Assembly (NCBI RefSeq): GCF_009674605.1
Contig: NZ_WKJO01000001.1
Coordinates: 2,232,001-2,296,000, forward strand
Length of the DNA: 64,000 bases
Source of the DNA: Haloferax litoreum
GTDB taxonomy: Archaea > Halobacteriota > Halobacteria > Halobacteriales > Haloferacaceae
Direction of reading: 5' to 3'
How positions within the stretch are numbered: the stretch's first letter is position 1; each line of letters opens with the position of its first letter. This document shows, one piece after another, positions 1-64,000 of the stretch. A program made the position numbers and the translations under genes. The notes beneath the pieces were generated by a model that ran no database searches, was not told where the DNA came from, and saw only the letters and a program-made list of their open reading frames with translations.

Positions 1-60
1 GATACCCCTAGCCAGTTCCGCGACCGGTCTGCATATGTTCGTGTGGTCCAACCGACGGGT

Positions 61-1200
61 ATGCGAACCGTCGATGCGGCAGGACTCGAAATCGGCGACG
101 ACCACCCACCGCGAATCATGGGTGTGCTGAACGTCTCCAAGGAGTCGCCGTACAAGCCGAGCGTGTTCAACGACCCGAGTGAGGCCGCCGAATACGTCGA
201 CCGCGAACTCATCGACGAAGGGGCCGATATCGTCGACATCGGGCTCGAATCGGCCAACAAACGCCTCGACGTGCTCTCGGCCGAGGACGAACTCGACCGT
301 CTCGACACCGCGCTGTCTGTCCTCGACCACGTCTCTGGCGACGCCGTCTTCTCTATCGAGACGCGCTACCACGAAGTCGCCGAGGCAGCCCTCGCCAACG
401 GATTCGACATGGTAAACGACATCTGTGGGTTCGCCGACCCGAAGATGCCCGCGGTGTGCGAGGAGTTCGACGCCGCCGTCGCGAAGATGGCGAGTCCACC
501 GGACCTCACTCGACCCGGTGCCATTGAGGAGGTAGACGACATCTACGACGCCCTCGAACTGAACGGCTTTACCGACAAGACCATCGTCGACCCGGCGTTC
601 GGTGGGTGGTCCGAAGCGAAGACGCTCGAACACGACCGAGAGACGTTCCACCGCCTCCGCGAGTTCCGCGGATACGGCTATCCCATCCTCGTCTCCATCA
701 ACCGGAAGAACTTCCTCCGCGACGTCGCCGGACGGTCGACAGAAGACGCACTCCCCGTGAGTCTGGCCGCCACGTCGATGGCCGTCGAACGCGGCGCACA
801 CGTCATCCGAACCCACGACGTGCGAGAGACACGCGATGCGGCGCTCATCGGCCACGAGTTCAAACGCCGTCGCGTTCGGGAACCAGGTGACGTATCGGTC
901 GAAGAACTCGACGTGACGACGCCGGGCGACGCAGCGCGACACCTCGACCGAATGGGTGCGCCGAGAGACGTCGCCGCCGAGAGCGTCACCCGCGTCTTCG
1001 AACTCGAAGGCCTCGCCGAATCCGACCGAGAGACGCTCGCTGCTGCTGCTGCCGACGCTGGTGCCGTCTTCGCGGGCGGCGAAACTGGTGGCCTCCTCGT
1101 CGGGACGCCTACCGCACTGCGCCGGGTTCCTGACGTCGTGAGAGGCAGTTCCGACGCACTCGAAGCGGCAGTCGAGACTATCGCACGGGGAGTTCAGTAA
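61..1200 (+). CDS. folP: Dihydropteroate synthase-like protein (FolP family)
   Basis: Condenses a dihydropterin diphosphate with p-aminobenzoate (or an analogue) in folate synthesis; cytosolic. The first ~285 residues follow the DHPS TIM barrel: MGVLNVSKES, GADIVDIGLESA, SIETRYHEVAEAA..MVNDICGF, IVDPAFGG, PILVSINRKNFL and AHVIRTHDVRET, matching the family's GILNVTPDS, DIGGEST, SIDT, INDI, SRKSF and RVHDV blocks. Several canonical residues differ, so substrate preference may be altered. About 90 residues follow the barrel and match nothing I recognise. ATG 61 gives 379 aa and starts where haloarchaeal proteins usually do; GTG 43 is an alternative. mptE, which makes the pterin substrate, is next. 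Confidence 0.8.
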   Translation: MRTVDAAGLEIGDDHPPRIMGVLNVSKESPYKPSVFNDPSEAAEYVDRELIDEGADIVDIGLESANKRLDVLSAEDELDRLDTALSVLDHVSGDAVFSIETRYHEVAEAALANGFDMVNDICGFADPKMPAVCEEFDAAVAKMASPPDLTRPGAIEEVDDIYDALELNGFTDKTIVDPAFGGWSEAKTLEHDRETFHRLREFRGYGYPILVSINRKNFLRDVAGRSTEDALPVSLAATSMAVERGAHVIRTHDVRETRDAALIGHEFKRRRVREPGDVSVEELDVTTPGDAARHLDRMGAPRDVAAESVTRVFELEGLAESDRETLAAAAADAGAVFAGGETGGLLVGTPTALRRVPDVVRGSSDALEAAVETIARGVQ

Positions 1201-1443
1201 ACACGGGGGAAATCGAGCGAGAGAGCGCCGCTTCGGCCGACTCGAACCATCGATGCCGGGTAGTCTGACCCGTCCAGTCGTCTGACGTTCGGCAGACACT
1301 GACCGTTCGACTAAGAGAAAACTTATACCATCCGACTCTAAAACGGTCCTGTGGACGCCGGAAGGGCACGCGGGTAGGGGTACACGAGTGCCATTCCGGC
1401 CCATACAGTTACACCCTGAGCAGCAGCACTCTGAGTATCAACA

Positions 1444-2121
1444 ATGCGATTTACCGAGTGGGAACCCGTCTACGTACAGATTCTCGACAGTTTCGGGTTC
1501 GACCGGGTCGGTGACGAACTCGCTCGCGACACCCTCACTTCGCTCGTCACTCCCTTCGACCGCTCGCGTCTCGCGTGGGAGAGCAAGACTGTCGCAATCT
1601 GTGGCGCGGCCCCGTCGCTCGGCGACGAACTCGCTCGCGTGGACGACGCCGACGTTATCGTCGCCGCTTCGACTGCCGCAGACGTCGTCCTCGACGCTGG
1701 GTACGCCCTCGACTTGATGGTCACCGACCTCGACAAGAACCCGGAGACGGCAGTCTCGTTGACCGAGTCGGGGACACCCGTCGCCGCGGCAGCACACGGT
1801 GACAACATCCCTGCAATCCGTGAGTGGGTTCCCCAGTTCGAAGACGACCACGTCCTCGGGACCACGCAAGCGGCACCCGCCGGGCCCGTCGTCAACTGGG
1901 GCGGGTTCACCGACGGTGATAGAGCGGCGTTCCTCGCGGACGAACTCGGCGCGGGGCGACTCGTCTTCGCGGGGTGGGATTTCGACGACCCCACAGTCGA
2001 CGAGACGAAAGCACAGAAACTGGCGTGGGCTGAGCGCCTGTTAGCGTGGCTCGAACGTCGTCGGAACGAGGAATTCTCGATTCTCGATGGCCGGCGAGAC
2101 GATATCGAGCCACTTCCGTGA
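1444..2121 (+). CDS. mptE: 6-hydroxymethyl-7,8-dihydropterin pyrophosphokinase, archaeal MptE type
   Basis: Transfers diphosphate from ATP to 6-hydroxymethyl-7,8-dihydropterin, giving the substrate of dihydropteroate synthase. The 225-aa length and the blocks VAICGAAPSL, DADVIVAASTAADVVLDAGYALDLMVTDLDKNPE, VAAAAHGDN and GRLVFAGWDFDD are those of the MptE (formerly DUF115) family, which is unrelated to bacterial FolK. The VTDLD motif is the probable metal/ATP site. It lies 243 nt after the DHPS gene on the same strand; a TATA-like TTATACC near 1324 suggests its own promoter. ATG 1444 follows an A-rich stretch without a clear Shine-Dalgarno. Confidence 0.85.
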   Translation: MRFTEWEPVYVQILDSFGFDRVGDELARDTLTSLVTPFDRSRLAWESKTVAICGAAPSLGDELARVDDADVIVAASTAADVVLDAGYALDLMVTDLDKNPETAVSLTESGTPVAAAAHGDNIPAIREWVPQFEDDHVLGTTQAAPAGPVVNWGGFTDGDRAAFLADELGAGRLVFAGWDFDDPTVDETKAQKLAWAERLLAWLERRRNEEFSILDGRRDDIEPLP

Positions 2122-2277
2122 CAGACCTGTCGTCTCGGAGGGTCACACCGCACGAATAGGTCCGAACTAACGCGGAAGAATACTGCTAACGAATCAGTAG
2201 GTGTAGCTTCGTGGACACGAGAGCGACGCGAGAGGAGCCGAGATGTCGGGCACCGTCTCGTGGTCTCTCGCCACCCC

Positions 2278-3123
2278 TCAGCGGGTACTTCGGGGGGGCG
2301 TCCCTGCCTCCGTGTCGGTACTGGACACGTCGGCCCGTTCTTCCTCGACGACGGCGTCGAAGAGTTCGGCGTTGCACCCACGGCAGGCGGCCGTGACGTG
2401 GCGCTTTCGTCCGTCCTCGTCCTCGTCGACCCGTTCGGTGTCTATCTCGACTGCACCATCGCAGGTCGGGCACGTGTGGAGGCTCAATCGAAGCGCACCG
2501 AGGACGCGGTTTCGGTCCGCAGTCGTGAGTTGCCACCAGTCCGGGTAGTGGCGACGAAACGTCACGACTGCGGTCAGGTCGGCGACGAAGGCGGCCCGCG
2601 ACATCCAGTGCCCGATTGCGTTACTGTCGAGTCGGGCGAACAGGCCGTCTTCGTCCCACCCCATCTCGACACGGGAGTCGTCGACGCCGAGGAGTTCAGC
2701 GAGCGCAGTCTGGTCGTGGTCCCGACCGTCCATCGCAATCATTCGGCGACGCCAGTCGCTGGCGAACTCCTTGGAGACCGCGAGTCTGTCGGATTCGTCG
2801 TCCGTGAGGACACCCGCTTCGTACAGGTCGGAGACGAGGTCGACTCGCCCGCCGAGGGCGAGCGGCGGGGATGGTGATGCGACTGTCGAGACTGCTGATT
2901 TCGCCGGTGGGAGTTTCGGGAGGGTCGTCCCTCTGAGTTCGAACGCGGCGAACCCGAACACGACTGCTGGAGGGAGCACTCCGAGGACCAGACCGTACGG
3001 TGACCACACGAGCCACCCGAGTGTCCCACACATAACTGTCAGAAACACGAGTGGAATCCCGATTGGACTCCGCAGTAGCGGCTGTTTCATCTCGGGGTCG
3101 AGAGAGATTCGGCGCCCAGACAT
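2278..3123 (-). CDS. Membrane protein with two TM helices and a C-terminal zinc ribbon (unknown)
   Basis: 281 aa. Two hydrophobic helices lie at about residues 20–62 (IGIPLVFLTVMCGTLGWLVW and YGLVLGVLPPAVVFGFAAF), then a helical soluble region, then a zinc ribbon with CPTC and CRGC knuckles near residues 218–255. It is paralogous to the gene at 11813–12664: both share the TM pair, a 'W.R......LA.LLG(V/I)D..R' block, a 'F.A.....G.W...A.FVAD' block and the 'C..C.GAV' ribbon in the same order. Function unknown; the layout suits a membrane-anchored zinc protein. No operon partner is apparent: its neighbours are convergent mptE and divergent phr. Confidence 0.75.
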   Translation of the reverse strand: MSGRRISLDPEMKQPLLRSPIGIPLVFLTVMCGTLGWLVWSPYGLVLGVLPPAVVFGFAAFELRGTTLPKLPPAKSAVSTVASPSPPLALGGRVDLVSDLYEAGVLTDDESDRLAVSKEFASDWRRRMIAMDGRDHDQTALAELLGVDDSRVEMGWDEDGLFARLDSNAIGHWMSRAAFVADLTAVVTFRRHYPDWWQLTTADRNRVLGALRLSLHTCPTCDGAVEIDTERVDEDEDGRKRHVTAACRGCNAELFDAVVEEERADVSSTDTEAGTPPRSTR

Positions 3124-3405
3124 AGAGCATACAAGGTCCTCAGGTCGTATAGGTATGGACAGGGTACATCAGATAGCAAGAATGTAAACGTGTGGACTTA
3201 TCTGAACTCGGTTAATAACATCACATTACCACGGACTATCAGTGGCCCATGCGTATCGTTATCACACCGAGAAGACTGAGATTTTCGAGACGAACGTGAC
3301 CGTTCGAGCGTGTTTCAGGAGTAGGCAGACGTTTTTCGGGGTTTTCCACTAACTAAGCGTGTTTCTGCCGCTACATTAACGTCCACCGCGTCCTGAGGCG
3401 CGGGT

Positions 3406-4842
3406 ATGGACGTGTTCTGGCATCGGCGTGACCTCCGCGTGGCCGACAACCGTGGACTGACGACGGCCACCGAGGACGCTCCCGCCATCCCTGTCTTCGT
3501 GTTCGACGACGAGGTTCTCGAACACGCGGGGCCTCCCCGTGTTCGGTACATGCTCGATGCTCTCGAGCGACTCCGGGCGTCGTACCAGACGCTCGAAAGC
3601 GACCTCCTCGTCGGACAAGGAGACCCGAGGACGCTCATCCCTTCGATTGCGGCGGAAGTCGGTGCCGACCGGGTCGTCTGGAACGAGGACTACTCGGGAC
3701 TGGCCCGAGAACGCGACGCCGAGGTACGGTTGGCACTCGACGAGTCAGGTGTCGCCAGGGAGTCGGTCCACGACGCCATCTTCCACCAACCGGGGTCGAT
3801 TACGACGAACGCAGGCGACCCGTACTCGGTGTACACCTACTTCTGGAAGAAGTGGCGGGACCGCGAAAAGCCAGCCCCGTACCCGACCCCCGATGCCGAT
3901 TCGCTCGCGGACGCAGCGACGCTCGAATCAGTCGCCGAGGCGATACCGGAAGTCACCGTCGGCGAACTGCCGTCGCTCTCGGCCCTCGGGTTCGAGGACC
4001 CGGCGGCAGACGTCGTCTCGGCAGGACCCGAGGCGGCGCGAGAGCGACTCACCACCTTCTGTGAGGACGCCATCTACCGGTACGACGAGGACCGCGACTA
4101 CCCGGTCCGGAGCGCCACGTCGAGACTCTCGACGGACTTGAAGTTCGGAACCATCGGAATCAGGGAGGTGTACGCGGCGACTGCCGAGGCCCGTGAGGGC
4201 GTGGGTGGCGAGCGAGACGAGTCTGTCGAGTCGTTTCAGTCACAACTGGCGTGGCGCGAGTTCTACACCCACGTCCTCCGGTTCAACCCCCACGTCGTCA
4301 CGGAGAACTACAAGGAGTACGAACACGACATCGAGTGGCGCGACGACCCCGACGAACTCGCGGCGTGGAAGGAGGGCCGAACCGGCTATCCAATCGTCGA
4401 CGCTGGGATGCGCCAACTGAAACAGGAAGCGTACATGCACAACCGCGTCCGCATGATTGTCGCCTCGTTCCTGACGAAGGACCTGTTGTGCGACTGGCGA
4501 CACGGCTACGCCCACTTCCGCGAGTACCTCTCGGACCACGACACGGCGAACGACAACGGCGGGTGGCAGTGGGCCGCCTCGACGGGGACTGACGCCCAAC
4601 CGTACTTCCGTATCTTCAATCCGATGACGCAGGGTGAGCGCTACGACCCGGACGCCGAGTACATCACGCAGTACGTCCCCGAGTTGGAGGGCGTGACGGC
4701 GAACACCATCCACGACTGGCACGAGATGAGCGAGATGGAACGGGAACGTGTTGCGCCCGACTACCCAGCACCAATCGTCGACCACTCGGAACGTCGGGAG
4801 ATGGCGCTGGCGATGTTCGAGGCCGCCCGCGGTGACGACTAA
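3406..4842 (+). CDS. phr: Deoxyribodipyrimidine photolyase (class I CPD type)
   Basis: Flavoenzyme that uses blue light to split cyclobutane pyrimidine dimers. 478 aa, full length. The N-terminal antenna domain opens with MDVFWHRRDLRVADNRGL. The C-terminal FAD domain has SQLAWREFYTHVL, TGYPIVDAGMRQL, HNRVRMIVASFLTKDLL, DWRHGYAHF and NDNGGWQWAASTGTDAQPYF, the FAD- and lesion-binding blocks. The Trp residues of this region are consistent with photoreduction. ATG 3406 aligns with the usual family start. It is 48 nt before the DJ-1 gene, so co-transcription is possible. Important for high-light brines. Confidence 0.95.
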   Translation: MDVFWHRRDLRVADNRGLTTATEDAPAIPVFVFDDEVLEHAGPPRVRYMLDALERLRASYQTLESDLLVGQGDPRTLIPSIAAEVGADRVVWNEDYSGLARERDAEVRLALDESGVARESVHDAIFHQPGSITTNAGDPYSVYTYFWKKWRDREKPAPYPTPDADSLADAATLESVAEAIPEVTVGELPSLSALGFEDPAADVVSAGPEAARERLTTFCEDAIYRYDEDRDYPVRSATSRLSTDLKFGTIGIREVYAATAEAREGVGGERDESVESFQSQLAWREFYTHVLRFNPHVVTENYKEYEHDIEWRDDPDELAAWKEGRTGYPIVDAGMRQLKQEAYMHNRVRMIVASFLTKDLLCDWRHGYAHFREYLSDHDTANDNGGWQWAASTGTDAQPYFRIFNPMTQGERYDPDAEYITQYVPELEGVTANTIHDWHEMSEMERERVAPDYPAPIVDHSERREMALAMFEAARGDD

Positions 4843-4889
4843 CTGATACAGAGCGAAACGCTATTTCTCCGGCCTGCGAGAGGCCAGCC

Positions 4890-5495
4890 ATGCACGTCGC
4901 CATCCTCCTGTACGACGGATTCGACGAACTCGACGCCGTCGCACCCTTCGAAGTGTTCCAGAACGCCGGCGCATTCGGCGCAGACTGCCGCGCCGAACTC
5001 GTCACGCTCGACGACCGTGATTTCGTGACTGCGAGTCACGGGATGCGCGTCGGCGTCGATGGCGTCCTCGACCCGGAGGTGGACCGCCCTGACCTCCTCG
5101 TCGTCCCCGGCGGCGGGTGGAACTCTCGCGCCGAGCAGAGTGCGTGGGCAGAAGCAGAGAAGGGCGACGTTCCGGACGCGATAGCGACACTTCACGAGGC
5201 CGGAACGACTGTTGCTGGTGTCTGTACGGGCGGGATGCTCCTCTCGCGAGCAGGAATCCTCGACGGCAGACCCGCCGTCACTCACGGGAGTGCACTGGAC
5301 GACTTACGTGAGACTGACGCCGAGATTGTCTCTGCTCGCGTCGTCGACGATGGTGACGTACTCACTGCCGGTGGCGTCACCTCGGGTCTCGACCTCTCGT
5401 TGCACGTCGTCGAGCGCGAGTTCGGAACCGACGTCGCAGACCGCGTGGCCACAGAAATCGAATACGAACGACGAGAGACCCCGTTCGAAGGCTGA
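4890..5495 (+). CDS. DJ-1/PfpI family protein
   Basis: 201 aa, single domain of the class I glutamine-amidotransferase-like (DJ-1/PfpI) fold. MHVAILLYDGFDELDAVAPFEVF is the typical opening with the conserved acidic residue after the first strand. LLVVPGGG, then VAGVCTGGMLLSRAGILDGRPAVTH, forms the nucleophile elbow with Cys in VCTGG followed by the conserved TH. Members act as glyoxalases, chaperones, isonitrile hydratases or transcription-factor partners; the sequence alone does not decide which. Placed between photolyase and superoxide dismutase, it fits a stress-response stretch. Confidence 0.85.
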   Translation: MHVAILLYDGFDELDAVAPFEVFQNAGAFGADCRAELVTLDDRDFVTASHGMRVGVDGVLDPEVDRPDLLVVPGGGWNSRAEQSAWAEAEKGDVPDAIATLHEAGTTVAGVCTGGMLLSRAGILDGRPAVTHGSALDDLRETDAEIVSARVVDDGDVLTAGGVTSGLDLSLHVVEREFGTDVADRVATEIEYERRETPFEG

Positions 5496-5586
5496 CACGT
5501 CGAGATTTTTGCGGCAAGCTACGTCACCGAAATCGCCCGACTCCGGCCCGAACGCGAGTGTTCTATGCTACCATACCTCTCCTCAA

Positions 5587-5631
5587 CTTTTAACAGGATT
5601 CCGCCCGACCCTCAATACGGAGGTTTACATA
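5587..5631 (+). promoter_or_regulatory. sod promoter and ribosome binding site
   Basis: A TATA-like CTTTTAACA (about 5587–5595) and a strong Shine-Dalgarno GGAGGT (5619–5624) sit 7 nt before ATG 5632. This fixes the sod start and rejects the much longer upstream-open frame. Confidence 0.6.
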
Positions 5632-6231
5632 ATGAGCTACGAACTCGACCCGCTTCCGTACGATTACGACGCGCTCGAACCGCACATCTCCGAACAAGTC
5701 CTGACGTGGCATCACGACACCCACCATCAGGGCTACGTCAACGGATGGAACGCGGCCGAAGAGACGCTGGCCGAAAACCGCGAAGCCGGCGAGTTCGGTT
5801 CGTCCGCCGGTGCGCTCCGCAACGTCACGCACAACGGCTCCGGTCACATCCTGCACGACCTCTTCTGGCAGAACATGTCGCCGGAAGGCGGTGACGAGCC
5901 CGAGGGTGCGCTCGCGGACCGCATCGCGGAGGACTTCGGCTCCTACGAAGCCTGGAAGGGCGAGTTCGAGGCTGCTGCCGGCGCTGCCGGTGGCTGGGCG
6001 CTCCTCGTCTACGACTCGTTCTCGAACCAACTCCGCAACGTCGTGGTCGACAAGCACGACCAGGGCGCACTCTGGGGCAGTCACCCTATCCTCGCCCTCG
6101 ACGTCTGGGAACACTCCTACTACCACGACTACGGCCCGGCCCGCGGTGACTTCGTCAGCGCGTTCTTCGAAGTCGTCGACTGGGAAGAGCCATCGGCCCG
6201 CTACGAGCAGGCCGTCGAACTCTTCGAGTAG
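5632..6231 (+). CDS. sod: Superoxide dismutase (Mn/Fe family)
   Basis: Dismutates superoxide to oxygen and hydrogen peroxide in the cytoplasm. 199 aa, standard length. The ORF opens MSYELDPLPYDYDALEPHIS and carries the metal ligands and signature blocks: HHDTHHQGYV (first His ligands), GSGHILHDLFWQNMSPEGG (second His and W/N of the active site) and ALDVWEHSYYHDYGPARGDFV (the DVWEHAYY signature with Asp and His ligands). Haloarchaeal enzymes of this type are usually Mn-dependent. The GGAGGT site 7 nt before ATG 5632 supports this start. Confidence 0.97.
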   Translation: MSYELDPLPYDYDALEPHISEQVLTWHHDTHHQGYVNGWNAAEETLAENREAGEFGSSAGALRNVTHNGSGHILHDLFWQNMSPEGGDEPEGALADRIAEDFGSYEAWKGEFEAAAGAAGGWALLVYDSFSNQLRNVVVDKHDQGALWGSHPILALDVWEHSYYHDYGPARGDFVSAFFEVVDWEEPSARYEQAVELFE

Positions 6232-6322
6232 ACCCGCACATCCCGACATTTCTTTTGGCGACTGCTCCCGTGAGCGGCGGTATCGAAGAGAACAGCGTCC
6301 AAGACCGTAACGTCACTCCGAA

Positions 6323-6739
6323 TCAGTCGAGGGGAGTCTCGACGGTGACGAGCGACGAGACGTCGAATTCTGCATCGATTTCCTGTAGACGGTCGTTCAG
6401 CGTGGCGAAATCTCGGCCACCAGATTCGCGGTCGAATCCCGCGAACACGCCGACAGGCTTGCCACCGACGAACGTCCGGAACTGCTCGAACGTGTCGAAC
6501 CCGCGGACGGTGTAGCCGTAGTCGGCGTAGTAGAGTGCCTCGTAGGTGTCTCGCGTCACGTAGCCGAACCGCTCGTTGTCCACTAATCGAGACACGTCGA
6601 CCGAGTCTATCGCGTCGGCGACGTCGTCTCTGAGGTAGAGATGCTCGTATCCTCCTCGGTCGAAGACCCAGAGGTCCCGTAGTGCGTCCCCGCCGAACGA
6701 CTGGAAGATTTCGACGAGGCGTGAAGTAGCATCGCTCAT
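6323..6739 (-). CDS. Conserved haloarchaeal hypothetical protein
   Basis: 138 aa from MSDATSRLVEIFQSFGGDAL. An upstream in-frame ATG would add 37 poorly conserved residues, so the inner ATG at 6739 is preferred. Soluble, acidic, aromatic-rich; contains DLWVFDRGGYEHLYLRDDV and YEALYYADYGYTVRGFDTFEQF. No catalytic motif recognised. It is convergent with sod and divergent from the next small gene. Function unknown; the family appears restricted to haloarchaea from what I recall. Confidence 0.65.
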   Translation of the reverse strand: MSDATSRLVEIFQSFGGDALRDLWVFDRGGYEHLYLRDDVADAIDSVDVSRLVDNERFGYVTRDTYEALYYADYGYTVRGFDTFEQFRTFVGGKPVGVFAGFDRESGGRDFATLNDRLQEIDAEFDVSSLVTVETPLD

Positions 6740-6842
6740 CGCTCTCGTGTCCCACTCACTAGTGATAAGTATTGGCATGACAAAGGGCGGCCGTCGCCGC
6801 AGGGTCGTCGGGGTTTTGCCAGTCGGCGGAGAAACGGTGTGT

Positions 6843-7133
6843 ATGCCCAAACCGAAAGACGAGTTCGATACCCTCTACGGGTACCTCCTGTACGAACCAG
6901 CCGACGTTCTCCACGCCGACTACATGTACACCGTCCCCGAGATTGCCCGGATGCTGCAAGGCCTCGACCCGACGACGGAACTCAGCGAGGACACCGAAGA
7001 CCGCCTCATCGAGTGGACGATTCCGTGGATTATCGTCAATCAGGAAGACTTCGTCATCAACGACCCCCGAAGCGACGAACCGGGGTACTACGGACTCCAC
7101 CCGGACGCCGTCCCGGACGAAGACGAAGAGTAA
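6843..7133 (+). CDS. Conserved small haloarchaeal protein (DUF5827-like)
   Basis: 96 aa, very acidic, beginning MPKPKDEFDTLYGYLLYEPADVLHADYMYTV-type sequence with a short, well-conserved-looking N-terminus and an Asp/Glu tail. ATG 6843 lies close behind a CGGTGT context; leaderless translation is possible. No membrane helix and no known catalytic motif. The DUF5827 assignment is from memory of family character and is uncertain. Divergent from the 138-aa unknown on the other strand and convergent with the MBL gene. Confidence 0.6.
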   Translation: MPKPKDEFDTLYGYLLYEPADVLHADYMYTVPEIARMLQGLDPTTELSEDTEDRLIEWTIPWIIVNQEDFVINDPRSDEPGYYGLHPDAVPDEDEE

Positions 7134-7154
7134 TCGTTCCGAACTGCGCCAGAC

Positions 7155-7736
7155 TCAGCGATTCACTCGTGCGGCACGGGCCGCCAATTCGAGGTCATCC
7201 TGTGGTCGCGTGACGATGCTCGGGCCGTGACCCGTGTATATCTCGGTTACGTCGTCGCCGGTGGCTTCGCGGAGACGGTCGATGCTCTCGATGAGTACCT
7301 CGCGGTCACCTTCCGGGAGGTCGGTCCGGCCGAACCCACCGTTGGCGAAGACTAGGTCGCCGGCGAAGCAGACCCCAGAACCACGAGAGAAGAAACAGAG
7401 GTGGTCGTCTTTGTGCCCCGGCGTGTGGATAGCCTCGTACACGTCGTCGCCGATTTGGATGCGTTCGCCGTCTTCGATGCGGTTGTCGACGGCGAGATTG
7501 CCGGCGTCGTAGCCCCACGTTTGTACGTCGAACGCGTCCCGTAACGCATCGACGTTGCCGACGTGGTCAGGGTGCGTGTGTGTGAGGTAGACGGCGTCTA
7601 CCTCGTCTGTGAACTCCTGAATCTTCGGGACGATGTCGAAGTTCGCCCCGGCGTCGACGAGTGCGGTGGTGTCCCCATCGACGAGAAAGACGTTGCTGGT
7701 GAACGTCCGAATCCCCTGCGCGAGATTGCGAATCAT
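7155..7736 (-). CDS. MBL-fold metallo-hydrolase (glyoxalase II-like)
   Basis: 193 aa. The THTHPDHVG motif (HxHxDH) starts the binuclear zinc site. IHTPGHKDDHLCFF supplies the next His, VCFAGDLVFANGGFGRTDLPEG the bridging Asp, and EIYTGHGPS the last His. This is the complete beta-lactamase-fold metal set in a compact, single-domain hydroxyacylglutathione-hydrolase-like protein. Haloarchaea lack glutathione, so the natural thioester is probably another thiol (inference). Starts ATG 7736; convergent with the 96-aa unknown and divergent from thyA. Confidence 0.85.
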   Translation of the reverse strand: MIRNLAQGIRTFTSNVFLVDGDTTALVDAGANFDIVPKIQEFTDEVDAVYLTHTHPDHVGNVDALRDAFDVQTWGYDAGNLAVDNRIEDGERIQIGDDVYEAIHTPGHKDDHLCFFSRGSGVCFAGDLVFANGGFGRTDLPEGDREVLIESIDRLREATGDDVTEIYTGHGPSIVTRPQDDLELAARAARVNR

Positions 7737-7887
7737 GGCGCATCATACGGCGAGCGGGGTCTTTCGTGTTGTGGGACCTGCAACCGAGACGAGTCTCCCG
7801 ACTCGGCCGCGTTCCGAGATTTCATATACTGTGAGGCAACCACATCACTAACGAACACTGCTCGCTTCGGGCACCCCCTCACCACCA

Positions 7888-8886
7888 ATGCGCCAATACC
7901 TCGACCTCGTCACGGACGTTCTCGGCACCGGCACGTACAAGCCTAATCGAACGGGTGTAGACACCATCTCGGGCTTTTCGAAGCACTACGAAGTCGACCT
8001 GCAGGAGGGCTTCCCACTGCTCACGACCAAGGACCTCTCGGGATTCCGCTGGAACTCGCTCATCCACGAACTCCTGTGGTACCTCTCCGGCGAGGAACAC
8101 ATCAAGAACCTCCGCGAGGAGACGGGCATCTGGAACGCGTGGGCCGACGAGGAAGGACACCTCGACACGGCGTACGGCCGCTTCTGGCGACGCTACCCCG
8201 TCCCCGAGGAGGGACTTCCGGGCGAGGCGTGGCCCGACGACGACCAGCGCTGGATGAACGACGAAGGCACGTTCGACCAACTCGCGTACGTCCTCGACAC
8301 GCTCGAAGAGAACCCCAACTCCCGGCGAATGGTCATCAACGCGTGGCACCCCGCGAACGCCGCCGTCTCGACGCTTCCGCCGTGTCACTACACCTTCGTC
8401 TTCAACGTGCAGGGCGGCACACTCAACCTCCACTTGACGCAGCGCTCCGGCGACATCGCACTCGGCGTCCCGTTCAATCTCGCCGCGTACGCCATCCTCG
8501 CGCAGGTCGTCGCCCAGCAGGCGGGGTTCGAACTCGGGAAGTTCGCCCACACCATCGTCGACGCCCACGTGTACTGCGGAACCGGCGAACGCGGGGCGTG
8601 GTACGATGAGAACCTCGACGAACTCCAGTCTCGTCTCGCGGACGCACAGTCCGGCGAAGACTACCTCGACGTACGCGAATGGCTTCTCGAAACGGCCCCC
8701 GAAGAGGCCGACGGCGAGGAAGATTACGACCACGTTCCCGGCTTGCTCTTGCAGGCCTCCCGCGAACCGCGTGAACGCCCGACGCTCGACGTAGCAGACG
8801 TGCCTCTCTCGGACCTCACCTTCGACGATATCGTCCTCCGCGACTACGACCCCGCCGACGGGATTCGCTTCGCGGTGGCCGAATGA
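7888..8886 (+). CDS. thyA: Thymidylate synthase (ThyA type, haloarchaeal Hts)
   Basis: Methylates dUMP to dTMP with methylene-tetrahydrofolate. 332 aa; starts MRQYLDLVTDVLGTG-type and contains the catalytic-cysteine region TLPPCHYTFVFNVQ, LNLHLTQRSGDIALGVPFNLAAYAIL (nucleotide site) and HIVDAHVYC-type sequence. NSRRMVINAWHP is the Arg/Trp phosphate-binding block. About 40 residues between the Tyr-containing VYCGTGE and the C-terminus are acidic and longer than in E. coli. Its stop overlaps the hdrA start by 4 nt (ATGA), so thymidylate synthase and dihydrofolate reductase, which regenerates its cofactor, are translationally coupled. Confidence 0.95.
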   Translation: MRQYLDLVTDVLGTGTYKPNRTGVDTISGFSKHYEVDLQEGFPLLTTKDLSGFRWNSLIHELLWYLSGEEHIKNLREETGIWNAWADEEGHLDTAYGRFWRRYPVPEEGLPGEAWPDDDQRWMNDEGTFDQLAYVLDTLEENPNSRRMVINAWHPANAAVSTLPPCHYTFVFNVQGGTLNLHLTQRSGDIALGVPFNLAAYAILAQVVAQQAGFELGKFAHTIVDAHVYCGTGERGAWYDENLDELQSRLADAQSGEDYLDVREWLLETAPEEADGEEDYDHVPGLLLQASREPRERPTLDVADVPLSDLTFDDIVLRDYDPADGIRFAVAE

Positions 8887-9422
8887 GCGGAGAGACGCCC
8901 GTCCGGTTCGTCCTCGTCGCCGCCGTCGCCGACAACCGTGTCATCGGCCGTGACGGCGAGATGCCGTGGCACCTCCCGGAAGACCTCGCGCACTTCAAGG
9001 AGACGACGATGGGTCACCCCGTCGTCATGGGTCGAAAGACGTACGAGAGCATCGCGCGGCACCTCGACGGTCCGCTTCCGGGTCGACACAGCGTCGTCCT
9101 CACGAGTCGTGATATCGACCTTCCCGACGGCGCAGAGACAGTCGCGTCGATAGACGAAGCGGTCACCGCCAGCCACGTTGCCGCCGACGACATGGGTGTC
9201 GAAACGGTGTACGTCGTCGGTGGGGCGACGGTCTACGAGCAGTTCGTAGACCGGGCGTCGGGGATGGTCCTCACCGAACTCGACGAGGCGTACGAGGGTG
9301 ACACTCGGTTCCCCGAGTGGGACCCGGAGGTGTGGGTCGAGACGGACCGCGACGAGAGAGATGGGTTCGCGTTCGTCGTCTACGTGCGTCGTGACGAGTC
9401 GACCTCGGGTGACGAGCGATGA
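8883..9422 (+). CDS. hdrA: Dihydrofolate reductase (HdrA type)
   Basis: Reduces dihydrofolate to tetrahydrofolate with NADPH. 179 aa. FVLVAAVADNRVIGRDGEMPWHLPEDLAHFKETTMGHP contains the substrate acid and the mobile loop; VVMGRKTYESI and VVLTSRDI are NADPH-binding blocks; VYVVGGATVYEQF is the GG cofactor motif, and DTRFPEWDP closes the fold. The gene overlaps thyA (ATGA) and the downstream 66-aa gene (4 nt), giving a tight three-gene operon. In Haloferax the hts/hdrA pair is well known as a thymidine and trimethoprim-related locus. Confidence 0.95.
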   Translation: MSGETPVRFVLVAAVADNRVIGRDGEMPWHLPEDLAHFKETTMGHPVVMGRKTYESIARHLDGPLPGRHSVVLTSRDIDLPDGAETVASIDEAVTASHVAADDMGVETVYVVGGATVYEQFVDRASGMVLTELDEAYEGDTRFPEWDPEVWVETDRDERDGFAFVVYVRRDESTSGDER

Positions 9423-9619
9423 CCGACACTCGCTGGGAGTACAAAATCGTCAGAACGAGCGACGGTGGCCTCTTCAGCGGCGACACCGGCCCGATGGAAG
9501 ACGCGCTCAACTCACTCGGCGGTGATGGCTGGGAACTCGTCGATACGATTTCGGACTCACGCGGTGCCGGCGCAGGAAGCGGACAGACGGCGCTGGTATT
9601 CAAACGACCCCGAAGATAA
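9419..9619 (+). CDS. DUF4177-like small protein
   Basis: 66 aa. WEYKIVRTSDGG at the N-terminus, then 'ALNSLGGDGWELVDTI' and the C-terminal ALVFKRPRR strand; the pattern 'W.YK.V......L..LG..GWELV......FKR' is that of DUF4177. The role of this family is unknown. The ATG overlaps the hdrA stop by 4 nt, so it is the third translationally coupled gene of the thyA–hdrA operon. Coupling suggests co-expression, not a demonstrated folate role. Confidence 0.75.
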   Translation: MTDTRWEYKIVRTSDGGLFSGDTGPMEDALNSLGGDGWELVDTISDSRGAGAGSGQTALVFKRPRR

Positions 9620-9655
9620 TCGGGACTCCGGTTACCCCTCGAATGGAGGTGTGAG

Positions 9656-10138
9656 TCACCCTTCGAGCGTCCGGAACAACGGTGCCGAATGCTCGTTCTC
9701 CAGCGTGACCATTTCCTCCCCGTTGAACGTCACCGTGAACGACTCGTGGTCGCTCGGAATCGACACGACTGCGTCCATCGTCGTCCGTGGCGTGCAGTCG
9801 TCGGACGGCGGTTTGTCGTCCTCTTCGGGTGTCGCAGTCACTCGGTAGATGTACACGCCGTCTTCCGGGTTCTCGATGGTCCCGTCGATGCGCACACTCG
9901 GCGTCTCGTGTGTGAAGGTGCGATTGAAGACGAACGTCGTCTGTTCGCCGGCGGGGGTTCGTCCCACCCACGACGCGGGTGAACTTTCGTCTGCCGCGAG
10001 ACAGCCGGTTCCGGACGAAATCGACGACGTGGGGGACGCGGCCATCTCGGTCGGTGTGACGAACGCGACGGTGGCACCGCCGAGGACGACGCCGACGACG
10101 AAGACAGCGACGAGAGCAGGTGCTGAATACGAGGACAT
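9656..10138 (-). CDS. Secreted or membrane-anchored haloarchaeal protein (unknown)
   Basis: 160 aa. One hydrophobic N-terminal segment (about residues 8–28, ALVAVFVVGVVLGGATVAFV) looks like an uncleaved anchor or Sec signal. The rest is a polar beta-rich domain with two cysteines (TGCLAAD and DDCTPR) that could form a disulfide outside the cell, plus an NRT sequon. VYIYRVTATPEEDD and SFTVTFNGEEMVTLEN suggest a small beta-sandwich. No homologue recognised. Convergent with the thyA–hdrA operon and downstream of sufB on the same strand, 57 nt after it. Confidence 0.6.
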   Translation of the reverse strand: MSSYSAPALVAVFVVGVVLGGATVAFVTPTEMAASPTSSISSGTGCLAADESSPASWVGRTPAGEQTTFVFNRTFTHETPSVRIDGTIENPEDGVYIYRVTATPEEDDKPPSDDCTPRTTMDAVVSIPSDHESFTVTFNGEEMVTLENEHSAPLFRTLEG

Positions 10139-10195
10139 ACCAGAACGAACGCTTCACGAGAGAATAAGAGGGTAGTGGAGTGTGTTACCGAACGA

Positions 10196-11629
10196 CTATC
10201 CGAGGCTCCCCTCCATCTCGAGTTCGACCAGTCTGTTGAGTTCGACTGCGTACTCGATGGGCAGTTCCTTCGTGATTGGTTCGATGAACCCCGAGACGAT
10301 GAGTTGCTTGGCCTCGTCGTCGCCGAGGCCACGTGACTGGAGGTAGAACACGTCTTCGTCGCCAATCTTTCCGACCGTCGCCTCGTGCGCCACGTCGACT
10401 TTGTTCTCGTGAATCTCGATGTGAGGCATCGTGTCCGAGGTGGACACATTGTCGAACATCAGTGCGTCGCACTCCACGGAACACGAGGAGTCCGTCGCGC
10501 CGTGTGCGATACGGACGAGGCCGCGGTAGTTGGTGCGGCCACCGCCGCGTGAGATAGACTTCGAGACGATAGTCGACTTCGTCTCGGGGGCGTTGTGGTA
10601 GACTTTCGCGCCGGTGTCGATGTTCTGTCCTTCGCTGGCGAAGGCGATGGTGATGTGGTTGTCAGAGGCTCCACGGCCGTTGAGAATCGTCGCCGGGTAG
10701 AGCATGGTGGCCTTCGACCCCATCGAGCCCGAAATCCACTCCATGCGCCCGTTTTTGCCGACGATGGCACGCTTCGTGTTGAGGTTGTACGTGTTCTTCG
10801 ACCAGTTCTGGACGGTCGAATACTGCACGTGCGCTCCCTCCTTTACGAACACCTCGACACACCCCGAGTGGAGGTTGAACGCGGAGTATTTGGGTGCCGA
10901 ACAGCCCTCGATATAGTGGACCTCGGAGTTCTTCTCCGCGACGATGAGCGTGTGTTCGAACTGGCCCATGCCGGCCGAGTTCATGCGGAAGTACGCTTGC
11001 ACAGGCATGTCGACGGTGACACCCTCCGGAACGTAGACGAACGACCCGCCGGACCAGATTGCGCCGTGGAGTGCGGCGAACTTGTTGTCGCTCGGCGGGA
11101 CGCACTTCGTCATGAAGTACTCCTCGACGAGGTCGGGGTGTTCGCGGACGGCCTTGTCCATGTCCATGAAGACGACCCCTTCTTTCTCCCACTCCTCACG
11201 CATGTTCTGGTAGACGATTTCCGACTCGTACTGGGCACCGACGCCGGAGAGGGCGTTCTTCTCGGCTTCCGGGATACCCAGTTTGTCGAACGTGTCGCGG
11301 ATGTCCTCCGGCAGGTCACGCCAGTCGCGGACGCCACCGCGTACCTCCACGTCGGGACGGATGTACGGCACGATGACGTCCACGTCGACTTCCGAGAGGT
11401 CGGGTTGGCCGGGCCACCCACTCGGCATCGGCATCTGCTGGAACATCCGAAGCGCGCGGAGGCGACGCTCCAGCATCCACTCCGGTTCACCCTTGTCCTC
11501 GGAGATGACCCGGACGGTCTCTTCGGTGAGGCCTTTCTCGGCCACGAACGCGGCCTTCTGCTCCTTCTTGAAGTCGAATCGGTTCTGGACGTCTGCCTCC
11601 TCGAAGTGTTTCTCCTGACGGGTGCTCAT
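10196..11629 (-). CDS. sufB: Fe-S cluster assembly scaffold SufB
   Basis: 477 aa. SufB of the SUF system, where it works with the SufC ATPase and SufD to build Fe-S clusters. The N-terminal half has EPEWMLERRLRALRMFQQMPMP and SGVGAQYESE. The C-terminal right-handed beta-helix carries IEGCSAPKYS, VQYSTVQNWSKNTYNLNTKRAIV, GRGASDNHITIAFASEGQNIDTGAKV and DALMFDNVSTSDTMPHIEIHENKVDVAHEATVGKIGDEDVFYLQSRGL, which includes the conserved late Cys-free His/Glu region. No sufC or sufD adjoins it here, so they must lie elsewhere or this is a second SufB. ATG 11629 is followed by MSTRQEKHFEEADV. Confidence 0.93.
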   Translation of the reverse strand: MSTRQEKHFEEADVQNRFDFKKEQKAAFVAEKGLTEETVRVISEDKGEPEWMLERRLRALRMFQQMPMPSGWPGQPDLSEVDVDVIVPYIRPDVEVRGGVRDWRDLPEDIRDTFDKLGIPEAEKNALSGVGAQYESEIVYQNMREEWEKEGVVFMDMDKAVREHPDLVEEYFMTKCVPPSDNKFAALHGAIWSGGSFVYVPEGVTVDMPVQAYFRMNSAGMGQFEHTLIVAEKNSEVHYIEGCSAPKYSAFNLHSGCVEVFVKEGAHVQYSTVQNWSKNTYNLNTKRAIVGKNGRMEWISGSMGSKATMLYPATILNGRGASDNHITIAFASEGQNIDTGAKVYHNAPETKSTIVSKSISRGGGRTNYRGLVRIAHGATDSSCSVECDALMFDNVSTSDTMPHIEIHENKVDVAHEATVGKIGDEDVFYLQSRGLGDDEAKQLIVSGFIEPITKELPIEYAVELNRLVELEMEGSLG

Positions 11630-11812
11630 AACACCTAGAGAGGGGTTCTCAGAGGATATGAGGGTGCCTACGGAGTCTCAGACGACAGAGAGTCGTCTCG
11701 AAGAGAACGACGACGGCCTGAGACGACTGTGAGGGAACTCGTCGATGGGTGTCGCACGCAGTTTTATTGAGTAAACCGTCGTTCTAGAACGAGACGCGGA
11801 CAATTTGGTACC

Positions 11813-12664
11813 ATGACACGTTCAACGCTTCTCGACCGGGTTCGCCAACCCGAATACACCGGCGAAAACCGGTGTGTTCCCTGTACCGTCGTGAACGTCC
11901 TTATCGCGGCCGCGACGAGTCTCGTCCTCGGCATCGTATGGGTCCCGCTTGGTCTCGTTTCGTTCGTCGTCTTCGCGGGCGTCATCTACACTCGTGGCTA
12001 TCTCGTTCCGGGGACGCCGACGCTGACGAAACGATACCTCCCCGACCGCGTCCTCCGCTGGTTCGACAAAGAACCGACGCCGAGGGACGAAGTCGGTGTG
12101 GGTGGTGACGCGATGTTCGACACGGGAGACGAGACCATCGAACTCGACGTGGAGGCAGTGTTACAGGGCGCTCGGGCCCTCGAACAGTGCGAAGACGTGG
12201 ACGACCTCTGCCTGACAGACGACTTCGAAACCGCGTGGACGCGTGAGATTCAGCGAACCGACGATGCTGTCGTTCGACGGCGACTCGCGGCCATGCTCGG
12301 CATCGACGCCGACAGAATCTCGTTGGCGGACCGTGGCCGATGGTTCGTCGCCAACGTCGGCGGCACGTACGTCGGCCGGTGGGAGTCACACGGTGCGCTG
12401 GTCGCCGACGTGGCGGCCGATACCGTCCTCGAAGACCGAATCGACGACTGGGACGCACTCGCCAACGACCACCGAAGTGCACTGGCGAGAGGCATCCGTG
12501 TGTACCTCGACCAGTGTCCGGACTGCGGCGGGGCGGTTCAGTTCAACCAAGAGACGGCGGAGTCGTGTTGTCGCTCGTGGGACGTCCTCGTCACTCGGTG
12601 CGACGACTGCGGGAGTCGGTTGTTCGAAGTCGACCTGTCTACGGTCGAAGAAGCGCCGGCATGA
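11813..12664 (+). CDS. Membrane protein with two TM helices and a C-terminal zinc ribbon (paralogue of 2278–3123)
   Basis: 283 aa. An N-terminal ENRCVPCTVVN (CxxC) precedes two TM helices at about residues 28–70. A helical soluble domain follows (WTREIQRTDDAVVRRRLAAMLGIDADRIS..), then a zinc ribbon with CPDC, CC and CDDC (about 232–268). It shares domain order and several spaced motifs with the gene at 2278–3123. Function unknown; a membrane-bound zinc protein. An extra N-terminal CxxC distinguishes this copy. It is transcribed alone, divergent from sufB; a TATA-like TTTATTG lies near 11763. Confidence 0.75.
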   Translation: MTRSTLLDRVRQPEYTGENRCVPCTVVNVLIAAATSLVLGIVWVPLGLVSFVVFAGVIYTRGYLVPGTPTLTKRYLPDRVLRWFDKEPTPRDEVGVGGDAMFDTGDETIELDVEAVLQGARALEQCEDVDDLCLTDDFETAWTREIQRTDDAVVRRRLAAMLGIDADRISLADRGRWFVANVGGTYVGRWESHGALVADVAADTVLEDRIDDWDALANDHRSALARGIRVYLDQCPDCGGAVQFNQETAESCCRSWDVLVTRCDDCGSRLFEVDLSTVEEAPA

Positions 12665-12712
12665 CCGCGAGACGGGGAGACATTTTTCGTCGTTGACAGC
12701 ATTGCGTCACGT

Positions 12713-12895
12713 ATGAGCAAAGCGCACTTCGAGGTGTACGTCGACGCCGAGGGACAGTATCGGTGGCGTCTCGTCCACGACAACGGAAACATCCTCGCGG
12801 ACTCGGGCGAGGGGTACGCGTCGAAACAGAAGGCTAAACAGGGTATTCAGAGCGTCAAACAGAACGCTTCGGAGGCCGAAGTCGTCGAGAAGTGA
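12713..12895 (+). CDS. YegP/DUF1508-type small protein (HVO_2922-like)
   Basis: 60 aa: MSKAHFEVYVDAEGQYRW then RLVHDNGNILADSGEGYASK and KAKQGIQSVKQNASEAEV. The pattern 'F.....G.YR(W/F)RL...NG..I..S.G.Y..K..A..GI..VK.N' is DUF1508, a small alpha/beta domain usually found as a pair; a single copy here probably dimerises. Role unknown, often called a stress or UPF family. Predicted by both length and motif; start ATG 12713. Next on the strand is the proteasome alpha subunit, 146 nt away. Confidence 0.85.
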   Translation: MSKAHFEVYVDAEGQYRWRLVHDNGNILADSGEGYASKQKAKQGIQSVKQNASEAEVVEK

Positions 12896-13041
12896 CCCGT
12901 CGGCGAGTGTCTCCGCGCCGCGATAACGGGACCCCACGACGTGAACCCCACACCACTGCCGGGTGTGGAGGCTTTTTCCGCCTCCGGAACCGACCACGGG
13001 GTAATGACGAACGTCGCCCTCGCGACTGAGGTGGTTGCCCG

Positions 13042-13770
13042 ATGAACCGAAACGACAAACAAGCGTACGACCGCGGAACCTCCCTGTTCTCACCGGATGG
13101 CCGTATCTATCAGGTCGAATACGCGCGTGAGGCCGTCAAACGCGGTGCGCCGGTCGTCGGCGTCAGAACGACGGACGGTGTCGTCCTCGCGGCCCAGCGC
13201 TCTTCGCCCTCGTCGCTCATGGAGACGAAGAGCATCGAGAAGATTCACAAACTCGACGACTCCCTCGGTGCTGCCAGTGCGGGCCACGTCGCCGACGCGC
13301 GCAAACTCGTGGACTTCGCTCGAACGACCGCGCAGCGTGAGCGACTCCGCTACGGCGAACCGATTGGCGTCGAAGCGCTCACGAAGGCCATCACCGACAA
13401 CATCCAAGAGAGCACGCAGTCCGGCGGCACCCGACCATACGGCGCGTCGCTCCTCATCGGCGGCGTCGAAGACGGGCGAGGACGCCTCTTTGCGACCGAC
13501 CCCTCGGGCACCCCACAAGAGTGGAAGGCCGTCGCTATCGGTGGCCGCCGCAACGACATTCAGGCCGCCCTCGAAGCGCAGTACACGGACGACCTGTCGC
13601 TCGACGACGGTCTCTCCCTCGCGCTGGGTGCACTGCGTGAGGCGGACCCCGAACTCACCGCCAGCGACGTGAGCGCCGTCACGTTGTCCGAAGACGGGTT
13701 CGTGACGCTCGACGAAGCGACGATTTCCGAAGCGTTCGCCGACGTCGAACCCGACGCGGACGAGGAGTAG
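13042..13770 (+). CDS. psmC: Proteasome alpha subunit (haloarchaeal alpha2/PsmC type)
   Basis: Forms the outer rings of the 20S proteasome, gating substrate entry. 242 aa. The gate sequence MNRNDKQAYDRGTSLFSPDGRIYQVEYAREAV contains the alpha-type YDRG..FSPDGR.(Y/F)QVEYA signature, followed by VVGVRTTDGVVLA and GGTRPYGASLLIGG. There is no N-terminal catalytic Thr, as expected for alpha. Haloferax carries two alpha genes; the YDRGTS version and this genomic setting look like alpha2, but telling alpha1 from alpha2 needs alignment. The stop is directly followed by the MOSC gene's ATG (TAGATG). Confidence 0.9.
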   Translation: MNRNDKQAYDRGTSLFSPDGRIYQVEYAREAVKRGAPVVGVRTTDGVVLAAQRSSPSSLMETKSIEKIHKLDDSLGAASAGHVADARKLVDFARTTAQRERLRYGEPIGVEALTKAITDNIQESTQSGGTRPYGASLLIGGVEDGRGRLFATDPSGTPQEWKAVAIGGRRNDIQAALEAQYTDDLSLDDGLSLALGALREADPELTASDVSAVTLSEDGFVTLDEATISEAFADVEPDADEE

Positions 13771-14613
13771 ATGACGGACGGGGCAGAGGCGGACGACCAG
13801 CAGACAGCAGACGCCGCAGCGACGCTGGACCGTATCGCGGTCTATCCAGTGAAATCGCTGGACCCAGAATACGTCGAGCGAACCCAACTCGTCGAAAACG
13901 GTGGCCTCTCCGGCGACCGCGAGTACGCCATCTTCGACGCGGACGGAAACTACGTCAACGGGAAGCGAGAACGCGCGATTCACCGAATCAGAAGTTCGGT
14001 CTCACTCGACGACGACACGATTCGACTCTCTGCGCCCGACTGTGACGACTACGACGGTCCAATCGCCGACGCCGACGACTGGCTTTCGACGTACTTCGGG
14101 TACGACGTCGAACTCCGGCGCGATTCTTCGGGGGGGTTCCCCGACGACACCACCGCCAGCGGTCCGACTGTCATCTCGACGGCGACGCTCGAACGGGTCG
14201 CGTCGTGGTTCGACGGCATCGACACCGACGAGATGCGTCGCCGACTCCGGCCGAACCTCGAACTCGACGCTCCCGACCCGTTCTGGGAGGACCACCTGTT
14301 CGACCGCCGAGAGACGGGCGTCGAGTTCAGTATCGGGCTCGCCTCGTTCGTGGGAATCAACCCGTGTCAACGCTGTGTGGTCCCGACACGCGACCCCGAC
14401 ACCGGCGAAGCGACGCCAGCGTTCCGCGAAACCTTCGTGACGAAGCGCCGCGAGACGCTTCCCCCGTGGTCCGGCGGCGACTGGTTCGACCACGACTTCC
14501 GACTCATGGTCAACACCGTCGTCCCCGAGTCCTCGTGGGGTGAGACGCTCACCGTCGCTGACGATGTTACCGTCGGTGACGTGGTGTCGGCCGACAGTCT
14601 CGGTCTGGCGTGA
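13771..14613 (+). CDS. MOSC domain protein with beta-barrel N-domain
   Basis: 280 aa. LDRIAVYPVKSLDP is the MOSC N-terminal beta-barrel opener ('I..YP(V/I)KS'), GLSGDREYAIFD the substrate loop, and VGINPCQRCVVPTRDPDTGE contains the 'PC.RC..P..D...G' block where the Cys can bind molybdenum cofactor. Relatives are mARC/YiiM-type Mo enzymes or sulfur carriers; the substrate is not predictable. It begins on the next base after the psmC stop, so it is translated from the same message, an unexpected partner for a proteasome subunit. Confidence 0.8.
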   Translation: MTDGAEADDQQTADAAATLDRIAVYPVKSLDPEYVERTQLVENGGLSGDREYAIFDADGNYVNGKRERAIHRIRSSVSLDDDTIRLSAPDCDDYDGPIADADDWLSTYFGYDVELRRDSSGGFPDDTTASGPTVISTATLERVASWFDGIDTDEMRRRLRPNLELDAPDPFWEDHLFDRRETGVEFSIGLASFVGINPCQRCVVPTRDPDTGEATPAFRETFVTKRRETLPPWSGGDWFDHDFRLMVNTVVPESSWGETLTVADDVTVGDVVSADSLGLA

Positions 14614-14625
14614 GGAGGTTCCGAT

Positions 14626-15363
14626 TTACCACCCGGTGAACTTGTCGCGCCGGTAGAGGTCGAGTTCGCTGACGGTCGAATCGTCCTGTAGCGCAGCGAA
14701 CCGAATCGCGTTGGCTATCTCTTCTGGTTCGGTGACTTCACCGGACTCGAATCGGACTTCGAACGCTTCCCCGTCTTCCGACCCGAACTCCGTTCTGACC
14801 TCACTCGGGTTGACGACCGTGATACCGACGTCGGCGTCGCCGACCTGCCCTTCGAGGCTGTGGGCGAACCCGCGAACCCACCACTTGGAGGCGGCGTACA
14901 CCGGGTTGAACGGCCGGGGATACTGCCCGGCGAAACTGCCGACGAAGATGAGGTTCCCCGCCGTCTCGCGGAGGTGTGGGAGGGCGGCACGAGAGACGAA
15001 GAAGACGCCGTCGACGTTCGTGTCCATCATCTGCCGATACTCGGTGGTCGACATCGACTCGACGTCCGACCCGCGGGCGAGGCCTGCGTTGTTCACGACG
15101 ACGTCGAGGCGGCCGAACTCGTCTCTCGTCTGGTCGAACGCCGCTTCGACGGCGTCTTCGTCGCGGACGTCAGTCGGGACGACGAGCGTCTCGACGCCGT
15201 ACTCGGATTCGAGGTCCGCGGCGATACCGAGCAGTCGGTCCTCGCGTCGAGCGAGGAGGACGACGTTCGCGCCCGCGTCTGCGAGGGCGTGTGCGGTTGC
15301 TTCGCCGATACCTGCGCTCGCCCCGGTGACGAGTGCGACACGGTCTGCCAGATTGTCACGCAT
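14626..15363 (-). CDS. SDR-family oxidoreductase
   Basis: 245 aa from ATG 15363 (MRDNLADRVALVTGASAGIG). An extra 17 residues would come from an upstream in-frame start but lie outside the Rossmann fold. TGASAGIGEA binds the cofactor, NNAG closes the nucleotide site, and the Tyr/Lys pair sits in VYAASKW. A preceding Ser in FVGSFAG completes the triad. DVVVNNAGLARGSDVESM and the C-terminal YRRDKFTGW are typical of haloarchaeal classical SDRs (NADP(H) preferred by ARREDR). Substrate unknown. The short ORF at 15411–15551 ends 48 nt upstream on the same strand. Confidence 0.85.
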   Translation of the reverse strand: MRDNLADRVALVTGASAGIGEATAHALADAGANVVLLARREDRLLGIAADLESEYGVETLVVPTDVRDEDAVEAAFDQTRDEFGRLDVVVNNAGLARGSDVESMSTTEYRQMMDTNVDGVFFVSRAALPHLRETAGNLIFVGSFAGQYPRPFNPVYAASKWWVRGFAHSLEGQVGDADVGITVVNPSEVRTEFGSEDGEAFEVRFESGEVTEPEEIANAIRFAALQDDSTVSELDLYRRDKFTGW

Positions 15364-15410
15364 AGTAGTCGGTGTGACGGGGAGGACAATCAACGATTCC
15401 CCTGACGGCG

Positions 15411-15551
15411 TCACCCTAACCCGCGGCCCGGGGGGTCACCGAGCGTCCCGTGATATCGAAGCCAGATGTAGGCGCCGACCGGGAGGAACACGAACAGGAG
15501 GAACATCGCGAGTTTGACGAAGGTGTCGAGAAGCGCGAATGGTGGGGACAT
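15411..15551 (-). CDS. Small single-TM protein (46 aa), unannotated-looking
   Basis: Reads MSPPFALLDTFVKLAMFLLF then VFLPVGAYIWLRYHGTLGDP and PGRGLG. It has one hydrophobic helix of about 20 residues (TFVKLAMFLLFVFLPVGAYIWL), N-terminus short and C-terminus Gly/Pro/Arg. A strong Shine-Dalgarno (GGAGGTG on this strand, 15555–15561) stands 3–4 nt before its ATG, unusual among genes here, most of which lack one. It ends 48 nt upstream of the SDR gene, so it may be co-transcribed. Too short for common gene callers. Could be a membrane regulator, chaperone or toxin-like peptide; none is shown. Confidence 0.55.
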   Translation of the reverse strand: MSPPFALLDTFVKLAMFLLFVFLPVGAYIWLRYHGTLGDPPGRGLG

Positions 15552-15705
15552 ACGCACCTCCAAAATGTACGTCCAAGTCAAAATGCGTTGGTGCCGGCCG
15601 TCGGTTGTCGTCGTTCGGTCGGAGAGTACAGATAGTGGGGTCAGTCACCCGTGCCACCTCGCCGCCACCCACGTCTTTACATCGTCGTACCGGGTTGAGA
15701 GAGGC

Positions 15706-16863
15706 ATGTTCACACTCACCGGTGCACGGGTCGTCGATGCCGACGGAACCCGCGACGCCAACGTCGTCATCGACGAAACGACGGGACGAATCGAATCGGT
15801 CGGTGACGACATCGACGGTGAGGCGCGCGACGTGTCGGGCCTCGTCGTCGCGCCCGGGCTCATCGACTCCCACGTCCACCTGATGATGGACAGTCGTCCC
15901 GACGTGGCGTCGTACAGAAGTGACCCAGTCGAGCGTGCCTGTTACCGGGCGACCGCCAGTCTCCGCGAGACACTCGAAGCAGGCGTCACGACGGTCCGTG
16001 ACCTCGGGTCGCCGGGGGACCTCGCGACGAGTGCAAAAGCCGCCGTCGCCGACGGTGACGTCCCCGGCCCGCGTGTCCTCGCCGCCGGTGAGAACGTCGT
16101 CATGACTGGTGGTCACGGCCACTGGTTCGGCCGCGAAGCGGACGGCCCCAACGAAGTCCGAAAAGCCGCCCGTGAACAACTCAAGCGTGGCGCTGACGTG
16201 GTCAAGTGCATGGCGACCGGTGGAGTCCTTACGGAGGGTGCGGTCACGGGTGCCCCTGAACTCACCGAAGACGAGATTCGCGCCCTCGTGGACGCCGCGA
16301 GTGCCAAAGGCGTCCCAACCGCGGCCCACGCCCACGGCGAAGAAGGAATCAAAAACGCTGCCCGCGCCGGCATCACCAGCATCGAACACGGGATGTTCAT
16401 GGACGAGGAAGCGGCCCAATTGCTCGCCGAAAACGGGACGTACTGGGTCCCGACAGCCTCGGCAGTCCTCGAAATCGTCGAACACGGAATCGACGCCGGC
16501 ATCCCCGAAGAGGCAGTCGCCAAGGCAGAAGACGCCGCCGAACGCTTCGAAGTCGCGTGGGAACACGCCCTCGACGCCGGTGTGAAGATTGCGATGGGAA
16601 CCGACGCGGGGACGCCGTTCAACGAACACGGCCAGAACGCGCTCCGCGAGATGGAACTGATGGTCGACTACGGCCTCTCACCCGCCGAAGCCCTCGACGC
16701 GGCAACCGTCAGCGCGGCAGACTTACTCGGACTGGACGACGTCGGCAAAGTCGCCGAGGGGTACGTCGCTGACCTCGTCGTCCTCGCCGACGACCCGAGC
16801 GACGATGCGAGTGCGTGGCGGACGACTGAGCAGGTGTATCGCGCCGGGTCACAGGTCGTCTAA
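15706..16863 (+). CDS. Amidohydrolase-superfamily metal hydrolase (prolidase-like)
   Basis: 385 aa, from ATG 15706 (MFTLTGARVVDADGTRDANVVI). GLIDSHVHLMMD gives the HxH metal site, VVKCMATGG the carboxylated-Lys region, VPTAAHAHGEEGI and GITSIEHGMFMD the two further His, and IAMGTDAGTPFNEHG the catalytic Asp. This set and order match the subfamily of metal-dependent Xaa-Pro/Xaa-Arg dipeptidases (Sgx9260/Cc-type). Substrate unknown, but cytosolic: no signal peptide. Divergent from the small TM ORF and SDR. Nothing indicates an operon; tRNA-Glu follows. Confidence 0.82.
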   Translation: MFTLTGARVVDADGTRDANVVIDETTGRIESVGDDIDGEARDVSGLVVAPGLIDSHVHLMMDSRPDVASYRSDPVERACYRATASLRETLEAGVTTVRDLGSPGDLATSAKAAVADGDVPGPRVLAAGENVVMTGGHGHWFGREADGPNEVRKAAREQLKRGADVVKCMATGGVLTEGAVTGAPELTEDEIRALVDAASAKGVPTAAHAHGEEGIKNAARAGITSIEHGMFMDEEAAQLLAENGTYWVPTASAVLEIVEHGIDAGIPEEAVAKAEDAAERFEVAWEHALDAGVKIAMGTDAGTPFNEHGQNALREMELMVDYGLSPAEALDAATVSAADLLGLDDVGKVAEGYVADLVVLADDPSDDASAWRTTEQVYRAGSQVV

Positions 16864-16947
16864 TCGCAACACGGCAGTGGGTGTCATACCCCTTCAGAAA
16901 CGACAACCTTTTACGAAACCGCGCGATAACTGTGAATGTACCAACGT

Positions 16948-17022
16948 GCTCTGTTGGTGTAGTCCGGCCAATCATATCACCCTCTCACGGTGATGACCAG
17001 GGTTCGAATCCCTGACGGAGCA
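16948..17022 (+). tRNA. tRNA-Glu (anticodon CUC)
   Basis: 75 nt without encoded CCA. Acceptor GCTCTGT pairs with ACGGAGC (one G-U). D-arm has GG in the loop; anticodon stem TCACC/GGTGA holds loop CTCTCAC with CTC; the T-arm is CAGGG-TTCGAAT-CCCTG. No intron. The T-loop and 3' end recur in degenerate form downstream (see 17146). Confidence 0.93.
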
Positions 17023-17145
17023 CTTCTCTGACGAACTACCTTCCAAGCGACTGCTGTGCGTGTCGCGCGGACTGTGAGCCTGTGTGAGCGACTCGAAGGG
17101 ATTCGAATCAGAGAGCGTCGCGAACGAAGTGGGCAGAGCGACCGT

Positions 17146-17168
17146 GTTCGAGTCCCTGCCAGAGTGCC
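17146..17168 (+). repeat. Degenerate copy of tRNA-Glu T-arm/3' end
   Basis: GTTCGAGTCCCTGCC then AGAGTGCC resembles the tRNA-Glu 3' part (GTTCGAATCCCTGAC, GGAGCAC) starting at 17002, 144 nt away. A weaker TTCGAATC copy lies at 17100–17107. It may be an old attachment-site remnant or part of a tRNA-derived repeat; the match is imperfect and could be partly chance. Confidence 0.35.
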
Positions 17169-17176
17169 CGCACTCC

Positions 17177-17677
17177 TCACCCAGAACGCATCCGCACCCA
17201 CAGTTCACTCCCCGGATACCGTGTCCGAACCGACGGCGAGGCGAGTACAGCGAGCATGAAGAGTCCGAGCAGTGCGTACAGCGGTTGCAGAACGTCGATG
17301 TAGCCGACGATGGCGACTTCGACGGCAATCCACACGAGCAGGGCACCGCCGACGACCACGCCGAGAGCCCACGCCCACGCGCGCCGCGCGAACAACCCGT
17401 ACAGTGCGACGAGCGGGAGGAGACCGAGGACCACGAAGAGAATCACACCGGGAATGGTGTAGTCCGAAAACGGTGACCCAGCGAGAAGCGTCGGGTCGAT
17501 GTCGATGACTGCATCGACGCGACTCCCATCCGGCGCGGCGACGAGTGCGGCACCGCCGAAGAGCGCCGTCGCCGACAGGAGAACCACGCTCGCGACGAAC
17601 GCCCAGAGGGTAACCGGCCACGATTCGGCCGTGGCTCTCGTCGACGCACTCCCGTCGGTCGTTGAGTCGGTGCGCAT
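17177..17677 (-). CDS. Four-TM membrane protein (unknown)
   Basis: 166 aa with four hydrophobic helices: VTLWAFVASVVLLSATALFG, IPGVILFVVLGLLPLVALYG, AWALGVVVGGALLVWIAVEV and VLQPLYALLGLFMLAVLA. A Ser/Thr-rich N-terminus and a short Arg-rich C-terminus (RTRYPGSELWVRMRSG) flank them. No motif that names a transporter or enzyme. The region between TM1 and TM2 (DGSRVDAVIDIDPTLLAGSPFSDYT) is acidic and probably extracellular. Start ATG 17677. Next to a UspA gene on the same strand but 70 nt upstream-to-downstream apart; no clear partner. Confidence 0.65.
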   Translation of the reverse strand: MRTDSTTDGSASTRATAESWPVTLWAFVASVVLLSATALFGGAALVAAPDGSRVDAVIDIDPTLLAGSPFSDYTIPGVILFVVLGLLPLVALYGLFARRAWAWALGVVVGGALLVWIAVEVAIVGYIDVLQPLYALLGLFMLAVLASPSVRTRYPGSELWVRMRSG

Positions 17678-17746
17678 ACCCGAGAAACGTGAGCCGAGAA
17701 GAAAAAGCGCGGTGTCAGGATGCCGGTGAACCGAGATGCGGGTGGG

Positions 17747-18148
17747 CTATCCGGTGACCGTCACCGGAACGTCGGATTTGAGGATGACCGTCTGGGTGAC
17801 GCTCCCGAAGACGGCCTTGCCGGCGGGCGAGCGTTTTCGCCCACCCATGACGACGTGGTCGGCGTCGACTTCGTCGACCAGTTCGATGATGCCGTCTTCC
17901 GGTGGGGCGCTGGCCTCGACGGTGGTTACCTCGACGCCGTGGTCTTCGAGGTACTCTCTGGCTCGCTTCACACTCGCGACGCGTCCCGGGTGCTGCATCG
18001 ATTTTGGAGCGTCTTTCTCTCGCCCGTGCATCACGTGCGTCAACACGGCCTCTGCTTCGGACAGGTCGTACGGTTGGTCGGTGACGAACCTCGCTTGTCG
18101 AAGCGCACGGTCCTCGTCGTCGTCGATGGGGATGAGTAGTCGGTACAT
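17747..18148 (-). CDS. UspA-family universal stress protein
   Basis: 133 aa from ATG 18148 (MYRLLIPIDDDEDRALRQARFV). An upstream in-frame start would add a non-homologous tail. The C-terminal half has DHVVMGGRKRSPAGKAVFGSVTQTVILKSDVPVTVTG, the GxxG-x9-G(S/T) ATP-binding motif of ATP-binding Usp proteins. Dimeric cytosolic proteins of this kind modulate stress survival in ways that are mostly unknown. Upstream lies a small HTH gene on the same strand (89 nt), a possible partner. Confidence 0.85.
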   Translation of the reverse strand: MYRLLIPIDDDEDRALRQARFVTDQPYDLSEAEAVLTHVMHGREKDAPKSMQHPGRVASVKRAREYLEDHGVEVTTVEASAPPEDGIIELVDEVDADHVVMGGRKRSPAGKAVFGSVTQTVILKSDVPVTVTG

Positions 18149-18237
18149 ACTCTGACGTCGTGCGCGTAGGTTCGTGCCTCGATACCCTCGAAACCAGGGT
18201 GGGTTTTTACCCACCGAGACGTCGTCCAATTCTCGGG

Positions 18238-18489
18238 TCAAAAGTTATCGACGATGGCGGCGATTTGTTCGTCTGTGAGCTCTGCCGCGTAGAGTTCGAA
18301 CAGGTCGTGCAGACGTTGGGTCGAGAGGCTTCGCGTATTGTTCTCCAGCATCGAGATGTGTGCTTGCATGATGTCGTCGACGACTTTCTCGACGCCACGC
18401 TGTTCGTACCCCGCCGCAGTCCGGAGGAGACGCCACGCTCGTGGCGAGATGTCGTTTACGTCCACATCGTCGTGCTCCGGGCTCGGCAT
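18238..18489 (-). CDS. Small helix-turn-helix protein (haloarchaeal)
   Basis: 83 aa: MPSPEHDDVDVNDISPRAWRLLRTAAGYEQRGVEKVVDDIMQAHISMLENNTRSLSTQRLHDLFELYAAELTDEQIAAIVDNF shape, i.e. an XRE-like HTH core (residues ~15–60: AWRLLRTAAGYEQRGVEKVVDDIMQAHISMLENNTRSLS, 'A.I.MLE...R.LS'). The acidic N-terminus and short C-terminal helices are typical of haloarchaeal versions. Probably binds DNA as a dimer; targets unknown. It is upstream of the UspA gene and divergent from an amidohydrolase; either could be controlled by it (inference). Confidence 0.65.
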   Translation of the reverse strand: MPSPEHDDVDVNDISPRAWRLLRTAAGYEQRGVEKVVDDIMQAHISMLENNTRSLSTQRLHDLFELYAAELTDEQIAAIVDNF

Positions 18490-18638
18490 CTATCGTACAG
18501 TTGTTCGGATATGAGCCGATAATAATTCTTGGTACCTGTTTCGACCGGACCACGCCCTCGGCGCAGGTCACCGCCCGTCCAGTCGCCCGTCGTTGGTACC
18601 CCCACCTATTTCAGCGCGGGTCGACTACCCGAACGAGG

Positions 18639-19952
18639 ATGTTACTCGCGGGAACGGTGGTTGCGGACGCGACCACTATCATCGAAGACGGGGCCGTCGT
18701 CGTCGACGGCGACCACGTGGTCGCCGTCGGCGAGCGAGCGTCGCTCGAAGAGACGTACCCCAACCACCACCGACGCGAGTTCGACATCGTCGCGCCGGGA
18801 CTCGTCGGCGGGCACGTCCACTCGGTCCAGTCGCTCGGGCGAGGTATCGCCGACGACACGTCACTCCTCGACTGGTTGTTCGACCACGTCCTCCCGATGG
18901 AAGCCAGTCTCGACGCCGACGGGATGCGCACCGCCGCGGAACTCGGCTACCTCGAATGTATCGAGTCCGGGACGACGACTGTCGTCGACCACCTCTCCGT
19001 CCGACACGCCGACGAGGCCTTCGAGGCGGCGGGTGAGATGGGAATCCGTGGGCGCATCGGGAAGGTGCTGATGGACACGAACTCGCCCGACGACTTGCAG
19101 GAAGACACCGACGCGGCGTTGGCCGAGTCGGAACGACTCATCCAACAGTACCACGACTCGTTCGGCGGGCGCATCCAGTACGCGCTCACACCGCGGTTCG
19201 CAGTCACGTGTTCCGAGGCGTGTCTCCGCGGCGTCCGCGAACTCGCAGACGCCTACGACGGGGTCCGAATCCACACGCACGCGAGCGAGAACCGAGAGGA
19301 AATCGCGACGGTCGAAGCAGAGACGGGGATGCGCAACATCCACTGGTTGGACGAAGTCGGTCTCACCGGTGACGACGTCGTCCTCGCCCACTGTGTCCAC
19401 ACCGAAGCGTCCGAGCGCGAGGTACTCGCGGAGACTGGCACGCACGTCACCTACTGCCCGTCGTCGAACATGAAACTCGCGTCGGGTGTCGCACCAATCA
19501 CCGACTACCTCGAACGCGGAATCAACGTCGCCCTCGGGAACGACGGCCCGCCGTGTAACAACACACTCGACCCCTTTACAGAGATGCGGCAGGCCAGTCT
19601 GCTCCAGAAGGTCGATTCACTCGACCCGAGGACCACGCCCGCCGCGACTATCTTCGAGATGGCCACCAGAAACGGCGCGAAAGCGGCCGGATTCGACGGC
19701 GTCGGACGTCTCCGTGAGGGCTGGAAAGCCGATATCGTCGGCCTGACCACCGACGTGACGCGCGCGACGCCACTCCACGACGTGCTGTCGCACCTCGTCT
19801 TCTCGGCACACGGCGACGACGTGGTCTTCACCATGGTGGACGGGGAAGTGCTCTACGATGGCGGCGAACACGTCCGGGCCGACGCGGACGACATCCGCCG
19901 TCGTGCCCGTGCGTACGCAGAGACTATCGGCACCACGTCCGCTGACACCTGA
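18639..19952 (+). CDS. Amidohydrolase: MTA/SAH/5'-deoxyadenosine deaminase or TrzA-like
   Basis: 437 aa from ATG 18639. GLVGGHVHSVQSLGRGIADD gives the HxH site with the aromatic/'GR' feature of this subfamily, VRIHTHASENREEI the H(x)H/E block, VVLAHCVHTEASE the metal His, THVTYCPSSNMKLASGVAPI the substrate block, and VALGNDGPPCNNTLDPFTEMR the catalytic Asp with an N/C-rich loop. This family deaminates S-adenosylhomocysteine, methylthioadenosine or 5'-deoxyadenosine, or hydrolyses chloro-triazines/guanine-like rings. Which one cannot be decided by sequence. It would recycle SAM by-products. Divergent from the HTH gene. Confidence 0.85.
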   Translation: MLLAGTVVADATTIIEDGAVVVDGDHVVAVGERASLEETYPNHHRREFDIVAPGLVGGHVHSVQSLGRGIADDTSLLDWLFDHVLPMEASLDADGMRTAAELGYLECIESGTTTVVDHLSVRHADEAFEAAGEMGIRGRIGKVLMDTNSPDDLQEDTDAALAESERLIQQYHDSFGGRIQYALTPRFAVTCSEACLRGVRELADAYDGVRIHTHASENREEIATVEAETGMRNIHWLDEVGLTGDDVVLAHCVHTEASEREVLAETGTHVTYCPSSNMKLASGVAPITDYLERGINVALGNDGPPCNNTLDPFTEMRQASLLQKVDSLDPRTTPAATIFEMATRNGAKAAGFDGVGRLREGWKADIVGLTTDVTRATPLHDVLSHLVFSAHGDDVVFTMVDGEVLYDGGEHVRADADDIRRRARAYAETIGTTSADT

Positions 19953-20041
19953 GGGGTCAGCCCCGGGCATCAGATTCCCTGCTACTCGCGAGACCGGCCG
20001 CCATCGCCGCATCTATCTCTCCCCACGACCCCACCAGAGAT

Positions 20042-20647
20042 ATGACCGTTCGCCTCCGCCCCGTGACGGAGTCTGACCTCCCCGCCATCCGAGACATCTA
20101 CGAACCCTTCGTCGAAGAGACGGCCATCACGTTCGCGTACGACCCTCCGAGCGTCACCGACCTCGAGACGAAACTGCGGAAGAAGACCCACCACCCGTGG
20201 TTGGTCTGCGAACTCGACGGCGACGTGGTTGGATACGCCTACGCCGGGCCTATCCGCGAACGTGACGCCTACCAATGGGCGGTCGAAACGTCGATATACG
20301 TCGACCCGGACTTCCAGCGCCGCGGTGTCGCCCGTGGGTTGTACACGGCACTCCTCGACATACTCGAACAGATGGGCTACGTGACTGCCTACGCCGTCGT
20401 CACGACGCCGAACCCGGCGAGCATCGCGTTCCACGAGTCCTTCGGGTTCGAACGTGTGGGTCGATTCGAGCGCATGGGTTACAAACACGACGAGTGGCAC
20501 GACGTAGAGTGGTGGGCACTGGACCTCCAATCCCACCCGGACGACCCGGACGACCCACTCTCGGTTGCGACAGCACAGACTCGAGAGTGGTGTGACGACG
20601 CGGTTGCGCGCGGTGCTGCGTCTGTCCGCGACACCGCACAGAACTAA
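20042..20647 (+). CDS. GNAT N-acetyltransferase (phosphinothricin-acetyltransferase-like)
   Basis: 201 aa. MTVRLRPVTESDLPAIRDIY opens like PAT/Pat-type GNATs. DVVGYAYAGPIRERDAYQWAVETSIYVDPDFQRRGVARGLYTALL contains beta4, the acetyl-CoA loop 'QRRGVARGL' and helix alpha3. VTTPNPASIAFHESFGFERVGRFERMGYKHDEWHDVEWWALDL is the GNAT C-terminal block with substrate-binding Trp/His, characteristic of L-amino-acid or phosphinothricin acetyltransferases. Methionine sulfoximine/sulfone detoxification is the best-supported role for relatives. It ends with an acidic tail. Convergent with the 121-aa unknown. Confidence 0.85.
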   Translation: MTVRLRPVTESDLPAIRDIYEPFVEETAITFAYDPPSVTDLETKLRKKTHHPWLVCELDGDVVGYAYAGPIRERDAYQWAVETSIYVDPDFQRRGVARGLYTALLDILEQMGYVTAYAVVTTPNPASIAFHESFGFERVGRFERMGYKHDEWHDVEWWALDLQSHPDDPDDPLSVATAQTREWCDDAVARGAASVRDTAQN

Positions 20648-20674
20648 ACAGAATTCGTCGCAGTCGTCACGCCT

Positions 20675-21040
20675 TCAGGCATTCGCCTCGGCGGACTCTT
20701 CTCTGGCCGACTCGCGTTCGGCGCTCGACGCGTCGTCGACGCCGGTGGTTCCCGCCCGTTCGAGGACGTAGCGTTCGACGGCGGCCGACAGCATCGACTG
20801 CCAGTCGTCGAACTCGGAGTGTGCATTGACGTATCGGTCCCACTTGTGGGTCGGAATGGACTCGAACGACTCCTGGTCGGAGACGTCGAATCCGCTGTTA
20901 TCGACGAAGTCACCGATAGATGTCGCATCACTGTGTGATTCGACCCACGTCGGTGGGAAGAGGTCTGCGAGCGTTACTTCGCCGCCGAGTCCCCCGATCT
21001 CGACGTCGAGTGTCGCCGCAGACGTTTCGGCCTCACCCAT
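20675..21040 (-). CDS. Conserved haloarchaeal hypothetical protein
   Basis: 121 aa, acidic and soluble, with LADLFPPTWVESHSDATSIGDFVDNSGFDV and WDRYVNAHSEFDDWQSMLSAAVERYVLERAG. The middle looks helical and is followed by a low-complexity Ala/Glu/Ser tail. No known motif. Start ATG 21040 (MGEAETSAATLD). It lies directly downstream of ychF on the same strand (54 nt), but no relation is known. Confidence 0.6.
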   Translation of the reverse strand: MGEAETSAATLDVEIGGLGGEVTLADLFPPTWVESHSDATSIGDFVDNSGFDVSDQESFESIPTHKWDRYVNAHSEFDDWQSMLSAAVERYVLERAGTTGVDDASSAERESAREESAEANA

Positions 21041-21094
21041 ACACGGCCCCTACCGCCGAGTGTATAACCGTGTTACGGTTGCGGCCGATGAAGG

Positions 21095-22285
21095 TCAGTT
21101 CGTCGAGATTATCTCGACAACGTCGCGGTGTTCGAGTTCGTGGTCCGACCCGATTTGGCGCTTCGAGTGACAGTCGATGCCGTGGAGGAGGCCATCGCCG
21201 ATGTCGGAGTGGAGGTGGTACGCGAAGTCTTCGGTCGTCGACTCTTCGGGGAGGATGAAGCAGTCGCGAAAGACGCCCTGTGAGTCGGACTTCCCGTTGG
21301 CGCTGCCGGGGAAGATTGCGATTGCGCCCATCACGTCGAACAGCGCCATCTCCAGAGACTGCTGGACGCCCGTGCCGCCGTACTCGCCGATGAACTCACG
21401 AATCTGTTCGAGACCGGCCTCCTGTTCTTCGCTCACGTCGCCGACGATGTCGAAGTCGTCCGCGCCGGGTTGATAGTCGACGACACCGCCTTCGTCGGCG
21501 TTCTTTAGCGCCTTCTCCGCGTGTGCGCTCGTGGGCGTGAACGTGAGGTGGTCGTAGTCGGGGTCCGAGGTAATCTCCTCGTAGTTCTCCTGTGAAACCG
21601 GCTTGTCCATCTTGTTCGCCGCGATGATGATTGGCTTGGTTCGCTTGCGAATCTCGCGGGCGAGTGCCTCTTTGTCGTCGTCGTCCCACTCGTCGGGGTC
21701 GAGGCCGATGTCCAGAGACAAGATGACCTGCTTGATTTCGTCTTTGTTCGTCTTGAACGCCGACATCTGCTCTGCGAGGTCGACTTCGATGTCCTTCTCC
21801 TCACCGTGGTAGCCCGACCGGTAGCGGTCGATACCCTTCTCGAGGATGCCGAGATACCACATGTCGAGTTCGTTTTCGAGGAAGTCGATGTCCTCGCGGG
21901 GGTCGTGGCCTTCGGTCGCCTCGCCTTCGATGTCCGTCTCGCCAGAGAAGTCGACGACGTGGACCAGCACGTCCGCCTCGTTGAGGTCGGTCAAGAACTG
22001 GTTGCCGAGACCCTTGCCCTCGTGGGCACCGGGGATGAGACCGGCAACGTCGACGAGTTTGACCGGGACGAACCGCATGCCGTCGTCACAGTACCCGACC
22101 GAGGGTGTACACGTTTCGTCGAACTCCGGGGCCGCACACTCGACGCGGACGTACGCTTCACCGATGGAGGGGTCGATAGTCGTAAACGGGTACGCACCCT
22201 CCGGTACGTCGTTCATCGTCGCCGCATTGAAGAAACTGGATTTCCCGACGGACGGTTTTCCGACGAGACCGATCTTGTAACTCAT
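21095..22285 (-). CDS. ychF: Obg-family GTPase/ATPase YchF
   Basis: 396 aa. MSYKIGLVGKPSVGKSSFFNAATM is the P-loop (GKPSVGKS), KLVDVAGLIPGAHEGKGLG is G3, and IIAANKMDK is the NKxD-like G4 with altered last residue (YchF prefers ATP). The YGGTGVQQSLEMALFDVMGAIAIFPGSANGKSDSQGV region and the C-terminal TGS domain (FAYHLHSDIGDGLLHGIDCHSKRQIGSDHELEHRDVVEIIS) complete it. Universally conserved ribosome/tRNA-associated regulator of stress responses. Starts ATG 22285. Confidence 0.95.
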   Translation of the reverse strand: MSYKIGLVGKPSVGKSSFFNAATMNDVPEGAYPFTTIDPSIGEAYVRVECAAPEFDETCTPSVGYCDDGMRFVPVKLVDVAGLIPGAHEGKGLGNQFLTDLNEADVLVHVVDFSGETDIEGEATEGHDPREDIDFLENELDMWYLGILEKGIDRYRSGYHGEEKDIEVDLAEQMSAFKTNKDEIKQVILSLDIGLDPDEWDDDDKEALAREIRKRTKPIIIAANKMDKPVSQENYEEITSDPDYDHLTFTPTSAHAEKALKNADEGGVVDYQPGADDFDIVGDVSEEQEAGLEQIREFIGEYGGTGVQQSLEMALFDVMGAIAIFPGSANGKSDSQGVFRDCFILPEESTTEDFAYHLHSDIGDGLLHGIDCHSKRQIGSDHELEHRDVVEIISTN

Positions 22286-22489
22286 TCGTTGGTCGGACTG
22301 CCGGGTCCAACGCTAATAACGGTTCGACGTTCGTCCGCCGTGTGCGTGGAATTCACACGCTACCGAGGCCGTTCGGAGTGATTTCAGCGACGACACCCCG
22401 AGGGGAAGACACCTGAAGCCACCTCTCTACAGCGACGCGATTGGACGGTGTCCGGTGCATCTTTGTCTCCACGTCACTCACACCCGCTG

Positions 22490-22828
22490 ATGACCGACTC
22501 GGACGAGACGGCGACGGACGACACGGCGATAGTCGACGAGAAGACAGATGCTGACACGTTCGGCGTCGGTATCCAGGTCACGGAGACGGAACTGCGGTTC
22601 GTCGTCAACGTTCCGTCCGATATCGACTCGGGGTGGACCGACCCCGAGGCGTTCCAGCGACTCGTCGAACGCATCACGTGGGAGACCCTCGACCAAGAGC
22701 GTGTCCTCCGGACCATCGCCACCGAGGCAACCGAGGGCGAGACGGTACTCCTCGGGACGGTCACACTCCGGCCGGACGAGACGCTCGTAGACCACACGCT
22801 CCGCCCTCCGTCGTTCGACGCGGCGTAA
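22490..22828 (+). CDS. Conserved haloarchaeal hypothetical protein
   Basis: 112 aa from ATG 22490 (MTDSDETATDDTAIVDEK); GTG 22448 would add 14 residues. The N-terminal 25 residues are acidic and low-complexity; the rest, GVGIQVTETELRFVVNVPSDIDSGWTDPEAFQRLVERITW and DQERVLRTIATEATEGETVLLGTVTLRPDETLVDHTLRPP, looks like a small alpha/beta fold. No function known. It precedes another small unknown (33 nt gap) on the same strand, a likely two-gene unit. Confidence 0.55.
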   Translation: MTDSDETATDDTAIVDEKTDADTFGVGIQVTETELRFVVNVPSDIDSGWTDPEAFQRLVERITWETLDQERVLRTIATEATEGETVLLGTVTLRPDETLVDHTLRPPSFDAA

Positions 22829-22861
22829 CACCCTGCAGAAACCTTCCCCTACATTCTCTCC

Positions 22862-23275
22862 ATGGACACCGAACCGACGACCGAGACGGCGATTCGAGAG
22901 ATGCAAGACGCCGCGCTCTCGCGTGCGCTCTCGGACGAGACGGAGGCGCGGCAGTCACTCGCGCTCGCAGGAGCGCTCGAAACGGCACGCCGAGAGTCGA
23001 CGGCGACGACGTTCGACAGCGGCGGTGTCACGCTCGCAGCGTCACTCGCGTTCGTCTCGACGCTCTTTGCACACCGTCGCCTCCGCGACTCGCTCCGGTC
23101 GGCGGTGCAGGTCACCGACGACTCGGCGTGGTATCCAAGCGGTTCCTCCGCCCGCGTCGACGACGAACTCGTGGCGACTGGTGCGAGCCTCGCCGTCGAA
23201 CGGTTCGACGTGTCGGCGTCGAGAGTCGGTGCACTCGGCGGCGTCGACGTCGAACTGATAGACGTCCGAGAGTGA
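22862..23275 (+). CDS. Conserved haloarchaeal hypothetical protein
   Basis: 137 aa: MDTEPTTETAIREMQDAALS, then ARQSLALAGALETARRESTATTFDSGGVTLAASLAFVSTLFAHRRLRDSLRSAVQVTDDSAWYPS. One weakly hydrophobic stretch (VTLAASLAFVSTLFAH) might be a helix but is not convincingly a TM. No known family recognised. It follows the 112-aa gene by 33 nt and is convergent with the secreted protein gene. Confidence 0.5.
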   Translation: MDTEPTTETAIREMQDAALSRALSDETEARQSLALAGALETARRESTATTFDSGGVTLAASLAFVSTLFAHRRLRDSLRSAVQVTDDSAWYPSGSSARVDDELVATGASLAVERFDVSASRVGALGGVDVELIDVRE

Positions 23276-23359
23276 GCGGCCGACCCACACGGTTCCAGTT
23301 TGTAGTGCTGCCGCTCCGGGTACGGTGTTCGTTCGAAAAGAGAAAGCCGCAGTTGCGAC

Positions 23360-24595
23360 TTACTTGCCCTTCTTCGCGTGTTCCGGCGGGCCGTTGGAGT
23401 CGGAGTCGTCCTCAGAGTCGGACTCCTCCGTAGAACTGCTACTCTCTTCTTCCTCGTCGTCGTCCTTCTTGTCGTCCTTCTTGTCGTCGTTACCTGCGTG
23501 TTCCGGTGGGCCCTGCTTGTCGTCGTTTCCGCCCTTCTCGGCGGCCTGCCCGTTCTTGCCGTTGTCTTTGTCCTTCGGGCCGGCGTGTTCAGGACGTTTC
23601 TCGTCCGCCTTCCCGGGGTTGTTCTCGGTCACGAAGTCGGAGACTGCCTGTCCCATCGGGCCGTCACCCGCGGTACTCTTGAGACGCTCCACGAACGTGC
23701 TGACGAGCACTCCGAACGGGTCGTCTTCGGCGACTTCGCCTTGGAGGGTCGCAGTCGTCTCGGCGGTCTGGTCACCGTACTCGGCGGTCACGGTGACCGT
23801 GACGTTTTCGAGTGGGTCCGCGAGGTGGACGGTTCCGTTCTCGTCGGTCACGTAGTCACCCGCGTCGGTGTAGTTGCCGCTGACCGTGACGTTCGCGCCT
23901 TCGACGACGTCACCGTCTTCGGTCACGGTGACGACGACGCTCGCATTTTCGTCTTGTTCGACAGCGACCGAGAGGTCGTCACCCTCGAAACTGACGGTGG
24001 ACTCGGCCGTCGCGTCGTTCGCGCTCGCGACGAAGGTCAGGTTCGTCGTGTTCACCGGTTCCGTGAATTCGACGGTACCGTTCGCGTCCGTCTCTTTCGT
24101 TGTGTTGTCGTAGTCGGTCCCGTTGACCTGCACCGACGCGTTCTCGACTGCGTCACCGTACTGCGTGACAGTCGCGGTTACCGTGTCGTTCTCGTCGTCG
24201 GTTTCGACGGTCACGTCGAGCGACTCGCTGTGCGGGACGAGTTCGGTCTCGACGGACGTAGTCGTCGTGTTGTTCCCGTCACCTGCGGTGACGTCGAGCG
24301 TGACGTTCACGCGTTCGTCAGGGTTCGGGAGTTCGACGGTGCCGTTCGCGCCCGTCGTGTACGTGGTGTTGTTCGCACTGTAGTTGACGCTCGATTCGAC
24401 CACGGAGACCGTCGCGTTCTCGACGGTCGTCTCGTTCTGTGTCACGGTCACTGTCGCGTTGCCCGTCTCGACGTCCTGTTCGACGTCGACCTGGAGGGAC
24501 GTGTCGGTGGTCGCCGCACCGACGGTCCCGGGGACCATCGCGACGGTCAGCATCGCAATGACCATGACTGCTGTGGTGAGTTTGCTGCCGCGCAT
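23360..24595 (-). CDS. Secreted protein with three Ig-like repeats and charged PPEHA-containing tail
   Basis: 411 aa from ATG 24595 (MRGSKLTTAVMVIAMLTVAM). A Sec signal (LTTAVMVIAMLTVAMVPGTVGA) is followed by three similar ~80-residue beta domains: each has (L/S)xVxVE..(E/D)N.(T/V)(A/V)TVTVT..., '(V/A)ENA(T/S)V.V' and '(T/D)..NGTVE(L/F)..P' segments. They resemble Big/carboxypeptidase-regulatory-like domains. Many NxS/T sequons suggest N-glycosylation. The last ~100 residues are Lys/Asp/Glu/Gly-rich and contain three PEHA copies (RPEHAGPK, PPEHAGND, PPEHAKKGK). Probably released or cell-surface associated; no anchor. Function unknown. Leader-proximal start confirmed by hydrophobicity only. 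Confidence 0.7.
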   Translation of the reverse strand: MRGSKLTTAVMVIAMLTVAMVPGTVGAATTDTSLQVDVEQDVETGNATVTVTQNETTVENATVSVVESSVNYSANNTTYTTGANGTVELPNPDERVNVTLDVTAGDGNNTTTTSVETELVPHSESLDVTVETDDENDTVTATVTQYGDAVENASVQVNGTDYDNTTKETDANGTVEFTEPVNTTNLTFVASANDATAESTVSFEGDDLSVAVEQDENASVVVTVTEDGDVVEGANVTVSGNYTDAGDYVTDENGTVHLADPLENVTVTVTAEYGDQTAETTATLQGEVAEDDPFGVLVSTFVERLKSTAGDGPMGQAVSDFVTENNPGKADEKRPEHAGPKDKDNGKNGQAAEKGGNDDKQGPPEHAGNDDKKDDKKDDDEEEESSSSTEESDSEDDSDSNGPPEHAKKGK

Positions 24596-24868
24596 GCAAC
24601 CACCCATTCTAACCCTACTACAGTAAAGTAAGGTAACCGTGACTTCGGTTTTCGCCGAATTTCACGCCATTCAACGGGTTCGAAATCGGGCTTTCGTCTG
24701 TCGATTTCGCCGTTTTTCGACGTGAATCGGTTCGGCGGCGGTCAGCGACAACAGGATAGCTTGACTGCGTGGGTACTGACGGTTCACTCTCGTCGAGGCG
24801 GTGTCCGTGAGTCTGAATAGAAGGGTGAGGACCCGCGAGTGCTGCGGCTCACGGGCACCGAACCGCAC
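24596..24868. other. Intergenic region between the secreted-protein gene and the rRNA operon end
   Basis: 273 nt of lower-GC DNA at its left end (CTACTACAGTAAAGTAAGGTA, then TCGGTTTTCGCCG). TA-rich TTACTGTAGTAGGG on the minus strand is a likely promoter area for the secreted-protein gene. The remainder holds no ORF I can support and no RNA gene I recognise. In particular no tRNA-Cys, which follows 5S in some haloarchaeal rrn operons. Confidence 0.5.
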
Positions 24869-24889
24869 GCGAGTGGCGAATCCACTCGC
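24869..24889 (-). terminator. Hairpin downstream of 5S (second)
   Basis: Perfect 8-bp inverted repeat GCGAGTGG-CGAAT-CCACTCGC, 58 nt beyond the 3' end of 5S on the minus strand and beyond the larger hairpin at 24901. Together they resemble a tandem terminator or processing site at the end of the rRNA transcript. Confidence 0.45.
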
Positions 24890-24900
24890 CGTAAATGAAG

Positions 24901-24932
24901 AAAGCCCACCGGACGCGTGTCCGGTGGGCTTT
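24901..24932 (-). terminator. Perfect 14-bp hairpin downstream of 5S rRNA
   Basis: AAAGCCCACCGGAC-GCGT-GTCCGGTGGGCTTT is a perfect inverted repeat with a 4-nt loop starting 16 nt past the 5S 3' end. Its outer A/T positions give a short U-tract on the minus-strand transcript, as expected for a transcription terminator or RNase target. Confidence 0.6.
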
Positions 24933-24947
24933 CGGTGAAGTATGAGT

Positions 24948-25069
24948 AGGGGCGGCGAACTGGATTTCCCAGAGGATCGCTCACTCCAGTACTGACCAGA
25001 ACGCAGGTGAGCTTAACTTCCGTGTTCGGGATGGGTACGGGTGGAACCTCACCGCTCTGGCCGCCTTAA
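24948..25069 (-). rRNA. rrf: 5S ribosomal RNA
   Basis: About 122 nt on the minus strand, running from TTAAGGCGGCCAGAG to GCCGCCCCT. The terminal stem (GGCGGC/GCCGCC), CCCGTACCCATCCCGAACAC loop and GAAGTTAAGC block are the universal 5S features. It is the last rRNA of the operon; ends are good to a few nt. Confidence 0.95.
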
Positions 25070-25147
25070 TTCCGATCAATGGAATCGAACCATTGTGATA
25101 CCAATATCGGTGGCGTCTGACTAACGTACGTGCAATCCAGTTTGCGC

Positions 25148-25172
25148 CTGGACCCGTTCTCGGGTCTCAGTG
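25148..25172 (-). other. 23S processing stem, 3' half
   Basis: Complementary to 28094–28119 (CTGGACCCGTTCTC and GAGAACGGGTCCAG arms, GTC/GAC continued with a short bulge). The two segments close a helix around the 23S rRNA, the substrate for the archaeal bulge-helix-bulge endonuclease. Confidence 0.8.
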
Positions 25173-25175
25173 CGT

Positions 25176-28084
<2,909 letters not shown>

Positions 28085-28093
28085 TGATATAGT

Positions 28094-28119
28094 CACTGTG
28101 ACCCGGAGAACGGGTCCAG
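28094..28119 (-). other. 23S processing stem, 5' half
   Basis: Pairs with 25148–25172 to form the long helix that brings together the 23S ends. The mismatch near its middle is compatible with the bulges required by splicing endonuclease. Confidence 0.8.
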
Positions 28120-28301
28120 TGGACGCCTGGATTGCACGTACACACGGTTTCATCAAACGCCCAGTAGTCTTCTGGCGCGTTTTCGACCCTTCCCAACCAC
28201 GCTTGCGCGGGTTGGTGCATCAGTCGTCAATGCTCATTCCTTCGTATCGCCGTCCCACACTTAAGGGGCACGATTCAACGAGGGTTGAACATTGCTTACC
28301 A

Positions 28302-28373
28302 TGGACCCACAGGGATTCGAACCCTGGGCATCCTCCTTGCAAAGGAGGCACTCTACCACTGAGCTATGGGCCC
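28302..28373 (-). tRNA. tRNA-Ala (anticodon UGC) in the 16S–23S spacer
   Basis: 72 nt; acceptor GGGCCCA pairs with TGGGTCC, discriminator A, no CCA encoded. Anticodon stem CTCCT/AGGAG with loop TTTGCAA (anticodon TGC). T-arm CAGGG-TTCGAAT-CCCTG. Standard position for archaeal rRNA operons. Confidence 0.95.
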
Positions 28374-28396
28374 CATGTCAGCCCTAGTAGTTCTAA

Positions 28397-28426
28397 GGTG
28401 TCCGAACGGATGGTGTTCGAACTCGG
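28397..28426 (-). other. 16S processing stem, 3' half
   Basis: TCCGAACGGAT and TTCGAACTCGGA here pair with the segment at 30023–30057 upstream of 16S, separated by a 4-nt internal bulge on each side: the bulge-helix-bulge pattern that releases pre-16S. Confidence 0.8.
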
Positions 28427-28469
28427 AAGATCGCGTGTGAGCCACCCCGTCGGGGTGGTCTCGGTCGTT

Positions 28470-29942
<1,473 letters not shown>

Positions 29943-30440
29943 GGGTCGCGACCATTTAAACCTGGTCGCGGGGTGTTGGCGGGTGAATGGCAGCGTAATG
30001 CTGTCAAATCACCGTTCAAAGGTCCGAGTTCGAATGATATCCGTTCGGATATCACCGAACTACTAGGGCTAACATCAGATACCGTCTTGCGGCGTACCGC
30101 AGGGGCGGAATCCTCATTTCCTTCGGATTTGAATCGAGGTGGTTCGTGGGTATAAACCCGTCGAACCTCGCTCGACCAAACCCGGTGAGGCAGGACGCGT
30201 TGAAACGCCCTGCAATCGCGGTGTGTCGTTCGCATTCTTCCGAAATGCCTTGGACCACTTAAGGCCGTCGTATCGTCGGCACCCCGGGAGAGTGTGTCAT
30301 CCCGGTGAGCGCCAGACGGCCTTGGGTCGGTGGGCGTTCGGACGAAGCCTTCGGGGGGAGTGCCCCCGTGCGCTTCTTCACATTACTTCGAATGGCACGG
30401 TTACATTTAACGCCGTTGATTTAGTGGCTCTGTGAGAAAA
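29943..30440 (-). promoter_or_regulatory. rRNA operon leader with several promoter-like elements
   Basis: About 500 nt upstream of 16S. On the minus strand: TTCGACGGGTTTATACCC (TATA at 30150–30158), a close relative of the haloarchaeal rRNA promoter 'TTCGACGGTGTTTTAT'; TTAAG (30257–30262) followed ~25 nt later by TGCGAACG (30227–30234), another known rRNA-promoter element; GTTAAATG (30404–30411); and GGTTTAAATGG within a dyad at 29947–29970. Multiple promoters driving a haloarchaeal rrn operon are established. The 16S processing arm (30023–30057) also lies here. The transcription starts are inferred. Confidence 0.6.
30023..30057 (-). other. 16S processing stem, 5' half
   Basis: Contains TCCGAGTTCGAA and ATCCGTTCGGATATCACC-type sequence complementary to 28397–28426. 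Also nearly self-complementary (ATCCG..CGGAT), a local hairpin option. Confidence 0.75.
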
Positions 30441-30503
30441 ATAGACACGAGGCGTGTCATAACTTCACGCGCGTCCACTCCTGACCTCAGTCGAGTGGCG
30501 AGT

Positions 30504-30598
30504 GAAACAAAGTATTAGTTTCGCGCGCGTGCGAGGCGACGACGGAATCGACTCAGTTGAACTCGGTTTATAACGGGTCGCTTTATAAGGAAGGAGGT
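30504..30598 (+). promoter_or_regulatory. tbp promoter region with dyad and two TATA elements
   Basis: An inverted repeat GAAAC-N9-GTTTC (30504–30522) precedes two TATA-like boxes, GTTTATAAC (about 30565–30573) and CTTTATAAG (about 30581–30589). A Shine-Dalgarno GGAGGT (30593–30598) abuts ATG 30599. From the second TATA the expected start of transcription falls close to ATG 30617, compatible with leaderless initiation there. Confidence 0.5.
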
Positions 30599-30616
30599 AT
30601 GATTAAAAAGCGAGCA

Positions 30617-31177
30617 ATGAGTGGGCCGGCAGACTCCATCGAGATTCAGAACGTAGTCGCATCGACCGGGATCGGTCAAGAGCTCGACCTCGAAGCACTT
30701 GCCGACGACCTTCCCGGTGCTGATTTCAACCCAGACAACTTCCCTGGCCTCGTCTATCGGACACAAGAGCCGAAAGCCGCGGCACTCATCTTCCGGTCTG
30801 GGAAAATCGTGTGTACCGGTGCAAAGAGCATCGACGACGTACACGAAGCACTCGGAATCATCTTCGACAAGCTCCGAGAACTGAGCATCCCTGTCGACGA
30901 CGAACCCGAAATCACCGTTCAGAACATCGTCTCCAGTGCAGACCTGGGTCACAACCTGAACCTGAACGCCCTCGCTATCGGTCTTGGTCTCGAGGACGTT
31001 GAGTACGAACCCGAACAGTTCCCCGGCCTCGTCTACCGGATGGACGAACCGAAGGTCGTCATCCTCCTGTTCGGTTCCGGGAAAATCGTCATCACCGGTG
31101 GCAAGCGGACTGACGACGCAGAGACGGCCGTCGAGGAAATCGTCGAGCGTATCGACGCACTCGGTCTTCTCGGCTAA
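30617..31177 (+). CDS. tbp: TATA-binding protein (TBP)
   Basis: General transcription factor that bends promoter DNA and recruits TFB and RNA polymerase. 186 aa, the usual haloarchaeal length. Two TBP repeats: IEIQNVVASTGIGQELDLEALA…FPGLVYRTQEPKAAALIFRSGKIVCTGAKS and ITVQNIVSSADLGHNLNLNALAIGLGLEDVEYEPEQFPGLVYRMDEPKVVILLFGSGKIVITGGK. Start: ATG 30617 (MSGPADSIEIQ) fits family length; in-frame ATG 30599 (MIKKRAMSG) has GGAGGT directly against it and is the alternative. The extra basic residues would be atypical. Haloarchaea carry several tbp genes. Divergent from rrn. Confidence 0.93.
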   Translation: MSGPADSIEIQNVVASTGIGQELDLEALADDLPGADFNPDNFPGLVYRTQEPKAAALIFRSGKIVCTGAKSIDDVHEALGIIFDKLRELSIPVDDEPEITVQNIVSSADLGHNLNLNALAIGLGLEDVEYEPEQFPGLVYRMDEPKVVILLFGSGKIVITGGKRTDDAETAVEEIVERIDALGLLG

Positions 31178-31264
31178 GTTCTCACACCGTACTTTCTTCA
31201 GCAGTACACTCCGCTGAGCGACGCACCGACAAGTGTAAAATGTCGAATACACTAACGAAACGAC

Positions 31265-32053
31265 ATGAATGCGCGGGAGGACGTCGCGTTCCTCGTCGGG
31301 TCGCGGAGCAGGGAGTCGATACTGCAAGCACTCGCGCGAGAGCCACGGCGGCCAACTGACCTCGCACGGGTCTGCGGATGCGCCCGCGAAACGGCACAGC
31401 GGACGCTCGCAGGGTTCTGTGACCGAGGATGGGTGGAGAAATCCGACGGGTTGTACCGACTCACCCCCGGAGGGAAGATGGTCTACGAACAGTACACAGA
31501 CCTCGTCGACACCGTCGAATGCACGGCACGGATGCGCGAGTTCCTGACGAACGCTGGGGGCATCTGTGACGACGTTCCGGCCGATGTCCTCGAGCAGTTG
31601 ACCGTCACGACTGCCGCAGACAACGACCCACACGCACCCATCAACCGGTACCTCACCGTGCTCGGAAACGACACGGTAGACGAATTCCGCGGCGTCTCTC
31701 CTATCGTCAGTCGGGTCTTCAACGAAGCAGCAGAACAAGTCCTCGGTCCGCAGACGGAGATGGAACTCGTCGTCGACAGAGACGTGCTCGAACGGTCCAT
31801 GTCGGAGTACGCCGAATCGTTCGAACTCGGACAGGAACTCGACCAGTTCTCGCTCCGTGTCGTAGAGGACACTCTCGAGTTCGGCCTCCTCCTCGTGGAT
31901 GGTCACGGCTTGGTCGCAGCCTACGACGACCACGGAAACATGGTCTCACTCGTCGACGGTGACGCACCCGCAGTCGTGGACTGGGTCAAAGACCTCTACG
32001 AGTCGATTCGAAGCGAGTCAAAACCACTCGAACACGGCGACTCGGCGGTGTAA
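31265..32053 (+). CDS. Winged-helix regulator with FilR1-type middle domain
   Basis: 262 aa. The N-terminal winged helix (residues ~5–75: FLVGSRSRESILQALAREPRRPTDLARVCGCARETAQRTLAGFCDRGWVEK) is ArsR-like with a clear HTH and wing. The remainder (ICDDVPADVLEQL…YLTVLGNDTVDEFRGVSPIVSRVFNEAAEQVLGPQTEMELVVDRDVLERSMSEY… DTLEFGLLLVDGHGLVAAYDDHGNMVSLVDG) matches the FilR1 middle-domain haloarchaeal regulators, sensing ligands unknown. It follows tbp by 87 nt on the same strand, between tbp and orc1; whether it is co-expressed with tbp is not shown. Confidence 0.75.
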   Translation: MNAREDVAFLVGSRSRESILQALAREPRRPTDLARVCGCARETAQRTLAGFCDRGWVEKSDGLYRLTPGGKMVYEQYTDLVDTVECTARMREFLTNAGGICDDVPADVLEQLTVTTAADNDPHAPINRYLTVLGNDTVDEFRGVSPIVSRVFNEAAEQVLGPQTEMELVVDRDVLERSMSEYAESFELGQELDQFSLRVVEDTLEFGLLLVDGHGLVAAYDDHGNMVSLVDGDAPAVVDWVKDLYESIRSESKPLEHGDSAV

Positions 32054-32120
32054 GCCGAGGATCAAAGCGGACGACGGCGTGTCGACAGTACTGGTTCCGG
32101 CAGGTCTGTGACCGAACCAG

Positions 32121-32166
32121 TCACACGTGATTATTCCAATCACACACGTGTGCAATAAAATATAAG
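32121..32166 (+). promoter_or_regulatory. CACGTG direct repeats and TATA-like element between regulator and orc1
   Basis: TCACACGTGA (32121–32130) and CACACGTGTG (32143–32152, perfect 10-bp palindrome) are ~20 nt apart; ATAAAATATAAG (32155–32166) lies next. The pattern resembles an operator pair and promoter pointing toward the short gap before orc1's 3' end. No ORF starts there. Confidence 0.35.
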
Positions 32167-32256
32167 ACTGTCCTCTTCAGAGGTGTAAGTGCAGCGGCAA
32201 ATAGTCCCCGCTGACGATTCGACACGTCCACCGACTCGGGCGTCGGTCCGCCCCCC

Positions 32257-33456
32257 TTAGACGTCTTCTGTCAGGACGTCTTTAACCACGTCCGGGTCTT
32301 CGAGCAACTGGTGTTTCGTGTAACTCCCTTCAGCACTACCGCCGCTGTGTTTGGACTGCTCGATGATGTCGAGGAACGCGTGTTCTTTGAGGAGGTCACG
32401 AACCCGCCGGAGAGAGAGGCTATCCGAACCCTGCTGTCGGCAGATGTTCTCGTAGACTTCGTACACACGACTCGTCCGGAAGCCATCCTGCTGTTGGTTA
32501 GACAGCGAGAGAATCGCCAGTGCTTGGAGAACGTAGCGTGAGTGCGGTGTCGAACCACGGATGAGTTCGCGGAATCGGTCTGTCTCTGCACGCTGGCGCG
32601 CCTGCGTGACGAAGTTCTCTTTCACCGTGCTCGCACCCATCGACTGTGCAATTTCGCCAGCGTACCGAAGGATGTCGATTGCCTTGCGGGCGTCCCCGTG
32701 TTCACGGGCGGCGAGTGCCGCGGCGCGGGGAATCGTCGAGGGGTCCAAGACCCCGTCGCGGAACGCGTCACTCCGGGCATCCATGATATCCCGCAGTTGG
32801 TTGGCGTCGTACGGGGGAAAGACGAACTCGCGTTCACAGAGACTGGATTTGACGCGTTCGTCCATTCGGTCTTTGTACTGAATCTTGTTGCTGATACCGA
32901 TGACACCGAGTTTGCACCCGGAAATCTTCCCCGCCTCACCCGCCCGCGAAAGTTGCATGAGAATATCGTCGTCGCTCAGTTTGTCGATTTCGTCGAGGAT
33001 GATGAGAACGACGTCGTAGAGGGCGTCGAGGATACGCCAGAGACGCTTGTAGTACGTCGACGTAGAGAGTCCTTTGTCGGGGACTTTGATGCCCGTGACC
33101 GCGGGGTCGTTGACGCTATCCGCGATTGTCTGGACGGCCTGCGTCTCTGTGGTGTCCTGTGCGCAGTCGACGTAGGCGAACATCGCCTTCACGCCTTCTT
33201 CTTCGGCAGTATCGACGAGTCGTTGTGAGACGTACTTCGCACAGAGTGACTTCCCCGTCCCCGTCTTCCCGTATATCAACACGTTGCTCGGACTCTGTCC
33301 GAAGATTGCAGGATTCACCGCCGTCGCGAGGTTCGAAATCTCGTCGTCGCGACCGACGATGCGACCCTCACCAGGGAGGTGATTGATCTCTAACAACTCC
33401 TTGTTAGCGAAGATGGGGTCCTCCCTGGTGAAGAGGTCGTCGCTGGCGTTAGGCAT
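32257..33456 (-). CDS. orc1: Orc1/Cdc6 replication initiator
   Basis: 399 aa. Binds ORB repeats and loads MCM at the adjoining origin. AAA+ domain: sensor-rich N-terminus with IVGRDDEI, Walker A GKTGTGKS, Walker B LIILDEIDKL, sensor 1 LGVIGISNK and the arginine-finger region DERVKSSL. The lid and a C-terminal winged helix (about residues 290–395: RYVLQALAILSLSNQQQDGFRTSRVYEVYENICRQQGSDSLSLRRVRDLLKEHAFLDII) follow. Length and layout fit haloarchaeal origin-linked Orc1. Start ATG 33456; two ORB repeats begin 10 nt upstream, so its promoter overlaps its own binding sites. Confidence 0.95.
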   Translation of the reverse strand: MPNASDDLFTREDPIFANKELLEINHLPGEGRIVGRDDEISNLATAVNPAIFGQSPSNVLIYGKTGTGKSLCAKYVSQRLVDTAEEEGVKAMFAYVDCAQDTTETQAVQTIADSVNDPAVTGIKVPDKGLSTSTYYKRLWRILDALYDVVLIILDEIDKLSDDDILMQLSRAGEAGKISGCKLGVIGISNKIQYKDRMDERVKSSLCEREFVFPPYDANQLRDIMDARSDAFRDGVLDPSTIPRAAALAAREHGDARKAIDILRYAGEIAQSMGASTVKENFVTQARQRAETDRFRELIRGSTPHSRYVLQALAILSLSNQQQDGFRTSRVYEVYENICRQQGSDSLSLRRVRDLLKEHAFLDIIEQSKHSGGSAEGSYTKHQLLEDPDVVKDVLTEDV

Positions 33457-33465
33457 GTTCGCAAC

Positions 33466-33531
33466 ACACCACGTTTCCGGTGAAAGGACTTACCATTCGA
33501 CGCAGGACACACACACCGGATTTCCGGTGAA
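33466..33531 (-). repeat. Two ORB repeats (inverted orientation) at orc1 promoter
   Basis: ACACCACGTTTCCGGTGAA (33466–33484) and ACACCGGATTTCCGGTGAA (33513–33531), reading as ORBs on the minus strand, i.e. facing toward orc1. The first starts 10 nt from the orc1 ATG. Confidence 0.9.
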
Positions 33532-33577
33532 CGGGTACGAACCTCCGTTTCCCGTCCACACGAAACAGAGGTGTGGG

Positions 33578-33596
33578 TTCACCGGAAACTCGGTGT
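33578..33596 (+). repeat. ORB repeat
   Basis: TTCACCGGAAACTCGGTGT; first plus-orientation ORB, so it faces the two minus ORBs across a 46-nt gap. It lies on the orc1 side of the AT-rich core. Confidence 0.9.
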
Positions 33597-33836
33597 GGGA
33601 CAGACCGACCCCAACAATCTCGCCGGCGTTCGAACTTCGCAGTCGGCTGTCGGTCCGTCGTCCCCCGAATTCTCGGCTCAGGTCTCAGCGGAGTCAACAG
33701 ACGATACGACGACAGGTCTTCCAGAACGTAGCCGAACCGGTTCGGTGGAGTGGTGACTCGGAAGAGGCGGAGAAAGACGAGGGAAGGTCAAATCTCCCGA
33801 AAACAGACGATTTAGTACCTGAAATTCGCTTCGAAC

Positions 33837-33912
33837 ATTTCTCGAGTAACGAGAAATACTTTGTTTGCGAGTGTATCAATGGTCGGTAACACAAATAAAC
33901 TATTTAATAGTT
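33837..33912. other. Candidate duplex-unwinding element with dyads
   Basis: AT-rich for this genome. Contains ATTTCTCG-AGTAA-CGAGAAAT (33837–33857, perfect 8-bp arms) and AACTATT-T-AATAGTT (33898–33912, perfect 7-bp arms). It is placed between the ORB groups, as expected for the melting site; low-melting assignment is by composition only. Confidence 0.65.
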
Positions 33913-33996
33913 GCTATAGGTTGGAGAAACAGATAGAACACAGGTACGAGGTAACGACAGCAAGTAGAGGGTGACGGCACAGTCGAATCGACATCG

Positions 33997-34452
33997 TACA
34001 CCGGAAATGAGGTGTCCCTCACCGGCCGTTCGTGACCGCTGGGGACAGTCTTGAGGACCGCTGAAACCGGGATTTTCACCGGAAACCCGGTGTGTAGGTA
34101 ATAAGTGGACCGATTCGAATCGGTCGTCGTGTGCACCCGACTGTACGTCGACCTGTCGAGACCTCGAATCCAGTCGGTTCGAGTCCTACAACCGCCGTGG
34201 ACACTTCACCGGAAACACGGTGTGTCCGCTTCTATCGAGACAGCACATACTTCGTCGACTTCGCGCCCCCCACGTGCTGTGATTTCACCGGAAACGTGGT
34301 GTCTGTCAGCGCTGTAACGTTCCCGGACGGGTACTCGCCAGTCGCACGAACCTGATACGGCAAAACCGACACTAGGCGACGGGACCGTTCACCGGAAACG
34401 TGGTGTCTCTGCCCTCTTTCGTCTCTCTCGGGTTTCACCGGAAGCGAGGTGT
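33997..34452 (+). repeat. Group of six plus-orientation ORB repeats
   Basis: ORBs at about 33997–34015 (degenerate, TACACCGGAAATGAGGTGT), 34075–34093, 34205–34223, 34284–34302, 34388–34406 and 34434–34452. Consensus TTCACCGGAAACNNGGTGT. Spacings vary (28 to 112 nt between repeats). All point the same way, away from the AT-rich core, unlike the pair next to orc1. Confidence 0.9.
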
Positions 34453-34456
34453 GGAA

Positions 34457-34522
34457 AGACACGCCACAATCCTCTGCGAGACACGCCACATTCTTCCGGG
34501 AGATACGTCACAATCCTCTGGT
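34457..34522 (+). repeat. Three tandem 22-bp iteron-like repeats
   Basis: Consecutive units begin at 34457, 34479 and 34501. Each starts AGA(C/T)ACG(C/T)CACA and continues (A/T)TC(C/T)TC-type; pairs share about 18 of 22 positions. They sit 4 nt after the ORB at 34434 and are distinct from ORBs. Confidence 0.8.
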
Positions 34523-34632
34523 GATACCTGCGGAAAAGAGGGATGACCGTGGATACGACGGAGAGGAGAGACGACCATCGATAGGGTGGAACCGACCACA
34601 CATCTCCACGGCGGAAACGTATCCCAGCGCGA

Positions 34633-34651
34633 TTCACCGGAAACGCGGTGT
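34633..34651 (+). repeat. Distal ORB repeat
   Basis: TTCACCGGAAACGCGGTGT, the last plus-orientation ORB, 111 nt past the iterons and 65 nt before the downstream gene's ATG. Confidence 0.9.
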
Positions 34652-34715
34652 GGGACCAACTGACGTGAACTCGCGACTGTCGGCGACACCTGACTGTGTC
34701 GTTCTCGTGGCGTCA

Positions 34716-35231
34716 ATGCAATTACCCCAGAGTACGAACCGACTACGTATGCATGCACTCGGCCGTGCGTGGGTGCGTCTTCGCGAGGCCATCGGTAACG
34801 CTGAAAGCGGCGAGAAGTGGGCACTCGAGTGGTCACGCCGAGTCGAGACCCGATGGTCGTACGGTGACGAACTCATCGACTGCTTCCGATTCGACGACGG
34901 TTACGTGACGACTGTCCAGTACGAACGACAGGGCGTCAGGTGGCAACTCACACCTGGACAGGTCCCACTCGCGAGTGCCCTCGCGATGGCGAGACTCTAC
35001 CTCGAGCACCGACTGACACCACAGACCGACCGAGAGGGGCGTCCGTTTATCGGACTCGCCGACCACGGGCCGGTCCAGGTGTTCGAAGAGATTCCACCGG
35101 AACCTGTCGAGTACGTCTATCTCGACGGTATCCGGACACTCGAAGAGTTCCCCGATTTCATCACCATCGACGAGAATCTCCGGTCTGTTTTCGAACGCAT
35201 GGCACCTGCGCAGTCGAGAACGTCCCGATAG
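34716..35231 (+). CDS. Origin-adjacent conserved haloarchaeal protein (unknown)
   Basis: 171 aa from ATG 34716 (MQLPQSTNRLRMHALGRAW); ATG 34749 is equally possible. The upstream open frame crosses the iterons and an ORB, so it is not coding. Content: WVRLREAIGNAESGEKWALEWSRRVETRWSYGDELIDCFRFDDGYVTTVQYERQGVRWQL then LASALAMARLYLEHRL and VEYVYLDGIRTLEEFPDFITIDENLRSVFERM. Soluble, aromatic-rich, no known motif. Proteins at this position relative to orc1 occur in other haloarchaea, so a replication link is plausible but unproven. Confidence 0.7.
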   Translation: MQLPQSTNRLRMHALGRAWVRLREAIGNAESGEKWALEWSRRVETRWSYGDELIDCFRFDDGYVTTVQYERQGVRWQLTPGQVPLASALAMARLYLEHRLTPQTDREGRPFIGLADHGPVQVFEEIPPEPVEYVYLDGIRTLEEFPDFITIDENLRSVFERMAPAQSRTSR

Positions 35232-35367
35232 GACGTGTCCCACTCCACCAGCACTCTCCTCTCCGATAGCACGTCTTACGTTTCGATAGCCTCCGTGTCG
35301 GATGCCTCTCTCGTTCGGGTACAGTCCGCGTGTCGCAAGCCGTTTCCCCCTCGCGTCCGTATCCGGG

Positions 35368-37404
35368 ATGATGACTGCCGAGGACGGAGAGCAGACTGCC
35401 GAAGATGAAATGCGGACTGCTGAAAACGGGACGCAGACTGCCGCGGACGGAGAGCAGACTGCTCCTGCGGACGAGTCCGACACCGTCGTACTCGACCGAC
35501 TCAGCGACGTAACCGATGCCACCGTCCCGAACGACGACGAACGACCGACCGATGGTGTCCCGACAGATGCTTCGGGTGTCTCCCTCGCTTCGTTCTACGA
35601 CGCTCTGGAAGCGGAGGGTCGTCCGGTCGTGACGGCACAGCAAGTTGCTCGCCGACTCGACGTGACGCAGGCAGACGCGTTGGACGGACTCGACGCACTC
35701 GTCGACGCGGGCCGCGTCGAGAAGGTGAACGTCGAGACTGACCCCATCGTATGGTATCCGACGGAGTGGGGGAAACTCGCCGCACGCGAACGCGTCGTCC
35801 TGTTCCCGAAGCGTCGTGAACTCGTCGTCGACAACCCGACGCAGTACACACGCGCGCGCCTCTCACAGTTCGCCCACCTCGTAGACACGACAGGTGACCG
35901 CGAAGGCCGTGGCCGTGGGTACCTGTACCGAATTCGGCAGGAAGACGTGTGGCAGGCACCGTTTGACGACGTTCGAGACCTCATCGCAATGCTTCGGTCG
36001 GTCGTGCCGGAGCGCTCACCCCACCTCGAGACGTGGGTCGAAGACCAGTGGAAACGCGCCCACCAGTTCCGCCTGTACTCTCACGAAGAGGGATACACCG
36101 TCCTCGAAGCCGCGACGGAGAGCCTCATGGGCAACGTCGCCCTCCAAAAACTCGACGACGACCAGATTTACGCACCGATTTCCGACACCGAAGCGTGGGT
36201 CAGAGACGAGTCAGTCGCAGCAATCAAACGAATCCTCTACGACGCCGGGTACCCCGTCGAAGACGACCGCGACCTCGAAGAAGGTGAAGCACTCGACGTC
36301 TCGCTCCACGTCGAGTTACGCGACTACCAGCAAGACTGGGTGGACCGTTTCTTGGACCAGCGCGCTGGCGTCCTCGTCGGTCCGCCGGGTGCGGGAAAGA
36401 CCATCGCTGGCATCGGAGCACTCGCAGCAGTCGGCGGCGAGACGCTAATTCTGGTTCCGAGTCGAGAACTCGCGCGACAGTGGCGCGAAGAACTGCGCTC
36501 GACGACCGACCTCGACGACGACCAAATCGGGGAGTACCACGGCGGACAAAAAGAGATTCAACCGGTCACCATCGCGACGTACCAGACGGCGGGGATGGAC
36601 CGACACCGTTCCCTGTTCGACTCACGTCGCTGGGGTCTCATCGTCTACGACGAGGCGCACCACATCCCCAGTCGTGTCTTCCAGCGGAGTGCCGACCTTC
36701 AGTCCAAACACCGCCTCGGACTGTCGGCGACGCCCATCCGTGAAGACGACAAAGAGGCCGAGATATTCACCCTCATCGGCCCGCCAATCGGGACCGACTG
36801 GGGCAAACTCTTCGACGCGGGCTACGTCCAGGAACCAGAAGTCGAGATTCGGTACGTCGGGTGGGAAGACGACATGGCACGCAACGAGTGGGCGTCCAGC
36901 GACGGCCGAGAGCGCCACATGCTCGCCGCGATGAACCCCGCCAAAGTCTTCGAGATACGTCGACTCCGCGCCCGTCACCCCGACTCGAAGACGCTCGTCT
37001 TCGTCGACTATCTCGACCAGGGTAAAGAGATAGCCTCGGCGCTCGACGTGCCGTTCGTCAGCGGCGAGACGCGACACCACCGCCGCGAGGCGTACTTCGA
37101 GGCCTTCCGCGACGGCGACGTAGAGACACTCGTCATCTCCCGCATCGGCGACGAGGGAATCGACCTCCCGAACGCAGAACTCGCTATCGTCGCCTCCGGC
37201 CTCGGTGGGTCGCGTCGGCAAGGGTCCCAGCGCGCCGGACGTACCATGCGCCCGGCCGGAAGCGCACTCGTCTACGTCCTCGCGACCCGCGGAACCAGCG
37301 AAGAAGACTTCGCCCAGCGACAGATGCAACACCTCGCAGGGAAGGGGATTCAGGTCCGCGAGGTCAACTCGTCCGAACCCACAGACGGTGGGTCAGCCGA
37401 GTAG
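35368..37404 (+). CDS. rad25: Rad25/XPB-like DEAH-box helicase
   Basis: 678 aa from ATG 35368. The first ~35 residues are five tandem seven-residue repeats (TAEDGEQ, TAEDEMR, TAENGTQ, TAADGEQ, TAPADES). Next comes a winged-helix-like region, then the SF2 core: Walker A VGPPGAGKT, VIVYDEAHHIP (DEAH), LGLSATPIREDDKE (motif III), and helicase C-terminal VISRIGDEGIDLPNAELAIVASGLGGSRRQGSQRAGRTMRP (motifs V/VI). Matches the XPB/Rad25 nucleotide-excision-repair translocase family; archaeal copies act with Bax1 nuclease. No Bax1 gene adjoins it here. Confidence 0.88.
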   Translation: MMTAEDGEQTAEDEMRTAENGTQTAADGEQTAPADESDTVVLDRLSDVTDATVPNDDERPTDGVPTDASGVSLASFYDALEAEGRPVVTAQQVARRLDVTQADALDGLDALVDAGRVEKVNVETDPIVWYPTEWGKLAARERVVLFPKRRELVVDNPTQYTRARLSQFAHLVDTTGDREGRGRGYLYRIRQEDVWQAPFDDVRDLIAMLRSVVPERSPHLETWVEDQWKRAHQFRLYSHEEGYTVLEAATESLMGNVALQKLDDDQIYAPISDTEAWVRDESVAAIKRILYDAGYPVEDDRDLEEGEALDVSLHVELRDYQQDWVDRFLDQRAGVLVGPPGAGKTIAGIGALAAVGGETLILVPSRELARQWREELRSTTDLDDDQIGEYHGGQKEIQPVTIATYQTAGMDRHRSLFDSRRWGLIVYDEAHHIPSRVFQRSADLQSKHRLGLSATPIREDDKEAEIFTLIGPPIGTDWGKLFDAGYVQEPEVEIRYVGWEDDMARNEWASSDGRERHMLAAMNPAKVFEIRRLRARHPDSKTLVFVDYLDQGKEIASALDVPFVSGETRHHRREAYFEAFRDGDVETLVISRIGDEGIDLPNAELAIVASGLGGSRRQGSQRAGRTMRPAGSALVYVLATRGTSEEDFAQRQMQHLAGKGIQVREVNSSEPTDGGSAE

Positions 37405-37501
37405 GAAGTTCTGTCACGACATCGGTATCGACCCGCAGTCGGCCAGTTAGCCACCTGAAATGAGAATTCTTAAGTCCAATCGTAGGTTGAGATTCTCTTG
37501 A

Positions 37502-37575
37502 CCGCTCTTAGCTCAGCCTGGCAGAGCAGCCGACTGTAGATCGGCTTGTCCCCCGTTCAAATCGGGGAGAGCGGA
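37502..37575 (+). tRNA. tRNA-Tyr (anticodon GUA)
   Basis: 74 nt: acceptor CCGCTCT pairs with AGAGCGG, discriminator A, no CCA. D-loop has GG; anticodon stem GCCGA/TCGGC with loop CTGTAGA; T-arm CCCCG-TTCAAAT-CGGGG. No intron. Its 3' end (CGGGGAGAGCGGA) recurs 155 nt downstream. Confidence 0.95.
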
Positions 37576-37717
37576 CTTCTTCAGCGACCAACGTTTCGCA
37601 GTGGAACGTCCACACCGAGCCGGTTTGAGCAGCGAGCGAACGCAGTTAGCGAGTGAGTTCAAATCACCGTGGCTCGCCATGCTCACCACGAGCACTCGCT
37701 CGTTTCACTCACGAGTA

Positions 37718-37730
37718 CGGGGAGAGCGGA
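37718..37730 (+). repeat. Direct repeat of the tRNA-Tyr 3' end
   Basis: CGGGGAGAGCGGA at 37718–37730 repeats tRNA positions 37563–37575 exactly, and the next bases are also alike (CTTCTTC and TTTCTCC). Between them a GTTCAAATC T-loop-like copy occurs at 37658–37666. Exact, short duplications of tRNA 3' ends are typical of integrase attachment-site scars. Confidence 0.5.
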
Positions 37731-37760
37731 TTTCTCCACGACGTCGTCTCACGAGAGTAT

Positions 37761-38183
37761 TCACTCGCGTCCGCCCCAGATGCGTTTGTCTTCGACGAGG
37801 TCCACTTCCATCGCCCCCTCGACGAGAATCTGACACGAGAGCCGAGGGTACCCGAACCGCGATGCCAACCGGTCGTGCCAGTGCGTCGGAGAGGTCTCTC
37901 CCTCGACGACCCGCACACCACAGGTCGCACAGAGGCCACGACCGCCGCAGTTCGCCCGTTCGGTCAGGCTGGTGTACGGTGAGAGGTCGGCATCGAGAAG
38001 AACGTCTCGCAGAACACGACCGCGTTCGACGTCGAGGTCGACGACACTATCGTCGGTTCGAACCCTGACGACGACTATCTCGGCCCCGCTGTCTGTCGTG
38101 TCGCTCTCGGGTTCGGTGGTGGTCGACGTGGGTCTACTCTCGACGTCGTCGCGCTCGTCTCCCGACGCATCGGGATTCTTCAT
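37761..38183 (-). CDS. 2Fe-2S ferredoxin
   Basis: 140 aa from ATG 38183 (MKNPDASGDERDDVESRPTS). Acidic ~45-residue leader, then the plant-type fold: VVVVRVRTDDSVVDLDVERGRVLRDVLLDADLSPYTSLTERANCGGRGLCATCGVRVVEGETSPTHWHDRLASRFGYPRLSCQILVEGAMEVDLVED. The CxxxxCxxC loop (CGGRGLCATC) and distal Cys (LSCQ) bind the cluster. Electron carrier in the cytosol; partner not identified nearby. An upstream in-frame start would add 40 poorly supported residues. Confidence 0.87.
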   Translation of the reverse strand: MKNPDASGDERDDVESRPTSTTTEPESDTTDSGAEIVVVRVRTDDSVVDLDVERGRVLRDVLLDADLSPYTSLTERANCGGRGLCATCGVRVVEGETSPTHWHDRLASRFGYPRLSCQILVEGAMEVDLVEDKRIWGGRE

Positions 38184-38360
38184 GTCTCGTAGGACGTTCG
38201 GGTGCCACGGACATGTACGCTCGCCAGTTCGCTCGTTTCGGGGGCGGACGCTCGTCATCGTCCGGAACACGTCTGCCACGCAGGAATTGGTATGTAGACT
38301 CAATATCTGAAAATATCAGTAATACAACTGCTTATGCCGGATGACTACGTACGCTGAACC

Positions 38361-38639
38361 ATGACTGCCCTCTCTGCGACACCCGTGCTGGTGAACGTAC
38401 GCACCGAAATGAACGACCACGGAACGATGACCGTCGAACTCCACGAGACGCACGAGACACGCCACCTCGTCGAGTACGAGTCCGACCGAATTCGCGATAC
38501 GCTCGCGTCACTCCCGGTTGGTGCCCGCGTCCCCATCGAGATGGTCCGCGTCGGGTCGCGCTCGAACGTCTGGCGGGTCGTCGCACTTCACGGACGCCGC
38601 CTGCCAACGCCTGACCTGTCCGTCTCGACGGCTAACTAA
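38361..38639 (+). CDS. Conserved haloarchaeal hypothetical protein
   Basis: 92 aa: MTALSATPVLVNVRTEMNDHG then MTVELHETHETRHLVEYESDRIRDTLASLPVGARVPIEMVRVGSRSNVWRVVALHGRRLPTPDLSVST. Beta-rich, like a small OB-fold-ish or DUF7999-type protein; the 'V....RGNVWR(V/A)..L' element suggests nucleic-acid-interacting folds but no family was confirmed. ATG 38361. Divergent from the ferredoxin, upstream of the thioesterase. Confidence 0.6.
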   Translation: MTALSATPVLVNVRTEMNDHGTMTVELHETHETRHLVEYESDRIRDTLASLPVGARVPIEMVRVGSRSNVWRVVALHGRRLPTPDLSVSTAN

Positions 38640-38779
38640 CGGACGAGAGCGGCCACGGGGCAGCACCTGCCGGTGGGCTTCACTGTTCTTCGTTCGCTGG
38701 CGCTGTCTGACGGCGTGGTCTTCGATTGTCCCACGACGAACCGCCGGGGCTATATCCTTCGCCCGTGTCCCGCAGTCCA

Positions 38780-39166
38780 ATGACTGTCGTCGCCGAAATT
38801 GCCGTTCGATTCCGTGACCACGACTCCTTCGGACACGTGAACAACGCCGTCTACGCGACTTACTGTGAGCAAGCGCGTGTCGAATACTTCGAGTCGGTAC
38901 TCGACGTCCCCCTCCCCGAACTCGACATCGTCGTCGCACACCTCGAACTCGACTACCGAGCACCTATCGAGGGTATCGGAACCGTCGAAGTCGAAGTCGA
39001 GGCGGGCGAACCCGGTGGGAAGAGTTTCCCACTCTTCTACGAACTCTCCTACGAGGGCGACGTCGTCGCAACCGGGAAGACGATTCAAGTCGCGATGGAC
39101 GAGTCCGGAACGCCGACTCGCGTCCCGGATTCGTGGCGCGAAGCGATAGCGAACCAGTCCGAGTAG
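38780..39166 (+). CDS. Acyl-CoA thioesterase (4HBT/YbgC-like)
   Basis: 128 aa from ATG 38780 (MTVVAEIAVRFRDHDSFGHVNNAVYATYCEQARVEYFE). The 4-hydroxybenzoyl-CoA thioesterase hot-dog fold is shown by RDHDSFGHVNNAVYATYCEQARVEYF (catalytic Asp in DxFGHVNN), the beta-strands VVAHLELDYRAPI and FYELSYEGDVVATGKTIQVAMD. A longer reading frame exists upstream but lacks the fold. Role: hydrolysis of acyl-CoA thioesters; substrate unknown. It precedes the queDEC cluster. Confidence 0.8.
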   Translation: MTVVAEIAVRFRDHDSFGHVNNAVYATYCEQARVEYFESVLDVPLPELDIVVAHLELDYRAPIEGIGTVEVEVEAGEPGGKSFPLFYELSYEGDVVATGKTIQVAMDESGTPTRVPDSWREAIANQSE

Positions 39167-39304
39167 GGAACGTTCCGAGGCCATCACTCCCGCCGTCTTC
39201 ATCGTGAGTGAGCGACGGGTTCGGACACTCTCCCCGACGCGAACCAGATTCGAGTGACGACGCCGAGACAGCGAAATTAAGTAGTCTGCGAATAATCTCT
39301 GGGT

Positions 39305-39781
39305 ATGCCCCAGGGAACACTCAAACAGACACGACAGTCTGCTGACGAGGCAGCGGACTCGCTCGCGCGTGCGGGCGAACGTGTCCTGCACATCGGTCGT
39401 GACCGGCCAATCCGCATCAGCGCCGGCCATCGCCTCCTCCACCACGACGGCAAATGTAGTCGGCCACACGGCCACAACTACGAAATCGCGGTCCGCGTCG
39501 TCGGCGAACTCACCGACGAGGGGTGGGTCGTGGACAAAGGTGTCGTGACCGACGTCATCGACGAGTGGGACCACCGATTCCTCGTCGAAGACGGCGACCC
39601 ACTCGTCGACGCGTTCGAGTTGTCGGGCGACGCCGACGGGATGGTCGTCCTCGACGCGCCTCCGACGGCCGAGGTGATGGCCGTCGTCCTCGAAGAGAAA
39701 CTCGAAGCTACGCTCCCCGACACCGTCTCCGATATCTCGGTCGAGGTTAGCGAGACGGCGGAACTCTGCGCAGGATTCTGA
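39305..39781 (+). CDS. queD: 6-carboxytetrahydropterin synthase QueD
   Basis: 158 aa; ATG 39305. Converts dihydroneopterin triphosphate to 6-carboxy-tetrahydropterin on the path to archaeosine. The core residues KCSRPHGHNYEIAVRVVG (zinc His pair and catalytic Cys) and VVTDVIDEWDHRFLVEDGDPLV with SAGHRLL are the PTPS/QueD signature; DHRFL and PTAEV (..E) complete the site. Its stop overlaps the queE ATG by one base (TGATG), so the two are translated together. N-terminal ~35 residues precede the usual start and look like an extension. Confidence 0.9.
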   Translation: MPQGTLKQTRQSADEAADSLARAGERVLHIGRDRPIRISAGHRLLHHDGKCSRPHGHNYEIAVRVVGELTDEGWVVDKGVVTDVIDEWDHRFLVEDGDPLVDAFELSGDADGMVVLDAPPTAEVMAVVLEEKLEATLPDTVSDISVEVSETAELCAGF

Positions 39782-40554
39782 TGCCAGTCTCCGATTCGGT
39801 TTCGCGACCCGACACCGACGCCGACGGGGACCGACTCCCTATCAACGAACTGTTCGCGTCGCTGCAAGGCGAGGGAAAACTTGCTGGCGTCCCGAGCACG
39901 TTCGTCAGGACGAGTGGGTGCAACCTCCGATGTTGGTTCTGCGACTCGTACCACACCTCGTGGGAACCGACGCACGCGTGGATGGGTGTCGAGGAAGTCG
40001 TCGCCGAAGTCGACGCACTCGCACCCGAACACGTCGTCGTCACCGGCGGCGAACCCCTCGTCCACGACGAGACGGCGACGCTCCTGTCTGAACTCGCCGA
40101 CGACTACCATCTCACCGTCGAGACGAACGGGACACTCGAAACCGACGCGCCAGTCGACTTGGCGAGCATCAGTCCAAAACTCGCCTCGTCGACGCCGACA
40201 CCCGAAAATGCGCCGACGGACACCGACCCCGGTGTCTGGACGGACAAACACGAGTCGGCGCGTATCGACCTCGATTCGCTCGCCTCGCTGGTCGACCACG
40301 CCGACGACTTCCAGTTGAAGTTCGTCGTCACCGGCCGTGACGACCTGCCCGAAATCGAATCACTGGTGGACGACGTGCGCGGTGTGACGACTCGTGAGGT
40401 CCGCGACAGCGACGTGTTGCTCATGCCCGAAGGGCAGACCCGCGACGCCCTCGCTCGAACCCGAACCGACGTTGCCGACCTCGCCGCTGAGTTCGGATAT
40501 CGCTACACGCCTCGCCTGCACGTCGACCTCTGGAACGACGCACCCGAAACCTGA
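39781..40554 (+). CDS. queE: 7-carboxy-7-deazaguanine synthase QueE
   Basis: 257 aa. Radical-SAM enzyme that rearranges carboxytetrahydropterin to CDG. Visible features: INELFASLQGEGKLAGVPSTFVRTSGCNLRCWFCDS (CxxxCxxC cluster with substrate Gln/Gly motif), VVVTGGEPLVHD (SAM-binding GGEP), VETNGTL. Family length is normal. One-base overlap with queD. The PreQ0 made by QueE and QueC is inserted into tRNA by archaeosine TGT elsewhere in the genome. Confidence 0.93.
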   Translation: MPVSDSVSRPDTDADGDRLPINELFASLQGEGKLAGVPSTFVRTSGCNLRCWFCDSYHTSWEPTHAWMGVEEVVAEVDALAPEHVVVTGGEPLVHDETATLLSELADDYHLTVETNGTLETDAPVDLASISPKLASSTPTPENAPTDTDPGVWTDKHESARIDLDSLASLVDHADDFQLKFVVTGRDDLPEIESLVDDVRGVTTREVRDSDVLLMPEGQTRDALARTRTDVADLAAEFGYRYTPRLHVDLWNDAPET

Positions 40555-40586
40555 GTATCCCTGACTGAACGCTCTCACCTATCACG

Positions 40587-41333
40587 ATGACTGACGATAC
40601 ATCCACAGACGACGCATCTACAGACGACTCGCCCAGCGACGAGAAACGCGCCGTCGTCCTCCTCTCCGGCGGCATGGACAGTGCGACGACTGCCTTCGAA
40701 GCGAAGGAACGTGGCTACGAGATATACGCACTCCACACCTCTTACGGCCAGAAGACCGAGTCCACGGAGTACGAGTGTGCCCGTGCCCTCGCCGACGAAC
40801 TCGACGCCCGTGACTTCCTCCACATCGAGACGAGTCACCTGAAGCAAATCGGCGCGTCGTCGCTCACGGACGACTCGATGGCCGTCGAAGACGCCGACAT
40901 GGACGCAGACGAGATTCCCACGTCGTACGTCCCCTTCCGGAACGCGAACCTCCTGTCGATGGCCGTCTCGTACGCCGAAGCCAACGACTGTGAGACCGTC
41001 TTCGTCGGCGCACACTCGGAAGACTACTCGGGCTATCCCGACTGTCGCCCCGAGTTCTTCGAGGCGTTCGAGGCGATGGTCGAAGTCGGAACCAAACCCG
41101 ACACCCACATCTCGCTCGACGTGCCGTTCGTCCACGACTCGAAGACCGATATCGCCCGACGCGGCCTCGAACTCGGCGTCCCGTTCGAACACACGTGGTC
41201 GTGCTACCGTGCCGAGGAACCCGCCTGCGGAACCTGTGACTCGTGCGCGTTCCGGTTGCAGGCGTTCCAGAACCTCGGCGAACGTGACCCGATTCCGTAC
41301 GCGGAGCGACCCGACTACGTCGACGCCGCGTAG
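40587..41333 (+). CDS. queC: 7-cyano-7-deazaguanine synthase QueC
   Basis: 248 aa. ATP-dependent amidation and dehydration of CDG to preQ0. PP-loop VVLLSGGMDSATTAFEA, then VGAHSEDYSGYPDCRPEFFEAFE and the zinc site with ENLWSCYR-like CYRAEEPACGTCDSCAFRLQAF (four Cys). The acidic N-terminus (about 18 residues, TDDTSTDDASTDDSPSDEK) is typical haloarchaeal extension. ATG 40587, 32 nt after queE; third gene of the queDEC operon. Confidence 0.93.
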   Translation: MTDDTSTDDASTDDSPSDEKRAVVLLSGGMDSATTAFEAKERGYEIYALHTSYGQKTESTEYECARALADELDARDFLHIETSHLKQIGASSLTDDSMAVEDADMDADEIPTSYVPFRNANLLSMAVSYAEANDCETVFVGAHSEDYSGYPDCRPEFFEAFEAMVEVGTKPDTHISLDVPFVHDSKTDIARRGLELGVPFEHTWSCYRAEEPACGTCDSCAFRLQAFQNLGERDPIPYAERPDYVDAA

Positions 41334-41412
41334 GATGACTCGGACGGGACGTTGACTCACCGCGACGCGGTGCCGTCCTGTTTTATCCCACTTCTGACCG
41401 AACCGTCGTCCC

Positions 41413-42201
41413 ATGAGCGACGACAAGCGCCGGACCGCCGCCCACTTCGGTGACGCCGCCGAGTCGTACTTCGAGAGCGAGGTTCACCGTCTCGGTGACG
41501 ACCGGCAGACACTCGCCGCGTGGTGTCGCGACGCGACCCGCGCACTGGACATCGCGACGGGTGCTGGCCACACAGCAGGCGCAATCGCGAAAGCGGGTGT
41601 CTCGAACGTCGTCGCCACCGACGCGGCACCGCAGATGGTCGCGACAGCAGTCCGCGAGTACCCCGTCACCGGCGTCGTCGCCGACGCGGAGCGTCTCCCG
41701 TTCGCCGACGAGTCGTTCGACGCCGTAGCGTGCCGAATCGCCGCCCACCACTTCCCCGACCCGGAGGCGTTCGTCGCGGAGGTGGCCCGCGTCCTCGAAC
41801 CCGGTGGCGTCTTCGCCTTCGAAGACAACGTTGCACCCGAAGACGACGAACTCGCCGCGTTCCTCGACGGCGTCGAACGCCTCCGCGACCCGACGCACGT
41901 CGAACTGTACCCTGTTTCGCAATGGCGTACGTGGTTCGAAGACGCCGGTCTCTCGGTCGAAGCGGTCGAAACCGCGAAACTCACGCTCGAATTCGACCCA
42001 TGGACCGAGCGAACTGGCGTCTCTTCCACCGACCGGGCGGAACTCGAACGTCGCTTCCGTGAGGCATCACCCGCGGCGAAAGCGACGTTCGAAGTCGAGT
42101 TCGACGGTGAGTCAGACGGTGAGTACGACGACGAACCTGACGACGAGTCTGTCGTCTCGTTCGCCAACCCGAAAGCACTGATTCGAGCGCGGAAACGGTA
42201 G
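41413..42201 (+). CDS. Class I SAM-dependent methyltransferase (UbiE/arsM-like)
   Basis: 262 aa. AHFGDAAESYFES..., then motif I ALDIATGAGHTAGAIAKAG, motif II VVATDAAPQMVATA, VVADAERLPFADESFDAVACRIAAHHFPDPEAFVAEVARVLEPGGVFAFEDN (post-I, II and III). Substrate cannot be assigned; UbiE-type specificity is not supported by context. The acidic tail (DGEYDDEPDDESVV) is haloarchaeal. ATG 41413, 79 nt after queC on the same strand, possibly part of that transcript. Confidence 0.82.
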   Translation: MSDDKRRTAAHFGDAAESYFESEVHRLGDDRQTLAAWCRDATRALDIATGAGHTAGAIAKAGVSNVVATDAAPQMVATAVREYPVTGVVADAERLPFADESFDAVACRIAAHHFPDPEAFVAEVARVLEPGGVFAFEDNVAPEDDELAAFLDGVERLRDPTHVELYPVSQWRTWFEDAGLSVEAVETAKLTLEFDPWTERTGVSSTDRAELERRFREASPAAKATFEVEFDGESDGEYDDEPDDESVVSFANPKALIRARKR

Positions 42202-42284
42202 TCGAGTCCTCGTCTCCGACCGGTTGTGCGACTCGTCACAGATGGCCCAAATCCTCATCTATCTCCGCACCGTCATGTATTGGC

Positions 42285-42839
42285 ATGGCACGAGTACTCG
42301 TGGTCGGTGGTGGTGCCGCAGGACTCTCCGCTGCACTGTTCGCGTCGAAAAACGGCCTCGACGTGGACGTATTCGACACGGACAAGACGTGGTTGCACAA
42401 GGCCCACCTGTTCAACTACCTCGGCATCGACTCGAAAGACGGAACCGAGTTCCTCGAAGACGCCCGCGAGCAAGTCGACGGGTTCGGCGCGACACGCCAC
42501 GAAGCCGAAGTGACTACTGTCACACAATCGGGCGGCGGGTTCGTGGTCACGGCCGACGACGAGGAGTACGAGGCGGACTACGTCGTCCTCGCGACGGGGA
42601 CGAAACGTGGCCTCGCCGAGGACCTGGGATGTGCGTTCACCGACGAGGACGTCGTCGACGTCGACGTGACGATGGAGACGAGCGTCGAGAACGTGTACGC
42701 GACCGGTGCGATGGTCCGCGCCGAAGAGTGGCAGGCCATCATCTCCGCCGGTGACGGCGCCGCCGCCGCCCTCAACGTCCTGACGAAGGAGAAGGGCGAA
42801 CACTTCCACGACTTCGACACGCCGGCAGACGCCGAGTAG
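42285..42839 (+). CDS. Short FAD/NAD-binding oxidoreductase (thioredoxin reductase-like, minimal)
   Basis: 184 aa. The N-terminal dinucleotide motif VLVVGGGAAGLSAALFASKNGLDVDVFD is clear and YVVLATGTKRGLAEDLG is the ATG motif; the C-terminal VENVYATGAMVRAEEWQAIISAGDGAAAALNVLTKEKG resembles the end of thioredoxin reductases (GD..S.A..G...A). It is far shorter than the ~310–330-aa enzymes: the central NAD(P)H domain and CxxC are missing. Possibly a stand-alone flavin domain needing a partner. Complete from ATG to stop, so not an obvious truncation. Confidence 0.72.
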   Translation: MARVLVVGGGAAGLSAALFASKNGLDVDVFDTDKTWLHKAHLFNYLGIDSKDGTEFLEDAREQVDGFGATRHEAEVTTVTQSGGGFVVTADDEEYEADYVVLATGTKRGLAEDLGCAFTDEDVVDVDVTMETSVENVYATGAMVRAEEWQAIISAGDGAAAALNVLTKEKGEHFHDFDTPADAE

Positions 42840-42891
42840 TATCGTCACCCGAGGGTCAGGTTCCTGACTCGGGCGCTTTTCGAACTCTGCT

Positions 42892-43782
42892 TTACGACTC
42901 TACGAGTACGACGCCAGTCACGACGAGTGTCCCACCGAGCACAGTCACGAGCGTCACGGGTTCGCCGAGGACGAGTGCACCCAAGGTGAGCGTGCCCGCT
43001 GGTTCGAAGGTGCTGACGATACTCGCTCTGCTGGCACCGATGCGGGCCATGCCAGCGAAGAACGCGAATATCGGAATCGCGGTGGCGAAGACGGCGATTG
43101 CACCCACGATGAGCCACGACGCCGTCTCGGTCGGAACCGAGAGTTGCCCCGTCACAGTGCCGACGAGAAGGAACGACACGGCGGCCGCCGGAAGGACGTG
43201 GGCCGTGAGCGTCTGGGAATCGACCGTGTCCAGTGCCCGGCGACCCACCACGATGTACGTCGCGTAGACGACGGCCGCGACGAGGACGATGAGAACGCCT
43301 CGCGGGTCGACGCCGGTGGGGTCTGCTCCTGTGATGAGTGCGACACCAGTGAGTGCGACGACGAGTGCGCTCACAGTTCGTCTCGTGACCGGTTCGTCGA
43401 GTGCGACGACTGCGAGGCCCACGACGAAGACTGGGTACGTGTAGAGGACGATAGACGTGAGTCCTGCCGTCAGGTACTCCAACCCGAGAAAGTAGAGGAA
43501 ACTCATCGTGGCGTAGCCGAGACCACCGAGTCCGAGGCCGACGGCCAAGTCGCGTCCCGAGAGCAAACGCACGTCACCGCGGAGGGCTAACCACACCCAG
43601 ACGACTATCGTCGCGATGAAGAACCGAAAGAAGAGGACGGTCGGAATCGAGAGGCCCGCCGCCGCGGCGAATTTACCGAAGATGGCGAGCGTGCCGAATC
43701 CGAGTCCCGAGAGGGCGACGAGTCCAATCCCGAGTCGGTCACCCGTCCCGAACCTGTCTCTCGTCTCCAACCAGTCGCTCAT
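42892..43782 (-). CDS. EamA/DMT-family transporter
   Basis: 296 aa with ten predicted hydrophobic helices in two EamA halves (FAAAAGLSIPTVLFFRFFIATIVVWVWLAL and AASWLIVGAIAVFATAIPIFAFFAGMARIGASRASIVSTFEPAGTLTLGALVLGEPVTLV). The 'FEP...L.LGE' element near the C-terminus is the EamA signature. Probably exports metabolites across the membrane; substrate unknown. Start ATG 43782. Divergent from another EamA gene at 43846 with only 63 nt between, sharing a promoter region. The two are diverged, about the same length. Confidence 0.85.
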   Translation of the reverse strand: MSDWLETRDRFGTGDRLGIGLVALSGLGFGTLAIFGKFAAAAGLSIPTVLFFRFFIATIVVWVWLALRGDVRLLSGRDLAVGLGLGGLGYATMSFLYFLGLEYLTAGLTSIVLYTYPVFVVGLAVVALDEPVTRRTVSALVVALTGVALITGADPTGVDPRGVLIVLVAAVVYATYIVVGRRALDTVDSQTLTAHVLPAAAVSFLLVGTVTGQLSVPTETASWLIVGAIAVFATAIPIFAFFAGMARIGASRASIVSTFEPAGTLTLGALVLGEPVTLVTVLGGTLVVTGVVLVES

Positions 43783-43845
43783 TATCGACCCACGGACGAC
43801 CGGAGGCTAAAGAGATTCGCAAGCGGTAAGCCCTCACTCTTCATC

Positions 43846-44736
43846 GTGCGGGGTGTGACCACGGCTTCGCACGATGGCCCAATCTCCCCGCTCACCGGTC
43901 TCGGCGTCGCGATACTGGCCGTCAGCACGAGTGCGATTCTCGTGCGCTGGAGTAACGCGCCGAGTCTGGTCAAGGCGTTCTACCGCGTCGTATTCACCGT
44001 CGCCCTGCTCGCCCCGGTTGCGCTCGTCCGCCATCGCGACGCGGTGGCCAGTATCTCACGACGTGACCTCTGGGCGGCGAGCGGTGCGGGTGTCGCCCTC
44101 GCGGCGCACTTCGCGTCGTGGTTCGAGAGTCTGAACCACACGACGGTTGCGGCCAGCGTCACACTCGTCCAGGCGCAACCGCTCTTCGTCGCCGTCGGCG
44201 CGTGGGCGTTCCTCGACGAACGCGTGAGTCGCCGGACGACACTCGGCATCGGTGTCGCACTCGCCGGCATGGTGTTGATGTCGCTGTCTGACCTGCTCAC
44301 CGCGAGCGGTGCCCCTCGTCCACTCTTCGGGAACGCACTCGCAATCGTCGGCGCAGTGACTGCCGCCGCGTACGTCCTCACCGGGCGGAGCGTCCGCAGT
44401 CGCGTCGCACTCGTCCCCTACGTCGTCGTCGTGTACAGCGTCTGCGCGCTGGCGCTCCTCTCGGTCGCAGTCGCTCGCGGCGACCCACTCTCTGGCTACC
44501 CACCACGCGAATGGCTCTTGTTCTTCGGGATGGCTGTCGGTCCCGGTATCTTCGGTCACACGGTCATCAACTGGGCACTCGCGCACCTCGAATCGAGCGT
44601 CGTCTCGGTGTCACTTCTCGGTGAACCTGTCGGTAGCACCATCCTTGCCCTCTTTCTCCTCGGTGAGATTCCCACGCTTCCGACGGTTCTCGGCGGGGCC
44701 ATCGTCCTCGGTGGCATCTACATCACTGCCTCGTAA
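43846..44736 (+). CDS. EamA/DMT-family transporter (divergent copy)
   Basis: 296 aa, ten TM helices in two repeats: ISPLTGLGVAILAVSTSAILVRWSNAPSLVKAFYRVVFTVALLAPVALV first, and FGMAVGPGIFGHTVINWALAHLESSVVSVSLLGEPVGSTILALFLLGEIPTLPTVLGG last, with the EP/GE signature. Start is GTG 43846; GTG 43855 is also possible. Product exported unknown. Its last bases run into 20-bp repeats (44721–44780). Confidence 0.83.
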   Translation: MRGVTTASHDGPISPLTGLGVAILAVSTSAILVRWSNAPSLVKAFYRVVFTVALLAPVALVRHRDAVASISRRDLWAASGAGVALAAHFASWFESLNHTTVAASVTLVQAQPLFVAVGAWAFLDERVSRRTTLGIGVALAGMVLMSLSDLLTASGAPRPLFGNALAIVGAVTAAAYVLTGRSVRSRVALVPYVVVVYSVCALALLSVAVARGDPLSGYPPREWLLFFGMAVGPGIFGHTVINWALAHLESSVVSVSLLGEPVGSTILALFLLGEIPTLPTVLGGAIVLGGIYITAS

Positions 44737-44780
44737 CTCACAGCACCGCCTCGGAACTTCCAGCACCGCCTCGTAACCCG
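44721..44780 (+). repeat. Three near-identical ~20-bp repeats across the EamA gene end
   Basis: ATCACTGCCTCGTAACTCA, CAGCACCGCCTCGGAACTTC and CAGCACCGCCTCGTAACCCG at 44721, 44741 and 44761. The first includes the EamA stop codon; the others lie outside. Tandem duplication of the gene end seems likely. Confidence 0.6.
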
Positions 44781-44879
44781 TGAGAGCGTCACTCACCGCC
44801 GATGGTGACGTGTCGTTTCGATGCTCTTTCGTCGTGTGAGCACGTCTCGCACCGAAATATGTCGGGGGATGCTACAGTG

Positions 44880-44926
44880 GGTTATCGCTGGTGATAACCG
44901 CGACATAACGCTCATATTACTGAGCG
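44880..44926 (+). promoter_or_regulatory. Two dyads upstream of the sensor kinase
   Basis: GGTTATC-N6-GATAACC (44880–44899) and CGCTCA-TATTAC-TGAGCG (44909–44926) are both perfect inverted repeats. The second ends 14 nt before ATG 44940 and could block transcription or translation initiation. Confidence 0.45.
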
Positions 44927-44939
44927 AGTGCAACACAGT

Positions 44940-47060
44940 ATGGACGACGGCTCGGGTGCTGACGTACGCGTTCTTCACGTCGACGACGAGCCGAGCCTCA
45001 CTGACCTCGTCTCTATCTATCTCGAACGCGAGGCGGGCGACGTCGACCTCTCGGTGACGACGTCGAACTCGGGGACTGACGCGCTGGAACGACTCCGGCA
45101 AGAGCGAATCGACTGTATCGTTTCGGACTACGACATGCCGGACATCGACGGATTGGAGTTCCTCAGAGCGGTTCGGTCAGAACATCCCGACCTCCCGTTC
45201 ATTCTCTTCACCGGGAAAGGCTCCGAAGAAGTCGCGCGGGACGCGTTCCGCGTCGGTGCGACCGACTACATGCAGAAGGACACGGGTACCGACCAGTACA
45301 CGGTCCTCGCGAACCGCGTGGTCAACGCTGTCTCGCAGTATCGCGCGAAAGCCGCCTCAGAACGCTACGGAACCGCAATCGAAGTCCTCGACAGCGGCGT
45401 CTACTCGCTCGACAGCGACGCGCGCTTTTCGTCCGTCGACGAAGTCTTCTGTGACCTCACGGGGTACGACCGGTCGGATATCCTCGGCACACGATTTACC
45501 GACATCATCGAGAACACCCCCGACGAACTCGAAGCGGTGTTCGAGACGGTCACTAGTTCGACCGGCCCGGAGACAGAGCGATTCGAAGCGGTGCTTGCCC
45601 CCGGCCCGAACTATCCGCACGACGACCTCCTGTGCGAAGGCCACCTCGCGGCCCGACCGACGGAAGATGGTGAATCGGGCGTCATCGGAACGCTGCAAGA
45701 CGTGACCGAGCGTCGGCGGCATCGGGACCGAATTCACTACGAAACACGGCTGAAAGACGCCGTCTTGGACACGTCGACGTCGCTGATGAGCGCCGAAGCG
45801 GACGAAATCGGGACGAAGATAGAGTGGACCCTCCAGACGGTCGGTGAAGTCGCTGGCCTCGACCGGTGTTCCGTGTACCTCTACGACGACGAGACGAACG
45901 TCGCCGCCCGAATGCACGATTGGCAGAGCGGCAACCACACCAACCACCCGAATCGTATCTCGCTCCGAGACGCTCGCTGGTTGGTCGAACGCTTACACCG
46001 CTTCGAGAACGCGTGTCTCCACAGCGTGTCTGACCTCCCACCGGAGGCATCGAAGACGAAACGCGTCCTCGCAGACGCAGAGACCGGTGGATTCGTCTCC
46101 GTCCCGATGGTTTCGAAGTGGTCGCTCGTCGGATTCGTCGTCTTCGACGTGGTCGACGACGGCCGGTCGTGGACCGACACGGAAGTCGACCTGCTTCGGT
46201 CTGTCGGCAACAACATCACACACACGCTGGCGAGACAGCGGAGAGAGCGCGAACTCCGGCGGCAGAACGACCGCCTCGAAGAGTTTGCGTCGGTCGTCTC
46301 ACACGACCTCCGGAACCCACTCAACGTCGCGAAGGGGTTCGTCGAACTCGCCCGTGAGGAAGACGACGTGACGCACCTCGACCGGGCACTCGACGGCGTC
46401 AGCCGAATGGACACGCTGCTCAACGACGTGCTCACGCTGGCCAGACAGGGGCGGAAAGTCGGCGAAACCAGCTCTGTCGCCATCGAGAACGTGGTCGAAC
46501 GAGCGTGGAAAGCCGTCGACACCGGCGGCGATGCCGTTCTCATCGTCGAGGATGGCCTCGGGACCACGCCGGCCGACGAGGGACGACTCCAGCAGGCCTT
46601 CGAGAACTTGTTCCGAAACGCTGTCGAGCATGGTTCGACAGGCCGTCGGAATCCTTCCGACGACACTGTAGAACACGGTTCCACAGGCACCCAGACCGTG
46701 TCTGGTGACGACGCTGTCGAGTCTGGTGCTGCGGAGGGTGCAGACTCTCACGGTGACGGTGTGGACCGGAATCCGGATATCTTGGTCCGCGTCGGGCCGA
46801 CGCAGTCCGGGTTCTACATCGCCGACGACGGGTCTGGCATCCCCGAGGACAAACGCGATACAGTGTTCGAACACGGACACACCACGTCCGAGTCTGGAAG
46901 TGGGTTCGGTCTTTCTATCGTCGAGAGCATCGTCGAGGCCCACGGCTGGGAGATAACGGTCACCGAACCAGAACCCGACCTCGGTGGGGCGCGGTTCGAG
47001 TTCGACGTCGGCGGTGTCCGCTCAGAGGTCGAACCCCGGTTTTCCCTCAGCGACGACTGA
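44940..47060 (+). CDS. Hybrid sensor histidine kinase (REC–PAS–GAF–HisKA–HATPase)
   Basis: 706 aa from ATG 44940; GTG 44928 is alternative. Receiver domain (1–125): VLHVDDEPSLTDLV, phospho-acceptor VSDYDMPDIDG, LFTGKG and MQKDTG (Lys). PAS (about 135–250), GAF-like (about 275–425: LDRCSVYLYDDETNVAARMHDWQ), HisKA with H-box FASVVSHDLRNPLNVA, and HATPase_c with N-box QQAFENLFRNAVEHG, G-boxes DDGSGIPEDK and GSGFGLSIV. Cytosolic: no TM helix. A ~55-residue insert rich in Gly/Thr/Ser with repeated VEHGSTG follows the N-box. Signals unknown. Confidence 0.9.
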   Translation: MDDGSGADVRVLHVDDEPSLTDLVSIYLEREAGDVDLSVTTSNSGTDALERLRQERIDCIVSDYDMPDIDGLEFLRAVRSEHPDLPFILFTGKGSEEVARDAFRVGATDYMQKDTGTDQYTVLANRVVNAVSQYRAKAASERYGTAIEVLDSGVYSLDSDARFSSVDEVFCDLTGYDRSDILGTRFTDIIENTPDELEAVFETVTSSTGPETERFEAVLAPGPNYPHDDLLCEGHLAARPTEDGESGVIGTLQDVTERRRHRDRIHYETRLKDAVLDTSTSLMSAEADEIGTKIEWTLQTVGEVAGLDRCSVYLYDDETNVAARMHDWQSGNHTNHPNRISLRDARWLVERLHRFENACLHSVSDLPPEASKTKRVLADAETGGFVSVPMVSKWSLVGFVVFDVVDDGRSWTDTEVDLLRSVGNNITHTLARQRRERELRRQNDRLEEFASVVSHDLRNPLNVAKGFVELAREEDDVTHLDRALDGVSRMDTLLNDVLTLARQGRKVGETSSVAIENVVERAWKAVDTGGDAVLIVEDGLGTTPADEGRLQQAFENLFRNAVEHGSTGRRNPSDDTVEHGSTGTQTVSGDDAVESGAAEGADSHGDGVDRNPDILVRVGPTQSGFYIADDGSGIPEDKRDTVFEHGHTTSESGSGFGLSIVESIVEAHGWEITVTEPEPDLGGARFEFDVGGVRSEVEPRFSLSDD

Positions 47061-47066
47061 GAAACT

Positions 47067-47546
47067 CTATTCTACCGCCGCCTTCGTCCGTCGATGCCGC
47101 TCACGGAACATGGGCTCGAACCCGACATCACCAAAGACGCCGGCGAGTTCGCCCAACGGACCGAACGGGAGTTCGTACGCGACCCTGTCGTCGATAATCG
47201 TCTCGTCGCCGTCGGCGACGAAGCGATGCGTGTGTACCCAGCGCTCGAACGGCCCGCCGGCCATGTCGTCGCGGAACCACGCCGTCGTCTCGTCTTTCTC
47301 GCGTCCGAGGATGCGCGAGACCCACCGCTGGCGTGGCCCGACACCGAACGGGCGCATCGACATCTCGATTTCCGTTCCAGCGACGAGTTCGTCTGGGTCG
47401 CTGTCGCCGTCGGGCCCGCGAACGGCGACGATTTCGAGGTTCATCCACGCCGGTGTGAGGGCCTCTAATCCCGAGATATCGGAGTGGAACTCCCAGACGC
47501 GTTCGAGGGGCGCAGCGACGCGGGTCCGACGCTGGTACACTGGCAT
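47067..47546 (-). CDS. SRPBCC-fold (START/Bet v1-like) protein
   Basis: 159 aa: MPVYQRRTRVAAPLERVWEFHSDISGLEALTPAWMNLEIV…, then GTEIEMSMRPFGVGPRQRWVSRILGREKDETTAWFRDDMAGGPFERWVHTHRFVADGDETIIDDRVAYELPFGPLGELAGVF. The 'V.AP...VW.FH.D' start and the paired long strands followed by a C-terminal helix are typical of polyketide-cyclase/SRPBCC proteins of the haloarchaeal cyclase type that bind hydrophobic ligands. Exact function unknown. Convergent with the kinase gene (stop-to-stop 6 nt). Confidence 0.75.
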   Translation of the reverse strand: MPVYQRRTRVAAPLERVWEFHSDISGLEALTPAWMNLEIVAVRGPDGDSDPDELVAGTEIEMSMRPFGVGPRQRWVSRILGREKDETTAWFRDDMAGGPFERWVHTHRFVADGDETIIDDRVAYELPFGPLGELAGVFGDVGFEPMFRERHRRTKAAVE

Positions 47547-47944
47547 ACGTGCTCGTTAGGCCCGAGGCTGGAAAGCAGTGATGGCACCGAGCGACGGCGG
47601 CGAGAGGACGGGTGCCGTCGCTGACGATGCAGAAGACGCCTACGCGGCAACTCTTGTGGCACGAACCGCGTAGGCGGGCAAGGGCAACGCTCGGCCGTCG
47701 TGGAATTCGGGTTGGCTGTCGGTAGACGGCCGGGTGTCGTTGTATCACCACGACACGTGTCGTGGCGGGGATAGCTATTCCAGGAAACACCTTAATAATT
47801 TTGCATGTTTCGGTGAACGTCTCCGGCCGTGGACTGTGTGAAGAGAGGAAATCCAGTGATGCCCACGGGTCACCGCCAGACACGACTACCCGACCGATTG
47901 CACCTTACTGGAGACGTTGGAAAATACTCGCCCGAAGTGTATGC
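47547..47944. other. Intergenic region with an 18-bp perfect palindrome
   Basis: 398 nt without a supported gene, between the SRPBCC start and the GH15 stop. CCACGACACGTGTCGTGG at 47748–47765 is a perfect palindrome; AACACCTTAATAATTTTGC (about 47786–47804) is the AT-rich, TATA-like part. The rest shows no RNA or repeat that I recognise. Long frames crossing this region are shadows of the GH15 gene. Confidence 0.6.
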
Positions 47945-50900
47945 TTAGAGCGTGAACCGCGAGACGGTCGTTCCGGCCTTCGTCAGGTCGGTGTGTGTCG
48001 CGGCGGCGACGGTGACTTGATTCTCGCCGTACTCGATGGCGACTTCGACTTCGAACGACTCGTCTTCGGGTTCGACGAGCGTCGTCTCACCGGGCGTCTT
48101 CACCGCGGCGACGGCGGCGTCAGTCTGCCCGGAGACGACGAGTTTGTCGCCTTTGAAGCGGGTGCTCACGCGGAGACTCGGCCCGGACGGGCGGTCACGT
48201 TCGACGTAGCGTTCACGGACGAACGCCGGCGTCTCGACCGGTTCGCCGGCGTCGACACCGTGTGCGAGGCGAACGAACTGTGCCATCGACCACGCGAGTG
48301 GTGTCGCACTGCCGGTCCCTTCGCCGAACTCCCAGTTGAAGGCCGTCGAGTGTTCACGGTCCCAGACCTGTTCGGCCAACATTCGACCGGAGTTGGAGAA
48401 CGCTGCCATCGTCCGGAGGAGGTTCTTCGGCGCGAGTTTGCCCGCTTCGGTTCCGGCGATGAGTTCGTACTCACCACGCTCGCCGGTGAAGATTGGCCAG
48501 AGGCGACCCTTGCCTTTGGCGTCGATAGACCACGGGGCACCTTCTTCGTCGCGTTCGCGCTCACCGTAGCCGTCACCGTTGTAGCGGTAGAACGCCGGAC
48601 CGTGTGGCGTATCGACGCGAATCGTCTCGTCCGTCTCTTCGATGGAGTTGCGAATTATCTCGTCGTCGGCCGGTTTGATGCCGAGGCGTGTCAGTTCGAG
48701 GAACCCGCCGTCGATAATCTCGCGTTCGTCCAGCGTCGGGCCGTTGTTCGCCAGCGTCCGGAGGTGTCCGGCGTCGGGTTCGCCATCACGGGTGATGCGG
48801 ACGTAGTACGGCGTGTGCGTGTGGCGGTCGGTGCCCGTGCGGGTCGCGGTCCAGTCGTCCACGCGCTCGGCCCAATCGTCCGCGAGGGCGAGCCAGACCA
48901 AGGCGTCCTCGTCGTGGCCCTCATCGAGTGCGACGGCGGCCGCGCAGGCGAGCCCTGCGATTTCGGCCGCGATAGACGACGGCGAGTATCCGGCTTCTTC
49001 TTCCCATCGTTCCTGTGCAGTCGGCGGTCCGTTTCGAGCGACGTAGTCCGCAGACCGTTTGACGTTGACGTAGTCGTAGTCCACGTCGTCGAAGGTCACA
49101 CCGTGTTCTGTGAGCATGTACGCCATCACCTGCGGGAAGGAGATGTTGTCCATCTGCTCGCCGCCCCAGCGGGTCCGGCCGTTGAGGTAGGTGTTCTGCG
49201 GGATGAATCCCCGGTCGTCCTGCTGGTGCGTGTAGATGTATTCCAGCGCGTCGATGGACGTCTCGATGTCGCCGACAGCCTCGAAGACGGTGAAGACCTG
49301 ATAGAGGTCACGCGACCAGACGAAGTTGTACCCGTACCCCTTCGATTCCTCCGCAGGGACGACTTCGCCCCACGGAACCGACGGTGACGCGATGCCTGCG
49401 CCGAGGTAGGTCTTGTCCTCGACTGCCCGGAGACTCATCAGACAGGTCTTGTACTGTGCCGTGAGGTCAGGGTCGCTCGCGACCGAATCTGGGAGGTCTT
49501 TGTCCGAGAGGAACTCCTCCCACGAGTCGGTGTACGCTCCGCGAACCGTCTCGTAGCCACGAGTGAGCGCACCGGCGGCCTCGCCGAGCGCGGCGGCGGT
49601 GTCGGCGTGTTCGGCCAAGCCGAGTGCGAGCGTCTCCGAGAGGTCGTCGCCGGTCCCGATTCGTCCGACGAGGACGACGTTCTCGTCGTCGACGCGTTCT
49701 TGTGCGGTCGGCAGTTCGCCCTTGGAGAAGAACTCCGCGAGGTACTTCGACCCGGCGACGCCGACGGTGGCCCACTCGAATCGTCCGGCAGTAGTCAGTG
49801 CGATGGCGACGCTGTACTCCTGACCGTTCTCGTCGATGAGGAGCGTATCGCGTCCTTCACCGGCATCGAACGCGCCGGCGTCGCGTGCGACGAGGTGGTA
49901 ACTTCCGAGTTGGCCGAGACGGATACCCCGGTCTTTCGTTCCGGTGTTGGCCAGTGCCGTGTCGGCGACGGTGTACAGTTCGTACTCGCCGCCGTCGAAG
50001 GATTCGAACTGCACGTCCGCGAGCATCGCGTCGTGTTCGGGGTCGATGGTGTACTCGACGGTGAGTTCCCACTCGTGACCGCGGCCATCACCAGTCTCGG
50101 TGATGACGTGCCGGAACACGAGTGCGTCTTCGTCGACGATTTCGGCGCGTCGTTCGACGGTATCTGCGTGGTCGTCGCGTCGGGTCTCGTTGTGGGTCCG
50201 CGCCGTGTACTCGGCCTTCGGGTCGGCGTCGACGACGAGGAAGTCCAGCGTCCGGAGGTTCATCAAGTCGACACGCGGGAAGCGAACCTCGGTGAGTGCA
50301 CCTTCGGTGAGCGTGTACCAGAGTCGCGAGGGGTCTTCGGACCCGTGGTCGGCGACGGTGCCGATTCCGTACTTCTCACCGGTCGTCCACCGGGGTCGGT
50401 TCTCCGGGCCAGTCGGCGCGGGTTTCGGTGCCGGGAGCGCGTCGATTTCTGCGAGGATGGCTGTCGTCTCCATCCGAATCGCGTGTGGCCACCCGAGCGG
50501 TGTCGCACTGTCTGGCGTCCCGTCGTCGAACACTTGTTCGGCGAGGTAGCCTGCGTCCGTCGAGAATGGGCCGTCGGGTTGGAGCAGTTCGTAGAGGTTC
50601 GTCGCACGTTCGACGAACCGGCGTCCGTCCTTGCCGAGTCGGTCACAGAGGACGCCGAACTTCGCGGCGGCGTTGGCACCCCACGAGGTGGCGACAGACC
50701 AAACTTTCTCGCCGTCTTGTCCACCGGCACGCCAGTAGTCGTCTTCGAATCGGACCAACCCGGCCACGTCGCCGCGGGGGTTCCGGTACAGTCCTTTCAG
50801 CGTCGCCGCCATGTGCTTGACGAGGCGGTTCGCCGTCTCGGAGTCCACCTCTTCGATGTCGGCGTAGGCGTCCACGGCGTCGACGAGTGCGAAGGTGGCG

Positions 50901-52480
50901 GAGTCGAGTCTGTCGTCGCGTTCGCCGTTTCGGTCGAGGCGGAGCGCGTACACCTCTCTGTCTTCGTCCCACAGTTTGTCCAGTCCCTCGTACACGAGGG
51001 CCGCTTGTTCGGCGGCGTGTTCGCGCAACTCCTCGTTGAGTGGCGCGGTGGCGATGGTTGCGTACGCCTGCAAGAACGTCGCGGCCGTGTGTGTGAACCG
51101 ACCGGCCATGTTCTCCCACGCGTTCTGGCACGCCATCGGGAGGCCGTCGTCTTCCAGACTGCTGTCGAGTCCGGAGATGCCCGCCGCGATGGTCGAGCGG
51201 ATGCGGCCGACGAGTTCGTCGTCGAGTTCGTCACGACGCTCCGTGAGGACAGTCGCGAGGTAGGTCAGCACACTCGCCGTCTGGTCGGCCTGATACTCCC
51301 CGTCGCCGGCACCTTCGACACGGCCGTGTGCCCATCCGGGCGCGATGCTCCCGTCGACGGCCCAGACGCGGTGTGGCCACGTCCCGTCTTCGAGTTGCGT
51401 ACGACAGTAGAACTCGGCGCTGGTCGCGAGGCGGTCTGCGAGGCCGAGTTCGAACGCGTCGTCAGCGTGCGCGAGTGCGCGCGAGATTTCTGCGTCGTCT
51501 CGGAACCACGTGTACCCGTACCCACCCGAGTGGGCGTAGAACGGGTCGAACTCGGGGCCTGCGATGCGGGCGCCGCTGGGTGCAGTCAGGAGCGAGAGCG
51601 CACGGAGGTCTGACCGGACGATTCGTTCGCGGGGCGTCCCCTCGGGCACGTACACTTCTGCTTGTTCGCGTGCGGCCGCACGGAGTTCGTCGGCCGTCGC
51701 GTGTTGGAGTGCGCAGTGCTGGAGGTCCGCGAGTGCGTCAACCCGGTCCATCTCGCTGTGGTCGGAGAGTTGGGTGACGAGTGTCGTTCGTGCTGCCCGC
51801 CCATTCTGTTCGAGTGGGGCGCTGACGACCACGTCACCGGAGAGGTGCGTGTCTTCGTAGCTATTGAGGACTGCCTCACGGGGGAAGTCGAACACGTCGT
51901 CGGAGAGCATCTCGTCGAAGCGTTCGGGAATCTGGCCGCGAACGTCGTCGAGACCGGTCGATGCGGTGACGTAGTCGTGTTCGTCGCGATGGAACACCTC
52001 GACGGCTTGCGTCCCGTTGGGTCCGCCGTCCTGATGGATGAGTCGCCCGACTTGCGTCTCGCGCCCTTCGGGTGCGAGGGTGAGAAACGCGGTCAGGTGG
52101 GCGTCGGTCGGAATCGCACCGCGCAGTTCGACGTGTGTCACGTGCGCGCGACCGAGTGTCAGGTCGTACTGGTGGACGGTGTACTCGCCGGCGTCGTACT
52201 CGGTTTCGACGAGACTCGTCTCTCGATAGTAGTGCTGCCGGACGGATTCGAGTTCGTCGAACCAGTGTGTTTCGCCGTCTGTCTCGATACCGAACCGAGA
52301 GCGGTCGATTCCATAGAGGCCGGAGAGCGCAGACGAGTAATCGCGGAGAGACCCGTTGAGACCGACGAAGACGAGTCGGTCCCCATGGCCCGAGAACGCG
52401 CCATCCGAGGTCTGACACTCCTCTGGGAAGCGCCCACCCCGGTCACGCTTGAATTCGTTTAACGCGGTCCGAAGTCGCAT
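47945..52480 (-). CDS. Tandem GH15 glucoamylase/glucodextranase-like protein (1511 aa)
   Basis: Two GH15-type halves in one continuous frame. Half 1 (about 1–690): N-terminal beta domain, then (alpha/alpha)6 with SGGYGYTWFRDDAEISRALA, QNAWENMAGRFTHTAATFLQAY, SWGANAAAKFGVL, TDAGYLAEQVFDDGTPDSATPLGW. Half 2 (about 697–1511): glucodextranase-type N-domain (SRLWYTLTEGALTEVRFPRVDLMNLRTLDFLVVDA), then YNFVWSRDLYQVFTV, GFIPQNTYLNGRTRWGGEQMDN, WEEEAGYSPSSIAAEI (acid Glu near 1160), NWEFGEGTGSATPLAWSMAQF (base Glu near 1383) and a C-terminal beta domain. No signal peptide, so cytosolic. Likely removes glucose from alpha-glucan ends. Confidence 0.88.
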   Translation of the reverse strand: MRLRTALNEFKRDRGGRFPEECQTSDGAFSGHGDRLVFVGLNGSLRDYSSALSGLYGIDRSRFGIETDGETHWFDELESVRQHYYRETSLVETEYDAGEYTVHQYDLTLGRAHVTHVELRGAIPTDAHLTAFLTLAPEGRETQVGRLIHQDGGPNGTQAVEVFHRDEHDYVTASTGLDDVRGQIPERFDEMLSDDVFDFPREAVLNSYEDTHLSGDVVVSAPLEQNGRAARTTLVTQLSDHSEMDRVDALADLQHCALQHATADELRAAAREQAEVYVPEGTPRERIVRSDLRALSLLTAPSGARIAGPEFDPFYAHSGGYGYTWFRDDAEISRALAHADDAFELGLADRLATSAEFYCRTQLEDGTWPHRVWAVDGSIAPGWAHGRVEGAGDGEYQADQTASVLTYLATVLTERRDELDDELVGRIRSTIAAGISGLDSSLEDDGLPMACQNAWENMAGRFTHTAATFLQAYATIATAPLNEELREHAAEQAALVYEGLDKLWDEDREVYALRLDRNGERDDRLDSATFALVDAVDAYADIEEVDSETANRLVKHMAATLKGLYRNPRGDVAGLVRFEDDYWRAGGQDGEKVWSVATSWGANAAAKFGVLCDRLGKDGRRFVERATNLYELLQPDGPFSTDAGYLAEQVFDDGTPDSATPLGWPHAIRMETTAILAEIDALPAPKPAPTGPENRPRWTTGEKYGIGTVADHGSEDPSRLWYTLTEGALTEVRFPRVDLMNLRTLDFLVVDADPKAEYTARTHNETRRDDHADTVERRAEIVDEDALVFRHVITETGDGRGHEWELTVEYTIDPEHDAMLADVQFESFDGGEYELYTVADTALANTGTKDRGIRLGQLGSYHLVARDAGAFDAGEGRDTLLIDENGQEYSVAIALTTAGRFEWATVGVAGSKYLAEFFSKGELPTAQERVDDENVVLVGRIGTGDDLSETLALGLAEHADTAAALGEAAGALTRGYETVRGAYTDSWEEFLSDKDLPDSVASDPDLTAQYKTCLMSLRAVEDKTYLGAGIASPSVPWGEVVPAEESKGYGYNFVWSRDLYQVFTVFEAVGDIETSIDALEYIYTHQQDDRGFIPQNTYLNGRTRWGGEQMDNISFPQVMAYMLTEHGVTFDDVDYDYVNVKRSADYVARNGPPTAQERWEEEAGYSPSSIAAEIAGLACAAAVALDEGHDEDALVWLALADDWAERVDDWTATRTGTDRHTHTPYYVRITRDGEPDAGHLRTLANNGPTLDEREIIDGGFLELTRLGIKPADDEIIRNSIEETDETIRVDTPHGPAFYRYNGDGYGERERDEEGAPWSIDAKGKGRLWPIFTGERGEYELIAGTEAGKLAPKNLLRTMAAFSNSGRMLAEQVWDREHSTAFNWEFGEGTGSATPLAWSMAQFVRLAHGVDAGEPVETPAFVRERYVERDRPSGPSLRVSTRFKGDKLVVSGQTDAAVAAVKTPGETTLVEPEDESFEVEVAIEYGENQVTVAAATHTDLTKAGTTVSRFTL

Positions 52481-52653
52481 AGAGGTAGACGTTGGTCTCG
52501 AACCATAAGTATTGGCCGCTCGTCGCCCATCTTACCTCTATTCTTAGTAAACTTTCGTACCCTTTCTGACGACGGGGTAGGGGCCGTCTGCCGACTAAAC
52601 AAGTATTCTCACGGGAGTAAATACAAAGTCACCCGGTACGTTCTACTGTACAT
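52481..52653. promoter_or_regulatory. Divergent promoter of the glucan genes
   Basis: 173 nt between the GH15 gene (minus) and GH13 gene (plus). It contains TATT-CTCACGG-GAGTA at 52604–52619, one mismatch from the haloarchaeal TrmB operator (TACT-N7-GAGTA), and several AT-rich TATA-like runs (GTAAACTT, GTAAATACAAA). Only the spacing and motif are evidence; no binding is shown. Confidence 0.4.
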
Positions 52654-54672
52654 ATGCATCACCCAGGACCGCCGCAGTTCATGGCTGTCGGTGAGTCAGT
52701 CCAACTTGCACCGCGCGACCCAGCACCCGACGCCGAGTACGCGTGGCGCGTTCGAAGCGCGCCCGTCGCCAGCAGCCTCGAACTCGCCGAAGACGAGGCG
52801 GTCGTCCAGTTCGACCCCGACGCCGCGGGAACCTACGTCCTCGAACTCGACGCCCCGGATGGCACCCACACGCTGACCATCCGTGTCTTCCCCGGTTCGT
52901 ACCTTCCCGCGGGGTCGGTCCGAAGCGGGGCCAGCGGGATGAGCGGAATGAGCGGTTACAGCGGCCAGAGCGGGTCTGCCCGGCCGACGCAGGTCAGCGG
53001 TGGCGCGTCAGGGTCCGGAAGCGGTGCCGATGAGGCCCAGCGTGGCGACGGGGGGCGCCCACGCATCCGTCTCGATGCCACCGTCGAAGACGACGTGGTC
53101 GTCGTTCGTGCCGACCCACAACCGAACCCGAACAGTGAGACCGACCGCGACGACCTGGTTGTCGAGTTCGTCGTCGACGACCGGGACGAAGTAGACGAGA
53201 CTGCCGTCGAGACCGACGGCTGGGAACTCCGTGTTCCGCTCTCGGCTATCGGTGACAGACTTCGCGTCCACGCCGTCGCCATCGACGAGACGTACAGCGT
53301 CCCCGACACCGTCACCGTCGAACGCGATGCGCTGACCGACGGTGGCGTCGCGGAGACCGAAGTTGAAGCGAAGAGTCAAGCCGACGGCTCTGGCGCGCAG
53401 TCAGCGTCCGTCTCCCGCCCCAACGACCCACCAAAGTGGGCACAGGAGGTGACCCTCTACGAGATTTACGTCCGGGGCTACGCCTCTGACGACGACGAGG
53501 CCGACAACACCTTCGAGGCACTCGAAAAGCGACTCGACTACCTCGAATCGCTCGGCGTCGACTGCCTGTGGTTGACTCCTGTCCTCCAGAACGACCACGC
53601 GCCCCACGGCTACAACATCGTGGACTTCTACTCCATCGCGGAGGACCTCGGCACCCGAGAAGACTACGAGCAGTTCGTCGAGGCCGCCCACGACCACGGG
53701 ATGAAGGTCCTCTTCGACCTCGTTTTGAATCACTCGGCGCGCGACCACCCGTTCTTCGAGGACGCGTACAAGAACCCCGACTCCGACTACTACGACTGGT
53801 ACGAGTGGCAGGACAACGGTGAACCGGGCACCTACTTCGACTGGGAGTTCATCGCAAACTTCGACCACCGGAACCTCGACGTTCGACGCTACCTCCTCGA
53901 CGCCGTGGACATGTGGGCCGACGTGGCCGACGGATTCCGCTGCGACATGGCGTGGGCCGTCCCCGACACCTTCTGGCAGGAGATTCGTGAACGCGTCAAG
54001 TCGAAAGACCCCGAGTTCCTCCTTCTCGACGAGACCATTCCGTACATCGCCGACTTCCACGAGGGGATGTTCGACATGCACTTCGACACGACGCTGTACT
54101 TCACGCTCCGGCAGGTCGGCCGCGGCGACGAACCCGCCGAGCGCATCCTCGACGCCATCGACCAGCGTGCCGAAGTCGGCTTTCCCGACCACGCGGCGTT
54201 CATGCTCTACCTCGAAAACCACGACGAGACGCGCTACATCGTCGAGTGCGGTGAGTCCGAAGCGATGGCCGCCGCGGGCGCACTCTTCACGCTCCCCGGC
54301 GTCCCGATGGTCTACGGCGGCCAAGAGATTGGTCAGCGCGGACGCCGCGACGCCCTCGCGTGGAAGCACGCCCGCGACGACATCCGCGACCACTACGAGC
54401 GACTCATCGAGGTCCGCGACGAGACGCCTGCACTCCGATACAATGGGTCGTTCCGGCGCATCGACTACGAGGCTGACTCCGACCGCGTCGTCGCGTTCGT
54501 CCGCGACCACGACGACGGGTCGTATCTCTGCGCGCTGAACTTCAGCGACGACCCGGTCACGGTCGACGTCGGTGACCTCGCAGTCGACGCCACGGACATC
54601 GTCTCCGGCGACTCCATCGCCGCCGAAGGTGGCCTTCGCGTCGACGACGTTGCAATCTGCCCCCTCGCCTGA
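52654..54672 (+). CDS. GH13 alpha-amylase-family glycosidase with Ig-like N-domain
   Basis: 672 aa; starts MHHPGPPQFMAVGESVQLAP. Residues ~10–90 form a beta domain, then a SG-rich spacer (SGASGMSGMSGYSGQSGS), a second beta domain (~130–225), and the GH13 barrel from about 265. Catalytic residues: Asp431 (GFRCDMAW), Glu460 (LLDETI), Asp524 (ENHDET). YEIYVRGYASD and FDLVLNHSARDHP are regions I/V-like. No signal peptide; a cytosolic maltodextrin/cyclodextrin-type enzyme such as haloarchaeal MalA is the closest functional comparison. Divergent from the GH15 gene; 42 nt before the next glycosidase. Confidence 0.85.
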   Translation: MHHPGPPQFMAVGESVQLAPRDPAPDAEYAWRVRSAPVASSLELAEDEAVVQFDPDAAGTYVLELDAPDGTHTLTIRVFPGSYLPAGSVRSGASGMSGMSGYSGQSGSARPTQVSGGASGSGSGADEAQRGDGGRPRIRLDATVEDDVVVVRADPQPNPNSETDRDDLVVEFVVDDRDEVDETAVETDGWELRVPLSAIGDRLRVHAVAIDETYSVPDTVTVERDALTDGGVAETEVEAKSQADGSGAQSASVSRPNDPPKWAQEVTLYEIYVRGYASDDDEADNTFEALEKRLDYLESLGVDCLWLTPVLQNDHAPHGYNIVDFYSIAEDLGTREDYEQFVEAAHDHGMKVLFDLVLNHSARDHPFFEDAYKNPDSDYYDWYEWQDNGEPGTYFDWEFIANFDHRNLDVRRYLLDAVDMWADVADGFRCDMAWAVPDTFWQEIRERVKSKDPEFLLLDETIPYIADFHEGMFDMHFDTTLYFTLRQVGRGDEPAERILDAIDQRAEVGFPDHAAFMLYLENHDETRYIVECGESEAMAAAGALFTLPGVPMVYGGQEIGQRGRRDALAWKHARDDIRDHYERLIEVRDETPALRYNGSFRRIDYEADSDRVVAFVRDHDDGSYLCALNFSDDPVTVDVGDLAVDATDIVSGDSIAAEGGLRVDDVAICPLA

Positions 54673-54714
54673 GTACCTCTCGACAACCCTCTGTCAGCTG
54701 TTCACCCATTCACG

Positions 54715-57195
54715 ATGAGCACGAAATACGGCACCCCGACGCTCCTATCCGACCGTACGGACGACCTCGTCTCGTGGTACGAGACGGTCGTTGCGAACTA
54801 CGACGACACTTTCGAGGCCGCGAAAGAACTCTCGACACGACTCGGTGCGCACGTCAGCGACGACGCCGTCGAGTTCGGCTTCTGGACGCCCGAACTCGTC
54901 GAAGACGGCGTTCCTACCGACGCCGTCGAACTCGAGATACTGACGCCGCCTGCGGACCTCGACCCCGGCGAGACTGACCACCGTCAGGTCTCCTTCCAGC
55001 GTGACCGCATCTCGATGGAACGCGCCGGCGATTACCACTGGGCAGTCGTCGAAGGCGTCCGCGCGGGGACACGCGACACGCTCGGGTCACTTTACCAACT
55101 CGTCTACGAGGACGACGACGGTGAGGAACACACGATTCAGGACCCTGTCTCCTACTCCGTCCCGTTCGGTGCGTTCGCGCCCGCAGAGGTGTACGACCTG
55201 ACCGTTCTCGACGAGACGCGCGCCGACCGAGAATACTTCGAGGCCCTCGGTACCGACGACGAACGCGTTTCGACCACCGAAGACGACGGCCTCCCGCGCA
55301 TCGGCCCCGCGACGAGCATGCTGGAGATTCACCCCGGAACCGCCACCGAACGCGGGTCGCTCGCCGGCCTCGCCGAGGTGTACGAAGACATCGCCGCCAA
55401 ACAGCGCGCCGGCGACGACCTCGACCCGTGGGAACGCGCCTTCGCCGGGTACGACGGCATTCAGGTGATGCCCGTCGAACCGCTGACCGAGAACGAAGAA
55501 GAACACGACTTCTGGTCGGTCGAATCCACGTCCGACGACGCACTCGACGTCGAAGTCGCACGCCCCGAGATGATAAACTGGGGCTACGACATCGTCGTCA
55601 GCGCCTTTTCTGCGCCGAACCCGGCCATCCTCGAAACCGGCCGCCCGGACGAACTCGTGGACTTCATCGCCGCGTGCCACGACCTGCCGCGACCCATCAA
55701 AGTCGTCTTCGACGTGGCACTCGGCCACGCCGACGACAGAGGTGCGGAACTCCTCTCCGACCGATACATCCTCGGCCCGGGGATGTACGGCAAGCACCTC
55801 GACTACACCGAACCGACAGCGCGTGCCGTCTTCCTCGAGATGCAGCGCCGGAAGATGGACTTCGGCGCCGACGGGATTCGCGTCGACGGCGCGCAGGACT
55901 TCACCTCCTACGACCCCGAAACCAGCGAAATGTACCACGACGACGACTTCCTCGCCGAGATGGACCGCGTCACACAGGAAGTCGCCGGCACAGAGTACCG
56001 GCCGTGGATGGTTTACGAGGACGGCCGTCCGTGGCCACGCGAAGACTGGGAACTCGCCTCGTCGTACCGTGCGCTCATCGAACAGCACCCCCACTCGTTC
56101 CAGTGGTCGCCCATCACGTTCGCGCACAACACGCCCGCACTGCTCACGTTCTGGGCGACGAAGTGGTGGCGTGTTCGCGAAGTCGGCGAGTTCGGCGGCA
56201 ACTGGTTGACGGGCGTCGCCAACCACGACACTGTCCGCCGCGGGACGCAAATCGACCCGACGGTGGAGTTCAACCAGTCGCCGGTCAACCCCTACCTCGG
56301 TGAGGACTACCCCGAGACGCTCGACGAAGCGTACGACAACGCCGCGTCGTCGATGCTGTTCCACTGCTTCCTCCCGGGCGTTCCGATGGACTTCGTCCAC
56401 GCCAACATGCGCGCCCCGTGGGGTTTCATGCGCGACACCGACCCGACGTGGAACGTCAAAGTCGTCTCCGACGAGTCGAAGTTCCTCTACTGGCAGGTGC
56501 GCGACGAGGACTTCGAAGACGACCGGTTCTTCCCCCGTGTGAAGAACCTCGGATTCGAGTCGCGTGAGGAACTCCTGACGTTCATGAACGCCCTCTCGTC
56601 TGCCGTCGGTGCGACCGACTACGACCTCGACGTGATGGCCGACATGCTCTCGGCGATGGACCAACCGCTCGGTGACGACCTTTCTGCGTCAGACCTCGAA
56701 GCCTACGGTTACGCGTGGATGCGCGACATCCACGAGTTCGCCAACCTGAGCCACTGGCACGACGCCCAGGACGACGAGCGCTCGGCGTACCGCCTCCAGA
56801 CGAGAGAATTCCGCCACGACCGCCCGTGGCTACTGGCCGACCTCGACGAAGACGAGGACTACTTCACCTACCGTCACCCGACCGACGGGACGGTCCTCTA
56901 CTACGGATTCCGGAACTCCCCGGACGGGGTCTCCGCAAGCGAAGCGAGCGGAGGCTCGTCGGACTCGCTCCGCTCGTCCGACGGTGACGAACAACTCCTG
57001 TTCGCCGCGAACATGGAGGGCGTCCCGGTCGAAGTCTCACCCGAGTACCTCGCCGCCGACGCCGCCGAAGACGACAACGCACCCGAGATTCCGACCGACG
57101 GATGGGAACCGGCCCTCGTCGCGCCCGGCGTGGACGAGTCTACGGAAGTCGAAATCGCGAACGGGCAGGCAATCGTCTGGCGGCGCGAACCGTAG
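54715..57195 (+). CDS. GghA-like alpha-amylase-superfamily glycosidase (glucosylglycerol hydrolase type)
   Basis: 826 aa. N-terminal beta domain (~1–170), then a barrel with distinctive IVVSAFSAPNPAILETGRPDELVDFIAACHDLPRPIKVVFDVALGHADDRGAELL, YILGPGMYGKHLDYTEPTARAVFLEMQRRKMDFGADGIRVDGAQDF (nucleophile Asp391), PWMVYEDGRP (Glu435) and VANHDTVRRG (Asp505). These sets match glucosylglycerol-hydrolase-type GH13 relatives from memory; sucrose- or glucan-acting alternatives remain. Near 743–760 an ASEASGGSSDSLRSSDGDE low-complexity insert interrupts the C-terminal beta domain. Starts ATG 54715, 42 nt after the GH13 gene, likely the same operon. Confidence 0.72.
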   Translation: MSTKYGTPTLLSDRTDDLVSWYETVVANYDDTFEAAKELSTRLGAHVSDDAVEFGFWTPELVEDGVPTDAVELEILTPPADLDPGETDHRQVSFQRDRISMERAGDYHWAVVEGVRAGTRDTLGSLYQLVYEDDDGEEHTIQDPVSYSVPFGAFAPAEVYDLTVLDETRADREYFEALGTDDERVSTTEDDGLPRIGPATSMLEIHPGTATERGSLAGLAEVYEDIAAKQRAGDDLDPWERAFAGYDGIQVMPVEPLTENEEEHDFWSVESTSDDALDVEVARPEMINWGYDIVVSAFSAPNPAILETGRPDELVDFIAACHDLPRPIKVVFDVALGHADDRGAELLSDRYILGPGMYGKHLDYTEPTARAVFLEMQRRKMDFGADGIRVDGAQDFTSYDPETSEMYHDDDFLAEMDRVTQEVAGTEYRPWMVYEDGRPWPREDWELASSYRALIEQHPHSFQWSPITFAHNTPALLTFWATKWWRVREVGEFGGNWLTGVANHDTVRRGTQIDPTVEFNQSPVNPYLGEDYPETLDEAYDNAASSMLFHCFLPGVPMDFVHANMRAPWGFMRDTDPTWNVKVVSDESKFLYWQVRDEDFEDDRFFPRVKNLGFESREELLTFMNALSSAVGATDYDLDVMADMLSAMDQPLGDDLSASDLEAYGYAWMRDIHEFANLSHWHDAQDDERSAYRLQTREFRHDRPWLLADLDEDEDYFTYRHPTDGTVLYYGFRNSPDGVSASEASGGSSDSLRSSDGDEQLLFAANMEGVPVEVSPEYLAADAAEDDNAPEIPTDGWEPALVAPGVDESTEVEIANGQAIVWRREP

Positions 57196-57280
57196 GTAGG
57201 CGCTCCGGCCCGTTCTCGGGTCGCTAGTGACGAAATCCACCGGGCGAACGGTTTACTCGCTGCGGTTGCAACTGCTCTCT

Positions 57281-57778
57281 ATGCTCGACGTTGGCGACAG
57301 CGCGCCCGATTTCTCCGTCCCCATCGCAGGCGGCGAGGTGTACAACGACATCAGTTCGTTCACGCTCAGTGATGCACTCGGCGACGGGCCCATCGTCTTG
57401 GCGTTCATCCCGGCGGCGTTCACCAGCGGATGTACGACGGAGATGTGTACGTTCCGGGATTCGATGCACCGGTTCGACGCCCTCGACGCACAGGTCTACG
57501 GCATTAGCGTCGACCTCCCGCCGGCATTGAATATCTTCATCCAGCAAGAGGAACTCAACTTCCCCATGCTCTCTGACTGGAGACACGAGGTCATCCACGA
57601 CTACGGCGTCGTCCTCCCCGACATGTACGACCTCTTCGAAGTCGCCAAACGGAGCATCTTCGTGCTCGATTCGACGGGGACCGTGACGTATCGGTGGGTC
57701 GAGGGCGAGGGCAAGACCGACTACGGCGCGGCTATCGACGCGGTGTACGACGCCGTCGCCGAGACTGTTTCCTCGTAA
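57281..57778 (+). CDS. Peroxiredoxin/redoxin (AhpC-TSA family)
   Basis: 165 aa from ATG 57281 (MLDVGDSAPDFSVPIAGGEVYNDI); an upstream GTG would add 18 residues lacking the fold. APDFSVP, then FIPAAFTSGCTTEMCTFRDSM with the peroxidatic Cys in TSGCT (second Cys five residues later), and IQQEELNFPMLSDWRHEVIHDYGVVLPDMYDLFEVAKRSIFVLDSTGTVTYRW. Matches BCP-like peroxiredoxins. Reduces peroxides with thioredoxin-type donors. Follows the glycosidase by 85 nt, unrelated. Confidence 0.87.
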   Translation: MLDVGDSAPDFSVPIAGGEVYNDISSFTLSDALGDGPIVLAFIPAAFTSGCTTEMCTFRDSMHRFDALDAQVYGISVDLPPALNIFIQQEELNFPMLSDWRHEVIHDYGVVLPDMYDLFEVAKRSIFVLDSTGTVTYRWVEGEGKTDYGAAIDAVYDAVAETVSS

Positions 57779-57818
57779 CGCTCACCGACAGCGGCGCATA
57801 CGTGGATGGCTCGCGCTC

Positions 57819-58037
57819 TCAGGAGAATCTGTGTGCGTTCCGCTCGGTGAATTCGTCCATCAGCAACTCGATGCGGCGAAAGAGGACGAGAACGTTCGCG
57901 ACGAGCAAGTACAGGAGCACAACGGGACCGAGGTCGAAGGAAACCCGCCATCGAACCACGAAGAAGAAGGTAAACCCGACGACTGAGACCAGACCACTTT
58001 CTCCGAGGTACAGAACGGCGTGGCGGAGGTAGCCCAT
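57819..58037 (-). CDS. Small two-TM protein (72 aa)
   Basis: MGYLRHAVLYLGESGLVSVVGFTFFFVVRWRVSFDLGPVVLLYLLVANVLVLFRRIELLMDE. Two hydrophobic helices (VSVVGFTFFFVV and GPVVLLYLLVANVLVLF) with Arg between them. No homologue recognised. Upstream ATATTGAC on this strand is 20-odd nt before the ATG, so leaderless initiation fits. It is convergent with the peroxiredoxin and lies 42 nt downstream of another short membrane ORF (58080–58247), transcribed the same way. Confidence 0.55.
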   Translation of the reverse strand: MGYLRHAVLYLGESGLVSVVGFTFFFVVRWRVSFDLGPVVLLYLLVANVLVLFRRIELLMDEFTERNAHRFS

Positions 58038-58079
58038 ACAAAATGATACTGGGTTGTCAATATTGAGTCTACTGCCCCG

Positions 58080-58247
58080 TCACTGCCGTCGTTCCATCAC
58101 TCGACCGACCCAGAGCCCGAGTGCCACCGCCCCGACGAGAATCGGAATCGAGTACGCTGGACCTGACGGCGCGACGAAAAACAGCGATTCGGCGACGACG
58201 ATTGCGACGAGTAGACCGAGAACTCGAGCGCGAGTGACTGTGCTCAC
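58080..58247 (-). CDS. Small membrane protein (55 aa), unannotated-looking
   Basis: GTG start at 58247: MSTVTRARVLGLLVAIVVAESL then FFVAPSGPAYSIPILVGAVA and LGLWVGRVMERRQ. Two hydrophobic helices are separated by a short Pro/Gly/Ser turn (APSGPAYS). A Shine-Dalgarno-like GGGGTGAG precedes the GTG. It has a stop 42 nt before the 72-aa membrane ORF, suggesting a pair. Short and unconfirmed; no known family. Confidence 0.45.
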   Translation of the reverse strand: MSTVTRARVLGLLVAIVVAESLFFVAPSGPAYSIPILVGAVALGLWVGRVMERRQ

Positions 58248-58369
58248 GAACTCACCCCGAAGCCGTGTCTCCCCGTCGCGTTCACCTCAGCAGAGACGTA
58301 CGGGAAACGCTTGGCTGTAGCGACTCGCTCGGGCAAGACGACGATTCAGAAAAGAGTGGGACTGGGGCA

Positions 58370-58921
58370 CTACGGCTGGAGCACACCGTTTATGACGTGG
58401 ATGACGCCGTTCGAGGCCACGAGGTCCGTGCCGACGATGTTCGCTTGCCCGTCGTTCAGTTCGGGTCCGTCGACGCCGATTTTCGCGCCGTTCAGCGTGG
58501 GCAGTTTCGACACGGGCAGGACTGACTGCGCTGTGCGCCGACCGGGGACGACGTGGTAGAGGAGGATGTTCACCACGTCAGCGAGAGTCAAGCCACCGGG
58601 AAGGTTTCCGCTTTCGATTGCGTCGAGGACATCATCTTCGTCCAGGTCGTCCTCGGCGAGTTCGCTAAACAGGGTAACGAACGAATCGTCAGTCGGCGCG
58701 AACACCGTTAGCTGTCGGTTGCCGCTGAGTGCGCCGTCGAGTTCGGCGGCGACGACTGCCGCGACGAGAATATCGAACCGGTCGTCACCTGACGCGATAT
58801 TCACGATAGTGGGCCCGTCACGAGGTGGTTTCGCACTCGCCACACCCGCCCCGCCTGCGAGGAGAAGTCCTGCGCCACCAATCGTCTTCAGCACCGCCCG
58901 TCGGTCAGGATTGAACGTCAT
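58370..58921 (-). CDS. Tat-exported fasciclin (FAS1) domain protein
   Basis: 183 aa from ATG 58921 (MTFNPDRRAVLKTIGGAGLLLAGGAGVASAKPP). The twin-arginine signal (DRRAVLKTIGG, hydrophobic core, AxA cleavage) precedes a single FAS1 domain: TIVNIASGDDRFDILVAAVVAAELDGALSGNRQLTVFAPTDDSFVTLFSEL, LTLADVVNILLYHVVPGRRTAQSVL and IGVDGPELNDGQANIVGTDLVASNGVIHVINGVLQP. Cell-surface adhesion or matrix interaction is the family's general role. Exported in folded form, as usual for haloarchaea. Standalone gene. Confidence 0.9.
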   Translation of the reverse strand: MTFNPDRRAVLKTIGGAGLLLAGGAGVASAKPPRDGPTIVNIASGDDRFDILVAAVVAAELDGALSGNRQLTVFAPTDDSFVTLFSELAEDDLDEDDVLDAIESGNLPGGLTLADVVNILLYHVVPGRRTAQSVLPVSKLPTLNGAKIGVDGPELNDGQANIVGTDLVASNGVIHVINGVLQP

Positions 58922-59004
58922 TACGTCTCTCTTGACGGTTCTTCGAATCATATCCGCAGTACCTGACTAGTTAGGAACGAACCGAACTGATGTGAGACGG
59001 GGTT

Positions 59005-61293
59005 TCAGACGACTGTTGCATTCGTCTCGACCGACACGCCCGGCAGGTACTCGCCGTCAGGGCCGACCCACTCGCCTTCGGTTCCGCAGTCGGTGGTCAG
59101 TCGGCAGACGCGCGTCTCCGGTGGCCAGACGACGCGAACGTCGCCACCCGACCGTTCGACGGAGACGGTCTGTCGATACGTCACCGTCTCTCCGAAGTCG
59201 CCGACGTAGGTCACGAGGAGTGCGACTTCGCTCGCACCGGAGGGTATCGAGACTCGCTCGGGACCGGCCGCCTGCGGGTAGTTCGTCACGCGGACACCGT
59301 CAGTCGTGATATCCCACTCGATGGTGTGGGTCTCGCCCATCGGAACGTCGTACCGCGCGTACTCGTCGCCCGCTTCGACGCGGACGGAGACGGTGTTGCT
59401 TCCGGCGGGCGTGCCGAGCGTCGTCGTCGCATCGACGCGGTCACCCGAGAGAACATCCAGACGGGTCAACTCCGGTTCGACGGGGTCCACTGCCCCGGTC
59501 CACGCTCCTCGATACGTAAAGCGGTACGGCGTCCGATTCGTCGCGTCCACGACGGTGAAGTCCTGTTCGGCACCGTCGTCGATGGCGTAGACGACAGGTC
59601 CGTCGAATCCGGGGTCGTTACGGAGGGTCTGGAACGGATGGGCCGACCAGTCGCCGTACGGGTCGGGGTGGAAGACGAGTGCCTTCGTCTCGTCGTTACC
59701 GTCGCTCGCTCCACCTGTCCCGACTGCCGGAACCGACGGCGTCAGCGGTGGGTCTTCGAACCCTGCGTCGAGGAGTGGTTCGTACGTCGCTGCGAGGTTC
59801 TCAGTTCGGAGGCGATTCTCGTCGTACGGGTCGCCTGCGGCATCGAGAGTGACGCCGCCGGCGACGAGTGCCGAGACGAGCAGGACGGAGAAAACGACGC
59901 CACGCGCCTCAGAAGCCGAAAATCGGCGGTGTGCGAGGCGTCGCAGGACGCGAGCGAATCCGAGGATTCCGGCCGCACCGAAGGCGGCGAGTGGGACGAG
60001 GGCGTCGAAGTGGTAGAACGGCCCGAGGAGGTCGATGAGGCCGTTTCGGAGGCCGTTGTGCGTCCCCCAGAAGAAGGCGTTGCCGACGAACACCGAGACG
60101 AAGACGCCGAGCAGAATCGCCGCCAGTGCGTCGTCGGACAACTCAGCGAACGCCCTCTTGCGTCCGCCGAGGCCGTGGTAGCGCCGCCTGTCACTTCCCC
60201 GAAGGCTTCGGCCGGTCCGGTGTCGCCACCATCGCTGGGCCGTGAGGCCGAGGCCGACGACGGCGGCGACGGTTCCGAGCCACCCCATCGGTCCCCAGCG
60301 AGTCACGAGCAACCGGAGTGCCTCGATAGCAGTTTGGACACCCAGCGTGGGCGTGAACACGATGTCGTAGCCGAGTATCGCTCGCCGACCGAACCCGATG
60401 CCGTCGAGAGGGGCGAAGGCGATGTACGGGAACCTGAGGGGGTCGCCGGTCACGACGGCGTTGTACGCGAGGGTCAGGCCGACGAAGGCGAGTCCGGGGA
60501 GAGCGATGGCGACGTAGCGGCGGAAGACGGGCCACCCGGTTCCGGCCTGCCACGCACTGGCGAGTGCCCACAGCGAGTGCGCGATGAACGGAAGCGCGAA
60601 CAAGACGGCTGTGTACGGGCGTGCGAAGAACGCGAGGCCGACGAGTGCGCCGGCGACGACGGCGTACCCCGACGAGTCGCGTCGGGCGGCCCTGACGTAG
60701 CAGACGGCGAACGCGAGGTTGAGCATCGTCGCCGGTGCGTACGCGAGGAACGTCGCCGACGTGAGGAGAAACAGCGGCGAGAGGACGAGCAGGGCCGCGG
60801 CGACGACGCCAGTTTCGCGGTCGAATACGTCTGCGGTAAGCGTGTAGACGAGACCGGCGTTCGCGGCAGCGACAGCACCCAAGACGAGGTTCGGCAGACC
60901 GACAGCCAACCCGAGTGCGAACATCGCTGGGACCACGGGCGAGTACTTCGAGTACATCTGCACGCCGCCGGGTGCACTCGTCGTCGCTTCGACGACGAAG
61001 AACCACGGCCTGACCGCGTCGGCGAGCGCACCGGGGTAGAGGAACACCTTCCCGTCCAAGAGCATTGCTGCCTGTGTGAGGTAGACGCCTTCGTCGTCGT
61101 TGACCGAGTGGAAGGGAAAGAGGTCCACTGCGAGCCACGTCACGAAGAGACCGACGACGAGCGAGACGACGAGCGCGACTGCTCGATGGCGCGTTCGCTC
61201 GCGGTCGAAATCGAACGAGAAGGGGTGGTCGAAACTGACGTCGAAGCCCAAATCGAGGTCGATGTCTGGAATACGGGACCCGCGCCGACCCAT
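59005..61293 (-). CDS. Multi-TM GT-C-like glycosyltransferase with extracellular beta domain
   Basis: 762 aa. About ten TM helices in the first ~480 residues (for example AVALVVSLVVGLFVTWLAVDLF), an extracellular loop with HSVNDDEGVYLTQAAMLLDGK, i.e. the acidic DD/DE motif of GT-C/ArnT-like enzymes, and a C-terminal ~230-residue beta-rich domain containing NRTPYRFTYRGAW and SVETNATVV. Probably transfers sugars from lipid carriers onto proteins or lipids at the cell surface. The C-terminal domain is typical of haloarchaeal DUF7846-type proteins by recollection. It is directly next to the ABC transporter (2 nt from its stop), sharing a transcript direction. Confidence 0.65.
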   Translation of the reverse strand: MGRRGSRIPDIDLDLGFDVSFDHPFSFDFDRERTRHRAVALVVSLVVGLFVTWLAVDLFPFHSVNDDEGVYLTQAAMLLDGKVFLYPGALADAVRPWFFVVEATTSAPGGVQMYSKYSPVVPAMFALGLAVGLPNLVLGAVAAANAGLVYTLTADVFDRETGVVAAALLVLSPLFLLTSATFLAYAPATMLNLAFAVCYVRAARRDSSGYAVVAGALVGLAFFARPYTAVLFALPFIAHSLWALASAWQAGTGWPVFRRYVAIALPGLAFVGLTLAYNAVVTGDPLRFPYIAFAPLDGIGFGRRAILGYDIVFTPTLGVQTAIEALRLLVTRWGPMGWLGTVAAVVGLGLTAQRWWRHRTGRSLRGSDRRRYHGLGGRKRAFAELSDDALAAILLGVFVSVFVGNAFFWGTHNGLRNGLIDLLGPFYHFDALVPLAAFGAAGILGFARVLRRLAHRRFSASEARGVVFSVLLVSALVAGGVTLDAAGDPYDENRLRTENLAATYEPLLDAGFEDPPLTPSVPAVGTGGASDGNDETKALVFHPDPYGDWSAHPFQTLRNDPGFDGPVVYAIDDGAEQDFTVVDATNRTPYRFTYRGAWTGAVDPVEPELTRLDVLSGDRVDATTTLGTPAGSNTVSVRVEAGDEYARYDVPMGETHTIEWDITTDGVRVTNYPQAAGPERVSIPSGASEVALLVTYVGDFGETVTYRQTVSVERSGGDVRVVWPPETRVCRLTTDCGTEGEWVGPDGEYLPGVSVETNATVV

Positions 61294-61295
61294 CC

Positions 61296-62453
61296 TCAGT
61301 CCGAGTAGAGACCGGTCTCAGGGCGCTGTTCGCGCGGGAACCACGCGAGTTCGTGGCCCGCGTCGAGGGTCACTTCGACGCGGCCGTCGGTCGGGACCGT
61401 CTCGTCGTGGTTGTGCATACACAGCAGGTTGTCGCCGCCGTCGAGGGCGACTTCGTAGAGAATCGTCGGTCCGAGGTAGCGCTTGCCGACGACTTCTCCG
61501 TGGCCCGCACCGTCGCAGGCGTGGGCGGACACGTCGTCCGGGCGGACGAGGATGTCGATGTCCGTCTCGTCGTACTCCGGGGCGAGGCCGTGAATCTGGT
61601 CGCGAGCGACCGGGCCGAGTTCGGTCTCGACCACGCCGCCGGAGATGCGACCGGGGAGGAAGCCAGCGTAGCCGAGGAAGCCGGCGACGAACCGCGACTC
61701 GGGGTGCTGGAAGACCTGTTCGGGTTCGCCAATCTGTTCGAGGTCACCGTCGTTCATCACGGCGACGCGGTCCGAGATGGACATCGCCTCTTCCTGGTCG
61801 TGCGTGACGGAGATAGCCGTCACCCCCGCTTCCTTGAGGATACGACGGACTTCTTCGCGCATCTGGACGCGGAGGTCGACGTCGAGGTTCGAGAAGGGTT
61901 CGTCGAGGAGCAAAATCGCGGGTTCGGGCGCGAGCGACCGGGCGAGGGCGACACGCTGCTGTTGGCCGCCGGAGAGTTCGTCCGGGTAGCTTCCGCCCTG
62001 CGCTTCGAGGCCCACGAGGTCGAGCAGTTCCTCGACACGGGCGTCACGCTCGGTCTCGCTCAGGTCCTTCAGGCCGAAGGCGATGTTCTCCGCGGCGGTG
62101 AGGTGCGGGAACAGCGCGAACTCTTGGAACACGACGCCGACACCTCGCTCTTCGGGTGCGACGAACGAACCGTTGCCCGACACGGGACTGCCGTTCAGGC
62201 GAATCTCGCCGCCGTTGGGCCGGTCGAGGCCCGCGATGAGGCGCAATGTCGTGGTCTTGCCGCACCCGGACGGACCGAGGAGTGTGAGAAGTTCGCCCTC
62301 TTCGACGGCGAGCGAGAGGTCTTCGATGACCGTCTCTGTCCCGTAGGACTTCGCGACGCCGTCCAGTTCGAGGACGGCACTGGTGTCGGTGTCTGTGTGC
62401 GACATCTGTTGGGTGTCGGAGTGTTCGGTGGTCGAAAGTGTACTATTTGACAT
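61296..62453 (-). CDS. ABC transporter ATP-binding protein (Fe3+/polyamine/sulfate-type)
   Basis: 385 aa. Walker A GPSGCGKTT, Q-loop, signature LSGGQQQRVALARSL, Walker B ILLLDEPFSNLD and H-loop VTHDQEEAM. A ~130-residue C-terminal TOBE-type region (PILE..., DILVRPDDVSAHACDGAGHGEVVGKRYLGPTILYEVAL) is typical of FbpC/PotA/CysA families. Start ATG 62453; inner ATG 62405 would give 369 aa. It overlaps the permease by 11 nt, so they are translationally coupled. The GT-C gene follows at 61293. Confidence 0.9.
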   Translation of the reverse strand: MSNSTLSTTEHSDTQQMSHTDTDTSAVLELDGVAKSYGTETVIEDLSLAVEEGELLTLLGPSGCGKTTTLRLIAGLDRPNGGEIRLNGSPVSGNGSFVAPEERGVGVVFQEFALFPHLTAAENIAFGLKDLSETERDARVEELLDLVGLEAQGGSYPDELSGGQQQRVALARSLAPEPAILLLDEPFSNLDVDLRVQMREEVRRILKEAGVTAISVTHDQEEAMSISDRVAVMNDGDLEQIGEPEQVFQHPESRFVAGFLGYAGFLPGRISGGVVETELGPVARDQIHGLAPEYDETDIDILVRPDDVSAHACDGAGHGEVVGKRYLGPTILYEVALDGGDNLLCMHNHDETVPTDGRVEVTLDAGHELAWFPREQRPETGLYSD

Positions 62454-64000
62454 CGTATCCCTCTTGCGTGATGATGACGAGCATCGAGAGCCCGGAGACG
62501 AACAGCAGGATGAGTGCGGGCACAGCGGCCTGCCCGAAGTAGCCTGCCGCGTAGGCCGTCCAGATGTGCGTCACGAGCGTCTTGAACCCCGCAGGACGCA
62601 GGAGGAGCGTCGCCGGGAGTTCTTTCATGGTGGTCAGGAAGACCAGCGCCGCGCCTCCGAGGAGGCCGGGCGCGACGAGGGGGAGCGTCACGTGACGGAA
62701 CGCTCCCGACGGCGTCTCTCCGAGCGTCCGCGCCGCCTCCGGCAGTGCGGGGTCGACGCGAAGGAACGACGCGCGGAGCGACCCGACCGCTTGCGGGAGG
62801 AAGCGAATGACGTAGGCGAAGACGAGGAGATAGAGCGTCTGGTAGATGGGCGTCGCGTAGGAACTGCCGAAGAAGACCAGCGCGAGGCCGAGGACGACGC
62901 CGGGAACCGCATAGCCGACGTAGGTGGCGCGCTCGAACACCGAACTCACCCGAGATGGGTGGCGTGCGGCGAGGTACGCGACGGGGAGGCCCACCAGCGT
63001 CGCCGCGCCCGCCGTCGCAGCAGCGACGAGAACGGAGTTGAACGCGTATTCCGGTTGGAACGCGAGCGACTGACTCGTCTCGGCGACACCCTGTGCGAAC
63101 CACGTGAGCAGGATGCCCAGCGGGACGACGAGCGCAACCGCCGCGACGAGGGCGGCGAACCCGATTGCCGGATACTTCCAGCGACCGAGGCGCATCACGC
63201 TGCCCGACCGGCCGCCTGTCGTCGTCCGCTCGTCGCCACGAATCTGCGATTCGAGCGTGAGGATGAGGAGCGTCACAGCGACGAGTTGCAGCGACAGGAG
63301 CGTCGCAGTGTCGCGGCCGAACGACCCGAACTCCACGTAGATGACGCGGGTGAACGCGTCGAACTTCATGATGGCGGGCGTCCCGAAGTCCGAGAGTGCG
63401 TAGAGTGCCGCGAGGAGCGCTCCGGCGGCGACTGCGGGCCGAATCTGCGGGATGGTGACCCGCTTGAATGCCTCTCCACGGGTGTGGTTCAGCGTCCGCG
63501 CGGCGTCGATGAGCGTGGTGTCCATCGACTTCAGCGCGGCCCGGGTGGTGATGAACACGTACGGGTACGTGTAGAGCGTCAACACTAAAACGGCTCCGGG
63601 AAGCCCGTAGATTTCGGGGAGCGATTCGACCCCGAACGGTTCGAGCAGGCGCTGGAAGACGCCTTGCGGACCGAACGCCGACACGAACGCGAACGCGCCG
63701 ATGTAACTCGGGATGACGAGTGGGAGCGCGATGACGATAGTCCAGAAGCGCTTGAACGGCAGGTCGGTCCGGACGGTGAGATACGCCAGTGGGACGCCGA
63801 GTGCGACACACGCCGCCGTCACGAGGACGACGAGGACCGTACTGTTCAGGAAGACTTCGACTGTCGTCGGTCGGGTGACGAGCGCAAGTGCGTCCGAGAA
63901 CCCGACGTCGAGCGCCGATTTGACCAGCCACAACAGCGGGACGATGACGGCGGCAGCGACAGCACCGCTCGCGATAGTCAGACCGAGCGGTTGCTCGTCT
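62443..64000 (-). CDS. ABC transporter permease, FbpB type (5' end outside window)
   Basis: The gene is open to the right edge: the reading frame continues past position 64000 without a stop, and the first visible bases read EQPLGLTIASGAVAAAVIVPLLWLVKSALD. So the internal TTG at 63933 is not the real start. It encodes at least 518 residues of a fused double permease with two sets of six or more TM helices, typical of Fe3+ permease FbpB, containing EAxxxG-like loops (ARTLNHTRGEAFKRVTIPQIRPA and EAARTLGETPSGAFRHVTLPLVAPGLLGG). Its substrate-binding protein probably lies beyond the edge. Confidence 0.88.
   Translation of the reverse strand, partial: DEQPLGLTIASGAVAAAVIVPLLWLVKSALDVGFSDALALVTRPTTVEVFLNSTVLVVLVTAACVALGVPLAYLTVRTDLPFKRFWTIVIALPLVIPSYIGAFAFVSAFGPQGVFQRLLEPFGVESLPEIYGLPGAVLVLTLYTYPYVFITTRAALKSMDTTLIDAARTLNHTRGEAFKRVTIPQIRPAVAAGALLAALYALSDFGTPAIMKFDAFTRVIYVEFGSFGRDTATLLSLQLVAVTLLILTLESQIRGDERTTTGGRSGSVMRLGRWKYPAIGFAALVAAVALVVPLGILLTWFAQGVAETSQSLAFQPEYAFNSVLVAAATAGAATLVGLPVAYLAARHPSRVSSVFERATYVGYAVPGVVLGLALVFFGSSYATPIYQTLYLLVFAYVIRFLPQAVGSLRASFLRVDPALPEAARTLGETPSGAFRHVTLPLVAPGLLGGAALVFLTTMKELPATLLLRPAGFKTLVTHIWTAYAAGYFGQAAVPALILLFVSGLSMLVIITQEGYDVK

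Follow-up and report, generated by a model that had tools for sequence, protein, structure and literature searches.

The gene and its surroundings

The window, by which is meant the whole stretch of 64,000 nucleotides of Haloferax litoreum DNA that was analysed, belongs to a genome of 3.56 Mb in 3 contigs and contains a gene whose product is two complete two-domain enzymes of glycoside hydrolase family 15 (GH15) in tandem (Table 1). A preliminary description had given the exact coordinates of this gene, but no strand, and had placed both halves in one frame. The frame is indeed single and lies on the minus strand, where 1511 codons are read from an ATG at 52480 down to 47945 with zero internal stops; the plus strand of the same interval is interrupted by stops. 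Since each half consists of a beta domain and a barrel, the protein represents two enzymes in series rather than a single enzyme bearing an additional domain.

The fused gene is adjoined by a divergent gene for a MalA-type GH13 alpha-amylase in which no signal peptide was seen, and this is followed directly by a gene for a hypothetical glycoside hydrolase of the GHL5 type. A MalA-type GH13 adjoins the fused gene in 72 of the 79 ortholog loci; five of the other seven loci end at contig edges and two (L055 and L088) lack MalA in the DNA examined. GHL5 was found in 27 of the 79 loci. An alpha-amylase of Haloarcula japonica is called intracellular in the title of a paper that appears in the reference list of PMC11239784, and in this species (L111) a GH13 of the MalA kind lies beside the fused gene, with no identity to the characterised amylase implied. 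As no Tat or Sec signal was visible by eye at its N-terminus, the fused protein is apparently cytosolic, as had been proposed.

Table 1. Features of the double-GH15 locus, with positions counted along the window
Feature	Position	Strand	Evidence
Double-GH15 gene, whole	47945..52480	minus	1511 aa; orthologs span residues 1-1511
Residues 1-245, N-terminal beta domain, first enzyme	51746..52480	minus	beta-rich in AlphaFold2 model
Residues 246-687, helical linker and first GH15 (alpha/alpha)6 barrel	50420..51745	minus	Pfam, TIGR01577, 5z3a match
E456, predicted general acid, first half, motif NAWEN	51113..51115	minus	invariant 74/74; aligned with C-terminal half and solo forms
E648, predicted general base, first half, motif LAEQVFD	50537..50539	minus	invariant 74/74; motif alignment
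Residues 688-991, Glucodextran_N beta domain, second enzyme	49508..50419	minus	PF09137, 214.8 bits
Residues 992-1425, second GH15 (alpha/alpha)6 barrel	48206..49507	minus	PF00723, 119 bits; 1ug9 and 1lf6 matches
E1160, predicted general acid, second half, motif ERWEE	49001..49003	minus	invariant 74/74; motif alignment
E1370, predicted general base, second half, motif LAEQVWD	48371..48373	minus	invariant 74/74; motif alignment
Residues 1426-1511, C-terminal Glucodextran_B-like beta domain (weak)	47948..48205	minus	PF09136, 16.6 bits; phmmer to 1ug9
MalA-type GH13 alpha-amylase, divergent neighbour	52654..54672	plus	NF041321, 1131.5 bits (cut-off 875); no signal peptide seen
GHL5 hypothetical glycoside hydrolase, directly after malA	54715..57195	plus	PF14872, 746 bits

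Family and fold of the two halves

GH15 homology was found for each half separately in Pfam searches, and for the N-terminal half in structure matches too, as the claim of two complete halves demands. Searched alone, the C-terminal half matched PF00723 at residues 1014-1406 (119 bits, E 4e-34) and, above cut-off, the Glucodextran_N domain PF09137 at residues 688-991. Its similarity to the Arthrobacter glucodextranase 1ug9 was nearly end-to-end (E 3.8e-123) and that to the Thermoanaerobacterium glucoamylase 1lf6 was also strong (E 6.9e-94), while TIGR01535 (glucan 1,4-alpha-glucosidase) covered it over the full length of the model with 517-537 bits, short of the equivalog cut-off of 741.9. To judge from these sequence matches the C-terminal half is clearly glucodextranase- or bacterial-glucoamylase-like. 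The preliminary description had given this half beta domains of its own at both ends; the N-terminal one is firmly recognised, but the C-terminal one only weakly, since Glucodextran_B (PF09136) at residues 1448-1498 stayed below its cut-off of 27, with the phmmer alignment to 1ug9 running on into the Glucodextran_B-like region.

The N-terminal half has a beta domain too and represents a divergent archaeal form of GH15. Searched alone it matched PF00723 at residues 297-671 with 40 bits, where the cut-off is 22 (E 3e-10), and TIGR01577 (oligosaccharide amylase, NCBIfam) with 110 bits, the whole protein reaching 168 against an equivalog cut-off of 820.7; a sequence search of the PDB with this half gave no good match. 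Residues 1-687 were modelled by AlphaFold2 with a pLDDT of 84.5 and a pTM of 0.85, and the model conforms to the prokaryotic GH15 form of an N-terminal beta domain followed by an (alpha/alpha)6 barrel. Over both domains the model superposed on dextran dextrinase 9ju0 with Z 35 (582 residues at an rmsd of 4.0) and on the bacterial glucoamylase 1lf6 with Z 33.3 (565 residues at an rmsd of 3.7); its barrel by itself superposed on the GH15 structure 5z3a with Z 34.1 (325 residues at an rmsd of 3.1). That the halves belong to different subtypes is thus borne out by TIGR01577 on one side and TIGR01535 on the other, but the first half, described earlier as glucoamylase-like, is not a classical bacterial or fungal glucoamylase.

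The structural matches bear on what the halves might act upon. One half, most likely the N-terminal one, could be an isomaltose glucohydrolase, a trehalase or a retaining transglucosidase acting on linkages other than alpha-1,4, and the two best structural matches of the N-terminal half, dextran dextrinase 9ju0 and the GH15 glycosidase 5z3a, point that way, the latter being the isomaltose glucohydrolase of Kribbella (PMC12446779). Dextran dextrinase moreover shares the glutamate pair of the inverting enzymes, so that the pair does not discriminate between an inverting hydrolase and a retaining transglucosidase (PMC12446779), and the general acid of the N-terminal half is followed by N or D in place of E. 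However, the glucoamylase 1lf6 scored almost equally with 9ju0 and 5z3a, so the structure leaves the substrate of this half undiscriminated, and the gene neighbours are of the maltodextrin type; this alternative is regarded as unlikely.

A structure prediction spanning both barrels (1196 residues), the route by which the preliminary description had hoped to see an interface, gave no confident arrangement: the pTM was 0.60 and the pLDDT at the junction about 30. With a junction this loose no inter-domain interface is claimed.

Conservation of the active sites

The catalytic motifs of the two halves align with each other and with those of separately encoded relatives. In 74 of 74 full-length orthologs the general acids E456 and E1160, the general bases E648 and E1370, the Arg-Asp pairs R327/D328 and R1057/D1058 and the later arginines R577 and R1299 are unchanged, as is W455 of the N-terminal half, and both glutamates of that half were present in every aligned solo N-type protein. 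Loss of the catalytic glutamate pair from one half had been named as the observation that would overturn the double reading; the pairs are kept in both halves, and a dead first half was not supported, both of its glutamates being invariant.

A milder version of that idea is that only the C-terminal half is a working glucoamylase, the N-terminal half drifting and being catalytically weak, structural or glucan-binding. Mean barrel identity among the 74 orthologs is 58% for the N-terminal half versus 76% for the C-terminal half, so that the former evolves faster and is the less conserved, its match to GH15 amounts to just 40 bits, N or D and not E stands beside its general acid, and the published annotation rests on the C-terminal half (PMC8305020). 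Against this stand the invariance of R327, D328, W455, E456, R577 and E648 in every one of the 74 fused proteins, the retention of both glutamates in the aligned solo proteins and the persistence of solo N-type proteins next to sugar-uptake genes, and we consider a failing N-terminal half quite unlikely.

In fungal glucoamylase the residue following the general acid contacts the +1 sugar. At this position the C-terminal half carries E, the fused N-terminal halves N (55) or D (19), and distant standalone relatives on the methanogen side T or S. The N-terminal half therefore probably recognises the acceptor side differently from the C-terminal half.

Distribution and reality of the fusion

The end-to-end fused chain was found in ~75 other haloarchaea at identities from 92% down to about 50%, with Haloferax species as the nearest named relatives and a spread over Haloferacaceae, Haloarculaceae, Halobacteriaceae and others. 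This recurrence means that the fusion is due neither to chance nor to an assembly error, and an artefact or misassembly was ruled out by the 74 full-length orthologs that keep it intact; a frameshift split at the junction is absent from the window. Across the 295 genomes of the phylum sampled, matches to the N-terminal half in frames of ~1500 aa or longer were confined to genomes of the taxonomic order to which the window belongs. At one locus (L180:7625-12126) the fused gene lies in two overlapping frames, probably by a frameshift, whether real or from sequencing, and in Haloferax profundi two contigs (L071 and L075) stop within it.

Separate counterparts and origin

Both kinds of GH15 also occur as free proteins. 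The N-type is then about 660-720 aa long, and the window's own genome has such a paralog of 665 aa (L142:8330-10327, about 486.3-488.3 kb on contig C1) adjoining a TrmB regulator, a MalK/UgpC-like ATPase and a sugar-binding lipoprotein. This paralog only just passes PF00723 (22.3 bits, cut-off 22), so counts of haloarchaeal GH15 by Pfam are probably too low; N-type-related proteins on the methanogen side were recovered by a profile search. The free C-type is about 800-1250 aa long, and by eye most of its members start with a twin-arginine signal, and in several a lipobox could be made out. Such Tat-type signals, several with a lipobox, were seen at eight loci (L182, L184, L185, L186, L187, L188, L189 and L190); the longer free C-type proteins carry an extra C-terminal domain, and a free C-type protein from Halorussus limi bears the annotation glucodextranase DOMON-like domain-containing.

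A single locus of Halobaculum limi holds a free N-type gene with no signal, a free C-type gene for a Tat lipoprotein, a GH13, TrmB and ABC-transporter genes. In Halomicrobium urmianum a signal-less C-type gene (800 aa) is directly followed by an N-type gene (660 aa), in reversed order relative to the fusion and with signal peptides in neither, on plasmid NZ_CP084092.1 (L194:3971-8414); GH13, TrmB and an ABC transporter adjoin this pair. N-type and C-type are both present at four further loci (L181, L182, L183 and L185), and the ABC transporter at the separate-gene loci is of the maltose type. The occurrence of the halves as separate yet neighbouring genes supports the idea of their joint action. 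In a metagenome-assembled genome (L092:1459-8027) the fused gene is directly followed by a free N-type gene.

In the tree of C-terminal halves all the fused genes, together with two truncated by contig ends (L071 and L110), form one group with an SH-aLRT of 99; the one-clade test on these halves (p 0.039) is void, L071 and L110 having been labelled solo in it although they are fused. For the N-terminal halves the one-clade constraint was mildly rejected (p 0.013, 4.35 log-likelihood units), and from that tree no single origin is therefore claimed. In both trees the Halomicrobium urmianum pair falls among the solo genes, with support of 81 and 92, which argues against the pair having arisen recently by the splitting of a fused gene. 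Seen from the C-terminal side, a single early fusion is likely.

Proposed function

The two GH15 folds, the kept catalytic residues, the conserved fusion, the MalA neighbour and the separate-gene counterparts together make it probable that the protein is a double-headed exo-hydrolase that acts on alpha-glucans in the cytosol, downstream of MalA. MalA, the intracellular alpha-amylase encoded next to it, would first cut maltodextrins that are imported or made within the cell. The C-terminal unit would then take single glucose residues off the non-reducing ends, hydrolysing alpha-1,4 linkages and probably alpha-1,6 linkages as well, and the N-terminal unit, whose +1 subsite appears different, would free glucose from complementary oligosaccharides that are short or bear alpha-1,6 linkages or branch points, so that the pieces from MalA would end as glucose in the cytosol. 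A single chain would fix the halves in 1:1 amounts and keep them close, perhaps with some channelling between them. That the two sites differ in linkage, for example with alpha-1,6 or short oligosaccharides for the N-terminal half and alpha-1,4 for the C-terminal half, is put forward tentatively, at somewhat less than an even chance. A coordinated attack on a long or branched glucan, as suggested in the preliminary description, would be in keeping with the neighbouring separate homologs, the MalA neighbour and the conserved active sites.

Relation to known systems

Descriptions of GH15 enzymes usually give them one catalytic unit each. A literature search, with subscription papers mostly outside its coverage, found no account of a chain that has two of them. 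The architecture is less unusual than had been suggested, as it belongs to a conserved family for which the annotations GH15 and candidate glucoamylase already exist; public plasmid records name the fused protein 'glycoside hydrolase family 15 protein'. HVO_1711 of Haloferax volcanii, apparently the ortholog of the window gene, has been published as a candidate glucoamylase only, its family tied to the purified glucoamylase of Halorubrum sodomense, which is tentatively linked to A0A1I6HD35; HVO_1711 and the Hrr. sodomense protein share 51% identity, and the characterised enzyme P29761 matches the C-terminal half only (PMC8305020). The half-match and the 51% identity fit the double architecture, and HVO_1711 apparently belongs to the same family; the N-terminal half was not found to be called a second GH15 in PMC8305020.

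The glucodextranase of Arthrobacter globiformis (1ug9/1ulv) shares Glucodextran_N, GH15 and the weak domain B, but is unfused to a second GH15 and has a longer C-terminal region in a chain of 1020 residues. The Thermoanaerobacterium glucoamylase (1lf6/1lf9) resembles the C-terminal half in sequence and the N-terminal half in its two-domain fold, yet is a single GH15 unit. The archaeal TIGR01577 family of methanogen GH15 proteins is the nearest named family to the N-terminal half, which nevertheless falls far under its equivalog cut-off, and its members are separate single-unit proteins. The top structural matches of that half, 9ju0 and 5z3a, are bacterial, only 13-18% identical and single GH15 units in the matched structures.

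Two invariant GH15 sites in one chain, the parts of which also occur as neighbouring genes, offer a clean test of same-family fusion. Animal maltase-glucoamylase and sucrase-isomaltase each have two family-31 units; if the linkages of the two GH15 sites differ, the haloarchaeal protein would be a cytosolic, convergent double-headed exo-glucosidase built from another family. The double-GH15 reading would also fix an annotation based on the C-terminal half alone, and the protein would help to complete the haloarchaeal intracellular pathway for starch and maltodextrin.

Follow-up and report, generated by a model that had tools for sequence, protein, structure and literature searches.

A conserved gene cluster for a cytosolic α-amylase, a fused double GH15 protein and a GHL5-family protein in Haloferax litoreum, and the candidate roles of its GHL5 member

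Three glycosidase genes that lie together in the genome of Haloferax litoreum raise the question of which glucoside the cell degrades with them: a glucan of its own, a glucosylated solute or a sugar taken up from outside. The genes are part of a stretch of 64,000 nucleotides (contig NZ_WKJO01000001.1, positions 2,232,001 to 2,296,000; referred to as the window, the coordinates of which are used below) of a 3.56 Mb, 98.1% complete genome with a Haloferax-like chromosome; the closest named GHL5 relatives are those of Haloferax profundi and Hfx. marinum. The cluster comprises the following features.

47945–52480, minus strand: fused tandem GH15 protein, 1511 residues
52481–52653, between the divergent genes: intergenic region of 173 bp with two conserved promoter-like elements
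52654–54672, plus strand: MalA, GH13 cytosolic α-amylase, 672 residues
54715–57195, plus strand: GHL5 (PF14872) GH13-fold hydrolase, 826 residues

The open reading frames and profile matches bear out the description of 47945–57195 in an earlier note on this DNA as encoding dual GH15, GH13 and GghA-like glycosidases, with the correction that the two GH15 units are not separate proteins but halves of one fused 1511-residue polypeptide. Third-position GC is 0.79–0.84 in all three frames. The absence of signal peptides was likewise confirmed using N-terminal hydrophobicity (15-residue Kyte–Doolittle mean over the first 60 residues) and a check for the twin-arginine motif: none of the three N-termini resembles an export signal, with maximum means of 0.65 (double GH15 protein), 0.56 (MalA) and 0.35 (GHL5), compared with 1.66 plus an RR motif for a fasciclin protein and 2.74 for a membrane glycosyltransferase from the same window. 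The former comparator (58370–58951, minus strand) contains a fasciclin domain and carries a twin-arginine export signal; the latter (59005–61293, minus strand) is a membrane protein of PMT_2 type with a DUF7846 domain, and its gene adjoins the cluster in many Haloferax-type loci.

Elsewhere in the window, a low-GC stretch free of open reading frames is explained by a complete archaeal rRNA operon (16S, tRNA, 23S, 5S; 24947–29942, minus strand). A gene for an Orc1/Cdc6 protein (32260–33456, minus strand) lies beside this operon, with a possible replication origin nearby, and an XPB/RAD25-type helicase is encoded at 35302–37401 (plus strand). An ABC ATPase (TOBE_2) and a permease in which BPD_transp_1 matches two stretches (61299–63933, minus strand) could be of the iron or thiamine type rather than of a sugar type.

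The N-terminal half of the fused protein (residues 1–686) consists of a β-sandwich and an (α/α)6 GH15 domain, and the C-terminal half (residues 687–1511) of a Glucodextran_N domain (216.6 bits), a GH15 domain and a weak tail resembling glucodextranase domain B (17.5 bits, under the cut-off of 27). The GH15 profile PF00723 scores 40.5 bits in the N-terminal half and 118.6 bits in the C-terminal half (cut-off 22), and neither half reaches an NCBIfam equivalog cut-off (537.2 of 741.9 and 168.4 of 820.7 bits), the former score being that for the glucan 1,4-α-glucosidase equivalog TIGR01535. Arthrobacter glucodextranase (1ug9; E 3.7e-132) and a bacterial glucoamylase (1lf6; E 3.3e-102) both align best with the C-terminal half, over most of its length. 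The AlphaFold2 model of the N-terminal half (mean pLDDT 81.4, pTM 0.82) superimposes on dextran dextrinase 9ju0 (Z 35.7, rmsd 4.1, 571 residues), glucoamylase 1lf6 (Z 34.2, rmsd 4.3, 563 residues) and glucodextranase 1ug9 (Z 32.0, rmsd 3.7, 555 residues), with the matches spanning both the β-sandwich and the helical barrel.

Candidate catalytic pairs are Glu456/Glu648 in the N-terminal half and Glu1160/Glu1370 (Glu474/Glu684 in C-half numbering) in the C-terminal half. A profile alignment of one half with the other places Glu456 and Glu648 on Glu474 and Glu684, and the C-terminal pair aligns with Glu438/Glu636 of 1lf6 (1lf6 positions counted from the alignment), which we take to be the glucoamylase catalytic pair. 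None of these glutamates varies among the 22 sequences aligned for each half. Since the invariant glutamates align and the GH15 fold is present in both halves, both look active from sequence and model. One half resembles bacterial glucoamylases and glucodextranases and the other a divergent GH15, each with a presumed linkage preference. HVO_1711 of Hfx. volcanii, the C-terminal half of which matches Clostridium glucoamylase as it does here, is already in print as a glucoamylase candidate (PMC8305020); that account, in the portions available, leaves the N-terminal half without a role, whereas the N-terminal half of the present protein, compared with it by description, is a second complete GH15. 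The Hfx. volcanii control genome also contains Glucodextran_N.

MalA scores 1131.5 bits against the equivalog NF041321 (cut-off 875). Its catalytic triad is Asp431, Glu460 and Asp524, with a cysteine beside the nucleophile (FRCD); the triad motifs and this cysteine are present in 33 of 33 aligned relatives. A cysteine in this position is described for the subfamilies GH13_48 and GH13_49, of which the Haloarcula-like MalA forms one (PMC11239784). With a score above the equivalog cut-off, its cysteine directly before the nucleophile and no export signal, the present protein shows no notable difference from the known MalA α-amylases, such as those of Haloarcula japonica and Haloferax alexandrinus. 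Haloarcula japonica MalA is described as cytosolic or intracellular (PMC7490331, PMC11239784), which together with the signal-less N-termini supports the earlier suggestion of a cytosolic α-glucan module.

Two AT-rich blocks are conserved across 11 aligned intergenic regions and are placed as one haloarchaeal core promoter per direction; this placement is based on the spacing of leaderless promoters in haloarchaea. The element CATAAGTATTGG at about 52504–52515 is read on the minus strand for the double GH15 gene, roughly 25–35 bp upstream of its start, and GTAAATACAAAG at about 52617–52628 is read on the plus strand for malA and the GHL5 gene, a GTAAA..CAAAG block lying some 27–38 bp upstream of the MalA start. 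From their position and conservation, we infer a promoter function for both of these promoter-like elements. The proposal of one divergent promoter thus holds for a divergent intergenic region with promoter-like elements but not for a single promoter, the 11 regions rather suggesting two promoters face to face. The motif TACT-N7/8-GAGTA, presumably the TrmB-type operator, has no match anywhere in the window. The malA stop is separated from the GHL5 gene by 42 bp. Of the 34 loci with the same order, 33 have a gap between about −16 and 159 bp and one has a gap of 580 bp. Because the genes are closely spaced or overlap in most loci, a single transcript is suggested, and malA and the GHL5 gene are probably co-transcribed. 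A peroxiredoxin gene (57227–57778, plus strand) lies 31 bp behind the GHL5 gene and occupies the same place only in the closest named loci (L003 and L004).

The GHL5 protein matches PF14872 with 746.1 bits over profile positions 2–766 of 809 (cut-off 23.7). Its candidate triad (Asp391, Glu435 and Asp505) lies within GH13-like motifs and is invariant in 35 haloarchaeal GHL5 proteins, these being 35 of the 40 available rows (L039, in which GH15 and GHL5 are split into several frames, and L013, L020, L029 and L035 were left out, as they were from the tree described below), and also in a seven-sequence set that includes a bacterial GHL5. The model (mean pLDDT 77.3, pTM 0.84) has a GH13-type fold, with near ties in Z among its neighbours pullulanase 3wdi (Z 16.8, rmsd 3.7, 512 residues), trehalohydrolase TreZ 2bhu (Z 16.5, rmsd 3.6, 497 residues) and branching enzyme 8zqa (Z 16.1, rmsd 3.8, 510 residues) at 10–19% identity; the fold does not give the function. 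Sequence searches with the single protein (one match, E 0.42) or with a profile identified no credible solved GHL5 relative. A net acid fraction of 0.136 marks an acidic halophilic protein.

In the GTDB family (170 genomes), Glucodextran_N occurs in 141 genomes, MalA above the cut-off in 129 and GHL5 in 61, with 60 of the latter over the cut-off. With the match in G004 (20.6 bits to PF14872, below the cut-off) excluded, GHL5 and MalA are no more than 3 kb apart in 52 of 60 genomes; this count may be slightly low, as G144 (L057) has a broken MalA frame beside GHL5, and another miss, G161, involves a contig of only 5342 bases. GHL5 is found in 55 genomes of a 392-genome sample of the order and in 11 of the 15 genomes of the genus; it is lacking from the Hfx. 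volcanii control, and the four genus genomes without it keep the double GH15 gene and malA (L058 is one such intact pair locus). In 34 of 39 named haloarchaeal loci, among them some assigned to Haloferacaceae, Natrialbaceae and Natronomonadaceae, malA precedes the GHL5 gene in the same orientation and the double GH15 gene is divergent; in the exceptions (L021, L022, L023, L032 and L041) GHL5 lies apart from both. A tree of 43 GHL5 proteins gathers 28 of the malA-linked ones in a single supported group and places the malA-linked L019 and L033 among unlinked proteins, so that the linkage appears to be old or to have arisen more than once. Thus, the double GH15/MalA pair is ordinary, near-universal in the taxonomic family and represented by members already in print, and GHL5 joins it in some genomes as an optional third member. 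No account of the conserved three-gene arrangement was found in the open-access literature searched.

What substrate the enzymes act on was approached through the synthesis genes of the same genome. Profile searches of this genome returned no match to GT5 (PF08323), GT3 (PF05693), GT20 (PF00982) or GH57 (PF03065), and its three PF00128 GH13 genes, none of which encodes a branching enzyme, are malA and a tandem TreC-like pair. No GH13 genes other than malA and this pair (L060, 10337–12097 and 12197–13936, plus strand) were found in the genome. The combination of synthase and branching enzyme that makes up a glycogen metabolism module was therefore not found in this genome. The earlier note had called for a check for glycogen or glucosylglycerol synthesis genes, and neither is evident; its reading of turnover of an internal glucan or a glucosylated solute is only partly borne out and is not supported as the principal one. 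Self-made glucosylglycerol was rejected as the main substrate, GT20 being absent and not tracking GHL5 among the relatives, and glycogen turnover is weakened by the missing GT5, GT3, GH57 and branching enzyme. Nor is the proposed connection with salt-in osmoadaptation specific to this module, given a near-universal double GH15/MalA pair and a GHL5 distribution unrelated to that of GT20.

Because synthesis of neither branched glycogen nor glucosylglycerol is evident, imported maltodextrin is the simplest substrate, and we consider it likely that the enzymes of the cluster saccharify imported maltodextrins in the cytosol, GHL5 acting as an accessory α-glucoside hydrolase. As in its characterised relatives, MalA would cut maltodextrins internally; MalQ, which is encoded elsewhere in the genome, would re-shuffle the chains; and the fused double GH15 protein, with its GH15 folds, catalytic glutamates and presumed linkage preference, would trim chain ends to free glucose. 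GHL5 would remove a small α-glucoside arising in the same pathway, either glucosylglycerol or a short α-glucan. The missing synthesis genes make an imported maltooligosaccharide likelier than a store built by the cell itself, and the families and catalytic residues of all three proteins appear intact in sequence, consistent with a saccharification unit. No obvious sugar ABC operon and no maltodextrin importer were identified in the window or in the neighbourhood of malQ. No secreted GH13 protein was found among the three PF00128 genes (MalA judged by hydrophobicity, the other two by eye), and the cell would therefore depend on oligosaccharides made by others.

Turnover of a self-made storage α-glucan by the three enzymes appears unlikely. 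Their apparently cytosolic location would suit it, as would the eight GT4 matches in the genome, one of which is to a protein with the glycogen synthase TIGR02149 as its best NCBIfam match, and an unusual GT4 synthase may make a linear glucan. No GT4-match protein reaches the glycogen synthase cut-off, however (best 99.8 of 302.4 bits), and in addition to the missing GT5, GT3, GH57 and GH13 branching enzyme, the PF08323 matches found in 10 of the 170 relatives are weak and partial. It is very improbable that the three genes merely adjoin one another and have no role in common, and a chance arrangement is set aside, because the same order recurs in 34 of the 39 named loci, including loci from three families, even though GHL5 is missing from four genomes of the genus that keep the pair.

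The role of GHL5 within the cluster was weighed separately. Breakdown of glucosylglycerol depends on Slr1670 (GghA), a GHL5 protein, and the occurrence of homologues in halotolerant Archaea was pointed out in 2016 (PMC5002435). In most glucosylglycerol-producing cyanobacteria gghA sits with ggpS (PMC6753628, PMC10873239), and glucosylglycerol hydrolysis is the only GHL5 function given in the portions of the literature consulted (PMC5002435, PMC6753628). The present protein belongs to the same Pfam family over nearly its full length and has invariant GH13-type catalytic residues; in contrast to GghA, it has no GT20/ggpS partner in its own genome, is linked to α-amylase and glucoamylase genes and is an acidic halophilic protein. 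Among the 170 genomes, 15 contain both GHL5 and GT20, 45 only GHL5, 21 only GT20 and 89 neither (Fisher p 0.43). Most of the 15 are drafts; GHL5 and GT20 share a contig in two of them, with the nearest 639 kb apart. This genome thus has no match to the GT20-type synthase whose co-location or co-occurrence would mark a GghA, and the 170 genomes show no association between the two. This separation of GHL5 from glucosylglycerol synthesis was not encountered in the open-access literature searched.

A bacterial GHL5 that is 43% identical is encoded on the Rhodobacteraceae SC52 plasmid pSC52_1, as the last gene of the operon glgP-glgB-glgC-glgA-glgX-malQ-GHL5, 12 bp after malQ. As in the haloarchaeal locus, GHL5 lies directly downstream of an α-glucan enzyme gene; the operon encodes a complete bacterial glycogen pathway, whereas the haloarchaeal genome has no glycogen synthase match. 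Searches outside archaea yielded no GHL5 on viral contigs and, on plasmids, this one Rhodobacteraceae record and weak partial matches elsewhere, which leaves pSC52_1 as the single example of a bacterial operon context. Among haloarchaeal loci without a malA link, L050 has GHL5 2–4 kb from malQ and a double GH15 gene. In five genomes of one genus (L051–L055) GHL5 is far from malA with no obvious sugar genes nearby, and its conserved neighbours are a heavy-metal-ATPase-like gene and a channel- or transporter-like gene; Haloarcula-type loci have neighbours that are common only in part (labels by eye in both cases).

These contexts tentatively suggest that GHL5 could be an α-glucan enzyme, such as a hydrolase or transferase acting on short chains or branch points, with glucosylglycerol cleavage a cyanobacterial specialisation of GHL5. 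The gene stands in operon position, behind malA in haloarchaea and behind malQ where the glg operon is complete; at L050 it is near malQ and a double GH15 gene, and the modelled fold neighbours are TreZ, branching enzyme and pullulanase, all of which points in this direction. These neighbours share only the fold, however, the bacterial context is single and the loci L051–L055 do not fit. It is possible, if somewhat doubtful, that GHL5 is instead a true GghA, cleaving glucosylglycerol scavenged from brine cyanobacteria or algae or leaked as a solute, and standing beside glucose-releasing enzymes as its product would be glucose. The full-length PF14872 match and the requirement for the GHL5 protein Slr1670 in glucosylglycerol breakdown (PMC5002435) favour a true GghA, while the lack of association with GT20, with none close in the 15 genomes that have both, and the α-glucan enzyme neighbours in archaea and one bacterium speak against it.

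A further, rather improbable option is that GHL5, encoded right behind malA, acts in metabolite repair during starch catabolism and splits the by-product glucosylglycerol back to glucose and glycerol. Transglucosylation onto glycerol is carried out by retaining α-glucosidases and amylases, and glycerol is important in brines; in glycerol-rich cells such enzymes would move glucose onto glycerol and so produce dead-end glucosylglycerol. If this were so, the chemistry of GghA would have served α-glucan metabolism and its osmolyte role in cyanobacteria would be a separate use.

The locus adds the description of a giant double GH15 enzyme, the N-terminal half of which has no assigned role in the available portions of the earlier account (PMC8305020). 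It also offers a genetically tractable haloarchaeal setting for the role of GHL5/GghA where no glucosylglycerol synthesis gene is found. Should GHL5 prove to be an α-glucan or repair enzyme, the label 'glucosylglycerol hydrolase' transferred by family membership would be misleading in Halobacteria.
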